Positions 1 through 64,000 of a stretch of 64,000 nt of DNA are shown here, one piece after another. The DNA comes from Paracyclopina nana (Eukaryota > Arthropoda > Copepoda > Cyclopoida > Cyclopettidae). The position numbers were made by a program, and so were the translations under genes. The notes below the pieces were generated by a model. The model did no database searches. It was not told the DNA's origin and saw only the letters and a list, made by a program, of their open reading frames with translations. Where the stretch lies: NCBI GenBank assembly GCA_019096065.1, contig JAGUCH010000007.1:5602501-5666500 (forward strand), in the 5' to 3' direction. How positions within the stretch are numbered: the first letter of the stretch is position 1; each line of letters starts with the position of its first letter.

Positions 1-3000
1 ACCTAGATCTTTTGAAAGAGTCTAGGGGAATAATGCCAAAGAAGGCATAAACCAAATCTTCACAGCCTTGAGCAAATCATCATCCAATCTTTGTGTCATT
101 GAAATATTTTTATCTGCAGCTTCAAATTTAAGGTTGCGTCTATTTTGTAAATTTTTCTTAAAATATAATAATGACGTAGGTGGTGGTGAAAAAGTAATAA
201 AGTTTCACATCATTTACGGTGAAATGTTCGGAAAACTCAGATTGTGCGTATAGGGATGAAAATACAGCTGTGTGCTCCTCATGACATCCCTATTCTGGCC
301 TGAGAGTAGAATCTTGCCTGCTTTAATAATTTCACTTTTGTTTCTGATGTAAGAGCTCAGTCCATCTGTTCCCAGAATTCCTATGTTCTCAAGAAGAGCC
401 ATCTTCTTCTCATCTGTACCAATACTATTTTCCACCTAGATCTTTTGAAAGAGTCTAGGGGAATAATGCCAAAGAAGGCATAAACCAAATCTTCACAGCC
501 TTGAGCAAATCATCATCCAATCTTTGTGTCATTGAAATATTTTTATCTGCAGCTTCAAATTTAAGGTTGCGTCTATTTTGTAAATTTTTCTTAAAATATA
601 ATAATGACGTAGGTGGTGGTGAAAAAGTAATAAAGTTTCACATCATTTACGGTGAAATGTTCGGAAAACTCAGATTGTGCGTATAGGGATGAAAATACAG
701 CTGTGTGCTCCTCATGACATCCCTATTCTGGCCTGAGAGTAGAATCTTGCCTGCTTTAATAATTTCACTTTTGTTTCTGATGTAAGAGCTCAGTCCATCT
801 GTTCCCAGAATTCCTATGTTCTCAAGAAGAGCCATCTTCTTCTCATCTGTACCAATACTATTTTCCACCTAGATCTTTTGAAAGAGTCTAGGGGAATAAT
901 GCCAAAGAAGGCATAAACCAGATCTTAACAGCCTTGAGCAAATCATCAACCAATCTTTGTGTCATTGAAATATTTTTATCTGCAGCTTCAAATTTAAGGT
1001 TGCATCTATTTTGTAAATTTTTCTTAAAATATAATAATGACGTAGGTGGTGGTGAAAAAGTAATAAAGTTTCACATCATTTACGGTGAAATGTTCTGAAA
1101 ATTCAGATTGTGCGTATAGGGATGAAAATACAGCTGTGTGCTCCTCATGACATCCCTATTCTGGCCTGAGAGTAGAATCTTGCCTGCTTTAATAATTTCA
1201 CTTTTGTTTCTGATGTAAGAGCTCAGTCCATCTGTTCCCAGAATTCCTATGTTCTCAAGAAGAGCCATCTTCTTCTCATCTGTACCAATACTATTTTCCA
1301 CCTAGATCTTTTGAAAGAGTCTAGGGGAATAATGCCAAAGAAGGCATAAACCAAATCTTCACAGCCTTGAGCAAATCATCATCCAATCTTTGTGTCATTG
1401 AAATATTTTTATCTGCAGCTTCAAATTTAAGGTTGTGTCTATTTTGTAAATTTTTCTTAAAATATAATAATGACGTAGGTGGTGGTGAAAAAGTAATAAA
1501 GTTTCACATCATTTACGGTGAAATGTTCTGAAAATTCAGATTGTGCGTATAGGGATGAAAATACAGCTGTGTGCTCCTCGTGACATCCCTATTCTGGCCT
1601 GAGAGTAGAATCTTGCCTGCTTTAATAATTTCACTTTTGTTTCTGATGTAAGAGCTCAGTCCATCTGTTCCCAGAATTCCTATGTTCTCAAGAAGAGCCA
1701 TCTTCTTCTCATCTGTACCAATACTATTTTCCACCTAGATCTTTTGAAAGAGTCTAGGGGAATAATGCCAAAGAAGGCATAAACCAAATCTTCACAGCCT
1801 TGAGCAAATCATCATCCAATCTTTGTGTCATTGAAATATTTTTATCTGCAGCTTCAAATTTAAGGTTGCGTCTATTTTGTAAATTTTTCTTAAAATATAA
1901 TAATGACGTAGGTGGTGGTGAAAAAGTAATAAAGTTTCACATCATTTACGGTGAAATGTTCGGAAAACTCAGATTGTGCGTATAGGGATGAAAATACAGC
2001 TGTGTGCTCCTCATGACATCCCTATTCTGGCCTGAGAGTAGAATCTTTCCCTGCTTTAATAATTTCACTTTTGTTTCTGATGTAAGAGCTCAGTCCATCT
2101 GTTCCCAGAATTCCTATGTTCTCAAGAAGAGCCATCTTCTTCTCATCTGTACCAATACTATTTTCCACCTAGATCTTTTGAAAGAGTCTAGGGGAATAAT
2201 GCCAAAGAAGGCATAAACCAAATCTTCACAGCCTTGAGCAAATCATCATCCAATCTTTGTGTCATTGAAATATTTTTATCTGCAGCTTCAAATTTAAGGT
2301 TGTGTCTATTTTGTAAATTTTTCTTAAAATATAATAATGACGTAGGTGGTGGTGAAAAAGTAATAAAGTTTCACATCATTTACGGTGAAATGTTCTGAAA
2401 ATTCAGATTGTGCGTATAGGGATGAAAATACAGCTGTGTGCTCCTCGTGACATCCCTATTCTGGCCTGAGAGTAGAATCTTGCCTGCTTTAATAATTTCA
2501 CTTTTGTTTCTGATGTAAGAGCTCAGTCCATCTGTTCCCAGAATTCCTATGTTCTCAAGAAGAGCCATCTTCTTCTCATCTGTACCAATACTATTTTCCA
2601 CCTAGATCTTTTGAAAGAGTCTAGGGGAATAATGCCAAAGAAGGCATAAACCAAATCTTCACAGCCTTGAGCAAATCATCATCCAATCTTTGTGTCATTG
2701 AAATATTTTTATCTGCAGCTTCAAATTTAAGGTTGCGTCTATTTTGTAAATTTTTCTTAAAATATAATAATGACGTAGGTGGTGGTGAAAAAGTAATAAA
2801 GTTTCACATCATTTACGGTGAAATGTTCGGAAAACTCAGATTGTGCGTATAGGGATGAAAATACAGCTGTGTGCTCCTCATGACATCCCTATTCTGGCCT
2901 GAGAGTAGAATCTTGCCTGCTTTAATAATTTCACTTTTGTTTCTGATGTAAGAGCTCAGTCCATCTGTTCCCAGAATTCCTATGTTCTCAAGAAGAGCCA

Positions 3001-3217
3001 TCTTCTTCTCATCTGTACCAATACTATTTTCCACCTAGATCTTTTGAAAGAGTCTAGGGGAATAATGCCAAAGAAGGCATAAACCAAATCTTCACAGCCT
3101 TGAGCAAATCATCATCCAATCTTTGTGTCATTGAAATATTTTTATCTGCAGCTTCAAATTTAAGGTTGCGTCTATTTTGTAAATTTTTCTTAAAATATAA
3201 TAATGACGTAGGTGGTG
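1..3217. repeat. 433-bp tandem satellite array, left part
   Basis: About seven and a half head-to-tail units. The motif ACCTAGATCTTTTGAAAGAG recurs at 1, 434, 867, 1300 and onward. Units differ at a few diagnostic sites: GTTCGGAAAACTC versus GTTCTGAAAATTC, GCGTCT/GTGTCT/GCATCT, and CATGAC/CGTGAC. One subtype (unit starting at 867) also has AACCAGATCTTAACAG. Subtypes are interleaved without a clear higher-order period. The array starts before the window and is broken at 3217 by element A. Confidence 0.97.
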
Positions 3218-3412
3218 TGTAGGAGGTTCGTATAGACCCCCCGAGGATGACACGCGCGCCCGCGGGTAGCGATAGAAGAACTTGCTACTGAAACTAGTCG
3301 AGATGTTTACTCGAGTGCGTCCGTTTATTAACTGCTGTACAATTCGTTTCACCGGGACGGGGCGCTCGCAGGCGCCCACAGAACACACCCGTATACCCGT
3401 GTTCCTGCTACA
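3218..3412 (-). repeat. Element A 3' LTR
   Basis: This 195-bp repeat begins TGTAGGAGGTTCG and ends CCTGCTACA, with TG...CA ends extended as an inverted TGTAG/CTACA. It appears identical to 13381-13575. On the minus strand it contains GTTAATAAACGG, a possible AATAAA poly(A) signal. The preceding polypurine tract overlaps the env stop codon. Confidence 0.95.
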
Positions 3413-3424
3413 ACTTCCCCCTAC
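3413..3424 (-). promoter_or_regulatory. Polypurine tract of element A
   Basis: On the minus strand the bases just before the 3' LTR read GTAGGGGGAAGT. This purine run would prime plus-strand synthesis. It overlaps the env stop codon (TAG). The same sequence precedes the element B LTR at 16,551-16,562. Confidence 0.75.
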
Positions 3425-5901
3425 TGAAGGGTTGTCGTGTCCTCACGACGGGGGCCCACGGTCCGTTGTCTGGGCGTAGCAGGCCGAACCGGGGAGATCG
3501 GTGGGGCCGGTGAAACCGCGACTTCCGGGAACGGCTTGAGCGGAGTGGACGTGGCAGAGGGCACCGTAGGCACTGTAGCTGCCGGTAGCACGGTCATCAG
3601 GTAATTATGCATTGACTCGTTTTGCCGGGCCAGCACGTCCACCTGGGCCTGCAGGTTTTTGTAGACCGAGTCCTGTTCTTGGGAGAGGGCCTCTCGCAGC
3701 CGCTGGCGAAATCCACGTCTAGTGCGGGGCGCGGCCTCATCCTCTTCCACGCCCGCGGCGCCGGCTGCGGCCGTCGCATACTTGGGCGGTGCGTCCTCCT
3801 CGTCGTCGTCGTCGTCGTCGGAGCTGCCCAGGTTGGCCAGGCGGAATGCTTGGGTGGTCCCACCCCCGGGGTGGCGGCGTCCTCGGCGAGAGGGCCGTTC
3901 ATCATCGCTGTCGCCCCCGGGGAACAGGATCTGATCCTGCCCTAGGTTGGTCACCATCCTCCACGGCATCTCCACCATCAGGAACGCCGTGTGCCAGATT
4001 GCCAACAACATCCACCACCCGAAGCCGCGTCGTCGGTAGAGGATGATCATACGGAGTAGGGCTCCCAGGATCAACTTCAGGAGGCCCACGGTGATGAGGA
4101 ACCCAGTGAAGTACGAGTAGTACTTCCCCACCGAACTGAAGAAGGGAATGATCGCACTCCCCACGTGGTCCACCATTTGGTCAATGTCCTCCTGGGACCA
4201 GAAGGTGGTAGAGCGGCTACCCGTAATCAGGGAGTTGTGGAGGACGTTGCTGGTGATCGTGTTGACCACCGCCTCCCGGCTGCTGAAGAGGTGGAGGTAC
4301 AAAATGTGGTTGGCCCGTTGCTCCGCAGAGAACACGCCACCACCCAATCCGCGGCTAATGTCGTACTGATGGCTGCGCGGAGCGGCGTCGGACATCGGAT
4401 TGAGCTGGGATGGAGCGATGCAAGCGTGGATCTGGGGCGTGGCGCACATCCATTGATTGTGTATGCGCCACTTGATGGGCGTGATCGAGTCGCACGGGAC
4501 CACGCTCGGCCGGTCGGTCAAGATAAACGACAGCGGGTCCGCAAACCGGGTCTCGTTGTTGACCAGCACGGGGATTTCCTGGGTGCAATTGTCGATGGAC
4601 CGGGTGACCGCCTGTACAGGGTAGCAGGACGTCACGTAGGCCACGGCCCCCGCCCTCGTGACGAGATGGCCGGGTCCGTGGCTGTCCAGGGTGGCGTATG
4701 ACGATGATCCGGAGGCCATGCTCTGCAACTTGGAGTGTAAGATTGCGCGCTCATTTTTGCAAATCAGTTCTTGTAAGAATTTAAACCGATCCTGAATGTG
4801 CAGCGCATGTTGTGAGTGCACAAACGCGAGCTGCGTCTGGATGTTCGCTCCGTCCATGTCCTCTGGGTGCAGGTACTTGGCTTGCAGGGGCCCTTCCCCG
4901 GGCCCCACCAAGAGGATGGCAAAGTCCCTCAGCTGGGTGGTGAACAGCTTCCGCTGACACATGGATTGTACTCCTTTGAGGACGAACCCCGCGAACCTTG
5001 ACTCCTCCTCATGGGCTAGCAGGAGGAGATCGCCAAGATGTCCAGCTCCTCCCATGAGGCTGGTGGCGTTCCGGGGAGGATAGAGCACGGCAGGCCCTCG
5101 ATACACCTCACTAAGCTCGTCCTCGCAGCGAGGTGACTTCCGCTTGGGCCACACAATAGTACCTTCCGCATCGTCTTGCACGATGAGGTCCTGGAAATTC
5201 GCCGTCAAGTGGTTGGAGAACACCACCCGCCCGTTGGCCGTATTCAGCTTCCCGTAAATTGGCTCTACCAGCGCATGGATGGTGGTGGTCTCGTATGATT
5301 TGTAGAACGTGACACCTCCGCTGGTGAAAGTGGTGGTGGTGCACTTGTGGTCCTTATCCAATCCTCCTTTGGAGAAATAAGAGAGCGAGGTCGGATTATT
5401 GAGAGCTACCTCCACCTTCTTGTTCTCCACTATCAGGTAATGCTTCTCCGCGGCCTCCCGACACGCTTGTGGGGTTACCAAGTAGGGCCGGTTGACATCA
5501 GTCATTTGACTGCCATAACTGATGCTATCGTATCCACATCTTGTCACTTGTCGGGACAAATGCACCCTGCACCGGAAGGCCTTGATCGAGAGGGTCGACG
5601 CGGTCTGGAGCACCTGGACTGTGATATTGGCCGGGGGCCTGATATGCGCTCGAATGTCCTCGCAGAGCTCTGGCTGACTCAGGTCGATGGCTTCGTGGAT
5701 GGCATCGGGTGCGCGCGCAGTCGTAGGTGGTGAATGACGTGACCTTTGCGTCCGGGGTGTAAAGATCAGCGACGCGGCTCCGGGGTGACGTCCCGGGACC
5801 ACGGCCGCCTGGGCCAGTTCACTGAACAGGATCCAGTAGGCATACACAAAGAAGGCCATCAAGTACATAGAGGGCCAAAGAAAGCAGCTTACTGGCGTCA
5901 T
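3421..5901 (-). CDS. env: Envelope glycoprotein, element A (intact, 826 aa)
   Basis: This is a viral-type membrane glycoprotein expected on the virion surface for entry. It starts at ATG 5901. A hydrophobic signal-like N-terminus (about residues 5-32) is followed by a long Cys-containing ectodomain with motifs such as RCGYDSISYGS, DNCTQEIPVLVNNETRF and CATPQIHACIAP. Two close hydrophobic segments lie at about residues 592-642, separated by the basic RRRGFGWW. The cytoplasmic tail of about 180 residues has an acidic Asp run, a PPKY motif (about 705-708), a coiled-coil-like stretch (about 737-770) and a Pro-rich end. The ectodomain pattern resembles chuvirus-like glycoproteins known from arthropod retroelements; this is from memory of the family, not a search. 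Copies B and C are broken. env follows pol by about 210 bp and probably needs splicing. Confidence 0.88.
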   Translation of the reverse strand: MTPVSCFLWPSMYLMAFFVYAYWILFSELAQAAVVPGRHPGAASLIFTPRTQRSRHSPPTTARAPDAIHEAIDLSQPELCEDIRAHIRPPANITVQVLQTASTLSIKAFRCRVHLSRQVTRCGYDSISYGSQMTDVNRPYLVTPQACREAAEKHYLIVENKKVEVALNNPTSLSYFSKGGLDKDHKCTTTTFTSGGVTFYKSYETTTIHALVEPIYGKLNTANGRVVFSNHLTANFQDLIVQDDAEGTIVWPKRKSPRCEDELSEVYRGPAVLYPPRNATSLMGGAGHLGDLLLLAHEEESRFAGFVLKGVQSMCQRKLFTTQLRDFAILLVGPGEGPLQAKYLHPEDMDGANIQTQLAFVHSQHALHIQDRFKFLQELICKNERAILHSKLQSMASGSSSYATLDSHGPGHLVTRAGAVAYVTSCYPVQAVTRSIDNCTQEIPVLVNNETRFADPLSFILTDRPSVVPCDSITPIKWRIHNQWMCATPQIHACIAPSQLNPMSDAAPRSHQYDISRGLGGGVFSAEQRANHILYLHLFSSREAVVNTITSNVLHNSLITGSRSTTFWSQEDIDQMVDHVGSAIIPFFSSVGKYYSYFTGFLITVGLLKLILGALLRMIILYRRRGFGWWMLLAIWHTAFLMVEMPWRMVTNLGQDQILFPGGDSDDERPSRRGRRHPGGGTTQAFRLANLGSSDDDDDDEEDAPPKYATAAAGAAGVEEDEAAPRTRRGFRQRLREALSQEQDSVYKNLQAQVDVLARQNESMHNYLMTVLPAATVPTVPSATSTPLKPFPEVAVSPAPPISPVRPATPRQRTVGPRREDTTTLQ

Positions 5902-6113
5902 GATTTGTTGATTTGTGGGTTATGAGTTTGTATGGTCGCAAATTAGATTAGCACTGGTACTCAGAACTGGAAGAGAGGAATAGTAAATTATTGAGCTGTC
6001 ATAATTTTGCGGCCAGAATGCGAAAGTTTTGAAGTTTTACTGTTTTTGCTGTTTTTGCGTGCGCGCGTGTTGCCACCCCCCCAAACTTTTGTATGAGGGC
6101 AGCAATATGCGCA

Positions 6114-9100
6114 TTAATCAAATACATTATCAGAATTCGGTGTTGATATGGTAGAATTTTGCCCTTGTGATGATGATGATGATGTTTGTGATCGCGACGC
6201 TTCTGGGATGGTTGATGGTATTGACGGTCTTATTGGTGGTGGCCGCGGTTCTAGCGGTGGCAGCAGATACCTCGTTGTTTCAGGCAGAGCTTGTGCGGTT
6301 GGTGCTTGTTGCAGGGGCAGCAGTGCATCGTCGCGACTTGCTTGCTTGTCGCCGCTTCTCGTTCTGGAGCGCGAGGTCTCTGCGAGCTTGTCTTGGCCTC
6401 CTAATATTTGCTGTGAATATTCCTGCAACATTTCTGCTGCCGTTCTTCTTTTCCTCGGTGGTGGCCGAGGTGTTGGTGATGGCGGCGGCGAGTTGTGGCC
6501 GTAATCATCGGGTGAGATTTGGTCCTGCTGCTCACCTTCATTCGGAGGGGTGTCATTATCGTCCTGTGACATGTGTTCAAACATGGTGCAGTCATATTGT
6601 GGAATGGTTGGATCGTCGTTGAATGGCGGAATAGTGTCATCCTTCGCATGTGGGAATCCATATTCGCGATCCGTTGGTGCTACTGCATATTCGAACGCAT
6701 GTGTAGTTTCGCTGGGCTGTTCATCGGAGGCTGGGTCGGGGGCGTGCATATGCTCCGCAGATTCATCTCCCGGCATGTCGAAGTCCATGTTTTCCGTGGG
6801 AGGCGATGTGATGGTCTCGGCTTGTGGATCTGACGGTTCGATGTACCGTTTCAGTCGGTCCACGGAGACAACTTGCTTCTTGGTTAGCGGCCATGATGGG
6901 TCTGGCGAGATTTCGTACGTGAGCTCGTTGATTCTTTTCTCGATGGTCCAAGGGCCGGTCCAGAAAGTTTGCAACTTTTTGGATATTGACCGCACGACCC
7001 TTGGCGTGAACAGCCACACTTTCTGGCCTGGGGAGAAGGCTTGCTTATCCATATGATAGGCCCGTCTTTGCCGTTCAATGGATGCGGAAATGTTCTTGCG
7101 AGCCCACTCATGCGCGAGTTGTATCCGTTCCCGCAGCTGCTTGGCGAAACGGCCAGCTTCGGTTGCCTTATGCACTGCCGGCTGCGGGTCCCCAAAGATG
7201 AGATCGAGGTTGGTGGTAGGTTGCCTGCCGAACACCATTTCATAGGGAGCCAGCCCCGTGGATCGATTCTTTGTGGTACGCAAGATGAATAATGCAAACG
7301 GCACTACTTCGGCCCATTTAGAATAGTGTCCCTTGATCATCTTACGTATGAGCTCGTTAAGGTCACGGTGGGCCCGCTCTACTGGGTTGCTCTTCGGGTT
7401 GTATGATGGCGTGGTTGTGGCCATGATGCCTAAAGCCGAGCATACTTCCCTCATGAGGTGTGCTGTGAAGTGAGTACCTTGGTCGGTGTGCAGGCGCTCC
7501 GGCAGTCCAAAACGGGGGATGATTTCCGTCGTGAGGAATCGTACCGCTGTCTCAGCATCATTGGATCGGCATGGGAAGGCTTCGATCCACTTACTGAACA
7601 CACACTTGGCCGTGAATAGGTACCGGTGCTGGTTGGACGTGGGCTTGAACGGGCCCACATAGTCAAGGCTGAGCACCTGGAACGGAAATCCAGCATGGCG
7701 TGGTACCAGGGTGTGCCGCTGATCCGGGGTTGCGGGTTTAGATTTCTGACACAGCAAGCAGGACTTTACGACCTCATCGGCCACTCTAGCCATGTTTGGG
7801 AAGTAGAAGTGTTGAGCTGCCCGATGGATCAGGTTGTCTCGACCCTGGTGTCCCATGGTTTCGTGCACGTGCCTCAGACTGGCCTCCTCCCACTTGCGAG
7901 GTACGATGAGCCGAGTCGAGGGCCGGCCTTGCGGGTCACGCAGCCGGAGAGCTCCTTGCTGGTCCAGGCATAGGCTGTTGAATTGTTCCATGAGTACCCG
8001 CCCTCGGGCGGAGGCAGCATCGAGGTGGGCTCTGGAGGGAGCTTGCTGGAGTTTGACCAATTGGCGCAGCGTCACCAGGTCGTCATCCTCCTCCTGAGCT
8101 TCGGCCCATAACTCCGGTTTGGTGGGAATGAGCTTCAGGCTGGCCACGCGGAAGAAGTCGTCATCGGAAACTTCAGCGCTAATGTGGTCTCCTGCTTGGT
8201 CCAAATGAGGCGCCCGACTGAGGGAATCGGCATTGCCGTGCTTGGTGCCTGCCCGATGGACGACCTCGAAGTCGTAGTTGGAGATGGTGTCGAGCCACCT
8301 GGCCAACATGCCCGTCGGAGCCTCCATGGAGCGAATCCATAGCAGAGCCCGGTGGTCGGTCCGGAGGATGAACCTTCGATGCTGCAAGTAGTATTTGAAT
8401 TGCTTGATGAAGATAATAACAGCGACCAGCTCTCCCTGGTTGGCGGAATAATTGCTCTGGGCCGAGGTCAACTTCTTTGCTCCGTACAAGATGACTCGCT
8501 CCTTGCCTCTCTGCACCTGGGACAAGACCGCCCCTACTGCCCTGTTCTCTTGGGAGAAGTCGGTGTCCAAGATGAACGGGTTTGGGGACGCGAAGTCGGG
8601 ATACGCAAGGACCGGGGCCGACACGAGCCGCCTTTTGATCTCCTCGAAAGCATCACGATACTCCTGCGACGGTTCGAAGGTCTGAGTATCAGAAGTCCCA
8701 TCATCCTTGGATAGCCGGGCAGTCAGTGGCGCGGCGATGTGTTGGTATTTCTCGATGAAGGCCCGGTAGTAATTGGCCTTGCCCATGAAGATGCGAAGGA
8801 GTTTGCGAGTGTTGGGTAGCGGCCACTTGCGAATGAGATCTATGTAAGCTGGCATGACTTCCAGCCCTTTCGGGTGACAACATGCCCGAGGTAAGTCACC
8901 CTGGTCTGGAAGAGGTGGCACTTGGTGGGCTTGAGCAACAGGCCTGCCTTCTGATGGGCCTGGAGGACGATCTTGAGGTTTTGCAAGTGCGAATCGAAAT
9001 CGGGGGAGTGAACCAAGCAGTCGTCCAGGTAGGGCAGGGCCACGTTCCATGGCACGCCCTCTAATACCAGGCGGTTCAAGCGGCTGTATGTCTTAGGGGC

Positions 9101-10520
9101 ATTCGTGAGCCCGAAAGGCATCTTCAAGAAGGCATACGAGCCATCCCCAGTGGAGAACGTAGTCTTCTCCACGTCCTCAGCGCGAATCGGCACTACGTTG
9201 AAGGCTCCCACCGCGTCCAGGGTGTAGAACACGGTGGAGCGGGCTAGCCGGCTCAGGTTGTCCCTCACGTCCCGATGGGGTGGGAATCGACCACCGTGAT
9301 TTTGTTGAGCTCACGATAATCCACGCACCAACGGAGACTGCCGTCCTTCTTGCGCACGGGGACCAGTGGGGCTGACCACGGGGATGAGATCGGAGTGATG
9401 ACCTCTTCTTCCAACCACTTATGGATCTGCTCCTTCAAGGAGGACTCCAGGTTGGGGTTGATTGGCCTCCGCCTAATGTTGATCGGTCGGGCGCCAGGCT
9501 TGAGATCTATCGCATGCTCCACCAACTTGGTCTGCCCAGTGCGACCATCGAAGGAGAAGGCGCCCAGGTACGCGGCCAGCAGGGACGCGGCCGCCCTCAG
9601 GCGTTCGGGATGCCGGCGAAGGAGGTCGTTTTCTTTCAATCCGAATGCTTGAATCGTGAACTCGATCTTCTCCTGTGGGCTGGCATCATGGGGCAGCCCC
9701 GGCGGCGGCTCCGCGGCCCGGATCGCTTGGAGGTGTGGTGCGGATGCAGCGAGGGCAGCGGCCTCCATGGGCTCGTACTCCTTAGCACACCGTAAAGAGT
9801 GCCCCCCTTTACTTGCAAGGGGTGATCCAGTGGGTTCAGCATTCCCACCAGCAGGTGGCCTCCTGCGGAGGGTCGCACCACGGCGTTCAGCCAAGGAGCC
9901 AGCTGGGTTTCTTCAGCGAACTGCCCTTCAGCCTCCAGGACTGCGGGCTTTGCATCGCCGTGAGGCCATAGAGCGGCAACGGCCGCGACGAGAGCAGTGC
10001 TGCGTGGCGGGACAGTGGCCGGCCGGAGGACACATATTGGGTATTCCCGGGGAAGGCTGGGTGGAGGCCGACAGGGCCCCAACGAGGGGAACACAGTGGC
10101 CGTGAATTCTCAGGGCACCCCGCGAGTGGAGCTGGTCGATGCGGTGGTGGCTCAAGAAGGGCCCCGAGAGGTTGAAGTCCATAGACAAATTGCGCACCAC
10201 TGCCGGGCGGATGGAGAACACGTGAGGGTGCTCCCGAACTGCACCCGTAGAGGCTGCTTGAGTTCCCCCAACACTTGCAGCCGATGGCGGGCGTGGGCCG
10301 TGCCCACAGCGGTCATGTCCTCCAGGGGTCGCAACCCGTGGGGGAGGACTCCCAGTCGCTTAGCGAAGTCCTCAGAGATGCAAGTGCGCCAGCTGTTTCC
10401 GCTGTCCACTAAGGCTCGCGTCTTGATGCGGCCGATGTGCACTGGCACTTGGGTTAAAAATTGTTTATGCTGTGTGATGTGGTCTAATGCGGCCAAGATG
10501 AGGATGCTGGCGTGACCCGG
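6114..10520 (-). pseudogene. pol: Pol polyprotein, element A (frame-disrupted)
   Basis: Domains in order are an aspartic protease (VPVHIGRIKTRALVDSGNSW; DSG catalytic motif, about 10,400), a linker, RT (RKKDGSLRWCVDYRE, FGLTNAPKTY, YLDDCLVH), RNase H (DTDFS, RTDHRALL), an H2C2 integrase zinc domain (HVHETMGHQGRDN...CLLC), an integrase DDE core (LDYVGPF, HTDQGTHF, NPVERAH), a GPW-type C-terminal module and a long acidic Pro/Ser tail. The frame changes near 10,200, 9,790, 9,267 and 8,875; from about 8,875 to 6,114 it is open. Copies B and C are open across some of these sites, so the breaks are private to this copy. They are either mutations or base-calling indels. With identical LTRs, a recent non-autonomous jump or assembly error are both possible. 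Confidence 0.9.
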
Positions 10521-10530
10521 GCGGAGCCCT

Positions 10531-11883
10531 CTACAACCGGGTCGGGTCGTTTCCCGCCGGCGTATTCCCGGAAGCTTCCGACTCGGCCTCAGGGCCGGCC
10601 TCACTGATCTCGTTGACCTTGGGCCGCTTGCCGGCGGACTGCTTGCCGCTGGACTGGTTGGAATCGGAGGACCGCTTCCGGTCCGAAGGCTGGCCCGACC
10701 CCCACTTGCCCGAGGCGGATGAAGAGCGTTGCTGCAGTTGGCTTGCAGCTTTGTGCCACTTGTTGATCTTGGGGTTGTAACGGTTGTTGCGCTTGTCCCG
10801 CTCGAGGGCGCGGCACTCGGCCCGGCGATGGCCTTTCCTCTCGCAGTAGAAACAAGTGATGTCGGCATCGGCATCCGAGGAATGCAGGGCGGCTACTCGG
10901 CCTTTGCTTTGCCCGATCGTCATCCAACACTCGGCTTGGCAAGCGGCCTCCAGGGCATCGGCCATGGTGGCGAACTTGTGCCCGGCGAGGCCCATCACTA
11001 CGTCTTTGCGGTGCATCTTGGTGACGAAGATGCGGATGAGGTCAGGGTAGGTCTCGACCTCCTTGGCGAGCTCCGGTCTGGCTCGAACAAAGATGCTCCT
11101 CAGGCGGGCATGCCATTGCGGAATAGCCTCATCTGCCTTCTGCTGGGCAGTCTCCAAGGCAATACGGGCCACCTGAGAGGACGTGGCGGTGACGAAGAAC
11201 CTCTCGTACGCATCCAGCAGGTGCATGAAAGTGAAGGCTTCGTCACCCAGTCGGAGGTCGACCTCGTTGACCGTCCGGAGCGCCACCCCGACCATGGCGT
11301 GCTTGATCTCCATTTTCTTGGTGGCCTCCGAGGCCGTTGAACCCAAGAAGGTGGCCTCTACATGCAGGCGGAAGGTGAGCCATTTATCGGCCTCTGTGTC
11401 CTCAAACTTCTCAAGTTTCCGCTTGCGACCGGCGCGAGCCGCGGCGGCCTCGGCCTCGAGGCGCCGGGCTTCCGCCTCCACTTGTCGCAACTCGGCCTCC
11501 CTCTGTCTGGTCTCGAGGTCGGCGTTCCGTTGGGCTTCGAACCCGCGAAGGAGTTGGAGCATCATGGCTTGCATGTCTCCTGACGCCGGGGGTGCGTTGT
11601 TCGGCCCGGCCAATTGGGGCGGTGGAAGCCCGCCAGCGGCGCCGCCGCTTCCCCCTGTGGGCGTGCCCGATCGTGGGTGGGTCCCGCCCTGGGCCCCAAG
11701 TGGATTGCCTCCTTGGGCCCCGCCAACCCCGAGGGGGTTGCCCCCTTGGGCCCCGCCAACCCCGAAGGGCGCGAGGACCTCGACCTCCTCCCGGCGCGAG
11801 CCGGCGAGGTGGCCAGGATCGGAGAGATTATCGGGGTCTTCGTCAGCGGAAGATGGGCGTTGCTTTGGTGATCGAAGCATCAT
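10531..11883 (-). CDS. gag: Gag polyprotein, element A
   Basis: This is the structural capsid/nucleocapsid protein of the element. I chose the ATG at 11883; the frame stays open 21 nt upstream but without ATG. The order is an acidic N-terminus, a Gly/Pro-rich tract with a repeated GGAQGGNPLG motif, a Glu/Arg/Ala-rich helical stretch (EAEARRLEAEAAAARAGRKR), then a predicted capsid domain containing the WLTFRLHVEATFLG region. A single CCHC knuckle, CFYCERKGHRRAEC (C-X2-C-X4-H-X4-C), lies near the C-terminus, followed by a Ser/Lys-rich tail. About 450 aa is normal for this lineage. Two homologous copies lie at 45.7-46.2 and 52.3-53.6 kb. The next ORF (protease) is in another frame, so Gag-Pol expression would need a frameshift. 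Confidence 0.9.
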   Translation of the reverse strand: MMLRSPKQRPSSADEDPDNLSDPGHLAGSRREEVEVLAPFGVGGAQGGNPLGVGGAQGGNPLGAQGGTHPRSGTPTGGSGGAAGGLPPPQLAGPNNAPPASGDMQAMMLQLLRGFEAQRNADLETRQREAELRQVEAEARRLEAEAAAARAGRKRKLEKFEDTEADKWLTFRLHVEATFLGSTASEATKKMEIKHAMVGVALRTVNEVDLRLGDEAFTFMHLLDAYERFFVTATSSQVARIALETAQQKADEAIPQWHARLRSIFVRARPELAKEVETYPDLIRIFVTKMHRKDVVMGLAGHKFATMADALEAACQAECWMTIGQSKGRVAALHSSDADADITCFYCERKGHRRAECRALERDKRNNRYNPKINKWHKAASQLQQRSSSASGKWGSGQPSDRKRSSDSNQSSGKQSAGKRPKVNEISEAGPEAESEASGNTPAGNDPTRL

Positions 11884-11904
11884 GATGTCTACTGTGCTAT
11901 ACAA

Positions 11905-13359
11905 AAGGAGTCAGCTTAAGCGTACAAGCAATTGAAAGTGTTGCGTTTTACCAGCGGTGAAATGGTGCAAAGCGAGAAGATTGGGGGTGTAATAGCCTTG
12001 GGAGCTTCCAAAGAACTGGGCTCGACCCCCCGATCAGCTCTCTTTTTATTGTCACCAGATCAGCGCAACGGCCGCTCTCATGGCCAGCAGGGGAATTCTG
12101 GCCCCTCTGATAAATTGTTTTAAAACGACTCTCTCTCAAGATTGTTTACAAGATCTGGTTTACGACCGGTGATTTAGGCGGCCAATTTTAGCTATTTAGC
12201 TATTAGCGAAGCTTCATTAGCAACAGGATGCGAGATTTAGTTTACAACTTCTTGCAGCTGCAACAGCAGTCGATCTCCCCTGTTACTAGGAGTAACCTTG
12301 GGAATGGGGCCATAAAGAGGCCAGCGGCTTGGTCTATTTGCGACCGTATTTGCGCGACACAATGCCGGTCTCCGAGTGACCATTTATGGCCATATTTTGT
12401 GCCTGATCCAATCTCGAAAGTGACCGTGAGCGGATTAGCGATAAGCGGTTGAGCCGACCCATCTACGGGTCAAGGGATTAACTTCCCTATTAATACATTG
12501 CTCAGTGATCCTGACTGATCCTCAAGAGCCAAGCCTTTTCCGGCCTTCGCCTGGCGGCCCGCCGCTGGGGTCCGCCTGACGGCTTCCCGAGGTATACTTC
12601 TCGGGGGTAATCGATAGTCGTGGCCTGATTTCTTTCTGGCTGCCGCGCAGTATTTGGGAGCGTGTAGTTAGTTGTTGTTTATTGATCTTAATGCAATCAT
12701 TAACATGAATCGTTCTGACAAATGCGCGTTTTTCTGCAGAGTAACGCGGCCTCCCTGCCAAGGTTTCGATGGTGGCCTTGTTGCGAGGGCGAGGCTGTGA
12801 TGGCGACTCAGGTGTCCAGCGATCTTGCTGCCTGAGGGCCCGTGCTCTCCTGGTGATGCCCGCCATTCTCTGTGGCGCAGCCTCAGCCGAGGACAAGCGA
12901 GGTGATTCTAGCGACTCAGGTGTCCAGCGATCTTGCTGCCTGAGGGCCCGTGCTCTCCTGGTGATGCTCGCCATTCTCTGTGGCGGCCTCAGCCGAGGAC
13001 AAGCTTGCTCGGCGTACGATAGCCGGCTGACAGCGTATTCGCGATTTTCTGCTATAGTGTCGCGATGCCTACTGCCACAACACCTCCATGCGATCCGGGC
13101 ATACGGCCTCAAGGGACGCGCCCGACCTCGGCCTGGGGTGGATGCTGTGCTCTGGTCATTCTGGCACGAATGCTTGACTGGCGCAAGGGTGACGACTCGC
13201 TGCCGGTGTCACCGGTGTCTTGCTTGGACTGTGGTGTTGGCCTACGGGTGTGGCTCCTTGCCACGCCCCTTTTGGTCCCATCTGGCTATTTGCTCAGCCA
13301 TATTGCTGTCCCTTATTTGCGGGTTTGTTGGGGCGAAGGTGTCGATAACTCGGGGAGTT
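11905..13359 (-). other. Element A leader with internal direct repeat
   Basis: This is about 1.45 kb between the primer site and gag with no convincing ORF. It contains a direct duplication of about 95 bp (12803-12898 and 12911-13004), each copy beginning GCGACTCAGGTGTCCAGCGA. A packaging signal or splice donor for env would be expected here, but I cannot point to one. Confidence 0.7.
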
Positions 13360-13377
13360 GTCCTCAGCACCGAGCCA
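13360..13377 (-). promoter_or_regulatory. Candidate primer binding site of element A
   Basis: On the minus strand, three bases after the 5' LTR, the sequence reads TGGCTCGGTGCTGAGGAC. It starts with TGG, the complement of a tRNA CCA end. Element C has the closely matching TGGCGCGGTGCTGAGGAC with the same 3-base gap, although its LTR differs, which supports function. I could not assign the tRNA. Confidence 0.6.
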
Positions 13378-13380
13378 ACT

Positions 13381-13575
13381 TGTAGGAGGTTCGTATAGAC
13401 CCCCCGAGGATGACACGCGCGCCCGCGGGTAGCGATAGAAGAACTTGCTACTGAAACTAGTCGAGATGTTTACTCGAGTGCGTCCGTTTATTAACTGCTG
13501 TACAATTCGTTTCACCGGGACGGGGCGCTCGCAGGCGCCCACAGAACACACCCGTATACCCGTGTTCCTGCTACA
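13381..13575 (-). repeat. Element A 5' LTR
   Basis: This 195-bp copy is identical by eye to the 3' LTR. It is followed on the right by the GGTG duplication and the resumed satellite unit. It should hold the element's promoter; no convincing TATA box was picked out. Confidence 0.95.
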
Positions 13576-16009
13576 GGTGGTGAAAAAGTAATAAAGTTTC
13601 ACATCATTTACGGTGAAATGTTCAGAAAACTCAGATTGTGCGTATAGGGATGAAAATACAGCTGTGTGCTCCTCATGACATCCCTATTCTGGCCTGAGAG
13701 TAGAATCTTGCCTGCTTTAATAATTTCACTTTTGTTTCTGATGTAAGAGCTCAGTCCATCTGTTCCCAGAATTCCTATGTTCTCAAGAAGAGCCATCTTC
13801 TTCTCATCTGTACCAATACTATTTTCCACCTAGATCTTTTGAAAGAGTCTAGGGGAATAATGCCAAAGAAGGCATAAACCAAATCTTCACAGCCTTGAGC
13901 AAATCATCATCCAATCTTTGTGTCATTGAAATATTTTTATCTGCAGCTTCAAATTTAAGGTTGCGTCTATTTTGTAAATTTTTCTTAAAATATAATAATG
14001 ACGTAGGTGTTGGTGAAAAAGTAATAAAGTTTCACATCATTTACGGTGAAATGTTCGGAAAACTCAGATTGTGCGTATAGGGATGAAAATACAGCTGTGT
14101 GCTCCTCATGACATCCCTATTCTGGCCTGAGAGTAGAATCTTGCCTGCTTTAATAATTTCACTTTTGTTTCTGATGTAAGAGCTCAGTCCATCTGTTCCC
14201 AGAATTCCTATGTTCTCAAGAAGAGCCATCTTCTTCTCATCTGTACCAATACTATTTTCCACCTAGATCTTTTGAAAGAGTCTAGGGGAATAATGCCAAA
14301 GAAGGCATAAACCAGATCTTAACAGCCTTGAGCAAATCATCAACCAATCTTTGTGTCATTGAAATATTTTTATCTGCAGCTTCAAATTTAAGGTTGCATC
14401 TATTTTGTAAATTTTTCTTAAAATATAATAATGACGTAGGTGGTGGTGAAAAAGTAATAAAGTTTCACATCATTTACGGTGAAATGTTCTGAAAATTCAG
14501 ATTGTGCGTATAGGGATGAAAATACAGCTGTGTGCTCCTCATGACATCCCTATTCTGGCCTGAGAGTAGAATCTTGCCTGCTTTAATAATTTCACTTTTG
14601 TTTCTGATGTAAGAGCTCAGTCCATCTGTTCCCAGAATTCCTATGTTCTCAAGAAGAGCCATCTTCTTCTCATCTGTACCAATACTATTTTCCACCTAGA
14701 TCTTTTGAAAGAGTCTAGGGGAATAATGCCAAAGAAGGCATAAACCAAATCTTCACAGCCTTGAGCAAATCATCATCCAATCTTTGTGTCATTGAAATAT
14801 TTTTATCTGCAGCTTCAAATTTAAGGTTGCGTCTATTTTGTAAATTTTTCTTAAAATATAATAATGACGTAGGTGGTGGTGAAAAAGTAATAAAGTTTCA
14901 CATCATTTACGGTGAAATGTTCTGAAAATTCAGATTGTGCGTATAGGGATGAAAATACAGCTGTGTGCTCCTCATGACATCCCTATTCTGGCCTGAGAGT
15001 AGAATCTTGCCTGCTTTAATAATTTCACTTTTGTTTCTGATGTAAGAGCTCAGTCCATCTGTTCCCAGAATTCCTATGTTCTCAAGAAGAGCCATCTTCT
15101 TCTCATCTGTACCAATACTATTTTCCACCTAGATCTTTTGAAAGAGTCTAGGGGAATAATGCCAAAGAAGGCATAAACCAAATCTTCACAGCCTTGAGCA
15201 AATCATCATCCAATCTTTGTGTCATTGAAATATTTTTATCTGCAGCTTCAAATTTAAGGTTGCGTCTATTTTGTAAATTTTTCTTAAAATATAATAATGA
15301 CGTAGGTGGTGGTGAAAAAGTAATAAAGTTTCACATCATTTACGGTGAAATGTTCTGAAAATTCAGATTGTGCGTATAGGGATGAAAATACAGCTGTGTG
15401 CTCCTCATGACATCCCTATTCTGGCCTGAGAGTAGAATCTTGCCTGCTTTAATAATTTCACTTTTGTTTCTGATGTAAGAGCTCAGTCCATCTGTTCCCA
15501 GAATTCCTATGTTCTCAAGAAGAGCCATCTTCTTCTCATCTGTACCAATACTATTTTCCACCTAGATCTTTTGAAAGAGTCTAGGGGAGTAATGCCAAAG
15601 AAGGCATAAACCAAATCTTCACAGCCTTGAGCAAATCATCATCCAATCTTTGTGTCATTGAAATATTTTTATCTGCAGCTTCAAATTTAAGGTTGCGTCT
15701 ATTTTGTAAATTTTTCTTAAAAAATAATAATGACGAAGGTGGTGGTGAAAAAGTAATAAAGTTTCACATCATTTACGGTAAAATGTTCTGAAAACTCAGA
15801 TTGTGCGTATAGGGATGAAAATACAGCTGTGTGCTCCTCATGACATCCCTATTCTGGCCTGAGAGTAGAATCTTGCCTGCTTTAATAATTTCACTTTTGT
15901 TTCTGATGTAAGAGCTCAGTCCATCTGTTCCCAGAATTCCTATGTTCTCAAGAAGAGCCATCTTCTTCTCATCTGTACCAATACTATTTTCCACCTAGAT
16001 CTTTTGAAA
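13576..16009. repeat. 433-bp tandem satellite array, right part
   Basis: This is the continuation of the array beyond element A. The unit cut at 3217 resumes at 13576 after a 4-bp GGTG duplication, and about five and a half more units follow. The last full unit (about 15,562-15,995) is the most diverged, with GAGTAATG, GACGAAGG and GGTAAAATG variants, as expected at an array edge. Confidence 0.97.
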
Positions 16010-16351
16010 TTGACTAACTCTTGTTGCTGAATCCTTCTTTTCAGCATTTGTCTTCTTTTGGTTGATTAGCTTGTCTGTATCAAGCAGGAAAGGCAACTGC
16101 ATGGTGCATAGATCTTTTGAAAGAGTCTAGGGGAATAATGCAAAAGAAGGCATAAACCAAATCTTCACAGCCTTGAGCAAATCATCATCCAATCTAGTTA
16201 ATGTTCTGGGCAAAGTATCTGTTTGACTCCACACCAAGGCTGCTCTTGTTCTCAAGAACGGCCATCTTTTTTCCCTTTAAATAAAAAAATGAATGATCTC
16301 TATGAGGTGGTTACTGCTTCTGCCTTTTACCTCAGAAGTGATGCCATGAAT
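16010..16351. repeat. Array edge with one partial satellite unit
   Basis: After a unit is cut at GATCTTTTGAAA, about 95 bp of unrelated sequence follows. A partial unit then restarts at about 16,107 (GATCTTTTGAAAGAGTCTAG) and runs to about 16,195. The rest, up to the element B LTR, is single-copy here. On the minus strand the 95-bp piece reads like a lysine-rich coding fragment, which may hint at a gene-derived origin of the satellite. No gene is called. Confidence 0.7.
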
Positions 16352-16550
16352 TGTAGGAGGTTCGTATAGACCCCCCGAGGGTGACACGCGCGCCCGCGGG
16401 TAGCGATGGAAGAACGTGCTACTAAGAAAACTAGTCGAGGTGTTTACTCGAGTGCGTCCGTTTATTAACTGCTGTACAATACATTTCACCGGGACGTGGC
16501 GCTCGCTGCGCGCCCACAGAGCACACCCGTATACCCGCGTTCCTGCTACA
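16352..16550 (-). repeat. Element B 3' LTR
   Basis: This 199-bp LTR begins TGTAGGAGGTTCG and ends CCTGCTACA. It is the same family as the element A LTR but carries substitutions and small indels (GAGGGTGAC, CTACTAAGAAAACTAG, GCTCGCTGCGCGC). Its partner 5' LTR is lost. Confidence 0.93.
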
Positions 16551-16857
16551 ACTTCCCCCTACTGAAGGGTTGTCGTGTCCTCACGACGGGGGCCCACGGT
16601 CCGTTGTCTGGGCGTAGCAGGCCGAACCGGGGAGATCGGTGGGGCCGGTGTGACCGCGACTTCCGGAAATGGCTTGAGAGGAGTGGACGTGGCGGAGGGC
16701 ACCGTAGCGGCTGGCAGTACGGTCATCAGATAAGTATGCATCGACTCGTTCTGCTGAGCCAGCACATCCACCTGCGCCTGTAGGTTCTTGTAAACCGAGT
16801 CTTGCTCTTGGGAGATGTTGCCTAGCAAAAGTGGAACCCAGGTGAATTTGAAGGACT

Positions 16858-17949
16858 TTAATCCAGCGATGGTTTGGGGGATTTCCTTTCCCTTTTTTGC
16901 CTTTGAGGTGGTTTCGGTTTATTAGTTTCTGTTATGACAAGTAAGTTGTTATTTGGCGTGCATCTATCATTTTCCTCTGGCTCTTTCTTTTTTGGCATGC
17001 GAATGGCTATCAATCTCTTTTTGGCCTTACCGCAGCCCGAGTCCCAATAAGACTTCAATGTGAGAAATACCGCTAAGCAGAAACTTATGACTCCCAAAGC
17101 AGCCGAAATTATTGGTACTAGCTTATCTAGGCCATACTTGGTCAAATCCTTTGACCATTTCGGTGACTGCTTGTGGAGGTCATCCACCATTGTTTTTATC
17201 TGATTCAAGTCTGGGCAAATTTTATTGTTGATAAAAGGTGTCGTTGGTTTTGTTGTTGTAGTTCGCCCAGTCGGCCTTGTTACCAAATTCTTCCGTTCGG
17301 TCGACGTTTCTCTATTCTCTGACGTATTTTCACGCTCTAGGGGTAACGTGTCTAACCGTAGTCTATTCGGAAAACAGATTAACTCGCCATCTACTGACAC
17401 CTTTGCTTGTGACAGCATTTTCTGTAATGTGCTGACATCACTGAAGAAATCCGTTAACAGCGGTAGAATCGAGTCTAAGTATGCTCCTTCTTGATATAAC
17501 GTAGTGATGGTTGCCGATGGTTCCTGAGCGAACGTCAGATCGACTTCATCCACGTTAGTGGATAGGCCTTCAATGACTTCTTCATAGTTTTGGATCCAGT
17601 TCCTTGCTAGTTTTTTGTATTCATTTTCAAAAATCAACTTTTGTGCTTTTGCAGTTTCTAGCAGGGGAGGGTAGTTCCTTTCACACATGGTGATTGCTCT
17701 CCCTTCAGCACAGTTGGTATTTTTGAACTCGAACTCTGATGTTGTTAAGTCTTGAGGCACCCTAACGACGTAGCAGTTTTCATTGCTATATGTGGTCGCG
17801 TCTGGTGGCTCTGTCTTCTTAGAACTTCCTTTATCCCAGAAGTACGGTAGTTTCGAATTGGCATAGTTGAAGGTCAATCCCAACTGTGGTAGCAGCATGT
17901 TGATGGATCCTTGATGACATAACCGGGTGTTGGGCCAGACAAGCAGCAA
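16858..17949 (-). CDS. Env-like membrane glycoprotein fragment (363 aa)
   Basis: This reading frame is open from a stop near 17,960 and has no upstream ATG, so the N-terminus is missing or lies on another exon. It has scattered ectodomain cysteines (ENCYVVRV, TNCAEGRAITMCERN, GELICFPNRL) and a helical middle. A Thr-rich stalk and one membrane segment (LVPIISAALGVISFCLAVFL, about residues 270-290) are followed by a Lys/Arg-rich tail. This layout suits a type I viral glycoprotein. The stop codon comes from the adjoining 50-bp LTR repeat, so the true C-terminus may also be altered. I found no clear family match. It is unlike the Env of elements A-C. Confidence 0.55.
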   Translation of the reverse strand: MLLVWPNTRLCHQGSINMLLPQLGLTFNYANSKLPYFWDKGSSKKTEPPDATTYSNENCYVVRVPQDLTTSEFEFKNTNCAEGRAITMCERNYPPLLETAKAQKLIFENEYKKLARNWIQNYEEVIEGLSTNVDEVDLTFAQEPSATITTLYQEGAYLDSILPLLTDFFSDVSTLQKMLSQAKVSVDGELICFPNRLRLDTLPLERENTSENRETSTERKNLVTRPTGRTTTTKPTTPFINNKICPDLNQIKTMVDDLHKQSPKWSKDLTKYGLDKLVPIISAALGVISFCLAVFLTLKSYWDSGCGKAKKRLIAIRMPKKKEPEENDRCTPNNNLLVITETNKPKPPQRQKRERKSPKPSLD

Positions 17950-18265
17950 AGGAATCTCCTATGGGCAGGAGCACTGCCCAATCCAGGATAGATAGAATTT
18001 GTGACAAGATGGAATGGGCCAATCTGGAGAAGTCAAATGAGGCCACAGGAGGTCTGGAATAGGCACCATCAGCTGGAGAACTCTCTGGTAGGAAATAATG
18101 AGGATGGAGCAAAATGACCTCCAAAAGGACATCAAGCAGGTGTTTTAAGACCAAACTGGTCAGGTGATGAGTAGGCACAGACATTGTGAACACCTTCTCT
18201 TGTGGAGCTCCAAAACTCAACTGCCAACAGGAAGATTGGACATTTTTCTTACTGTGGGGTGTATC

Positions 18266-18315
18266 TGTTGCCTAGCAAAAGTGGAACCCAGGTGAATTTG
18301 AAGGACTTTAATCCA
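18266..18315. repeat. 50-bp LTR-end direct repeat
   Basis: Repeats the first 50 bp of the remnant's left end (16816-16865; TGTTGCCTAGCAAAAGTGG to ACTTTAATCCA). The two copies bracket the 1.4-kb segment with the env-like ORF. Confidence 0.9.
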
Positions 18316-18391
18316 GTGTGCTTCAGGTTAGTGCGCTCCCCTGGCAAAACCATGACATGAAGCAGGCCCATCTGAAAAAGAGTAAAATGAA

Positions 18392-18500
18392 GCCAGTTAT
18401 TGATGTATTCTTAAGCAGTAAAAACCCAGTGCTAACCTCTTAAATGTAGTGGACAATAAAGGCCACCTAATCCTCATCACATCATAGTAGGAAATTGCAT
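18392..18500. repeat. 109-bp direct repeat, copy 1
   Basis: Begins GCCAGTTATTGATGTATTC and ends GGAAATTGCAT. It is identical by eye to 19738-19846. Together the pair brackets the 1.24-kb segment with the three-exon gene. It is part of the LTR of the 16.8-20.0 kb remnant. Confidence 0.9.
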
Positions 18501-18582
18501 AAAAATAAGCCCAAAACAAACAAATTAATATAATCCCGGAACAAAATCATCGATGGAGTAGGGCCTAGGGCGGATCAAGCGC

Positions 18583-19608
18583 CTAGTCCGAGGCCTCGTC
18601 GGAAGCGGGTTGTCCTCGAAGGTTTGGGCAGCTTGGGCCGAGGAAGCCAAAGCTGCCTGCCCGAAAGGGCCGGGACGGCGCCGAAGTCGAGGTCGAGGTC
18701 AAAGTCGAGGCTGGGTTAACCGACGGATTTTGTGGGGGCCGAACAGGAGGAAGGCCATTGGCAGCAGTGGGTCGAACGTCCTGCATCTCGAATTCGTTCG
18801 TTGAGGTCACTCGAGCCGTGGTCCGGCGAGAAGAGCGACGAGGTCGCATCGCCGCAGAGTCACCGGTCTCCGCATTTAAACCGGCCTCGAGGTCGTCCAA
18901 ACGAGGCACACGAGTTAGGATGATATCTCGCAACCGAACCGAACGTTCATCCCCTTGGGACCGAAAAACCAGCGATACGTTCTCAGCGTCCAAAAGTTCA
19001 GACACTGCGTCGTCATCTGAAAAAGGAATAAATAAGTTTGGCATCTCAATACATAAAACCCAAAATCACCCACCTCCGGAGCCGTTATACAGCGCGATAA
19101 AGTACGGAAGCACAATCCGCAAAATGAGGCCAGCCTCTCCGCAGCTTCGGACCTAGTCCGAACAGGCGTGAGCCGGAAACGGGTTACGTCGCGTATCAAA
19201 ACTAACGCGAAAATCCACAAGGTTATCGGGTAGAGCAGAGCGGCCAGCATCTTAAGGACGAGGTCCAGCCAGAAGAATTGGATATGCTGTGTGAGAAAAT
19301 AAAGGGTAAAACAAAAAAATAAACCCATGAAGAAAATTCAATCTTACCAGAGATCGGAAGTGGCAGAAAGCCCAATATGTGGCGAAGACCAAAAAGGCCG
19401 TGGTTAGGTAACCATGGAGTTGTGGAATCAAGGTCCACCAGAAGGCCTCGAAGCCTAAGCCGCCCACTGCACGCGCCCGAGATGATGCGATCTCATTCCT
19501 GAGGACCGCCAGCCCGCCCTCCATTCGAGAAACGCTTTCGGAGACAACCTCCATTTGCGAGGCCAGCTCCACGATGCGGTACAACACCAGATCAGTTGCG
19601 GAAGACAT
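18583..19608 (-). CDS. Three-exon two-pass membrane protein in the LTR remnant (303 aa)
   Basis: Exons are about 19608-19348, 19286-19070 and 19016-18583. The introns are short (61 and 53 bp) with GTAAGA...CACAG and GTGATT...TTCAG ends, and the joined frame is open with 304 codons including the stop. The N-terminus (residues 1-45) is coiled-coil-like. Hydrophobic segments lie at about residues 66-83 (GYLTTAFLVFATYWAF) and 95-118 (LDLVLKMLAALLYPITLWIF). A hydrophilic domain with acidic and Arg-rich parts and a Ser/Thr/Pro-rich tail follows. The function is unknown. It parallels the 252-aa three-exon membrane gene at 27.7-28.5 kb inside the giant element, although I see no clear sequence identity. 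It could be an accessory gene or a captured host gene. Confidence 0.6.
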
Positions 19609-19737
19609 CTAAGGAAGAAAAAGAAGAATTGGTTTCACATAATAATTGTTTATGTTCTCGGCTAGCCATGTTTGTCAACTCAGTTTAGTTCGTTTGTTTA
19701 CTCTCTGCTCTCCATTCGTTGTTAAAAATTTGCTGAT

Positions 19738-19846
19738 GCCAGTTATTGATGTATTCTTAAGCAGTAAAAACCCAGTGCTAACCTCTTAAATGTAGTGGAC
19801 AATAAAGGCCACCTAATCCTCATCACATCATAGTAGGAAATTGCAT
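19738..19846. repeat. 109-bp direct repeat, copy 2
   Basis: Partner of 18392-18500. It is far too long for a normal target duplication, so template switching, a filled-in staggered break or recombination between LTRs is more likely than simple transposition. Confidence 0.9.
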
Positions 19847-22377
19847 TATTTTAAATTTGCATGACAACTAACCATTTTCAGGACAATATTCAACATGATA
19901 TCCTAGCTAGGTAGAACCGACGGTAAAATCCGGATTCGATCTGCCTTTCCAAGTCGCGCTCTGAAAAAAGAGGCAACAGAGAGGGCCTCTCGCAGCCGCT
20001 GGCGAATCCCACGTCTAGTGCTAGGAGCGGCCTCGTCCTCTTCCACACCCGCGGCACCTGCGGCTGCCGTAGCGTACTTGGGCGGTGCATCCTCATCATC
20101 GTCGTCGTCAGAGCTGCCCAAATTGGCCAGGCGGAACGGGGTGGCGGCGTCCTCGGCGAGAGGGCCGTTCATCGTCGCTGTCGCCCCCGGGGAACAGGAT
20201 CTGATCCTGCCCTAAGTTGGTCACCATCCTCCACGGCATCTCCACCATCAGGAACGCCGTGTGCCAAATTGCCAGCAACATCCACCACCCAAAGCCGCGC
20301 CGGCGGTAGAGGATGATCATGCGTAGTACGGCTCCCAGGATCAACTTCAGGAGGCCCACAGTGATGAGGAACCCGGTGAAGTATGAGTAGTACTTCCCAA
20401 CAGAACTGAAGAAGGGAATGATCGCACTCCCCACATGGTCCACCATTTGGTCGATGTCCTCCTGAGACCAGAAGGTGGTGGAGCGACTACCCGTGATCAG
20501 AGAGTTATGCAGTACGTTGCTGGTGATCGTGTTGACCACCGCCTCCCGGCTACTGAAGAGGTGGAGGTACAAGATGTGGTTGGCCCGCTGCTCCACGGAG
20601 AACACGCCACCGCCCAACCCGCGGCTGATGTCGTACTGATGGCTGCGCGGGGCGGCATCGGACATAGGATTGAGCTGGGACGGAGCGATGCAGGCGTGAA
20701 TCTGGGGTGTGGCGCACATCCATTGGTTGTGTATGCGCCACTTGATCGGCGTGATCGAGTCGCACGGGACCACACTCGGCCGATCGGTCAGAATAAATGA
20801 CAGAGGGTCCTCGAACCGGGTCTCGTTGTTGACCAGCACGGGAATCTCCTGGGTACAGTTGTCGATGGACCGGGTGACCGCCTGCACTGGGTAGCAGGAA
20901 GTCACATAGGCCACTGCCCCCGCCCGCGTGACGAGGTGACCGGGCCCATGGCTGTCCAGTGTGGCATACGACGACGATCCGGAGGCCATGCTCTGCAACT
21001 TGGAATGGAGAATTGCACGCTCGTTTTTGCAGATTAATTCCTGTAAGAATTTGAATCGGTCCTGAATGTGCAGCGTATGTTGGGAGTGCACAAACGCGAG
21101 CTGCATTTGGATGTTGGCTCCATCCATGTCCTCCGGGTGCAGGTATTTGGCTTGGAGGGGTCCTTCTCCGGGCCCCACCAAGATGATGGCGAAATCCCTC
21201 AGCTGGGTGGTGAACAGCTTCCGCTGACACATGGACTGTACACCTTTGAGGACGAACCCCGCGAACCTTGATTCCTCCTCATGGGCTAGCAGGAGGAGAT
21301 CGCCAAGATGTCCAGCTCCTCCCATGAGGCTGGTGGCGTTCCTATGAGGATAGAGCACGGCAGGCCCTCGATAAACTTCACTGAGTTCGTCCTCGCAGCG
21401 AGGTGACTTCCGTTTGGGCCACACGATGGTGCCTTCCGCGTCGTCCTGCACGATGAGGTCCTGAAAGTTCGCAGTCAGGTGGTTGGAGAACACCACCCGT
21501 CCATTGGCCGTATTCAGCTTCCCGTAGATCGGCTCCACCAGCGCGTGGATGGTGGTGGTCTCGTACGACTTGTAAAACGTCACACCTCCGCTGGTGAAGG
21601 TGGTGGTGGTGCACTTGTGGTCCTTGTCCAATCCTCCTTTGGAGAAGTAGGAGAGCGAGTTCGGATTGTTGAGAGCTACCTCCACCTTCTTATTCTCTAC
21701 AATCAGGTAATGCTTCTCGGCGGCCTCCCGGCAAGCTTGCAGGGTCACCAGGTAGGGCCTGTTGACGTCGGTCATTTGGCTGCCGTAGCTGATGCTATCA
21801 TACCCGCATCTCGTCACCTGTCGGGACAAGTGTACCCTGCACCGGAAGGCCTTGATCGAGAGGGTCGACGCGGTCTGGAGCACCTGGACCGTGATGTTAA
21901 CGGGGGCCTGATATGCGCTCCTAATGTCCTCGCAGAGCTCTGGCTGACTCAAGTCGATGGCCTCGTGGATGGCGTCGGGGTGTGCACAGTCTTAGGTGGT
22001 GAACGACGTGACCTTCGCGTCCGGGGTGTAGAGATCGGCGGCGCGACTCCGGGGTGATATCCCCGGAACCACGGTAGCCTGATCCAGTTCACTGAACAGG
22101 ATCCAGTACGCGTACACGAAGAAAACCATCAAGTACGTAGAGGGCCAAAGGAGGCAGCTTACTGGCGTCATGATTCGTGGATTGTTACAGTTTCTTATGG
22201 TAGTGAATTAACGATTAGCACTGGTACTCAGACTGGAAGAGAGGAGTAGTAAATTATTGAACTGTCATAATTTTGCGGCCAGAATGCGAAAGTTTTGAAG
22301 TTTTTGGTTTTACTGTTTTTGTGTGCGTGCGTGTTGCCACCCCCCCAAACTTTTGTATGAGGGCAGCAATATGCGCA

Positions 22378-22899
22378 TTAATCAAATACATTATCAGAAA
22401 TTGGTGTCGATTTGTTAGAATTTTGCCCTTGTGATGATGATGATGATGTTTGTGAACGCGATACTTCTGGGATTGTGGATGGTATTGATGGTCTTATTGG
22501 TGGTGGCCGCGGCTCTAGCGGCGGCAGCAGATACCTTGTTGTTTCAGGCAGAGCTGGTGCAGTTGGTGCTTGTTGCAAGGGCAGTAGGGCTTTGTCTCGA
22601 TTGGGTTGTCTGTCGCCACTTCTCGTTCTTGAGCGCGATGTTTCTGCGAGCTTGTCTTGGCCCCCTAATATTTGCTGTGAGTATTCTTGCAACATTTCTG
22701 TTCCTGTTCTTCTTTTCCTTGTTGGTGGTTGAGCTATTGGTGATTGCGGCGGCGAGTCGTTGTTACCGTTATCGGGGATGATTTGGTCCTGCATATCATT
22801 CTTGTTTGGTGGGGTATCATTGTCGTCTTGTGACATGTGTTCGAACATGGTGCAGTCGTATTGTGGAATGGTTGGGTCGTCATTGAACGGTGGAATAGG
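22378..22899 (-). pseudogene. pol: Pol C-terminal tail of element B, cut off by the giant element
   Basis: This matches the last about 170 residues of element A Pol: acidic, then Arg/Ser-rich, ending ISDNVFD. It is separated from the rest of the same gene (42,352 onward) by 19.4 kb. The break falls at the position after GFPHAKDD in element A, so the insertion site can be read to the base. The target TAGG is duplicated (22896-22899 and 42348-42351). Confidence 0.92.
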
Positions 22900-23512
22900 T
22901 GCTCTGCGACACTGTGCCTTTACTCTGCACCTAAAGCCAGGGCCAACTCCAACTCTAAGCGGAGGCACTCGAGTCTAGCAAATATCTCAATCCTCTGTAG
23001 AATCACTCTGGTCGGGACTGAGCCTGATGGCATATATACAATGTTTTTGGGTAGACAGAGTACCAATCCTCCAAATCAGCACCACCATAAGGAGGAAGTG
23101 GCAGTGCCCAGCACTTGTCCTCCCACCAATGTGTTCCAAATCACTCCAACTGAGAAAGCCCTAGGCTTAACCCAGCTTCCTACATTCACTAAGGAGATCT
23201 GCAGGTTCTACCTCTTAGAATATAGTATAGCTAGTCTCAGTACATAATCCATTTATTCAAGCAGAGCCAGGAATAAAGTTGTCACAGAAAGAGCCCCTCT
23301 ATTGCAGGAGGGTACGTTGACTGTCTGACACCCTCTTCGTGACTCTCCCAGTCTCGCTCCTCTCCTCCGCGCGTCCCATCGCTCGTCTCCTTCAGCCGCG
23401 GCCCCATACCAGCCTTCCATAGGTAAACTTGTGTGCGCCGCCAGTTTAAGCTCTAGCCATATGCCGTCTTCTTTCTTGCGGTTTTTTAGGGAGGGCAAGT
23501 AAGCGTCCTCCA
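22900..23512 (-). repeat. Giant element 3' LTR (613 bp)
   Basis: Begins TGCTCTGCGACACTG and ends AAGCGTCCTCCA. It matches 41750-42347 throughout by eye, except for a net 15-bp insertion (about 23,482-23,499, TTTTTTAGGGAGGGCAAG). On the minus strand it contains AATAAATGG as a possible poly(A) signal. Near-identity of the two LTRs implies a young insertion. Confidence 0.94.
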
Positions 23513-23529
23513 TTTACCCCCGCCCCAGA
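23513..23529 (-). promoter_or_regulatory. Polypurine tract of the giant element
   Basis: On the minus strand the bases directly before the 3' LTR read CTGGGGCGGGGGTAAA, a G-rich purine run adjoining TGGAGGACGC. It is the expected plus-strand primer. It lies about 110 bp after the env-like stop codon. Confidence 0.75.
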
Positions 23530-23636
23530 AAAAGCAGCTAATGCCTCGATAAATTTGAAAGCATTAGATGAACCCTCCTAGACCAGATGATAAAGGTGGA
23601 ACCCACACATACTCTTTTAACTGAATCATAAAAGTT

Positions 23637-25513
23637 CTACACATTAGGGGCATCAGCAATAAACTTGCCTGCCTCTTCATTGTTACGACGAGAAGTATTC
23701 CTATTTTTGGGCTTCCGCCTAGGTAATGACTTCCTTAATTGATTGGCCAAGACATATTGTCCTTCTCCAATCTCCATATAGCAGCAATAACACATTCGTT
23801 TCCTCTTGATATACATGATGACCAATAAGGCTATTGCACATGTAGATCCAAGTAAAGAAGTAGTAAGCACTACCCGCCAATCATCAAATATATCATCATC
23901 ATCCTGTTCCGGATACTTAACAACAAACTTGTTTAAGTCTGTCTCCCATGGGCTATGAAAGTCACCAATTTTCTGTCCATCAACATTAATACCACAAAGA
24001 CTTGTCACTTTATACGATCCAATAATTAGCAAATGAGCATTATTGAGGGTACCCTGGCAAGTCCTGTTAACAAATGTAGGCGTAACCACATTAACAATAC
24101 CAGCATGTTTTGGGCAGTTTGTGTTCAGTAACTCATTTGAAGACACATCCACCAGATTACATGCTTTATCCGGGCTCAAAGTTGACAATCCAAAGAGAGC
24201 TTTGGCAGTTAATTTGGGCCTCATCAGGTACATAAGCTGGATCATGGCAAACACTCTGTCCATCATGCTCAAAACAATCATTGTATTGGGGCAAATGTTC
24301 AGTAGCATACATCAGTTCACCAAATTTTGTCACATAGGTCTCCTTTATGGCGTACCCACCATATGTGCGACCTTTTAATTGATAAGTCAATTCCATATTA
24401 TCACTAATACCTTTGACCCTCATTTTGCCACCAACAATAGCATCATTTGGGTCTTCGGTATTTTCCACGACAGTAAAGGAGACAGGAGCCAAAGCCTTCT
24501 GCTCGAGCTCAGCACCTCGATCCCCTTGTACTTCAGTATTCAAGGGCATTATGAATTTGTCATGGTTTCTCCTGATATCTTTTGCAAAAGAAGCAATAGT
24601 ACCAATGACATCCATCATCTGCATAAAGTCACTAGTCCTAGTCCCGTGCAATTTTCTTGAGTGTTGTAATTGCCGGAGTAATGCAACTGCATTTTCCACT
24701 ACATGTGGCAAATGTAATTTGATAGCAGTTTTAATCTTATCATTCTGGAACACCTTCGATGCTCCTGAAGTCACCATGATTTTTAAGGCATTAACTGCCT
24801 TTTTGAATCACCGATGTTTCCTTATTGATTAAGGCAACTCTGTCTTGTAACTCCCATTGTTCTCCCTCTATAGTTGGAGATGGGAACTTCACAAAATGTC
24901 GCACACACATCATACCATCCACTATTGCTTCAGTGGGTGGATACAGTGAAAACACGGCAGGTGATTGGGAAAAGTCAAGTATAAATGTAGGAAAACCTGC
25001 AAGTATCTTCGGAGTATTAGTACTGGTACTCGGTTGGCCCAGAGTTTTAGTTGGGTCCAACACTGGGAGACCATGGTGTACTATTTTTGCATCCAAGGTC
25101 GTTACCAACCCATAAACTTGTGTAGCTTTTACACTCACTTTCCATTTATCTTTCGATCCCTTCACAGAATCCACCAGATTGGCCACTTGTAAAAAATCAT
25201 ATTTTGACATTGGTTCAAATCCTTCAAATCCAGGCAGTGACTCTTTGCATGTTTTGTCCATGTCAGTGGGGCTCACATCTCGTAACAGAGCAAGCACCTT
25301 ACCTTCAAAAGTCACATAAGGAACATTAGTCAAGTTGACTGGCCCTAGATTGGCCATCATCTCTTCCACATCATTAACAACAGTACTTAAGGCCTCCTTA
25401 TACTCATGTGCATCAATCACTTCAGTAGAAATCACCTCTTTAGTGTGATACAATGAGCGAATCGGGTCCAGCATATGATCTTCAAAACATAAAGGTCCAA
25501 CATTGTCTTGCAC
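23637..25513 (-). pseudogene. env: Env-like glycoprotein of the giant element (frameshifted)
   Basis: Three overlapping or adjacent open frames run in order: 25513-24791, 24777-24166 and 24308-23637. The first break is at a short A run near 24,800. The second lies in the overlap around 24,170-24,300. Together they cover about 600 residues. There is a helical region after the first break, Cys pairs (CFEHDGQSVCHD, NTNCPKHAG), N-glycosylation sites and one membrane segment (VVLTTSLLGSTCAIALLVIM). A Cys/Lys/Arg-rich tail (KRKRMCYCCYME) follows. This is a type I glycoprotein layout. A hydrophobic ATG-started peptide near 25,568 lies in another frame and could be the signal peptide. I see no clear resemblance to Env of elements A-C. 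Confidence 0.65.
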
Positions 25514-25843
25514 AAGTGCAGACCAATTGTAAATAAAAGTTTCACCAAGAAAAGCCTTGCACTAAACATGTTTTTTACTCGTTGTCTAGGCCCAGACTAA
25601 GCATGAACTAGTCAGTGAACTACAATATATAGAGATGGATCAAGGTTTTTTTACCTCAGCGCGCTCATATTGAATATATTCAGACAGACAGACCAGAAAA
25701 AGTTGATTTGTTAATCGCAACGTATACAGCGTAACTCTCTCAACCTTTCCTATAAATTCAGAACCTTAGGATCACATTTTTGGGAAAAAATGTGCCGAAC
25801 AAAGTTATTTATTAAATCATATACATTTGCGAATCATCAAAGA
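25514..25843. other. Spacer between env-like gene and 445-aa ORF
   Basis: 330 bp, AT-rich. It holds the possible env signal-peptide frame (ending near 25,568 on the minus strand) and probably 5' sequence for env expression. Nothing else is recognisable. Confidence 0.4.
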
Positions 25844-27181
25844 TTACTCAATTGCATCAGGCATAACATTTTCAAGCAAAATCTGCAAGGCCTCCTCGAT
25901 TTGAGCCTTTTTTGCGGAATCTTGCTTCATAACACTATCCAACTTTTTAAGGTTGACACTTAAAGGGACTGTAGAATTCCCTTCACTAGATCCAGATCGA
26001 GGCCGTTTAGCAGGGCCTTGATTCACTACTTTAGCATAACTCAAGGATGGGGTCACCTCCTTGAATTTATTCAATTTACGTCGAGCTGCCCTCCTTTCCA
26101 AGAAGGCTGCATCAGCTTCAGTTTTGGCACCATTTGTAAAAAATGATGCCTTAGGAAAATGCTTCTCCAGTTTGGATATAAATTCTGCCTTTTCACCGGC
26201 ATGGGAAAGGGACATGTTAACCTTAAGAGGTATGGCTGTGGGAACCACTTGCACACCATCTGCGGCAAAAAAATCACCCATGCTGCACACGTACAGGGTG
26301 CACGCAACCGAACAGTAGTCAAGGTAACAGTTCACATTCTCGTACGACTTATCCAAAGCCACAGTAAAGTTGACTGTATTCCCTTGAACCCAAGTCACCA
26401 AACCAACCAAGGGCTTCTTGGTAGTTCGATAAAGGGACGAGCCCACCACATAAGAGGACACTGCTCCAGTGCCCTTCAACGGACAAAACACTTCCAATGG
26501 AGTGGGTTGATTCACATCTCCCACATTAATCAAAGGCAAAGTGTTCATCTTCAAATATAGGACTACGTTTAACAGTCCCACCTTACAGGAATTGAACTTG
26601 ATGGACATCCCCGACCGATTGTGGACCTTGATGGGCCTCATAGCAGTCGGAGTCACCATGGCTTTATTATCAATGAAGACAGTATAGTCCACTTGCCCCA
26701 ATGATGAGCAGGACTCACGTGGTTTGACCTTCTTGAGAAGAAAGTCATCGCACGCTAGTTGGTTTTTAGACCGCAAATCTGCCAATATTGGCATCCACTT
26801 AGCTTGCTTGTCAGGGAAAAGCTGACCAACCAAATCCATCAAAGGCAGGGTGTAACCAAGCTCACAAGCCTCGGCCACCAACTTCTCCTGCTCAGTCAAG
26901 ACAACGTCCTGCAAAGGTGCAACAGCTGGGGGAGGAGGTATCTCCGCACCAACTTCCATTGGACCTGGACCCGCTTGGCCTTGGTCCACTATCATTCCAG
27001 CAACATTGGCAACGTCTCCATTAGAGGCTTCTGGAGCGGCCATTTCCATGTCCGAAGGCTCTGTTTTAGGAGAGCCGGGCAAAGCATCCACCACAGGAGT
27101 TTGGGATGAGAACTTTTTTCCTTTCCCCTTACCCTTCCTGCGGCTGTCATTAACGGTTAAACTAGCAAAGTTGAAGTCCAT
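25844..27181 (-). CDS. Orphan 445-aa protein of the giant element
   Basis: Starts at ATG 27181 and is fully open. The basic N-terminus (RRKGKGKGKK, a possible nuclear or RNA-binding signal) is followed by a Pro/Gly/acidic linker. A compact, probably beta-rich middle (about residues 150-330, including VDYTVFIDNKAMVTPTAMRP and CYLDYCSVACTLYVCSMG) follows, then a basic segment (ERRAARRKLNKFK) and a helical C-terminus. There is no signal peptide or membrane span, so it is probably cytosolic or nuclear. I recognise no family. An extra protein between pol and env is unusual for animal LTR elements; nucleic-acid-binding, silencing-suppressor or movement-like roles are guesses. It lies back to back with the plus-strand gene at 27,668, with 486 bp between them. 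Confidence 0.75.
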   Translation of the reverse strand: MDFNFASLTVNDSRRKGKGKGKKFSSQTPVVDALPGSPKTEPSDMEMAAPEASNGDVANVAGMIVDQGQAGPGPMEVGAEIPPPPAVAPLQDVVLTEQEKLVAEACELGYTLPLMDLVGQLFPDKQAKWMPILADLRSKNQLACDDFLLKKVKPRESCSSLGQVDYTVFIDNKAMVTPTAMRPIKVHNRSGMSIKFNSCKVGLLNVVLYLKMNTLPLINVGDVNQPTPLEVFCPLKGTGAVSSYVVGSSLYRTTKKPLVGLVTWVQGNTVNFTVALDKSYENVNCYLDYCSVACTLYVCSMGDFFAADGVQVVPTAIPLKVNMSLSHAGEKAEFISKLEKHFPKASFFTNGAKTEADAAFLERRAARRKLNKFKEVTPSLSYAKVVNQGPAKRPRSGSSEGNSTVPLSVNLKKLDSVMKQDSAKKAQIEEALQILLENVMPDAIE

Positions 27182-27667
27182 AGTTAAAAGGTACGATCAG
27201 CAAGAGGGAGTAGCTGCAACTGACTACAACATTTCTTCCTCGAGCATTTATACCATAGGCTGTAGCGACTATTCCCACTGCAGTATACCTCAACTCAGGT
27301 GAATAACAGTTTCAACAACCTCAACGACAATTAGTTAAAAATGATTGCCTTCCTGTTGAACTAAAGACTTGTATGGGAACAAAACAACAGGTGTTGTTCA
27401 GCTCCCCATTTTACTGCTGCAAAATTGTTCCTATGGAGACAATTTTTCCATGTTTTACAATAAATGCATCACAGTTTTGAATGAGTCATAAAAGCTCAGA
27501 AGCAATTTGATCATTCTTTATGCTGCGCTTGCAAGTAAAACAGTTCACACATGCACGTTTTAAAAGCTTGCCCAACGGACTGCAACAGTGCTGCTAAGCT
27601 CTCAGAGATAAACTCATTCCAGTCCCAGCTCCAGAAGCATTCACATTGAGTAAGAGCATTCTTCAAA
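27182..27667. other. Divergent intergenic region, possible bidirectional promoter
   Basis: It separates the minus-strand 445-aa gene from the plus-strand three-exon gene. It is AT-rich and includes ACAATAAATGC and several T/A runs, but I see no clear TATA/initiator pair. The promoter role is inferred from gene orientation only. Confidence 0.35.
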
Positions 27668-28545
27668 ATGTATTTTTGGGTGCCTCAGCAAACCAGCCCT
27701 GTAGTGGGTAACTCATCAATGGTCCCCACCCTTGCATCGGATGACGACAAGGTGGTTTCCAATGAGCCCATAACAGAGACCACTCTTATTCAGGTAAGAC
27801 AAAGTCTATAATAAAATTATCATATGGTCACAATGCATTCCCACATTCACAGGGAGTGTCCAACAGCGGAGTAAACCTCACTTTGGTTTCCATGCAAGAG
27901 TCTCCAACTGGAGACTTTAATATGGCCGACCATTCTCAAATGGAGAATGATTCTCAGGCCCAATCAAATGTGACACTGTCACAGCAAGATTCTCAAAGAG
28001 GATTCATGGATGACCTGGCCTTGCGCTTCCACAACATGGACTTTCTATCCATTATGTGGACCACTGCAGCCTTTTGCACTCTTGTGGTGAGTTCTATTCC
28101 CCATGAATTTCATACTTTCATGAAAGACTAATATATCCATTTCCAGCTATGCCTTATTGGCATTGGATTTGGCCTATGGAAATTGTTCAGGGTCTGTCAG
28201 ACCTGTCACAGACGACGGTCTGGCCAGCAACAGTGGAGCATGTTGCTAGGAGAAAGAAGAGTCCATAATGAGTATAATGCACCTCCCATCATGCCTCTAG
28301 AAGAGGTTCCTGGGGGCGGCGGTGGGACTCCCATTCCATTGTTACGCACCCACAATCAAACTCAGATTAATCCCTTTCAAGTGGATTCCAATGGTTTGAT
28401 TTGTGGCATGAGCCCAGATATTTGGGCCACAGCTGTGGCTCGTGAGGTCCTCAGGAGGGCTTCAGCGTTTCCGCAGCCTCATCATCAACAGCCTCAAGGA
28501 ACTCGCAACAGTTCTTTGGAGAGCTTCCAATCCATTCCTCTTTGA
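27668..28545 (+). CDS. Antisense three-exon single-pass membrane protein (252 aa)
   Basis: Exons are 27668-27793, 27853-28086 and 28147-28545. Introns of 59 and 60 bp have GTAAGA...CACAG and GTGAGT...TCCAG ends and are in phase 0, so the joined frame is open from ATG to TGA. The N-terminus (about 95 residues) is polar, Ser/Asp-rich and glycosylatable. One hydrophobic segment spans the exon 2/3 junction (MWTTAAFCTLV then LCLIGIGFGLWKLF). A Cys/Arg juxtamembrane motif (CQTCHRRR) and a Pro/Gly/Ser-rich tail follow. It runs opposite to gag, pol and env. Its function is unknown. It could be an accessory gene of the element or a captured host gene. Confidence 0.65.
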
Positions 28546-30067
28546 CTCAAGAGCTCATGTGTTTCACACTCAGTATTTTAAGTAGTTTTTTCATGTATGA
28601 TAGCAAAAACAATGCAAAAATACACCATTTTCAAACCACTCATGAACGTATACTTCATTATAAGTATTTTGGCATTTTTTATCAAAAGCCATCAAGAGTA
28701 TCTGGTAACTCTATAATGTGCAACATAATTCTCTCTTTGCGCTTTACAGTTCAACAATTTTTGAATCATAAGCACAAAGCATATCATCCGTTAGATATTG
28801 TGAGAGTTTCCACAGATTGCCTTCACTCAATATTGTGCAAGGTAATCATCATTATCTATCATCATTCGACCGTGAGAACAAGCCAAAGCCTGTTTCAGAT
28901 CAGTAATTTCCTGTCATTAGTTCAGCCAAATACCAGCTACTCGGCGTCATATGAAAAAGTTTCACTTTTCCATCAAGTTAATCTAACATATGTTAGAAAA
29001 TTGCAAGCAAAGCTATGAAGACTATCTAGCTTGCTCATCCCAGGTCAGCAAAGGTCACTTCTTCAAAGAAAGGCAACGATTTGTATCAAATATCACATGG
29101 CCAGCACATTATTGTGTAGCACAGCAATAAATTTCCTTTCATATCAGTTGCATGAGAGCAATTTAATGTACCACCTCTCTCCCCCATATCAAAAAAGAGA
29201 AGAGCAGACAAAAATGTAACACTGACACAGACAGTTTAAAGTTTTATATGATCAAAAAGGGGTACGCAAGCAGGAGTGTAGCAGCGGTAGCAAGCGTATC
29301 CTTCAAAATGGCATAAAGTGCAAGTAAGAGTTCGTTAGATCAAATCAATTATGCAATGTGATCCCTGAGAGTTCAAGGATTCCAAAAATATAAACAAAAT
29401 TGAAATCAATGGCAGGCCATATAACCATGACATGGCATATAACACTTATCATAAAAAGTGCCACATTTACGTAATAACAGTAGCACTCTGCAAAATCGAA
29501 TAAAATCTAGGCAAGAGTTTGTAAGATCGAACCACTAGTGGAATGTGATCCCCTTGGGTGCAAGGATTCCAAAAATATAAACAAAATTGAAATCAATGGT
29601 AACTCATAGTACATATGACAATAGAAATGTGAATATTGATCATCAAAAGTGCCACATTTGACGAGAGAACAGTAGCTCTCTGCAAAAGGGCATAAAAAAC
29701 CGAACCAGAATTCTTTGTCATGAAAGTTTTGGAAGTGTCATTCCTGAACGTTCAGGGATTCCAAAAACATAAACACAATTAAAATTGGATGTAGTTTGTA
29801 GGAGACATATCATTGTACAGTGAACACAGGAAAAGTGCTCTCTCGCGTATAAGAAATAATCTGAGAAAAGAAACATGACATGAATGCAAACTTGTTTTAA
29901 GCCACTTTTTCTGAATCATATACATGAATAGACCCAGGAGCTAAGTTCCCCTGAGGTTATTCAATTGTAAGGGGGATGGTTCCCCACAAAAACATTATTC
30001 ATGAGCTTCAAGCGCAGCAGCTTTCTGCTCAAGTACGGAAAGGCTTTCCAAGCTCATGATAACACTA
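28546..30067. other. Noncoding block with three degenerate repeats
   Basis: No coding sequence is supported; the plus-strand ORF at 28,542-29,018 has no coding features. About 29,276-29,800 holds three diverged units of about 190 bp. Each unit carries GATTCCAAAAATATAAACA (29,375; 29,563; 29,757) and upstream versions of AAGTGCCACATTT and TCTGCAAAA. It could be a 3' UTR or regulatory region for the flanking minus-strand genes. Confidence 0.6.
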
Positions 30068-32015
30068 TCACCACTTTTGGCGGTGTAACCTGTATAAATC
30101 ATCATAAGTGACATTTAACTTTTTCATGGGCTTGATTAGCTCATCATTAGTAGCATCAAGACCCATATTAGTGAGAAAAGTAACATAATCATCAGGAGTT
30201 CCGATTTTCCTGTTATCTTTGTACTTTTGCAAGTTTTTGAAATAATGTTTAGCAGCAGATTCATCAAGGGGTTTTCCCTTTGACAAATGCTCCTTGAGAA
30301 AAATCTGGTCATTGCGAGGAAGGTCATTTACTCGCTTATTTCCAGGTTGGTAAACCAGCCTTTCAGCGTAAGGTCTATTTTGTCGATAATTTACACGAGG
30401 CAAATTACGAAGTTGCATGCCATGTTTTGGAGGTGTAACAGGTTCATGCATAGGTGAAAAACTTTCTTCCTCTCCAACAATGCTATCCTCCGCATATGTT
30501 GGAGTGGCAACATTCTCAAAGATCTCTTCAATCGGATCATTGTTTTCCATATCCTCAGGCAAAACTTCAAGATAATCCGGAGCCAACTTTAATTCAGCTC
30601 CAATGGATGATTGTCTTGGTTCATTAGACATCCGATAAAGATGTATTAAACTTTCACGAGTAGCAGGTGAAAAACGATGAGAATCTGCAAAGTTTTTGTC
30701 CAAGTGAGTTAGGAAATCCTGCTCACTCTCAAATACTTTGAAGTCCTCTGACAGCCTCAAATGGCCCAAAGATGTACCTACACCAGAGAGGTCATCGTCA
30801 AAATAATCTGTATTAATCTTATTTGCAAGGTCTTGAATTTCCTTATCAAGATTTTTTGATGGAGATTCCAACTTTGAAACCACATCATCGATTACAGAAT
30901 AAGATTCATCAAGAGACAGGTTAGAAGCAATGCTGTTGCCAGCATCACGTCTGCCACGGAAAGCTCTACCAATAGGGCTTGGTATTTCAGGTAAAGAATA
31001 ATTAGAAGTATCATGGACTGGGGTAGATCCAGCTTCTGGTGGATGAGCTGGCAGTCCACTTCGAGCACTAGCTAATTCATCAAAACCAACTGTATCAATG
31101 TCCTCATAGATATGAGATCCAGATCCAGATGATGTTACATTACCAGATGCGTTTGACGCTACATAAGGTGAGGCATAAACAGGAGATTCAAGCTGCCCAA
31201 CCTCAACCTTATTGTCTATTGGCAGCTGATATTGCATACTTAATTGGTCATTAACCGGCTGGACCGTAACAGGTTCTAAAGGTGAAAGTGCAGGAGGATC
31301 TTGGCTAAGCGCCTTTGCGGGCAATTGTTCACTTGGATCCTCATTTCCAACTTTAGATTCATTTCTATTATCTTTTGTATACTGTTTCCAATCTTCCAGA
31401 ATCATAGCCTTATTTTCAGCTTGAATCCGGAGCACATTGTCAGGCTTAAACATATTAATAGTTTTCTTCACCAATGTGGACTGAGTCCTATGGTGTGTTT
31501 GTAAACTATGATGTGTTGAAACACCAGTTGAAGATGTAGTAGTAACTAAATCTTCATTAATGGAGGCTGTACCTTCCTTTTCAGGCTTATTGCGCAAATT
31601 ATAAGATTTTACGCTACCATCAACAGATTCCAGAAAATGCAGGATTTCTCCTCTAGAATACTTTGCTTTTAATTCACTAGGTGAATAAGTACGCATTAAA
31701 AGTTTAGTAACTTTCTCGGGCAAGAATTGATACAATTTGTGAAATCTATAATTCTTGAGCTGGCTGAAATGAAATCGACGTTCACGTCCAGTGCCCATAT
31801 AAGGTTTCACATATACATGAGTATTATGTATTCGAACAACTTCATATAGCTCTTTTAAGAACTTGTAGGAATGTTTAGACCCAGGTAGGTCCTTTACATA
31901 GCAAAAACTTCCCACTTCAGGCTGAAGTGATAAGCGTTCAGTAGCTTTCATGATAGCGAGTTTTTCTCGTTCCTCTTTATCATGTTCCTTTATAATCTCT
32001 TGCCAATTAATCTCA
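30068..32015 (-). pseudogene. pol: Integrase C-terminal module plus long low-complexity region
   Basis: The frame is open through the MITE boundary at 32,015. Its ATG (31951) is probably internal to pol. The first about 110 residues look like a retroelement integrase C-terminal fold: PEVGSFCYVKDLPGSKHSYK, then YEVVRIHNTHVYVKPYMG and RFHFSQLKNYR. The remaining about 500 residues are Ser/Glu/Asp/Pro-rich and probably disordered, comparable to the acidic tail of element A Pol but longer. A single TA duplication at the MITE ends shows that it was in frame with the 37,926-32,410 ORF before the insertion. Pol would then be unusually long, well above 2,400 residues. Confidence 0.75.
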
Positions 32016-32017
32016 TA

Positions 32018-32407
32018 CAGTCTGACCGTTCAAAATTGGACGGTAAGGGAATCTAAATGTTTTGACACATATTCAATAAATACAGGACTTATAAATGATA
32101 TCGTTGGAAAGATTGAGCCTTTTTCCATCTTTTTTGTAAAAGTAGAAAAAATCAATTGAACGAGGAATAAACCGGGAAAATTCAATTTTCCAAAGGCAAC
32201 TCAGAACACTGTCACGAAAAAACTGATGCATCATTTATTTTTTTGCTGTCACGCGGAATTCTCAATAATATTTTTCATTTTGTCAGAAAACAAAAAAGAT
32301 GTCCAAAGGTTCAAGCTTTCCAACGATACCCATTAAGCCTCAAAATTCATGAAATCATAACACAAACTTTTGATTCCCGCACCGTCCAATTTTGAACGGT
32401 CAGACGG
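32018..32407. mobile_element. 390-bp MITE inserted in pol
   Basis: Terminal inverted repeats are CAGTCTGACCGTTCAAAATT and, from the other end, CCGTCTGACCGTTCAAAATT, extending about 35 bp. TA is duplicated on each side (32016-32017 and 32408-32409). There is no coding capacity. The TA target and TIR size suit a Tc1/mariner-type MITE. A truncated second copy lies at 55,141-55,202. Confidence 0.88.
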
Positions 32408-32409
32408 TA

Positions 32410-35400
32410 TAGTTTTTCATGAGTTTCATCTAAAATGTCGAGTACATCCTGACCAAGGTAATGAACAGGAGCCCTTGACAAAAACAAAGAAAAAGGGGTA
32501 GGAATGACCTTAACCCCATTTTTATCAGTATAACTCAATGATGTCAAAGGACGATGATTCAGAGAGTATACTGTTAACTTGAATATTTCACTCATAGGCT
32601 TATTGTAAGTCTTTGCGTTTAATATTAATGCATTTCGTAAAAACTTAATGCTGCCTTCAGCATATACGTTACTGTGGACATGCGGGCTGGTTGTGTACAT
32701 GCCTACTGGGTGGACCCCATAAGTTTCAATCAACTTTTGTAGCGCATGATTGGGTAACAACTGACTCCCATTATCACTTACAAGCACCTTAGGCCGCCCA
32801 AAGGCACTAAAAATATCTTCCATTGCTTCAGCTACATGCACATATTTCGTGCTTAGTAAGGGCCGAGCAATAATAAGCTTAGAATAAATATCTACCATTA
32901 CAAGACAATTTGTTGCATCTTGGCCTTTTATCAGAGTTTCCCGAAAAGAAGCCAAGTCCAGCATTGCAAGGTCAAAAGGCTTAGATGGGAGAGGAAATCT
33001 TCCTGTCCCTAAAAACCTAGTATTAGACTGCCTGTAAAGTGCACAGTGTACACAGGCTCCAATAATTACTCTGCTCACTTTTGCTGAGTAAGTTGAATAC
33101 ATAGTCTGGGTAAAGATCAAATGTGTCTTTTTACTCCCCAAATGGTTATGCAAGAGGTGTATTATAGCCATAAGATACACACAGTTAGGTAACGACATAT
33201 ACACCTTTGTATTAGAGGGTGTCGTAAAGGGTAACTTTACATTTTTCCTTACGACTAGTAAGGAAGCATCTAAAACACGATATTTGCTCATAAACTCTGT
33301 TGGAATAGAGTTTCGATCAGCCATCATCATGACATTAATTATTTTTTGAGTCTCCTCACACCTTGATTGGAGTCGGAGAATCAAATTTCTGGTAATTCCA
33401 GGCAAGTTAGGCGAAATATTGAATTTCACATTCACACCTGCCACAGATACCACATTTTCTACTAAATTCACACATGAATTACGTGTGAGTTCATCAACAC
33501 TAGAATATGCAACCACATCTTCGGACTTGCTATCCACAAGTATGGAAGCATTATCATCATAACAAAATGGAGGATTTTCACCAATAAGTTCCACCCATTT
33601 ATCATTTAAACAATCCAATCGCTTTTTTAATAGCGACTTGGACATAGTTCCACTATTAACCAAAGTATCATAAACATGGGTAAGAAGCTCTTGGGTTGTC
33701 AAGATACCTTTGGCTATATGCTCAGGAAGAGGGTATTTACCATTATAAATATCCTTAGTAATTTGCGAACTTATTGAATAAGGTGCAAAAAATAAGGTTT
33801 CACCATCAGTTTGATGATACTTATTTAGTAACACATCTACCACTTCTATTTCAGTACGAGGCACTGCTCGTAATTTCCATGAAAATGGCAGAGAATAAAG
33901 TCGGGCTGCAAGCCTATTTGTATAAGCATCTTTCCCTGTGAATGAGCTTGCTAATACGCTTGCAATTGCCAAACAGTCAGTTACAATAACTACTCTCTCA
34001 TAAGCATACAAGAGACGTTTAAAATGAGTGACCATCATAATAATTCCTAGGGCTTCCCTTTGGAAACTATGATAAGACAAGCACACACTTAATTGAAATC
34101 TTGCAGAATGCACTCCGATGCACATAGCTTTGCCATCAGCGCCAATCTCCATAATTAAAGCAGATGTAGATATTACACCTGAATCAACTATTAAGAAACA
34201 TTCTTCATAAGAAGGCATTGCAAGAGATAATCCATTTTGAATTTCCTCTAATACCTTATAAAAACATTTTTCTTGAAAAGGTGTGAAGATAAACCTCCCG
34301 GTTTTTCCTTCTTTAGTAGCAAATACATCCAGCATAGGGCTAGTAAATGTTGCCATACTGGGACAGTACTGGCTCAACCAATTTGCCATTCCTAAAAACT
34401 TTTGCAATTGCTTGCGAGTTTTAGGTATTGGATAATCCTTAAATGATGTGCGATACTTTTCCGGCATACACATAAGGAGAACACCATGTTCATCAATTGT
34501 TAATTGATGTCCAAGCACAATCATTTCTTTAACAGCTATTTTTGTCTTTTTAATTGCAAGTAGGGCATTTAATTTCCTCATGCTTTCAAAAAGAATCTTG
34601 ATATCCTCAAGATGCTGTTTATAATCATCTAGACTTGCAGGCCTTGTAGGCCCATGATACTTACAAGCAAGAACCAAGTCATCAATGTATGTTCCAGTGC
34701 GATCAAGGATCTTGGGATCGATTGCTTGCTGGATTAAGGTTGAAAACTCAAATGGAGCGACTGCGCTGCCTTGAAATAATGACTTAGATTTAAAATAAAA
34801 GCCTCTATAAATTGACCTTGGTGACGTCACTGCCATGCAACACATGTCAGCTGAGTCAGAGTCAACTCGTACATTATCATACCCTCCACTTACATCAAAG
34901 GCAGATAGTAAACATGCACGTGAAAACATTGACATAAGGGAGTCCAATGGAGGAACCATATGTTCAGATGTATTAAAAATCAAGTTACGATTAAATGCAG
35001 TGAGGTCAACCAATAACCTTGGTTTCCTTTCTTTGTAAGGTAATTGTGCATCATTGGGACGCGAAGTAAGAAAACAAGGACTGGCTGAATATTTATTCAG
35101 AGACTTGTCCACAACTTCAATCAATCCTGATGACAACATCAAAGCTATTTTTCTATCAAGTAAAGCAGTAGCATCCTGCCCCATATTAAATAGCTTTGGT
35201 ACTAGAGGAGTGTCATCTTTTAATTGAAATTTAATAGGCTCATTTGCCCATAAGCGAAAGTTTCTCGGTTCCTCACTTAGAATATCTGAGTACTCAAATA
35301 ACACCTTTCTGTATTCAGACCGTATTTCCTCTGGTATATGGTCCAAATCGAACTCATTCAATGTCTTTTCCCTAATTGGGATAACATATCCATTGATTCC

Positions 35401-37926
35401 ATTCATAACCTTGGATGAGCTAAACTCGCTTGGATAGCTCAACAAAAGGTTGTAAACTTCATCATATAATTCCTGATTATTTGCTTCATCTTGGGTATAT
35501 TCAAGATGAGCAGAAACAAGGTCCAAATCAGAAGTATCACGTAATATTGTTTGTCGATATCGGTGATCTTCTATCTGGCCTTCAAATACATTTGTGTGCG
35601 ACTTAGGAGGAACATACTCATCATTCAATTTCCCCAAGCACACTGCACAACCACAAAGCTCAGGATTGTACCTGAAGCTTTTGAAAGTATACTGTGTTTT
35701 AATATCATTAGAAACACTAGGATGGGGATAAAAAGCCAGTGCTGAGAGGAGAGTAAGTGCAGCTGAGACTGCAAAACAAACCGGCTCTGTAGCACAGGGC
35801 TCTGCGTCCATTAATGTTTTAATCAAAACTTTACTACCACTACCCTTGAACCTCAGTTGGCCAAGTATGGTATATACTAATGTAGCAATATACCCCCAAT
35901 GGGTACGCCTGTTTACATCAACATGCACAATAATATTGATATTATTGGCTAATTTATACATTATCAATGGTGATCCATTTAAATTCAATTCATAAAATGG
36001 AGCATCAATATTTCGTTTATACACAAAGCCAAAGTTCTCATACTTTTCATGCATGATTATTAGCTCAATATATTCATACCCTTCCAGGTATGTGTCTATT
36101 GGGCACAACCCAATGCTAAGACACTCTGGACAGGTGTTATTAAACTTCATCCATGCAATAGTTAGCTGTTTTACTAATTTATTGCAGTGGCGTAAAATAC
36201 GTTTTTGTTCTCCAGCTAACATAACTCCAAATGGAAGTAAGAAAACCCACTTCTTAGTTTGGAGGTTATGCTTAGTAAGAAATTCACCAATATAGTTATC
36301 AGTTACCTCTTTAAATGAATCAGATTGATTAGAGGCAACAAACACAAAATTATCAATGCATGACATTTTTGGCCTTGTTTGCCCAGTCATTGGTTTATAC
36401 TCACCAAATACATGGTGATTAGAAAATGTAAGCCCATTTATGTCGGTAAATTGGGCTATAATGTTATTCTTGTCATTTACATAATTACAATAGCACTGCG
36501 AGTCATCAGCCTTTATTGACCTGATGCTAAAATTCAACTCATGAACTTTGGAAGTGCTACGATAATTCGTTTTAGAAACTACCTTAGCAGTTCCTACCAC
36601 AGTAATGGCATCAAGCCTAAACGGCATATCGGATTTATTTCCAATCATGATGGGAAAGGATCCATGTCTATCAATTAAGCTAACATTTCCCATAGATGAC
36701 ACACCTTCAAAGTCATCAGAAGGAACAAATTCTACACATTTGCCATGGAAGTTTGTATAAACATTTCCTTCGCTGTCTAAGTTGTCAGGAGTATCATCTT
36801 CCTCATCAGAAGAATCCAATTCAGGGATTAGAGGCGCTTCATGCACAAAATGTGCATTAACAACCTTTTCTTCACCTGGTAATAATGAAATACTAGCAGT
36901 TATTGCCACAGGGTAAAAATCCTCTCCAGATAAGGTTAAGGGTATCTTTTTGTACTTAGGTTTTCCAGGGAAGTCAAGAAAATATTTTCCTTGTCTGCTG
37001 GTTAACCTTACATCATTATCGACAAAAAGTGCATTGCTGATTAACATTAAAGGTTCACAATTAGTCAAAATAAATGTTGCCTTCCTAACAAGCATATTTG
37101 ACCCAATTATCAATTGTATGTCAACTGCTTCTGTGGAAGGTACATTTTCTCCACTAAAATTCTTTATAATATAATTTTGATGAACCCTAGGTAGTTTGTG
37201 CCCTAGTTTTCTCTCAATTATATTCAACAAAGTATATGACATGACTTGGATCATTGACCCAGAATCAAAAAGAGCATGAAGTCTAACTGGTCCTGGAGTT
37301 TTCACTGGTATGAAAAATCTCTCTTGCAGACCCGTTAGTCTCATAGAATGAACACTCATGGTATCGTCGTCACATGTGGTTTCAAGCTGTGAAGTTTCAC
37401 TTTGTTTTTCCACAAGCAATTCTGAAACATATGCCACATTTTCCTGGCAGCTAGCTTCAGATTTTAAATCACCGTCATGGTGGGAAAGTAATTTGGCTTC
37501 ACAATCATTATCTGTCGTAATTTCATGTGAACCATCCATTTCAACTTCCTTTGTTGGAGGTTGATCGAGCATAGTAATAATTCCTACAGCAATACTTGCT
37601 AACGCTAGTTTATTTGGTAGCGACAACATAAATATAGCTGGCAGTGCTGCTGCGCCCAAAGCACCATAAAATAGATATTTATTTATTTGTATGGTGTCAC
37701 ATTTTTCAGGTTGAACCTTTACCTCATCACATTTAACTGTAATGGGTTCACTTTTTTCATCAACATAATGACATAGTGCATTAACTTTACCATCATTATT
37801 CAAATGGGCTTTGGCTAATTGTCTCAATTTTGCCTTATGCTCCAAAACACTGAAGCTGGCTTTGCCAACTTCTTTATTACAAATACCCCTCATAAATGAG
37901 GGAAGTTCATAGCTTTTTTCCGCCAT
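32410..37926 (-). pseudogene. pol: Giant element Pol: protease, RT, RNase H, integrase core
   Basis: It starts at ATG 37926, directly after the TAA ending the Zn-knuckle ORF in the same frame. The nominal 1,859-aa ORF ends inside the MITE, so the native C-terminus is cut. In order: a long hydrophobic segment at residues 83-118 (unusual in Pol); protease with LHALFDSGSM (about 220); a linker; RT from about 900 to 1,150 with FDVSGGYDN, LFQGSAVAPFE and YIDDLV (about 1,080); RNase H with VDSG, REALG and VTDC (about 1,245-1,316); an H2C2 integrase zinc domain (LLHNHLG...CVHC, about 1,590-1,627); and a DDE core with LDLASF, VSDNGSQ and an E in NVYAEGS (about 1,656, 1,715, 1,755). RT and integrase look Ty3/retrovirus-like but diverged from elements A-C. 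Confidence 0.85.
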
Positions 37927-40456
37927 TTATTTCTTAATAGATGGTTCTTTACGTCCTGGTTTATTTTTCCAGCAATCCAAACCATCCATGGCCTTATGCA
38001 GGCCACCACAAATATCACAACAAGTTCCATCAGCTCTTGCTGCACTAAAGGGCATATTCACATAGTGAGGACAATCCTTGGCAATATGTGAAGCCTCATT
38101 GCAAAATATACAAGTGCCCGTTATCCAGGGGCCATATTTCTTACCAGCTGCTCCAGCAGCATTAACTACATTTTTCCCAGCTTTTTGCCGGTCATTTGCT
38201 ACTTGCATAGCAGCAATTTTTGCATTTTGTAACTCATATGGTCTCAACCATTTCTGCAGACACACTCACCATGGAGCTATTTGAAGCTCTAGATGCACTA
38301 GAAATAACACTGCCAACCTGACTGACTGAGTCTTCAGGATAGACATCAATGGCAGCAATTTTTGCTTTACGTCCAATATCAGGGAGAACAGGAAGCCTAT
38401 GATCACGAGCTCCTCTTTGATCCTTTTCTTTTTCAGGATCCTTTCTCGAGGAGCGCACATGGGACTGAACCACAAGTTTATTAACAACATTAATAAATGC
38501 ATTGTAAGCCTCAGCACTTCCTGCTGAGATGCCCTTTTCAAAGCATAATGTGTCAAACTCACGTAAGACCGCAGTTTACACATATGGATAGTGCATCTGG
38601 ATGAATGCCATTCCATTATTAATGGTGTTAGCGAAACATGTGTCGTCAGATCCCAAGGAACCCTTAGCTTCAAACAACTTGGTTTCAAGTTCCATGAGAG
38701 TACCCATGACTGAATAGAAGTTTTTAGTCTTATCAGCAATGGTTTCATGAATTTTGCGTTGGACAGCTCCAACATCAATGACCATTTGATGTCCCATTTG
38801 AATGTAGTCCCAAATGGTTGATAACCTTTGGTTTCGAGACCACATTAAACGGAGACGATCAGCAGTCCTTTCAGTTGATAAAGAACAAAGCACATGCATA
38901 GTAGCTTGATGTGCCCAGTTGTTTGTCACGGCTGCATTGTAAATTGCAGTCAAAAAGATATTAACAAATGTAGCACTGTGTGACTGATCGACATTGAAAT
39001 AATTATTTCTTTGTGATTTGAGCACATTCCTTATATCACTGTGGGAAGGTTGTAAAACTGACCCATCAGGAGGAAGGCTCACATACAGTGCATGCAATGA
39101 AATGTCCATTGAGGACCTATTTGCATCTTGAGCAGACTCATTTAAGGCTTTCAAGCCATAATTGGTCTCTGCTAAAATGACACGCAATTTTGCATCTAAA
39201 CCAGGATCCCCTTGGAGATATCCAAGGATACCTTTCATTTCATTAACTTGCTCAGCGTGAGTGAGTCGAGGGTTAATCACCTGAGATATAGCCCTCTTGG
39301 CTGACTCAATGCTGGTAATTTCCTCTGTATTCACTCGAGCAACTTTTTCACTAAATGACAGGTTGTGGGCTGGAGCCACATCCTGTTTCTTTGTACGATC
39401 ACGAAAACCAGACACAATAGCCATAATTTTTGACTCAATGTGTTTTCGTCTCATATCAAGCATATCTCCTGGAAATATGTCATGTAATTCATTTATCTGA
39501 GTAATAATGCGTTCAGCGGTTTTGCTATCAAAACGTTTTGCAAAATAAGCAAATACCCGCTGTTCCTCATCAGCGTTCAGATCATCTCCATTGTACAACT
39601 TTTTTATTATGATGGAATCATTAAGTGATGCAGCTTTTGATCCTGTGGTGGTATCAAAACCTCCTGCATTACTCCTTTTATTCTCATCAATCATAGTACT
39701 AGCAAGCATGCCACCGATTTGCGGTGGTCCCAAAATAGAAGACATATTACCAAAGTGGACAGATTTGGAGGCATTTTGCGATTGTTCCAAATTGTCAGAC
39801 TCACTAACAGATTCATTTCCTGTGGAATCTAAACCAAGGTTGGCTGCATTTGTTCCAAATAATGCAGCAACACTTGTCAAACTCTGGCTTCCAGGGCTCC
39901 ATTGTGCCTCAGAATTGTTAAAACCATCAGCAATTGCTTTATACAGCTCCTCAAATTCAAACTCTGCACGTTTTGCAATACTTATTATGCCTGCAAAACG
40001 GTGGAGTCCAAAAGTCCCCAGAATCAATCCAGCAAGTATCAACAAGGGATTACTTTGCCGTGTTTTTTGAACCAGCTTAGTAATATACTTGAGTACCAGA
40101 ATTACCATAAGATATGGATTTGCAATATATTTCATCATGTTGGTGAAGATGACATCAATGTGTTTTGTCACACTCACAGAAATATCAGTAGAGACAGTGG
40201 AATCTCTAGATAATTGCACATCAAGGACTCTCATCCAAAGACCACCGACTGTGTCAGCATCAATTGAGGCCTTGACAATCGTTTCAGTCCAATTTAGAGC
40301 TGCAAGTCCTGCCTTGGTTTGGCTTGACAGCTCACTCACATTAAAAGTAAGAGTCTGGACTACAGCATCAATAGCTGCCTCCTCCAATCCAGTCACAGCA
40401 GACAAAATCACATACAAGGGGTTAACCTTGGCTTGCATATTTGTCGCCATTGCCAT
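37927..40456 (-). pseudogene. gag: Giant element Gag with Zn knuckle (one stop, one frameshift)
   Basis: I chose ATG 40456 (MAMATNMQ...); the frame is open upstream only from a TTG. The N-terminal third has two hydrophobic segments (ANPYLMVILVLKYITKL and NPLLILAGLILGTFGL), which is odd for Gag. A Ser/Asn-rich linker follows. A helical region with capsid character (LPPDGSVLQP...MHVLCSLSTERTADRLRLMW...WDYIQMGHQM) runs to an in-frame TAA at 38,576. The same frame continues afterwards to 38,234. A frame change near 38,260 leads into the nucleocapsid part with CIFCNEASHIAKDC (C-X2-C-X4-H-X4-C) and a second Cys/His cluster (CCDICGGLHKAMDGLDC). That frame ends in TAA at 37,927 and pol begins in the same frame at the next codon. 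Confidence 0.78.
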
Positions 40457-41728
40457 TTTTTTTAAATTCCAGAACGAGTTCTTATCAGTGCTCAAACTAG
40501 AAGATAAATTACAATTCAAAGATTATCACTAGGATAAACCTTTTTAATAGAAAAGGCTGTAGAACAGCACTAATACCAAACTGGTAAACCAGTTATCAAT
40601 ACAAAACTAGAGAACTAGTTTTTCAATGAGAGGTTCAACAACAGAACCTCCTCCTGTTTAGTACAGGGAAACTTGGAAAGCAATTGGTTCTTAGGTTATG
40701 CAGACAGGCACAACCCAGATGCTCTCCCCAACAAGCTCACAACACGCTCACACAATCTCAAGCACACAAAGAACAGGGTTGCTGGCTCCCTTGGGAGCCT
40801 GTTTTGTTTAACCAGGCGGACCTCTTGATGCTCCTGTCGACTAGTGCACCAAGGTAATCCAGATGTTGTGTGGGGGTTTTGAACAGAAACAGTTTTTGGA
40901 ACCTCGTTCCCACCAAACTACCAGCTGTTGTAGCAAGGTGAAAGATAAAAAACACTTATTGCGACCTGTACATGGACCAGTCTGATTACCAGTCCAAGGC
41001 CCTTCACTAACACTTGTTAAAATTGGTTCGCACTAAATTCACTTGCACACTATCACCTCTCTAATAGGTGATCTTCTCTTCCCAGTCCAGAAGCACAATG
41101 GTCGTAGCACTTCCTTCAAACTTTTGGCCCACTGACTTTCTTTTTGCATCTGTGGCCTCCCAGATTAGCGTAAGGGTCGTCGTGCAATTGTCCAAGCCCT
41201 GATTAACTTTTAAATCCACTCGCCAAAGAGTCAGTGTTTGGTATAGCAAGAAGAGGGGGGAGGGCACCACTGCTCCGGAGCTACTAGACGTCCACACGCT
41301 GGGATATGCGTTCTTTGTCTCTAATTTCGCCTCCTTGGACTTATGTGGTCTTCAAATATGTGCGCCAGTACCTGGTACCTTAAATTGCACACACACTTGG
41401 CAACGAGACGCTTTCTTCAGGTCGACCAAAAGGCGATGGTGTGCTGTCTCAAGGGGTGATCGAAGTTCTGACAACAATCGTCGCCATTTTATTTTCTCTT
41501 TACCGTACCACTTGCCTCTACCCAACTCCACCTCTACTCCTCAAGTTCGCCCTGAATTGCTCTTCTCCGATCACTGTCCGATGGGCTGTAGGACTCACGT
41601 TACCTTTGCCAATCACCCAACGAACCATGCACCATCTTGTGCCAGACAATGATATCTTGAAATGATAGTCCTCTCACTTCTCACTCAATTGCCGATCGAG
41701 GGTGGGATCCCCGGATGCTTCTGCAGGG
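40457..41728 (-). other. Giant element 5' leader
   Basis: 1.27 kb between the primer site and gag. No supported ORF; the plus-strand frames at 41.3-41.65 kb look accidental. It is expected to hold packaging and splice-donor signals. Several imperfect ACTGGTNNACCAGT-like inverted motifs occur near 40,575-40,620 and 40,970-41,010. Confidence 0.55.
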
Positions 41729-41746
41729 ATCCCGGTTGAGCCCCCA
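41729..41746 (-). promoter_or_regulatory. tRNA-Pro-type primer binding site
   Basis: The minus strand reads TGGGGGCTCAACCGGGAT, three bases after the 5' LTR. Its complement ends GAGCCCCCA, as expected for the 3' end of a tRNA-Pro. Murine leukaemia virus-type elements use a nearly identical site. This fixes the orientation and internal boundary of the element. Confidence 0.88.
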
Positions 41747-41749
41747 AAA

Positions 41750-42347
41750 TGCTCTGCGACACTGTGCCTTTACTCTGCACCTAAAGCCAGGGCCAACTCC
41801 AACTCTAAGCGGAGGCACTCGAGTCTAGCAAATATCTCAATCCTCTGTAGAATCACTCTGGTCGGGACTGAGCCTGATGGCATATATACAATGTTTTTGG
41901 GTAGACAGAGTACCAATCCTCCAAATCAGCACCACCATAAGGAGGAAGTGGCAGTGCCCAGCACTTGTCCTCCCACCAATGTGTTCCAAATCACTCCAAC
42001 TGAGAAAGCCCTAGGCTTAACCCAGCTTCCTACATTCACTAAGGAGATCTGCAGGTTCTACCTCTTAGAATATAGTATAGCTAGTCTCAGTACATAATCC
42101 ATTTATTCAAGCAGAGCCAGGAATAAAGTTGTCACAGAAAGAGCCCCTCTATTGCAGGAGGGTACGTTGACTGTCTGACACCCTCTTCGTGACTCTCCCA
42201 GTCTCGCTCCTCTCCTCCGCGCGTCCCATCGCTCGTCTCCTTCAGCCGCGGCCCCATACCAGCCTTCCATAGGTAAACTTGTGTGCGCCGCCAGTTTAAG
42301 CTCTAGCCATATGCCGTCTTCTTTCTTGCGGTGGTAAGCGTCCTCCA
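41750..42347 (-). repeat. Giant element 5' LTR (598 bp)
   Basis: Same ends as the 3' LTR. It is followed by the TAGG duplication (42348-42351) and the resumed element B pol. It should contain the element's promoter on the minus strand. Confidence 0.94.
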
Positions 42348-42351
42348 TAGG

Positions 42352-45095
42352 ATCGTCCTTCGCGTGTGGAAATCCATATTCACGATCTGTGGGTGCTACT
42401 GCGTATTCGAACGAGTATGTGGTTTCGCTGGGCTGCTCGTTAGAAGTTGAGTCGGTGTCGTGCAGGTGCTCGGCGGATTCATCCCCGGGCATGTCGAAAT
42501 CCATGTTTTCCATGGGGGGAGCTGTGGTCGTCTCTGCTTGTGGATCTGACGGTGCGACATACAGTTTCAACCGGTCCACTGAGACAACTTGCTTTTTAGT
42601 TGGGGGCCATGAAGGGTCTGGCGAGATTTCGTACGTGAGCTCATTAATTCTTTTCTCTTTGGTCCAAGGGCCGGTCCAGAAAGTTTGCAGTTTCTTAGAT
42701 ATTAATCGCACAACTTTTGGCGTGAACAGCCACACCTTCTGACCTGGGGAGAAGGCTTGCTTATCCATATGGTAGGCCCGTCTCTGCCGTTCAATGGATG
42801 CTGAGATGTTCTTGCGAGCCCATTCATGCGCGAGTTGTATTCGTTCTCGTAATTGCTTGGCAAAGCGTCCGGCTTCTGTTGCCTTGTGCACTGCCGGCTG
42901 TGGGTCCCCGAAGATGAGGTCGAGGTTGGTGGTAGGTTGCCTGCCGAACACCATCTCATAGGGGGCTAGCCCAGTGGAGCGGTTCTTGGTAGTACGTAAA
43001 ATAAATAATGCAAACGGCACTACTTCGGCCCATTTAGAATAGTGTCCCTTGATCATCTTACGTATGAGCTCGTTAAGGTCACGATGGGCCCGCTCCACCG
43101 GGTTGCTTTTTGGGTTGTATGACGGCGTGGTGGTAGCCTTGATGCCCAAGGCCAAGCATACTTCCCTCATGAGATGGGCGGTGATGTGCGTACCCTGATC
43201 AGTGTGCAGGCGCTCAGGCAGCCCGAAACGGGGGATGATTTCCGTTGTGAGGAATCGTACTGCAGTCTCGGCGTCATTGGACCGGCATGGAAAGGCCTCA
43301 ATCCATTTGCTGAATACACACTTGGCCGTGAACAGATACCGGTGCTGGTTAGATGTGGGCTTGAACGGCCCCACATAATCAAGGCTGAGTACTTGGAACG
43401 GGAATCCAGCATGGCGTGGCACCAAGGTGTGTCGCTGATCCGAGGTTGCGGGTTTGGTCTTCTGACATAGCAAGCAGGATTTCACGACCTCATCGGCCAC
43501 CCTGGCCATGTTTGGGAAGTAGAAATGTTGAGCTGCCCGATGGATCAGGTTGTCTCGGCCTTGGTGCCCCATGGTTTCATGCACGTGCCTCAGACTGGCC
43601 TCTTCCCATTTGCGAGGTACGACGAGCCGAGTCGAGGGCCGGCCCTGAGGATCACGCAGCCGGAGAGCTCCTTGCTGGTCCAGGCACAGGCTGTCGAATT
43701 GCTCCATGAGCACTCGCCCTCGGGCGGAAGCGGCATCAAGGTGGGCTCTGGAGGGAGCTTGCTGGAGTTTGACCAGTTGGCGAAGCGTCACCAGGTCGTC
43801 GTCTTCCTCCTGAGCTTCGGCCCATAGCTCCGGTTTGGTAGGGATGAGCTTCAGGCTGGCCACGCGGAAGAAGTCGTCGTCAGAGACTTCAGAGCTAATG
43901 TGGTCTCCTGCTTGGTCCAGATGAGGCGCCCGGCTGAGGGAATCGGCATTGCCATGCTTGGTGCCTGCCCGATGGACGACCTCGAAGTCGTAGTTGGAGA
44001 TGGTGTCAAGCCACCTGGCCAACATGCCCATTGGGGCCTCCATGGAGCGAATCCATAGCAGAGCCCGATGGTCGGTCCGGAGAATGAACCGTCGATGCTG
44101 CAAGTAGTACTTAAATTGCTTGATGAAGATAATGACAGCGACCAGCTCTCCCTGGTTGGCGGAGTAGTTGCTCTGGGCCGGAGTCAGCTTCTTTGCCCCG
44201 TACAGAATGACTCGCTCCTTGCCGCCCTGCACCTGGGACAAGACCGACCCCACTGCCCTGTTCTCTTGGGAGAAATCGGTGTCCAAGATGAACGGGTTCG
44301 GGGACGCGAAATCGGGATACGCGAGGACCGGGGCCGACACAAGCCGCCTCTTGATCTCCTCAAAGGCGTCGCGATATTCCTGCGATGGCTTGAAGGCCTG
44401 GGTGTCGGGAGTCCCGTCATCCTTGGAGAGCTGTGCGGCGCTGCAATGTGCTGGTATTTTTCAATGAAGGCCCGGTAGTAATTGGCCTTGCCCATGAATA
44501 TGCGAAGGAGCTTGCGGGTGTTCGGCAGCAGCCACTTGCGGATGAGATCTATGTAAGCTGGCATGACTTCCAACCCTTTCGGGGTGACGACGTGCCCGAG
44601 GTAAGTCACCCTGGTCTGGAAGAGGTGGCACTTGGTGGGCTTGAGCAACAGGCCTGCCTTTTGATGCGCCTGGAGGACGATCTTGAGGTTCTGCAAGTGC
44701 GAGTCGAAGTCGGTGGAGTGAACCAAACAGTCGTCCAGGTAGGGCAGAGCCACGTCCCACGGCACACCTTCCAGCACCAGGCGATTCAAGCGGCTGTATG
44801 TCTTGGGGGCGTTCGTGAGCCCGAAGGGCATCTTCAAGAAAGCGTACGAGCCGTCCCCAGTGGAGAATGTAGTCTTCTCTACATCTTCAGCGCGGATCGG
44901 CACTACATTGAAGGCGCCCACCGCGTCCAGGGTGGAGAACACGGTGGAGCGAGCTAGCCGGCTGAGGTTGTCCCGCACATCTCCGATGGGGTGGGAGTCG
45001 ACTACCGTGATTTTGTTGAGCTCACGATAATCAACACACCAGCGGAGACTGCCGTCCTTTTTGCGCACGGGAACCAGTGGGGCCGACCATGGCAT
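42352..45095 (-). pseudogene. pol: Element B Pol: RT, RNase H, integrase
   Basis: Homologous to element A Pol. Two frames cover it: 45095-44184 (RT: WSAPLVPVRKKDGSLRWCVD, FGLTNAPKTY, YLDDCLVHS) and 44340-42352 (RNase H, H2C2 zinc domain, DDE core with LDYVGPF, HTDQGTH, NPVERAH and the GPW-type C-terminal module). A small deletion near 44,440 shifts the frame: the stretch encoding QHIAAPLTARLSK in element A is altered. At 42,351 it is cut by the giant element and resumes at 22,899. At about 45,090 the N-terminal RT block present in element A (about 9,370-9,900) is missing, and the sequence jumps to the protease-RT linker. Confidence 0.9.
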
Positions 45096-45720
45096 TTAGC
45101 CAAGGAGCTAGCTGGGTTTCTTCGGCAAACGGCCCCTCAGCCTCCAGGACCGCGGGCTTCGCATCGCCGTGAGGCCACAGTGCGGCAACAGCGGCAACAA
45201 GAACGGTGGTCCGTGGCGGGACGGTGGCCGGCCGGAGGACACATATTGGGTATTCTCCCGGCAGAGGCTGGCTGGAGGCCGACAGGGCCCCGACCAGCGG
45301 AACACATTGGCCGTGAATTCTCAGGGCGCCCCGCGAGTGGAGCTGGTCTATGCGGTGGTGGCTCAAGAAGGGCCCCGAGAGGTTGAAGTCCACGGACAGG
45401 TTGCGCACCACTGCAGGGCGGATGGAGAACACGTGGGGGTGCTCCCCAAACTGCACTCGAAGGGGGTGCTTGAGCTCCCCCAGCACTTGCAGCCGATGAC
45501 GGGCGTGGGCCGTGCCCACGGCAGTCATGTCCTCCAAGGGCCGCAGTCCGTGAGGGAGGACTCCTAGTCGCTTAGCGAAGTCTTCGGAGATGCAAGTGCG
45601 CCAGCTGTTCCCGCTGTCCACTAAGGCTCGCGTCTTGATGCGGCCGATGTGCACTGGCACTTGAGTTAGAAATTGTTTATGCTGGGTGATGTGGTCTAAT
45701 GCGGCCAAGATGAGGGATGC
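45091..45720 (-). pseudogene. pol: Element B aspartic protease and linker
   Basis: Open frame with the ALVDSGNSWRTCISEDFAKR active-site region and the following linker (SIRPAVVRNLSVDFNLSGPF). Here the linker is uninterrupted, unlike in element A, which shows where element A's frame changes lie. It ends at the RT deletion, reading briefly out of frame before a stop at 45,031. Confidence 0.85.
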
Positions 45721-45743
45721 TGGAGTGACCTGGGCGGAGCCCT

Positions 45744-46673
45744 CTACAACCGGGTCGGGTCGTTTCCCGCCGGTGTATTCCCTGATGCTTCCGACTCGGC
45801 CTCAGGGCCGGCCTCACTAATCTCGTTGACCTTGGGTCGCTTGCTGGCAGACTGCTTGCCGCTGGACTGGTTGGAGTCGGAGGACAGCTTTCGGTCCGAA
45901 GGCTGGGTCGATCCCCACTTGCCCGAAGAAGAAGAGCGTTGCTGCAGTTGGCTTGCAGCTTTGTGCCACTTGTTGATCTTGGGGTTGTAGCGGTTGTTGC
46001 GCTTGTCCCGCTCGAGGGCGCGGCACTCGGCCCGGCGATGACCTTTCCTCTCGCAGTAGAAGCATGTGATGTCGGCATCGGCATCAGAGGAATGCAGGGC
46101 GGCCACCCGGCCTTTGCTTTGCCCGATTGTCATCCAGCACTCGGCTTGGCAGGCCGCCTCCAGGGCATCGGCCTTCCACTTGATCGGGGTGATCGAGTCG
46201 CATGGGACCACACTGGGCCGGTCGGTCAGCACAAAGGAGAGGGGGTCGGCGAACCGTGTTTCATTGTTCACCAGCACGGGGATTTCTTGTGTACAGTTGG
46301 CAATAGACCGCGTGACGGCCTGTACCGGGTAGCAAGATGTGACATAGGCCACGGCTCCAGCGCGGGTAACCAGGTGGCCAGGTCCATGGCTGTCGAGGGT
46401 GGCGTACGACGAGGAGCCGGAGGCCATGCTCTGAAGCTTAGAGTGCAGAATCGAGCGTTCGTTCTTGCAGATGAGCTCCTGGAGGAACTTGAATCGGTCT
46501 TGGATGTGCAGCGCATGCTGTGAGTGTACGAACGCCAGCTGGGTCTGGATATTCGCGCCGTCCATGTCCTCGGGGTGAAGGTACTTGGCCTGGAGAGGCC
46601 CGTCCCCTGGTCCAACGATCAAGACTGCGAAGCTGCGTAGTGAAGAGCCGCCGCTGGCACATGGATTGCACAC
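45744..46673 (-). pseudogene. In-frame env::gag fusion ORF at the element C/B junction
   Basis: This 309-aa open frame reads element C Env (46,673 to 46,174, ending DSITPIKW) and then, without a break, element B Gag from 46,173 (ALEAACQAECWMTIGQSKGR, CFYCERKGHRRAEC, to NDPTRL at 45,744). The join is the product of a deletion between two head-to-tail elements, not a functional design. The frame being kept is probably chance. Element B gag lacks its N-terminal half and capsid start. Confidence 0.85.
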
Positions 46674-47595
46674 CCTTCAAGACAAACCCCGCAAACCGCG
46701 ACTCCTCTTCGTGGGCGAGGAGGAGTAGTTCTCCCAGGTGGCCAGTGTTGCTGCTGAGGCTGGAGGAATCGCGATGAGGGTACAGCACAGCCGGTCCCTT
46801 GTATACCTCGCTTAGCTCGTCCTCGCAGCAAGGAGCCTTGCATTTGGGCCACACAATAGTGCCCTCCGCGTCGTCCTGCACAATCAAATCCTGGAAATTA
46901 GCAGTCAGGTGGTTGGAGAAAACCACCCGGCCGTTCGCGGTGTTGAGCTTGCCGTAGATGGGCTCCACCAGGGCGTGGATGGTGGTGGTTTCGTGCGAGC
47001 GGGAGAAGGTGATTCCGCCGCTGGTAAATGTGGTCGTCGTGCATTTGTGATCCTTGTCGAGCCTGCCCTTCGAGAAGTTGGACAAGGACACCGGGTTGTT
47101 AAGCGTGACCTGGACCTTTTTGTCCTCCACCAGGAGGAAGCGTTTCTCGGCAGCATCTCAGCATGCTTGAGGTGTTACCAAATAGGGTCGATTCACGTCG
47201 GTCATCTGGCTTCCGTAGCTAATGCTGTCGTATCCGCAGCGGGTGACTTCTCGCGAGATGTGTACCCGGCATCGGTAGGCCTTGACGGAAAGGGTCGACG
47301 CTGTCTGTAAAACCTGGATCGTGATATTGACCGGTGATTGGTAGGAGCTGCGGATGTCTTCACAGAGTTCAGGCTGGCTCAAGTCGATGGCCTCGTGCAT
47401 GGCGTCTGGATGCGCGCAGTCGTGCGTGGTGAACGAGGTCACCTTGGCGTCTGGGGTGAACAGGTCCGCCGGGCGAGGCGATTGCCCTGGAAAGGCTGCC
47501 GCTTGAGCCACCTCGCTTAGGAGGATCCAGTAGCTGTAGATGAAGAATGCCATGAGCATCAGTGTAGGGTTGCACAAACAATGGCCTGGGTGCAT
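46174..47595 (-). pseudogene. env: Element C envelope glycoprotein (truncated, broken)
   Basis: N-terminal about 470 residues of the same Env family: a signal-like start (MHPGHCLCNPTLMLMAFFIY), then VTRCGYDSISYGSQMTDVNR. A TGA replaces the codon after VTPQAC at 47,158. A frame change lies near 46,650. The copy ends at DSITPIKW where element B gag begins. It lacks the membrane anchor and tail, so it is not functional. Confidence 0.9.
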
Positions 47596-47849
47596 GGTTG
47601 AGGTAGCGTGCTAAGTGTATCTTTTAAGAGGTAGTAAGTTGGTCGCTCAGACTGCAAGAGAGAAATAGAACGATTATTATGTGTCTTAACATTGCTTGCG
47701 ACCGAGCGTCATGGTTTATAACATGAGCAGATGTGAATTATGCACGGTATGATACATATGTGAAGTAATAATAATAATAGCGCTCCCCCCCCAAACTTTG
47801 TCGTGAGGGAGCAGAATGTTGGTGATTTGAGAGTCTTTGTACACTGTAG

Positions 47850-50800
47850 TTATTTTTCGTCTTGGAACACATCATCGCACGTTTCTGCAGTTGCTGCTGA
47901 TGGCGCCGACGACGATGTTGAATGCGACACTTCTCTGATGGGTGATGGTATTGACGGCCGGAGAGGTAGTGGTCGCGGCTCTAATGGTGGCAACAGATAC
48001 CTTGCCACTTGATGCATAGGTGGCTGAGTAGGCTGCAGGTGTTGCAGCGGTAAAATGTCGTTGTTTTGTACATTTTGCCTGTCACCACTACGGGTTCTTG
48101 AACGTGATCGCTTTGAGAATGCGTCGGGGCCACCTAAGAAATGTTCTGTGTCGGCCTGGAGCATTTGTGCATTTGACAGGCGTTTTCGCTTAGCTACAGT
48201 GCTCGTGCGCTGAGGGCTATTCGCACGGGGAGGAGATGCCTGTAGCTGTTGTGTATTTTGCGTAGGCAGGCTGCCGGTCTCAGGCTCATTTTCTGGGGTG
48301 GATGCCCGGTCATCCGGATCAGGTTCGTATCGGGTGCAGTCGTATTCAGGTATGGTCGGGTCATCATTGAAAACCGGAATAGGGTCATTATTGGCTTCCG
48401 GAAACCCGTACTCCCGGTCCGTCGGAGCTACCGCGTACTCGTAAGGCGTGGAGAAGTCGCTGGTCGATGTTGTCGCGGGGTTGTCTGGTGGGTCCGTGAG
48501 AAACTCGGCGGACTCGTCGCCCAGCATTGACAGGTCCACATCCTCCGCCGGGGGTGCTGTAGGCGGGTCGTCCTTATTTTGCTCGTACGTGACGTACAGT
48601 TTAAGGCGATCCACCGAAATGACTTGGTTTCGCGTGTGAGCCCATGATGGATCGGGGGCGATCTCGTAAGTGAGCTCGTTAACCTGCTTCACTATGGTCC
48701 AAGGTCCAGTCCAAAAGGTTTGTAGTTTCTTGGAGATTCGCGGGATGACCTTTGGAGTGAACAGCCACACTCTCTGCCCTACACGGAACGCACGCTTGTC
48801 CATGTGGTAGGCTCGGCGCTGTCGTTCGATGGAGGTGGAGATGTTCTTACGTGCCCATTCATGCGCCAGCTGTATTCTTTCCTTGAGCTGCTTGGCGAAA
48901 CGACCTGCCTGTGTGGCCTTCGCCACTGCTGGTTGCGGGTCCCCGAAGATCAAATCTAGGTTGGTCGAGGGTTGACGGCCGAAGACCATTTCGTATGGCG
49001 CCAGGCCAGTAGAGCAGTTCTTGGTGGTGCGGAGTACGAAGAGCGCAAAGGGGACAACCTCGGCCCAATCCGCATATCGACCTTTGATCATCTTCCGGAT
49101 TAATTCGTTGAGATCCCGGTGTGCCCTTTCAACCGGATTGCTGCGCGGGTTGCACCAAGGAGCAGTAGTGGCCTGTATACCAAGGGCAGTGCGCACTTGC
49201 AGCATGAGATGAGCGGTGAAGTGGGTCCCTTGGTCGGTGTGGAGTCTCTCTGGGAGGCCGAATCGAGGAATGATTTCGGTGGTTAAAAACCGCACCACTG
49301 TCTCGGCATCATTGGAGCCGCACGGAAAGGCTTCGATCCATTTGGTGAACACGCACTTCGCGGTGAACAAGTATCGGTGGCGATTCGAGGAAGGCTGGAA
49401 CGGCCCCACGTAGTCGAGGCTCAAGATTTGGAACGGGTAGCCCGCATGATGCGACCGGAGGGTGTGTTGCTGGTTCTTTTGGGCTGGCTTAGTTCGCTGG
49501 CAGAGGAGACAGGACTTGACGACCTCGTCGGCCAGGCGTGTCATGCCCGGAAAGTAGAAATGCTGAGCGGCCCGGTGGACCACGGAGTCGCGCCCCTGGT
49601 GTCCCATGGTGTCGTGCACGTGGCGGAGGCTGGCTTCATGCCACTTGCGGGGTACCACCAATCGCGAAAGCTTTTCCTGTCGAGCAGGCGGAGCGCCCCC
49701 TGTTGATACAGGGTCATGGTATTGAGCTGCTCCAGCAACACCCGGCCTTGAGATGACGCAGAGTTGAGGTTCTCCTGCGAGGGCGACTGTTTCAGCCGGA
49801 CCAGCTGTTTCAAGAGGACCAAATCGTCATCCTCCTCTTGAGCCGCAGCCCACAATTCTGGCTTTGTGGGGATCAATTTCAAATTGGCTACCCGGAAGAA
49901 GTCGTCGTCCGATACATCCGAGCTGATGTGATCTCCCCGCGACTCTAAATGAGGTGCGCGGCTGAGGGAGTCAGCATTCCCGTGCTTGACCCCGGCCCGG
50001 TGAACTACTTCAAAGTCGTAGTTGGAGATGGTGTCGAGCCATCGGCCTAGCATGCCAGTGGGGGCCTCCATGGAGCGGATCCAGAGGAGGGCCCGATGAT
50101 CAGTGCGCAGGATAAAACGGCGATGTTGCAAGTAGTACTTAAACTGCTTGATGAAGATTATTACGGCCACCAGCTCGCCCTGGTTAGCGGAGTAATTGCT
50201 CTGAGCCGCATTCAGCTTCTTGGCGCCGTATAAAATGACCCGTTCCTTGCGATCCTGAACTTGGGAGAGAACTCCTCCCACTGCCCTCTTTTCTTGCGAG
50301 AAATCAGTGTCCAAGATAAAGGGGTTAGGCGAAGCGAAGGCAGGGTAGTCCAGCACGGGCGCCGAGGTCAACCTGTGCTTGAGCTCGTCGAAGGCGGCCC
50401 GGTACTCAGGAGTGGCCTGGAAGACGTGGTTGTCGCTGGTGCCGTCGTCCTTGGAAAGCTTGTCGGACAAGGGTGCCGCGACGTGTTGATACTTTTCGAT
50501 GAAGGATCGGTAGTAGTTGGCCTTGCCGAGAAATATCCGCAGTTGCTTCCTGGTATTAGGCAGTGGCCACTCACGGATGAGGTCGATGTAGGCCGGCATG
50601 ACCTCGAGGCCTTGTGGGGTGACAACGTGTCCCAGGTATGTCACTCTGGATTGGAACAGGTGGCATTTGGATGGCTTCAACAGGAGCCCCGCCTTCTCGT
50701 GGGCTTGCAACACTAAGCGGAGGTTGCAGAGGTGGGACTCGAAGTCGGCGGAGTGAACCAGGCAGTCGTCGAGGTAGGGCAAGGCAACATCCCATGATAC

Positions 50801-52250
50801 TCCTTCGAGGACCAACCGATTGAGACGACTATACGTTTTGGGCGCATTAGTGAGGCCGAAGGGCATCTTGAGGAAGGCGTAGGAGCCATCTCCCGTAGAG
50901 AAGGTGGTCTTTTCGACATCTTCCGCTCGAATGGGGACCACGTTTAAGGCGCCCACTGCGTCCAGTGTCGAGAACACTGTCGAGCGGGCCAGTCGGCTGA
51001 GATTGTCCCTGACATCTCCGATGGGGTGCGAGTCGACCACAGTGGCTTTGTTGAGTTCCCTATAGTCGACGCACCATCTCAGCGTGCTGTCTTTCTTCCG
51101 GACGGGGACAAGAGGCGCGGACCAAGGGGACGTGATAGGTGTGATAACCTCTTCGTCCAGCCATTTCTTGATCTGCTCCTTCAGGAAGCTTCGAGATTCG
51201 GGTTGATAGGTCGTCGACGGATGTTGATGGGCTTCGTCCCTGGTTTGAGGTCGATGGCGTGTTCGACCAACTTGGTCTGCCCGGTGCGGCCGTCGAGCGA
51301 AAAGGCCTTCACATGGGCAGCGAGCAGCGTGGCAGCCTGGGCCAGCCGCTTAGGGTCGCTCCTGAGCATTTCATTGTCTTTCAGTTTGAAGGTGTCGATG
51401 ATAAAGTTGACTTGCTCATAGCGGCGGGCTGTGTCGACCTCAGGTTGCTTCTGGCCGGAGTCGCGCACGGCAGCGGACGCACGCACGGCTTGCACACTGG
51501 GGCTGGTCTCGGATCCGCCGGGCACATTGGATCCCTCTTAGCTGCGGAGAGTGCCATAGACCACCCCACCTTTGAGACGGAGCGGGTGATCCAGGGGATT
51601 TAACACCCCGACTGACAAGTTCCCGCCGGCCCTCGGCTGGATTAGTGCAACGCTCCAGGGGGCGAGCTGCGTCTTTGCGGCGAACTGGGGCTCCGCCTCG
51701 AGTGCGGCGGACCTCGTGGACCCATGAGGCCAGTGGGTAGCTACTGCGGCCACCAAGGCGACAGTGCGGGCTGGAATTTGGACAGGTCGCAAGATCCGAA
51801 CTTCGTACTCCTCTTGGGCCACAGTGGCTTGGAGAGCGCCCACCAACGGAATCTGTTTCCCATGCACCCGGAGGGTCCCTTGGGAGTGGAGTTGATCGAT
51901 GCGATGATGGCTCAGGAACGGCCCCGACAGATTGAAATCCATAGAGAGGTTTCGCACCACCGCGGGCCGGATCGAGAAGGAGTGGGGGTGATTGCCTAGC
52001 TGCACCTGTAGTGGCTGTCCCAGGACTTGGAGGCGCTGCTGCGCGTGGGCGGTGCCTACGGCGGGCATGTCGGGCATGGGCCGGAGGCCATGCGGAAAAA
52101 CTCCGAGCCGACGTGCGAAATTCTCGGAGATACACGTGCGCCAGCTGTTGCCACTGTCGACCAGAGCCCTGGCCTTGACCTTGCCGATGCGAATCGGAAC
52201 TTGGGCCACGAATTGCTGATGGCTGGCGATGTGGTCGAGAGCTGCTAATA
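47850..52250 (-). pseudogene. pol: Element C Pol (frame-disrupted)
   Basis: Protease ARALVDSGNSWRTCISENFA (about 52,160) is in the frame 52,209-51,538, which ends in a TAA just before the RT N-terminal domain; the same frame continues after it. A single-base loss near 51,183 breaks the RT N-terminus. RT, RNase H and the start of integrase lie at 51,1xx-49,541, with a frame change near 49,650. Integrase zinc (HVHDTMGHQGRDS...CLLC) and DDE core (LDYVGPFQ, HTDQGTHF, NPVERAH), the C-terminal module and the acidic tail are open from 49,661 to 47,850. Confidence 0.88.
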
Positions 52251-52283
52251 TGAGGGAAGGTGAGGGGACCCGGCCGGAGCTCT

Positions 52284-53651
52284 CTACAACCGGGTCAAGT
52301 CGTTTTCCCGGTGCCGAGTCGTCCGAGGCCTCGGACTCGGGCTCTTCCCTGGACTCGGCCTCGTGGATCTCGTTGACTCGCGGCTTCTTGCTGGTTTTGC
52401 CGGACGAGCCGTGCCGATCGGAAGCCCCCTTTCGGTCAGAGGTCCGTCGTTGTCCTCAACCTCGGGAGGATTGACCTCGAGTTCCCTGATCTTTGTTGAG
52501 GGAGGCCGCATGGGCCCACTTGTCCACCTTGGGATCGTAGAGGCCGTTACGTTTATCGGAGTCAAGGGTTCTGCACTCGCTCTTCCGGTGGCCCTTGCGC
52601 TCGCAATAGAAGCATACCACTGGGGAGTCGTTGCCGGACCCGGGAATCATGGCGGCGACGCGGCCCTTGCCTTGCCCTAATGACAACCAGCACTCGGCTT
52701 GACTAGCGGCCTCTAGGGCTTCGGACATGGTGACAAACTTATGTCCGGCAATGCCCATGACCACATCCTTGCGATGCAGTTTGGTCACGAACATGCGGAT
52801 CAGGTCGGGGTAGGTCTCGACTTCCTTGGCCAACTCGGGTTTAGCGCGGACGAAGATGCTGCGCAGCCTGGCGTGCCACTGTGGGACTCCTTCATCGGCG
52901 CGTTGATGAGCCGTCTCGAGGGCGATGCGGGCCACCTGAGAAGACGTGGCCGTGACGAAGAACCTCTCGTAGGCATCAAGCAGGTGCTTGAGGGTGAAGT
53001 TCTCATCCGTCAGGAACAGGTCCACCTCGTTGATGGTGCGGAGAGCCGCGCCCACCATGGCGTGTTTGACCTCCAGCTTCTTGGTAGCCTCGGTATCCTT
53101 GGACCCCAAGAAGGTGGCTTCCACATGGAGGCGAAAGGTGAGCCACTTGTCGGCCTCCGTGTCCTCAAACTTCTCGAGTTTGCGCTTGCGCCCGCTGCGG
53201 GCGGCGGCATTTTCGGCCTCGAGGCGGCGGGTGTTGAGTTCCAAGAGGCGTAATTCGGCCTCCCGCTGGCGAGCTTGCGCATCGGCCTGCCGCTGGGCCT
53301 CAATGGACTTCATAAACTGCAGCAGCATGGCCTGCGACAGGCCGTCGGTGCCTGGGCTGGCGCCGGCCGGGTTAGCTTCGGCTTGGATGAGTGGCGGATC
53401 TTCCCTGGTCTCGGTGCGGGGCCGTGCCCCGGTGGTAAGTGCAGTAGTCGTCCCCGGGGCCCGAGGAAACCCGAGGGGGTCTAGGCCTGGCCGGGCTCCA
53501 ATGGCGGGCCCTTGGGCCCCCAGGTCGCTGAGGTCGTCTCTAAGTTTCGCTGGAGCCCCGATGGGTCAACGTTCGGCTCATGGCTGTCCGGGGACGCGCC
53601 GAGTCCCTCATTTGCAGAGGCATGAGGAGGAGAATGAGTAACGGCAGGCAT
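52284..53651 (-). pseudogene. gag: Element C Gag (frame-disrupted)
   Basis: Candidate ATG at about 53,651 (MPAVTHSPPHASAN) in a frame that stops at 53,481. The main Gag frame is open at least from about 53,480 to 52,456, with LEKFEDTEADKWLTFRLHVE, the capsid region and CFYCERKGHRKSEC (C-X2-C-X4-H-X4-C). The C-terminal tail (ending ENDLTRL at 52,284) is in a third frame. At least two single-base frame changes are therefore present. Confidence 0.85.
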
Positions 53652-54926
53652 GACGAATGAGCGGCGGCTGCAGAAGCGAAAAGGGGGTTGGCTTAAGGCC
53701 CTGGTGAAAGTAAGTGAATGAATATTTACCGAGAGTGGCGTAAAAAGCGCGAGAGCAGGGGTGTAACAACTTGGAGTGAATCCAAAGAACTGTGTCTTTT
53801 TCCCCCTGGTACTCGATCTTTTATAGCCTCTCTCGTCCCCTGTGCAGCGACCGCTCACCCGCAGCATCCGCTGCATTTTTCCGACCCTCGGGTGATCGTT
53901 TTAGCATGGCAATTGAAATTGTTTGTGCGATCCGGTCCTCGATAGGAGATTTTGACGATCGTAAAACAAGAAGGTTGTTTGGAGCGATTGCTGTGCATGC
54001 GAGAATAATGGCTTTTAGTGCGTTGACAGACAATCTCGATAATTGCCTTGCACATGTGAAGCACAGCATGCAGCCCTCATAAAGGGGCCAGTTTTACGGC
54101 TTGTTTATTGGCGCTCTCTTGCCTCACTGCAAGATGGCCGATGCGTAAATTGCAGCAGCGGCAATTATGCGTTGAAATGCATTGAAATGGAGCGGCTCCG
54201 GCTCTGCCTCAGGGGGGTTGCTAGCCCGCCCTGTGTGGCTTTCGGGCGACCGCGGCCTCAAGGCCGTCGATCGTGACGTGCAGGGGTGTGGCCGACCCGG
54301 CAGTTCGCTGCGCAGGTATTCGAATCGAATTGGGAGCATGAGAATGAGCAGAGAATTGATCGTGTCGATCGAATTTGATTTATTAGCATTTGCGATGCAT
54401 TTATAGTGACTAGCTCTCATATAGTGGCTCGTTGCACTTTTCTGTTGAGTGATGCAATGCCCACTGTGTTATGCGCTTCCGGTGACCCCGGGGTTGGTGG
54501 CCTCCTTCTCCAGGGGCGCCCCCGGCCTCGACGCGGAAACGGTCCTGGTGTATGGAACCAGGGGGCACAGCATCCGCACTCGGCGTCTCCATGGACGGCG
54601 CGGGTGACGGGATCTGCTGCCCAAGGTGCTCCCGCTCGTGAGCTTTGGTAGCCTCGACTACCGCAGCCTCAGCGAGGGTGAGGTCAATGTTCGTAGCATT
54701 CTTTCAGCCGGAACGCGAGAGAGTGGTGTTGGTCACAGCCACAGCAGCCTCGGGGGCGAGGTGTAAGGGATGTTCATGGCATACTTCCAGCCTGAATGCA
54801 CCAATATTATTGCTTCCTCTCCCCGGTCTTGGTCCGGTCGTTGAGCAACGACTTCTTTGTATGGACTTTACCAGGAGTGGAGGCGGGAGCGAAGGCGTCG
54901 CGTGTTTTGCAGTACTCGAAGAGTTG
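53652..54926 (-). other. Element C leader
   Basis: 1.3 kb between the primer site and gag with no supported ORF. GC content is mixed. I see no repeat comparable to the element A leader duplication. Confidence 0.6.
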
Positions 54927-54943
54927 TCCTCAGCACCGCGCCA
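54926..54943 (-). promoter_or_regulatory. Candidate primer binding site of element C
   Basis: The minus strand reads TGGCGCGGTGCTGAGGAC three bases after the LTR, matching element A's site except for one base. tRNA identity is not assigned. Confidence 0.6.
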
Positions 54944-54946
54944 ATT

Positions 54947-55140
54947 TGTAGGGGTTCGAACACTCTGAGACCAACGCGCTACGCCATATTAACTTGTAGA
55001 CCTTACTGCGTATTAGGGAATATATTGTCGAGCTGTTCGCTCGAGCATGGTTGTATATTTACTGCCCGTATACAGTCATAGTAATATCGCCCCAGGAGGG
55101 AGGCGAGAGCGCAGGCACGCAGGCTCGGGATCCTGCTACA
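54947..55140 (-). repeat. Element C 5' LTR (194 bp)
   Basis: Begins TGTAGGGGTTCGAAC and ends GATCCTGCTACA. It shares the TGTAG/CTACA ends and length with the A/B LTRs but little in between. Its partner is deleted. Confidence 0.85.
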
Positions 55141-55202
55141 TTCATGAATTCATAACACAAACTTTTGATTCCCGCACCGTCCAATTTTGAACGGTCAGAC
55201 GG
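55141..55202. mobile_element. Truncated MITE (same family as 32,018-32,407)
   Basis: 62 bp matching the right end of the MITE in pol, ending CCAATTTTGAACGGTCAGACGG followed by TA. It is cut at its left by the element C LTR, so it predates element C. Confidence 0.9.
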
Positions 55203-55509
55203 TATATACTGGTTGTCAGAAGTCCCTTATATTCTGTTCATCTAATTTTCCAACTTTTCACACCATTACAAGGGGTTTGGGCAAAAAAACTGATTTTCGA
55301 ATCCGCAACCTTGTATCAGGATTGCTTGTGGCTTACAGTCAGGAGCTATTAAGTCATAAGACAATTTTTGGCTGCGTGCATGTGTCCAGCTCCACAAAAA
55401 AAGTCAAAAATTCTACCAAGATATTCCTCTAAATTGTCACATATTATGATGTCCCATAATATATGGCCGCATGAATAATTATAAAGTAACATGCTGTGCT
55501 AAATCAGGC
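55203..55509. other. No recognised feature
   Basis: About 300 bp of AT-rich sequence. I see no gene or repeat in it. Confidence 0.4.
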
Positions 55510-56640
55510 TGCATGGGCCAACACATAATGTCCCATAGCATTCTGTCCCATAGCATTTTGTCTCATAGCATAATGTCCCATAACAAATTGTCACAAAGCA
55601 AATTGTCGCATAGCATATTGTCACATAGGCATTTGTCCCATAGCATATTGGCTCATAGCAAATTGTCACATAGGCATTTGTCTCATAGCATATTGTCTCA
55701 TAGCATATTGTCCCATAGCATAATGTCCCATTGCATAATGTCTCATAGCATAATGTCTCATAGCATAATGTCACATAGCACAATGTCTCATACCGTATTG
55801 TCACATAGCAAATTGTCACATAGTATTTTGGCTCATAGCATAATGTCTCATAGCATATTGGCACATAGGCAATTGTCTCATAGCATATTGTCACATAGCA
55901 CAATGTCACATAGCATATTGGCTCATAGCAATTTGTCTCATAGCAAATTGTCTCATAGGATATAATGCTATGTGACATTATGCTATGAGACAATATGCAT
56001 CTTAGCATGTTTAGTTAAATTGGCTTTTTTCTAATTTGCTATGTGACAATATGCTATGAGACATTATGCTATGAGCCAAAATGCTATGTGACAATTTGCT
56101 ATGTGCCAATATGCTATGATACATTATGCTATGTGTCAAAATGCTATGTGACAATATGCTATGTGTCAATATGCTATGTGACAATATGCTATGTGTCAAT
56201 ATGCTATGTGACAATCTGCTATGGGCCATTGTCCTCTGCGACAATTTGCTATGAGACAATTTGGTATGAGACAATTTGGTATGAGACAATTTGGTATGAG
56301 ACAATTTGGTATGAGACAATTTGCTATGAGATAATTTGCTATGTGACAATATGCTATGAGCCAATTTGCTATGAGACAATTTGCTATGAGCCAATATGCT
56401 ATGAGACAATTTGCTATGAGCCAATATGCTATGAGACAATATGCTATGATACACTTTCCTATGAGACAATTTGCTATGAGATAATTTGCTATGGGACTAT
56501 ATCATATGAGAACATATGCTATGATACAATCTGCTATGTTACAACTTGCTATGAGACAATCTGCTATGTGCCAACTTGCTATGAGCCAATATGCTATGGG
56601 ACATTATGGTATGTGATAATATACTATGAGACAAGGTCCT
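55510..56640. repeat. Inverted 15-bp minisatellite (large imperfect hairpin)
   Basis: Left arm (about 55,520-55,965) is about 30 head-to-tail 15-mers of the type CATAGCATATTGTCT, with variation in the last bases. Right arm (about 56,037-56,640) carries the reverse complement, CTATGAGACAATTTG and variants. About 70 bp of spacer separates them. The 15-bp period keeps frames open on both strands, producing SHSIL-like and CYETI-like pentapeptide ORFs that I treat as by-products. The RNA could fold into a hairpin of several hundred base pairs. Confidence 0.93.
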
Positions 56641-57314
56641 TTTTTCAAATCAGTAAGTATAATATAACCTTGTAGCCTTAATGGCTATGGAACATTTTGC
56701 TATGTTCCAAGAATATAAAACTATTAATTTGCAATTTTTTGTCAAACTGGACACATGCGCGTAGCCCAATTTTTCTCCTTTCCTTGAGGTGTTTTTCGTG
56801 CATTTTCCTAAGAGTTTGGGGCGTACATGAGCAGGACATAAACATGTTGGATGAAACATTAGTGTGGCGAGACATTTCTAGTGGAAATAGTTGAGGGCTA
56901 GGTAGCAAGATAAGGCACTTTCTTGGTGGGACATTTATTTTGTGGAATGAAGTACTCAAACATTAAATTGCGTTTCTGTTTGTAATATGAGATGCGGGCA
57001 ATTGTTCAAGAATTACATTGCATTGGGATTATCGTGGAGAAACGCGTTGCTACCACCTCACCAACCTCCATTGCATCAGGACCTTGCTGGCCACGATCCA
57101 ATGCCACTTTAATAGCCTCTGAAATGGCCAAATCCATGGCAGTAGGCTCAGTTTCATGAAAGCCAGTTAAATTGTCCATCACAGCAGCGACTGTAATAGA
57201 TTGCAAAATCAGAGAATAAGGCTGGAGTTGGCATTTCACTCGATCCTCTGGAGGTGAAAATTCCCCATTTTCTAATCGTGCTTCAGTGTGGTAAATCAGC
57301 TCAAGAGATAAAAA
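56641..57314. other. Intergenic, possible fragment related to the 445-aa protein
   Basis: No supported gene. On the minus strand at about 57,010-57,180 a short open stretch contains GQQGPDAMEVGEV, which resembles GQAGPGPMEVGAEI in the 445-aa protein of the giant element. It could be a decayed fragment of a related element; the match is short and may be chance. Confidence 0.35.
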
Positions 57315-58944
57315 ATGAAAGCAGCGCCTCTCAAAAAAATGCCTACGCACTCAAATGTAAGCATAATAAAAGAGGCTTTCTCTTCAATACAGTTGGATCC
57401 AGCTCAGTGTACGTTTCGCTCATCCAAAATCAAAATGAAGAACGCTTCCACAGAACTGATCCTTTTGGTCGATGAATTGACGCTCCAAGGTGAGAATCCC
57501 AAATTTTTGCCCAGAATTGCGTTTACCATCTTAGCTGCTTTCGCGCTTCTCATTGGAGCCTTGGTCCACAGAGCTATTTACAAGCTGCTCAAAAAATTGA
57601 AGGACCGCCATATTAATGAAATCATTTTCCCATCAATGGTAAATAATGCATGATTTAGTTGTATATGAATAATTTAAAGACAATTACTGCCTGAAATAGG
57701 TGGTATCTTCAGTTTTGCTGGTTCCATATTTGCTCCAATTCACCCTAAAAATGTATGTCCACTCTTTGGGGCAAATTGGCGGCGAGGTATTCTGCTATGT
57801 TTTGGTGTTCATTTCCACTTACTGCTACCACTTTTACATGCATCACTCTTTTTACGTGGCTTTCTTTCGATACATTTTCATCGTGAAAACTGACTACGTG
57901 CTCGGCGTCAAATGGAACGGAAAAGTAAGTCTGACCCGAAAAAAATCAACCACCCTTTTTGCTATTAAAAAAAATCGCCCACTCTTTTTTGCTACTCAAA
58001 TGAATAAATTCGGACCTTTCCAATTAACAAGCTTTTTTAGAAGCTCAAACATTTTAAAAAGCGAAAAAAGTTATAATAAAAGTTATATAGTATTTTTCAG
58101 ATCAGACTCTAAAATGCTATTTTATTTTTAGGATATTGCCAGGATGTTTCTGAGTGTCATGATGTTGTTTCCTCTTTTTCTCATCATTACAATCAGCTTT
58201 TTCTCCGATTTGGACAATTATCCTCCCCTAAACAGCTGCTTAGGTCAATTCGAAAGGATTTTCTTGTATGAGAAACACTCGCCAATTTGTGAGAACACCG
58301 CCGAAACCTACATAAAGATAATTTGCAATTCTTTCATCTTCATTGACACTTTTCTCTCGTGTAATGTTGTTGACATGTTTTTCTTGTATTTTTGCCAAAA
58401 AGCCATTTCAGAGAGTACCAATCGAGCCAGGCCAATGTTGTCAGTTCAGAGCTATGAAAAGAGGAAAAGGTGAGTTAATTCCCATTATTAGAGTCTGCTC
58501 CGAAAAAATTGACAGTTCCTTTCACAATGAGCTTTAAAAATTCAAGAACATTTCAAAAGATTATTAAAAGTTGCAAGGTTTATCTACACGAAAAAAGGTG
58601 TTAATTCAGTCTCTATTTTTGGGCTGAAAATTCACTTTTCGGACTTGTGCTAATTTTAGCTAATTTTTTGCTTCTGTTTTAGTGATGATGGAATTGTGCT
58701 CAGCATTTCCATTTGCCAGTGGCTGATGGAAGTGACGTACATGTTGGCACTGATCGTGTTCTACTCAGTTTTCTACAAAATGAGCTACAACGCAGACATG
58801 TTTTTTGAGCTGCTAAATGTCACTGTGGTTCTAATCCTCTCTCCATCTTTTTATTTGGCTGGAGACTCCAGTTTTAGAAGCAACATTGCTAACAAGGGAA
58901 TTTTGTATGCAATTTACATTGCTCTCACAGAAGATTTGTGGTAG
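57315..58944 (+). CDS. Seven-transmembrane receptor, orphan GPCR-like (four exons)
   Basis: Exons are 57315-57638, 57700-57924, 58132-58469 and 58683-58944. Introns have GTAAAT...ATAG, GTAAGT...TTTAG and GTGAGT...TTTTAG ends, and the frame is kept through each junction. The ATG at 57435 is an equally good start, giving MKNAS with an N-glycosylation site. Seven hydrophobic segments can be seen. TM3 ends FRYIFIV in place of the DRY region. Cysteines in the second extracellular loop (LNSCLG, SPICEN) could pair with the one at the top of TM3. TM7 has SPSFY where rhodopsin-like receptors have NPxxY, followed by an amphipathic-looking GDSSFR. It is likely a plasma-membrane receptor with unknown ligand. 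It resembles lineage-specific invertebrate GPCR expansions; the family assignment is tentative. Confidence 0.75.
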
Positions 58945-59015
58945 CCACCAAGCCAAAAAAGTGTCATCCTAATTTGATCAATTCTACAAAATTTAATTTT
59001 TTATGTGAAAAAGTG

Positions 59016-59021
59016 AATAAA
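59016..59021 (+). terminator. Poly(A) signal of the receptor gene
   Basis: AATAAA lies about 70 bases after the TAG stop. A diverged duplicate of the surrounding sequence (AAAGTGAATAAAAGAAGTGT...) follows about 145 bp downstream. Confidence 0.6.
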
Positions 59022-59220
59022 AAGAAGTGTGAAAGCTCGTTAAATCAGGATTTGGAGAGTATTGGTTTTTTTTAAATATATTACGAGGTTGCTATTAGGA
59101 ACTCATAAACCAGTCTCATGTCTATCCTACCATCAAATTATGTATGCGCTTTTAAAGTGAATAAAAGAAGTGTAAAAGTTTGTTAAATCAGGATTTGGAA
59201 GCGTTGGTTTATATAAGGCT

Positions 59221-59735
59221 ATTTCGAGTTTGGTTATAGGCAATTGAATTAATGGGCAATTGAAATGGAGCGGCTGCGTAAATCGCCTTAATTAATAGCC
59301 TTAGTGGAACTTAGTTGCGGTATTTTAGCACAGAGTGGCGCTTCAGTCGCTCATCGGGGCAGTCCGAAAAAAAATGCTCTAAAACTCGGTTTAAACTTAG
59401 CTGAAAATGCCAAACTCCCTTCAATGCGTCGAAATATCATCAAGTTTGCCTCAAAAGTCCAATAAAACCCACTGAAACCCTTGAATTACGAAAATAATCT
59501 GACCCCGATGGAGCTCCCAGCGCCATCTCGCGTAGGAATTATCCCTACTCAAAACTGTTGTTCCACTAAGGCTATTGGTTAGCTTCATCTCAATTGTTGA
59601 TCCCTAAATTGTGGAAAAATCTGTTTTGAACAACATCTAGCGTTTTCTCAAGCTTCGTCTCAATTAGCTTCTCTAATGCAGATCATGAAATTGAATTGAG
59701 GAGAAATCAGCATAATACTGCACAATATTTAGGTT
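59221..59735. repeat. Dispersed AT-rich repeat, copy 1 (split by MITE)
   Basis: GGCAATTGAATTAATGGGC...TGCGTAAATCGCC...TTGGTTAGCTTCATCTC...AATTGAGGA is shared with 60,910-61,400 in the same orientation, at roughly 75-80% identity by eye. It is interrupted by the MITE at 59,296-59,574. No coding capacity. Confidence 0.8.
59296..59574. mobile_element. MITE with TAGCCTTAGTGGAAC ends, copy 1
   Basis: 279 bp with inverted ends TAGCCTTAGTGGAAC and GTTCCACTAAGGCTA. The second repeat copy at 61.2 kb shows the uninterrupted target ATTAATTGG; here the flanks are ATTAA and TTGG, so there is no visible target duplication. Confidence 0.85.
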
Positions 59736-60419
59736 TTTCTAGTAGCTGCTGCATTAGTATTTTACTTGCTGCTTTTCGGGACTGAGAAGGTAACGTAAAA
59801 ATTGCCCTAGGTGAGTAAATGAAACCAAGCCGAATCTTGAACCGAGCGAACATCTTGGCTAATAACGTCTTATGTTCATGTGCTCACAAATTCCTTACGA
59901 TAATGCACGTCGAACGCCTTATGGAAAGGAGAAAAATTGTCTAATGACAAGCACAAAGTAAACTTCTGCTGCTGCTAATGCTTACGAAAAAAACGGGTCA
60001 ATTTGAAGACTATTGAAAAGTAAACACTGAAAGTTTATTTCAATTTCAGTGCCAAACTGGTTACTTTTGAATCAATATGTTTCACACACATTCTCATGAA
60101 CCAACTCTAAAATTGCAGAGTTATTACAAGTAAGAAACAGGTGAAATAATCAATGTTTATCGGAATTTTGCCCTAAATTTGTTACCTCGATTCCTGGTTC
60201 AACTAGTTGAGAAGCCCTTCTTAAGTGGTTTGATAGCAAAACTCCGTTGCCTTATGACAATTTTTTACTTTCCGAGAAGCAACTTTGCACATGAACGGGA
60301 TATTACAGGGGTAGTAAATTCCTCATCAAGTCCTCGCCATGGCGAGGGATTTTGACAAAAAACGTCCAAATTGCCACATTTTGGCATTTTTTTTGGCACA
60401 TTTGCGCATGGATCACCTT
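59736..60419. other. No recognised feature
   Basis: About 680 bp of AT-rich sequence without a supported gene or repeat. Confidence 0.4.
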
Positions 60420-60625
60420 CTTATAATATCGGATATTTTGACAAAATATCGGAGCGCAATACTGAGAAATTAGATACTGTTCTAGGATGGCTTTTGGTAC
60501 CAAAAGACCGAATCCGAAGAGAAAATCTAAAAAAAATATTTTGGAAGTACCTGATATTTGCAAATATCAGCATAATATCGCTCGATAATTGCAATTGCTT
60601 CACCTGCGATATTATGATCAAAATA
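60420..60625. repeat. Relative of the Harbinger-like MITE
   Basis: It shares AGGATGGCTTTTGGTACCAA, CAAATATCAGCATAATATCG and neighbouring sequence with 61,941-62,163 but lacks the clear GGGCCTGTTCACC ends. Probably an older, truncated copy. Confidence 0.7.
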
Positions 60626-60671
60626 TTAAGCTAATCTTTTATAAACATTAAGGGACTTTTGACATCCAGTA

Positions 60672-60841
60672 TATAGTCTTTCACACTATTATATATTAGC
60701 ATAGTCACGCTATTTAAATAGCTCATAGCATAAAACGTGTTTGAATAGCAGCTATTTAAATACATTCAGAGGTTATTTAAATACAATTTATGCGATGAGC
60801 TATTTAAATAGCGTGACTATACCAAACTTGCGAAAGACTAA
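60672..60841. repeat. Foldback element with nested palindromes
   Basis: ATAGTCACGCTATTTAAATAGCTCAT at 60,701 is inverted at 60,795-60,820, and an outer pair (TAGTCTTTC / GAAAGACTA) brackets it. GCTATTTAAATA recurs several times inside. No coding capacity; a small foldback or MITE. Confidence 0.8.
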
Positions 60842-60909
60842 GCCGAGGTCACGTTCGCTGAGCGGACCTCCAAAAAAACCCTGTGAAAATCACCGATTCG
60901 CTTCCATAA

Positions 60910-61430
60910 AGGCAATTGAATAGGCTTAGTGGAACAACAGCTTTGAGTAGGGATTATTCCTACGCTAGATGGCGCTGGGAGCTCCATCGGGGCAGATTAT
61001 TTTCGTAATTCAAGGGTTTCAGTGGGTTTTAGTGGACTTATAAGACAAACTTAATGACATTTCGACGCATCAAAGGGAGTTTGGCATTTTTAGCTAATTG
61101 TAAACCGAGTTTTTTAAGACTTTTTTTCGGACTGCCCCGATGAGCGACTGAAGCGCCACTCTGTGCTAAAATACCGCAACTAAGTTCCACTAAGGCTATT
61201 AATGGGCAATTGAAACAGAGCTGCTGCGTAAATCGCCTCAATTAATTGGTTAGCTTCATCTCAATTAACTTCTCTAATGTTAATCCTAAAATTGAGGAAA
61301 ATCTGTATAGGTTGAAAACTAGCTTTTTCTCAAGCTTCGTCCCAATTAATGTTGAACATGAAATTGAGGAAAAATTAGCATAAAACTCCCCAACATTTAG
61401 CTTGTTCTCTGCATTTAGGCTTTAAGTAGC
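60910..61430. repeat. Dispersed AT-rich repeat, copy 2 (split by MITE)
   Basis: Same repeat as 59,221-59,735. It is interrupted at a different point, by the MITE copy at 60,921-61,198. Confidence 0.8.
60921..61198. mobile_element. MITE with TAGSCTTAGTGGAAC ends, copy 2
   Basis: 278 bp, inverted in orientation relative to copy 1 (it reads GGCGCTGGGAGCTCCATCGG where copy 1 has the complement). Flanks are TTGAA and TTAATGG. Repeat copy 1 shows the empty site TTGAATTAATGG, so again no target duplication. Confidence 0.85.
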
Positions 61431-61939
61431 TACAGCATAAACTTAGAGAATGGCCAACGCTAACCGGCTAAAATGAGAAAGAATTGACTGAAAGTTAGAG
61501 TGATTTATGTCAAGTTCATGTATACTCCTAAGATAGTCAGCACCAAATTAAATTCCTTAATTCAATTTTTCGATACCTTATTGGAGTTCTTTATACAGAT
61601 GAATTCGGCTAAGTGTTCTGTGGGGCTTTTTGAGCAAAAAAAAGAGATCACCTGAATTCAGGATTTAGAAAATACAAATGAGAATTTGGATGGCCTCAAT
61701 TAATTCAAGGGCTTCGAGTCAATTATCTACCCAGTTAATTTTGATCACATATTGAAGACGTAAAACAGAGTTCAACGTTTAGCTTTCTCTCAACAAAACG
61801 AAATAATCACAAAACAGTAAAAGCTCATTTTTTAGCTCAGAATTAAAGTCATGCAACTTTTGGCTTATTTGCAGACTTTTTTGTCGCTGAAAAAACTATT
61901 ATCTATATTATTATTTTAAGCCAAAACCTTGACATCATA
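61431..61939. other. No recognised feature
   Basis: About 510 bp of AT-rich sequence; I see no gene or clear repeat. Confidence 0.4.
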
Positions 61940-61940
61940 A

Positions 61941-62163
61941 GGGCCTGTTCACCTGCTTATTTTAGACGTTATTTTGGCAAAATATTGAAGAGAAATACTG
62001 AGAAATGGAGAATCTTATTATTGCAGTAGGATGGCTTTTGGTACCAATACATCGATTCCGAAGTCAAAATCTGAAAAATGATTTTACAAATACCGGATGT
62101 TTCCAAATATCAGCATAATATCGCGCGTTATTTTGCTGATAATATTGCAGGTGAACAGGGCCT
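61941..62163. mobile_element. Harbinger/Tourist-like MITE
   Basis: Inverted ends GGGCCTGTTCACCTGC and GCAGGTGAACAGGGCC, flanked by TAA on both sides. A 3-bp TAA duplication and GG(G/C)CCTGTT ends are typical of PIF/Harbinger MITEs. About 220 bp, noncoding. Confidence 0.78.
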
Positions 62164-62820
62164 AAGTTTCCTAATTTAAAGGAAAGATGACGTAGATGAA
62201 CGCTTCATTAGACTTCTAGGTTGCGAAAGGCTGAAAGTCAAAAGTTGCGCTGAAAACCTGATTTAATAAAATACTATCTTAGTTTTCCAGTAAAAAACTT
62301 TGGTTCTTTTTCAATAAAAAGCCAAAAAGGCCATATCGATTAATTGTTAAGCCCTGTTCACCTGTGACATTGTCTACAAACTATCAACATAACTAGGTAA
62401 AGGCGTCCATAAATGGACAGCGGAGGGCGGGCCTACGGAAATATTTGAAAGTATAGCCCTTTATTTTAATAAAAAAAAAATGGAAAGCATGCTTCATATC
62501 ACAAAGCTTTTTCATTCAGCAACCTTCACTTTTAAATGGAGCTGAGTCACATGTGTAGTTAATAGTTCAACTTTATTAAATGACAGAGCGGCAATCATCC
62601 AACGCACATTGCTGAGCAGATTGCAAAGGTTGAAAATGGTCGAAGTCATAGGTGGTGCAATTTTAAGGAAATCTGTCACTCCACTTCACCAAGTAAATAA
62701 GTTTGACCTTGGCAAATTTTGGCGGGCTCAGCTTGCCAAGATTGCCACTCTCTCTGATGTACAGTTGAACTAGTAGTTGCACCCAGGTTCAAACATGCTA
62801 ATATTAAGAAGACCTGTGTC
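62164..62820. other. No recognised feature
   Basis: AT-rich intergenic DNA. A stray CCCTGTTCACCTGTGACATT at 62,352 may be one end of another MITE of the preceding family. No gene supported. Confidence 0.4.
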
Positions 62821-62825
62821 CTATG

Positions 62826-63385
62826 CATGGATCAACTGAGACAAACTCAGACCAGGACCAACTGTTTGCTAGAGCCAGGACCAACTATCGGGCAGCTGTG
62901 CTTGGATCAACTAAGACATACTGTACTTGGAATACTCCAACGGATTGCCCTTGGATAGACATAACTCATAGTCCCTGGATTAACTTTGAAGACAAACTGT
63001 CCTTGGATCAATGAAATGGATAGTCCTTGGATCGACTACTCTGACTTAGCAGGACTTGGGTCAAGTATTTCAAACTGTGACTGGATAGCCTGACAAATCT
63101 GATTGTCCCTGCACCAAAAAATGGATCAAACTTGGATTGAAAGCTAGAAAAGCATGCGGCTCCAAAACTGTACTCAAGAAGCTGGAATAGGACCTACCAG
63201 AACATACTGTGCTAGAAACTAATGTGACGGTAATGGAATAGAGTCTACTCCATGACAGAGCTAGAATAGGAACTACTGTGACGATACCGGAATAGAATCT
63301 ACTCCATAACAGAGCAGGAATAGGATCTACTGTGACAGTACAGGAATAGAAACTACTGTGACAGACCAGGAACAGCATCTTTACC
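62826..63385. repeat. Degenerate minisatellites (GGATCAACT and GGAATAGRAWCTACT types)
   Basis: 62,826-63,060 has irregular units containing TTGGATCAACT/AGGACCAACT. 63,185-63,375 has units of about 45 bp with GGAATAGAAACTACTGTGACAG and variants. Open frames here are short and irregular. Confidence 0.7.
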
Positions 63386-63499
63386 AGACTTGGGATTTAA
63401 ACAATTGCTAATGCATGCCATAATAGAATTTAGGCTGACCTAATACTCTGAATTTGTTGAAACCAAAGCTGAAATGCAATTTACTTTACAACCTAGCTG

Positions 63500-63910
63500 A
63501 TACTTCAGGACTTGGCCAAAACATTCAAGATTTGGACTTCAGGACTTGGCCACTACATTCAAGATTTGGACTTTAGGACTTGGCTGAACCTTAAGGACTT
63601 GCCTCTCACTTCAAGACTTGTTTTTAACTTCAGGATTTACCTTAACTTCAGAACTTGGCCAATACTTCAGGACTTGTCTCTAGCTTCAAGACTTAGCCAA
63701 TACTTAGGACTTAGTTGAAACTTCAGGACTTACCAAAATTTCAGGACTTGGCCAATACTTCAGGATTTGGCCAAAACTTAAGGGCTTGCCTATAACTCCA
63801 AGACTTGCCTATAAGTTCAAGACTTGTGTTTTACTTAATAGACTATGACTTTTTATGCCAAAGTTCTTCCTGACTGAAAAACATGGCCAAGACTTCTAGG
63901 ACTTGTTGCA
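63500..63910. repeat. Degenerate minisatellite (ACTTCAGGACTTGGCC type)
   Basis: Many diverged copies of (A)CTTCAGGACTTGGCCAA(TA), spaced irregularly about 17-35 bp apart and continuing nearly to the window end. No coding capacity supported. Confidence 0.75.
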
Positions 63911-64000
63911 TACTTCAATATATCTTATTTGTCATGACCTTAATCACTAAGCTGATTTATCTACCTGATGTATTACTAACTTTGCTGGCCTAGTTTTTGT

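Follow-up and report, generated by a model that had tools for sequence, protein, structure and literature searches.

Ty3/Gypsy elements (Metaviridae), which include the env-bearing errantiviruses, are usually about half as long as the element analysed here. Burro, of planarians, is a giant Gypsy-like animal element and a suspected provirus, described as encoding a single huge polyprotein that has apoptosis-type domains and, between gag and pol, an Env-like region (PMC6431247). The plant elements Retand and Grande have a long region between pol and the 3' LTR with conserved antisense genes, mostly encoding a TRP28 domain; in the same account, no sense ORF of that region encodes a membrane region, and antisense genes are also known from HTLV-type viruses (PMC11963269). 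Cer1 of Caenorhabditis elegans is a Ty3-like element that encodes, downstream of pol, the novel basic-motif protein CERV, the spliced mRNA of which is described as having exons in common with gag (PMC10309623). Lokiretroviruses and Odin are animal LTR elements placed between retrotransposons and retroviruses and are described as having a dual RNase H; the lokiretroviruses carry env, the product of which resembles mononegavirus glycoproteins (PMC9040795). Troyka elements are described with a 3-bp target duplication and CG..CG termini (PMC12440569).

We analysed a stretch of 64,000 nucleotides (the window) of the copepod Paracyclopina nana (contig JAGUCH010000007.1), a genome in which the HSP70s look animal-like. 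The element that it contains is unusual because, in addition to normal virus genes, it encodes a protein of unknown kind and has a spliced gene on the opposite strand. This copy is slightly damaged and belongs to a family with recent activity, most probably an env-bearing, Ty3-like LTR family of ~18.9 kb coding on both strands. Its features, in the direction of the element, are the following:

22900-42347, minus strand: whole element
42348-42351: target duplication, 5' side, TAGG in plus-strand reading, 4 bp
41750-42347, minus strand: 5' LTR, 598 bp
41729-41746, minus strand: primer binding site for tRNA-Pro(UGG), 18/18 pairing
37927-40456, minus strand: gag, frame-broken in the present copy
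37924-37929, minus strand: gag stop and pol start, TAAATG, identical in 7/7 copies
30068-37926, minus strand: pol, interrupted by a MITE
37258-37266, minus strand: protease motif DSG of pol
34678-34689, minus strand: RT motif YIDD of pol
33043-33159, minus strand: integrase HHCC of pol, followed by rve and then the C-terminal tail
32018-32407, no strand: MITE of 390 bp within pol, with inverted repeats and a TA duplication, foreign to the native element
28546-30067, minus strand: spacer with no constrained frame (28650-29250 tested)
29301-29421 and 29488-29608: 121-nt direct repeats in the spacer
27668-27793, plus strand: proposed first exon of the antisense gene, candidate only
27853-28086, plus strand: second antisense exon, first half of the membrane helix
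28087-28146, plus strand: second antisense intron, GTGAGT..CCAG
28147-28545, plus strand: last antisense exon, second half of the membrane helix and tail
25844-27181, minus strand: 445-aa orphan protein, open in 7/7 copies
23637-25561, minus strand: env, in three overlapping frames in the present copy (24791-25561, 24166-24807, and 23637-24311)
23513-23526, minus strand: polypurine tract, GGGGCGGGGGTAAA
22900-23512, minus strand: 3' LTR, 613 bp
22896-22899: target duplication, 3' side, TAGG in plus-strand reading, 4 bp

The exact ends proposed in the first-pass annotation were recovered to the base, including LTRs, TAGG duplication, primer site and polypurine tract. Both LTRs have TG..CA termini, and they align with 597 identities, 1 mismatch and a single 15-bp gap close to the start of U3. 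When the flanks are joined across the insertion, the pol gene of element B, which the element had been said to interrupt, indeed reads through in one of the three frames. Priming by tRNA-Pro, also proposed before, agrees with the host genome, where the reverse complement of the 3' end plus CCA of two tRNA-Pro(UGG) genes matches the primer binding site at 18/18 positions. A 16-mer of this site occurs nine times in 92 Mb, seven times in the LTR-bounded copies and once in an older LTR. The ninth occurrence, outside LTRs, was considered as a tRNA gene and rejected, the site being none. Membership in Troyka was likewise rejected, given the 4-bp duplication and TG..CA termini of the present element.

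The search of the genome for full-length copies revealed six further LTR-bounded copies with the same internal genes, seven in total, and the two LTRs were identical in four of the seven pairs. The outcome that the first-pass annotation had named as fatal to its reading, that no other copy would carry these genes, can be set aside, since the copies share them. Copy C6a gives the native length (18,894 bp), whereas the present copy has 19,448 bp, mostly because of the 390-bp inverted-repeat insert in pol, missing from 6/6 other copies; the reported size of 19.4 kb is therefore right for this copy and not for the native element. Nested inserts are also found elsewhere in the family (8 to 9 kb in three copies, shorter in C9 and C2), as they would be if an ordinary 8- to 10-kb Ty3 element had been lengthened by successive insertions and the orphan, the antisense gene and the spacer were passengers. 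Such an origin is extremely improbable, since C6a reaches its length without a large insert, the orphan and the block at 28000-30000 are present in 7/7 copies, and the orphan and env are also found in lineages with RT 50 to 68% identical. This shared architecture refutes the passenger reading for the gene set. In its size and Gypsy-like nature the element recalls Burro, from which it differs in that gag, pol, orphan and env each have a frame of their own and env lies after pol.

In five of the six other copies gag is open (848 aa), and a stop-start junction between gag and pol was found in 4/4 lineages sampled. C6a carries the sole full pol frame among the seven copies, a single frame of 2,488 aa in the order protease (DSG at residue 221), RT (RVT_1, 1000-1141), Ty3-type RNase H (RT_RNaseH, 1241-1327), integrase (rve, 1670-1739) and long tail. 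The ORF that had been annotated as a separate "Pol extension" corresponds to the terminal part of this frame, severed by the MITE. The pN/pS ratios were 0.13 to 0.29 for parts of pol and 0.42 for the gag part. Hydrophobic segments lie near the Pol N terminus in 3/4 lineages, the fourth being without the pair.

The env, the tRNA-Pro primer site and the stop codon between gag and pol are reminiscent of some retroviruses, and the element had first been called retrovirus-like. Its RT and RNase H are Ty3-like instead: the best score of the RT-RNase H region was 62 bits for Ty3 versus 38 or less for retroviral chains (in a comparison by best score), and only the Ty3-type RNase H was found, a Pfam scan at E up to 1 giving no further one. 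Since the Env also differs from the adjacent one of Monjiviricetes type, the element is very unlikely to be a true retrovirus or lokiretrovirus residing in an animal genome. With the lokiretroviruses and Odin the element shares its intermediate character as an animal LTR element, and with the former an env, whereas their dual RNase H was not found in it by Pfam, nor was a mononegavirus-like Env by Pfam and by comparison with the Env of element A. It has in common with Ty3/Gypsy the TG..CA ends of the LTRs, a short target duplication, a tRNA primer, the order protease, RT, RNase H and integrase, an RNase H of Ty3 type and an RT that scores best with Ty3, and it departs from that group by the orphan protein, the antisense spliced gene and an Env with no relative found. 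It is also distant from elements B and C, two Ty3 elements of this genome.

The env claimed in the first-pass annotation holds as a gene, with one frame of 653 to 686 aa in five of the six other copies and a pN/pS of 0.34 to 0.35 for its parts, although in the present copy it is frame-broken. Searches for relatives of Env in Pfam, NCBIfam and PDB gave nothing beyond chance, and the comparison with the Env of the adjacent element A, which is of Monjiviricetes type, aligned only a 24-residue membrane stretch (probability 0.9). A related Env does occur in a lineage that is further away, with an RT 26% identical (hhalign probability 96, E 7e-9).

The conserved 445-aa orphan was confirmed by its open frame in every copy, its pN/pS of 0.21 and its recurrence in other lineages. 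Pfam, NCBIfam and PDB contained no relative beyond chance, scans of viral contigs with the orphan and with the RT confirmed none, and the fold from the single sequence was unusable (mean pLDDT, 36). A basic motif occupies the same place in 4/4 lineages aligned. From its position and the basic motif we tentatively favour a putative nuclear role on unspliced RNA, comparable to the working of CERV in Cer1. The likeness to Cer1 is one of description, and neither env nor an antisense gene is described in the account of CERV used here (PMC10309623). A structural function, as a matrix protein or Env partner, is about as conceivable: the orphan adjoins env directly on its upstream side in the lineages read, but no membrane segment was found in it, and the constant basic motif would fit the nucleus.

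On the opposite strand, the antisense spliced membrane gene looks real from its pattern of sequence change. Purifying selection acts on two of the three exons (pN/pS, 0.26 and 0.34), frameshifting indels are confined to the second intron, all other indels being in-frame, and a phase-0 intron interrupts the membrane helix at the same point in 3/3 lineages. In a large related lineage, 50/51 exons of this kind are placed on the strand opposite an RT and downstream of it, and 44/51 have no stop. The gene proposed earlier is upheld in its two constrained exons and shared intron point, while its first exon is not established (pN/pS of 0.70, versus 0.60 and 0.88 in the other frames, with no clear constraint); the three-exon reading is the best one. 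That these are chance open frames within a spacer would agree with the unconstrained first exon and with antisense sequences that are not alignable between lineages. Chance is nevertheless unlikely to have produced the frame-specific constraint, the placement of the indels, the common intron point and the stop-free exons. Pfam at E up to 1 gave no match, including to TRP28, for 28183-28542 (part of the last exon), and Rfam at gathering scores gave none over the window. Retand and Grande share the long region between pol and the 3' LTR with conserved antisense genes; here, in contrast, the antisense gene encodes a membrane protein, and the element has an env. A search of freely accessible papers gave no description of a membrane gene that is antisense, spliced and under selection in Ty3-like animal elements carrying env. 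Within that coverage this ambisense lineage, as the first-pass annotation had inferred, is apparently undescribed.

In the proposed cycle, the LTR would drive genomic RNA, which would be copied from the tRNA-Pro primer and inserted with a stagger of 4 bp. After completing Gag, ribosomes would start again at the adjoining AUG and produce Pol on its own; its N-terminal hydrophobic segments, in the three lineages that have them, may bring Pol to the membrane, the site of particle formation. Env, a predicted type I membrane protein, would carry particles from cell to cell. The antisense gene would probably have a promoter of its own, and its product would be a single-pass membrane protein, perhaps acting in counter-defence or in particle release, two roles that we regard as possible but individually unlikely.

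These elements may represent an ambisense lineage of infectious-type animal retroelements with the rank of a family, a proposal that we make with some reserve. In it, a needed antisense spliced membrane gene, a nuclear protein of its own encoded between pol and env, and a reinitiated, self-anchored Pol would have been kept since the split of the lineages with RT 50 to 68% identical. Being recent, and with dozens of relatives in a single 92-Mb genome, the family would allow tests of how both strands of a 19-kb retroelement are read, how a separately made Pol is packaged and how such elements acquire genes.

The window element occupies 42347 to 22900 of the minus strand (19,448 bp), in a window corresponding to C7:5602501-5666500 of the genome searched (91,952,342 bases, 10 contigs). 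Its LTRs have TG..CA termini, with a 4-bp target duplication on the outer side of each (TAGG in plus-strand reading), and aligned with 597 identities, 1 mismatch, and one 15-bp gap. The 15 bp, near the start of U3, are missing from the 5' LTR (41750-42347) and present in the 3' LTR (22900-23512) and in the 613-bp LTRs of the other copies. Two host tRNA-Pro(UGG) genes have a 3' end that, with CCA added, pairs 18/18 with the primer site, which comes after the 5' LTR and a TTT. The pattern for such tRNA ends matched the genome nine times, and only two matches had the corresponding acceptor, TTGAGCC (five had CTGAGCC and two ACGAGCC), so that the primer corresponds to one isodecoder in particular; the four of these nine that were fetched and checked by ARAGORN were all tRNA-Pro. 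The insertion target was pol of the neighboring Ty3 element B, and the joined flanks read through in one of three frames.

The LTR search for more copies suggested by the first-pass annotation gave 23 matches, including six further LTR pairs. Perfect 4-bp duplications, no two alike, flank six of the seven copies; the other, C8, has a 3' LTR without its last 19 bp, so that no duplication is readable. The LTR pairs are identical in four copies and differ by 1 base in C6b and by 1 base plus the 15-bp gap in the window copy, while the comparison for C8 took in foreign bases at the missing end. Such near-identical pairs indicate recent insertion. Piecewise comparison showed that three copies of ca. 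27 to 28 kb owe their extra length to inserts of ca. 8 to 9 kb, each at a different place, that C9 and C2 carry shorter inserts (ca. 450 and 370 bp), and that C6a (18,894 bp) and C8 have no insert of this size. In the window copy, a 390-bp inverted-repeat element (MITE) with a TA duplication lies inside pol (32018-32407). It is missing at this site in all six other copies (for C6a and C8, the empty site was inspected base by base), and therefore the separate Pol extension described earlier is the end of pol cut off by the MITE. This MITE is present in high copy number, with at least 40 near-full-length matches, the window's included, among 40 scored of 510 genome candidates.

Gag, pol, and env are broken in the window copy, and the orphan gene (between pol and env) and the antisense exons are open. 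Among the other copies, gag is a single 848-aa frame in five of six, env is a single frame of 653 to 686 aa in five of six (broken in C9), and pol is an uninterrupted 2,488-aa frame in C6a only, the remaining copies having inserts or frame breaks. Gag has one CCHC-type motif, for which the Pfam zf-CCHC match (E 0.28) was under the cut-off. Pol presents a DSG protease motif, RVT_1, a Ty3-type RNase H, an HHCC motif, and rve, followed by ca. 650 aa comprising the integrase end and a low-complexity tail that finishes much as in one other lineage (VTYDDLYRL in the window, LTYDDLYKL in the related lineage L044). The Gag stop and Pol start form TAAATG in all seven copies and overlap in other lineages as TAATG (L047 and L049) or ATGA (L048): the stop-start contact is constant and the frame relation varies. 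Soon after the Pol ATG, the window lineage shares a conserved LPSFMRGxCNKEVG with L047 and L049, where L048 has LPPFMQG. We infer that Pol is made separately, by reinitiation at the Gag stop. Foamy viruses likewise produce Pol separately. Hydrophobic segments around Pol residues 80 to 130, upstream of the protease, were found in three of the four lineages examined (window, 37579-37674, minus strand; L047; L049) and not in L048; they may be a membrane anchor of Pol.

The RT search gave at least 113 matches (lower bounds, 111 scored of 342 candidates), at least 61 of them covering 360 or more of 367 residues: 6 at 99 to 100% identity, 47 at 64 to 68%, 1 degenerate at 57%, and 7 at 50 to 51%. Searches with the orphan and env gave 81 matches (7 at 97 to 100%, the rest at 22 to 79%) and 66 matches, respectively. 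The orphan is followed by env in the same order in L044 and L045, one representative for each of two other lineages. The L045 lineage, with a 2578-aa pol, has two related DUF5662 genes after pol (L045:262-894 and L045:1028-1771, plus strand), a family with 16 matches in the genome. The more distant L046, whose RT is 26% identical, carries a related Env, and L046:7289-9319 and 9180-9836 (minus strand) hold Env and an overlapping 219-aa frame, which by its appearance may be SGNH-hydrolase-like.

The orphan frame is open in all seven copies and under strong constraint (pN/pS 0.21; other frames, 1.71 and 1.12). The protein is homologous across lineages (BLASTP 6e-13 to L045), our searches found no known relative, and a basic motif lies at the same place past its core in the four lineages aligned (AKRPR, AKRTK, AKRSK, and SRRPE). 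CERV of Cer1 is reported to be a nuclear protein required for unspliced RNA export (PMC10309623). CERV is the nearest functional model for the orphan, by analogy and not by membership.

Between pol and the orphan, the antisense gene has three exons with open frames:

27668-27793, plus strand, antisense exon 1 (proposed only, not established)
27853-28086, plus strand, antisense exon 2
28147-28545, plus strand, antisense exon 3

The introns, GTAAGA..CACAG (59 nt) and GTGAGT..CCAG (60 to 61 nt), are in phase 0 throughout, and the second interrupts a membrane helix. Over the seven copies, pN/pS was 0.70, 0.26, and 0.34 for exons 1, 2, and 3, against 0.60/0.88, 0.72/2.86, and 0.68/0.74 in the two alternative frames, and therefore exons 2 and 3 are constrained; a spacer control (28650-29250) gave 0.76, 1.03, and 1.22. 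Frameshifting indels occur only in intron 2 (1 base in the window copy and 1 in C8), and within the exons the only indel is a deletion of 18 nt, in frame and common to two copies. At the matching point of such a membrane helix, a phase-0 intron (GTAAGT and CAG) is also present in L044 and L045. A search with the L044 exon gave 62 matches, and 51 of them spanned 129 or more of its 146 residues; 44 of these 51 were stop-free. An RT match lay within 18 kb of 50 of the 51, always on the opposite strand, with the exon downstream of RT and 9.1 to 15.8 kb off, and one had no RT match nearby; the RT list used here was free of the nearly identical window-lineage matches and of numerous short fragments. 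Speaking against homology, the window exon as query matched its own seven copies only, and no alignment was obtained between the window and L044 exons. We claim that the antisense gene is conserved in place and structure; the claim does not extend to sequence homology between lineages.

The best PDB match of the RT-RNase H region was Ty3 (62 and 60 bits), ahead of chains that we assign to spuma-type (37.5 bits), caulimovirus-type (36 bits), and other retroviral (26 to 28 bits) sources; the virus names are our own assignment. This region scored only 45 and 29 bits against the neighboring Ty3-type elements C and B, versus 392 to 416 for C against B. By these scores, the element is Ty3-like and far from the common Ty3 elements alongside it.

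Two neighboring Ty3-type elements encode an Env of the Monjiviricetes fusion family PF24664 (3421-5901 and 20108-21952, minus strand; E 5e-72 and 9e-70). Such Env capture is reported for Pao elements of mosquitoes (PMC7642597). The window also holds two arrays of a 433-bp-period satellite (1-3217 and 13576-16009; 98 to 99% alike within each) and, at 55524-56634, 15-bp minisatellite arrays placed head to head, with mutually reverse-complementary units.

The nearest comparisons from the literature searched, which did not take in repeat libraries, were papers on Burro, Retand, bdelloid, Odin, Troyka, and Cer1, and the portions consulted held no description of this gene set. The element anatomy is secure, and what the orphan and antisense genes do is inferred. 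We regard these giant, env-bearing, Ty3-like elements as a real lineage that has been active recently, with coding on both strands.
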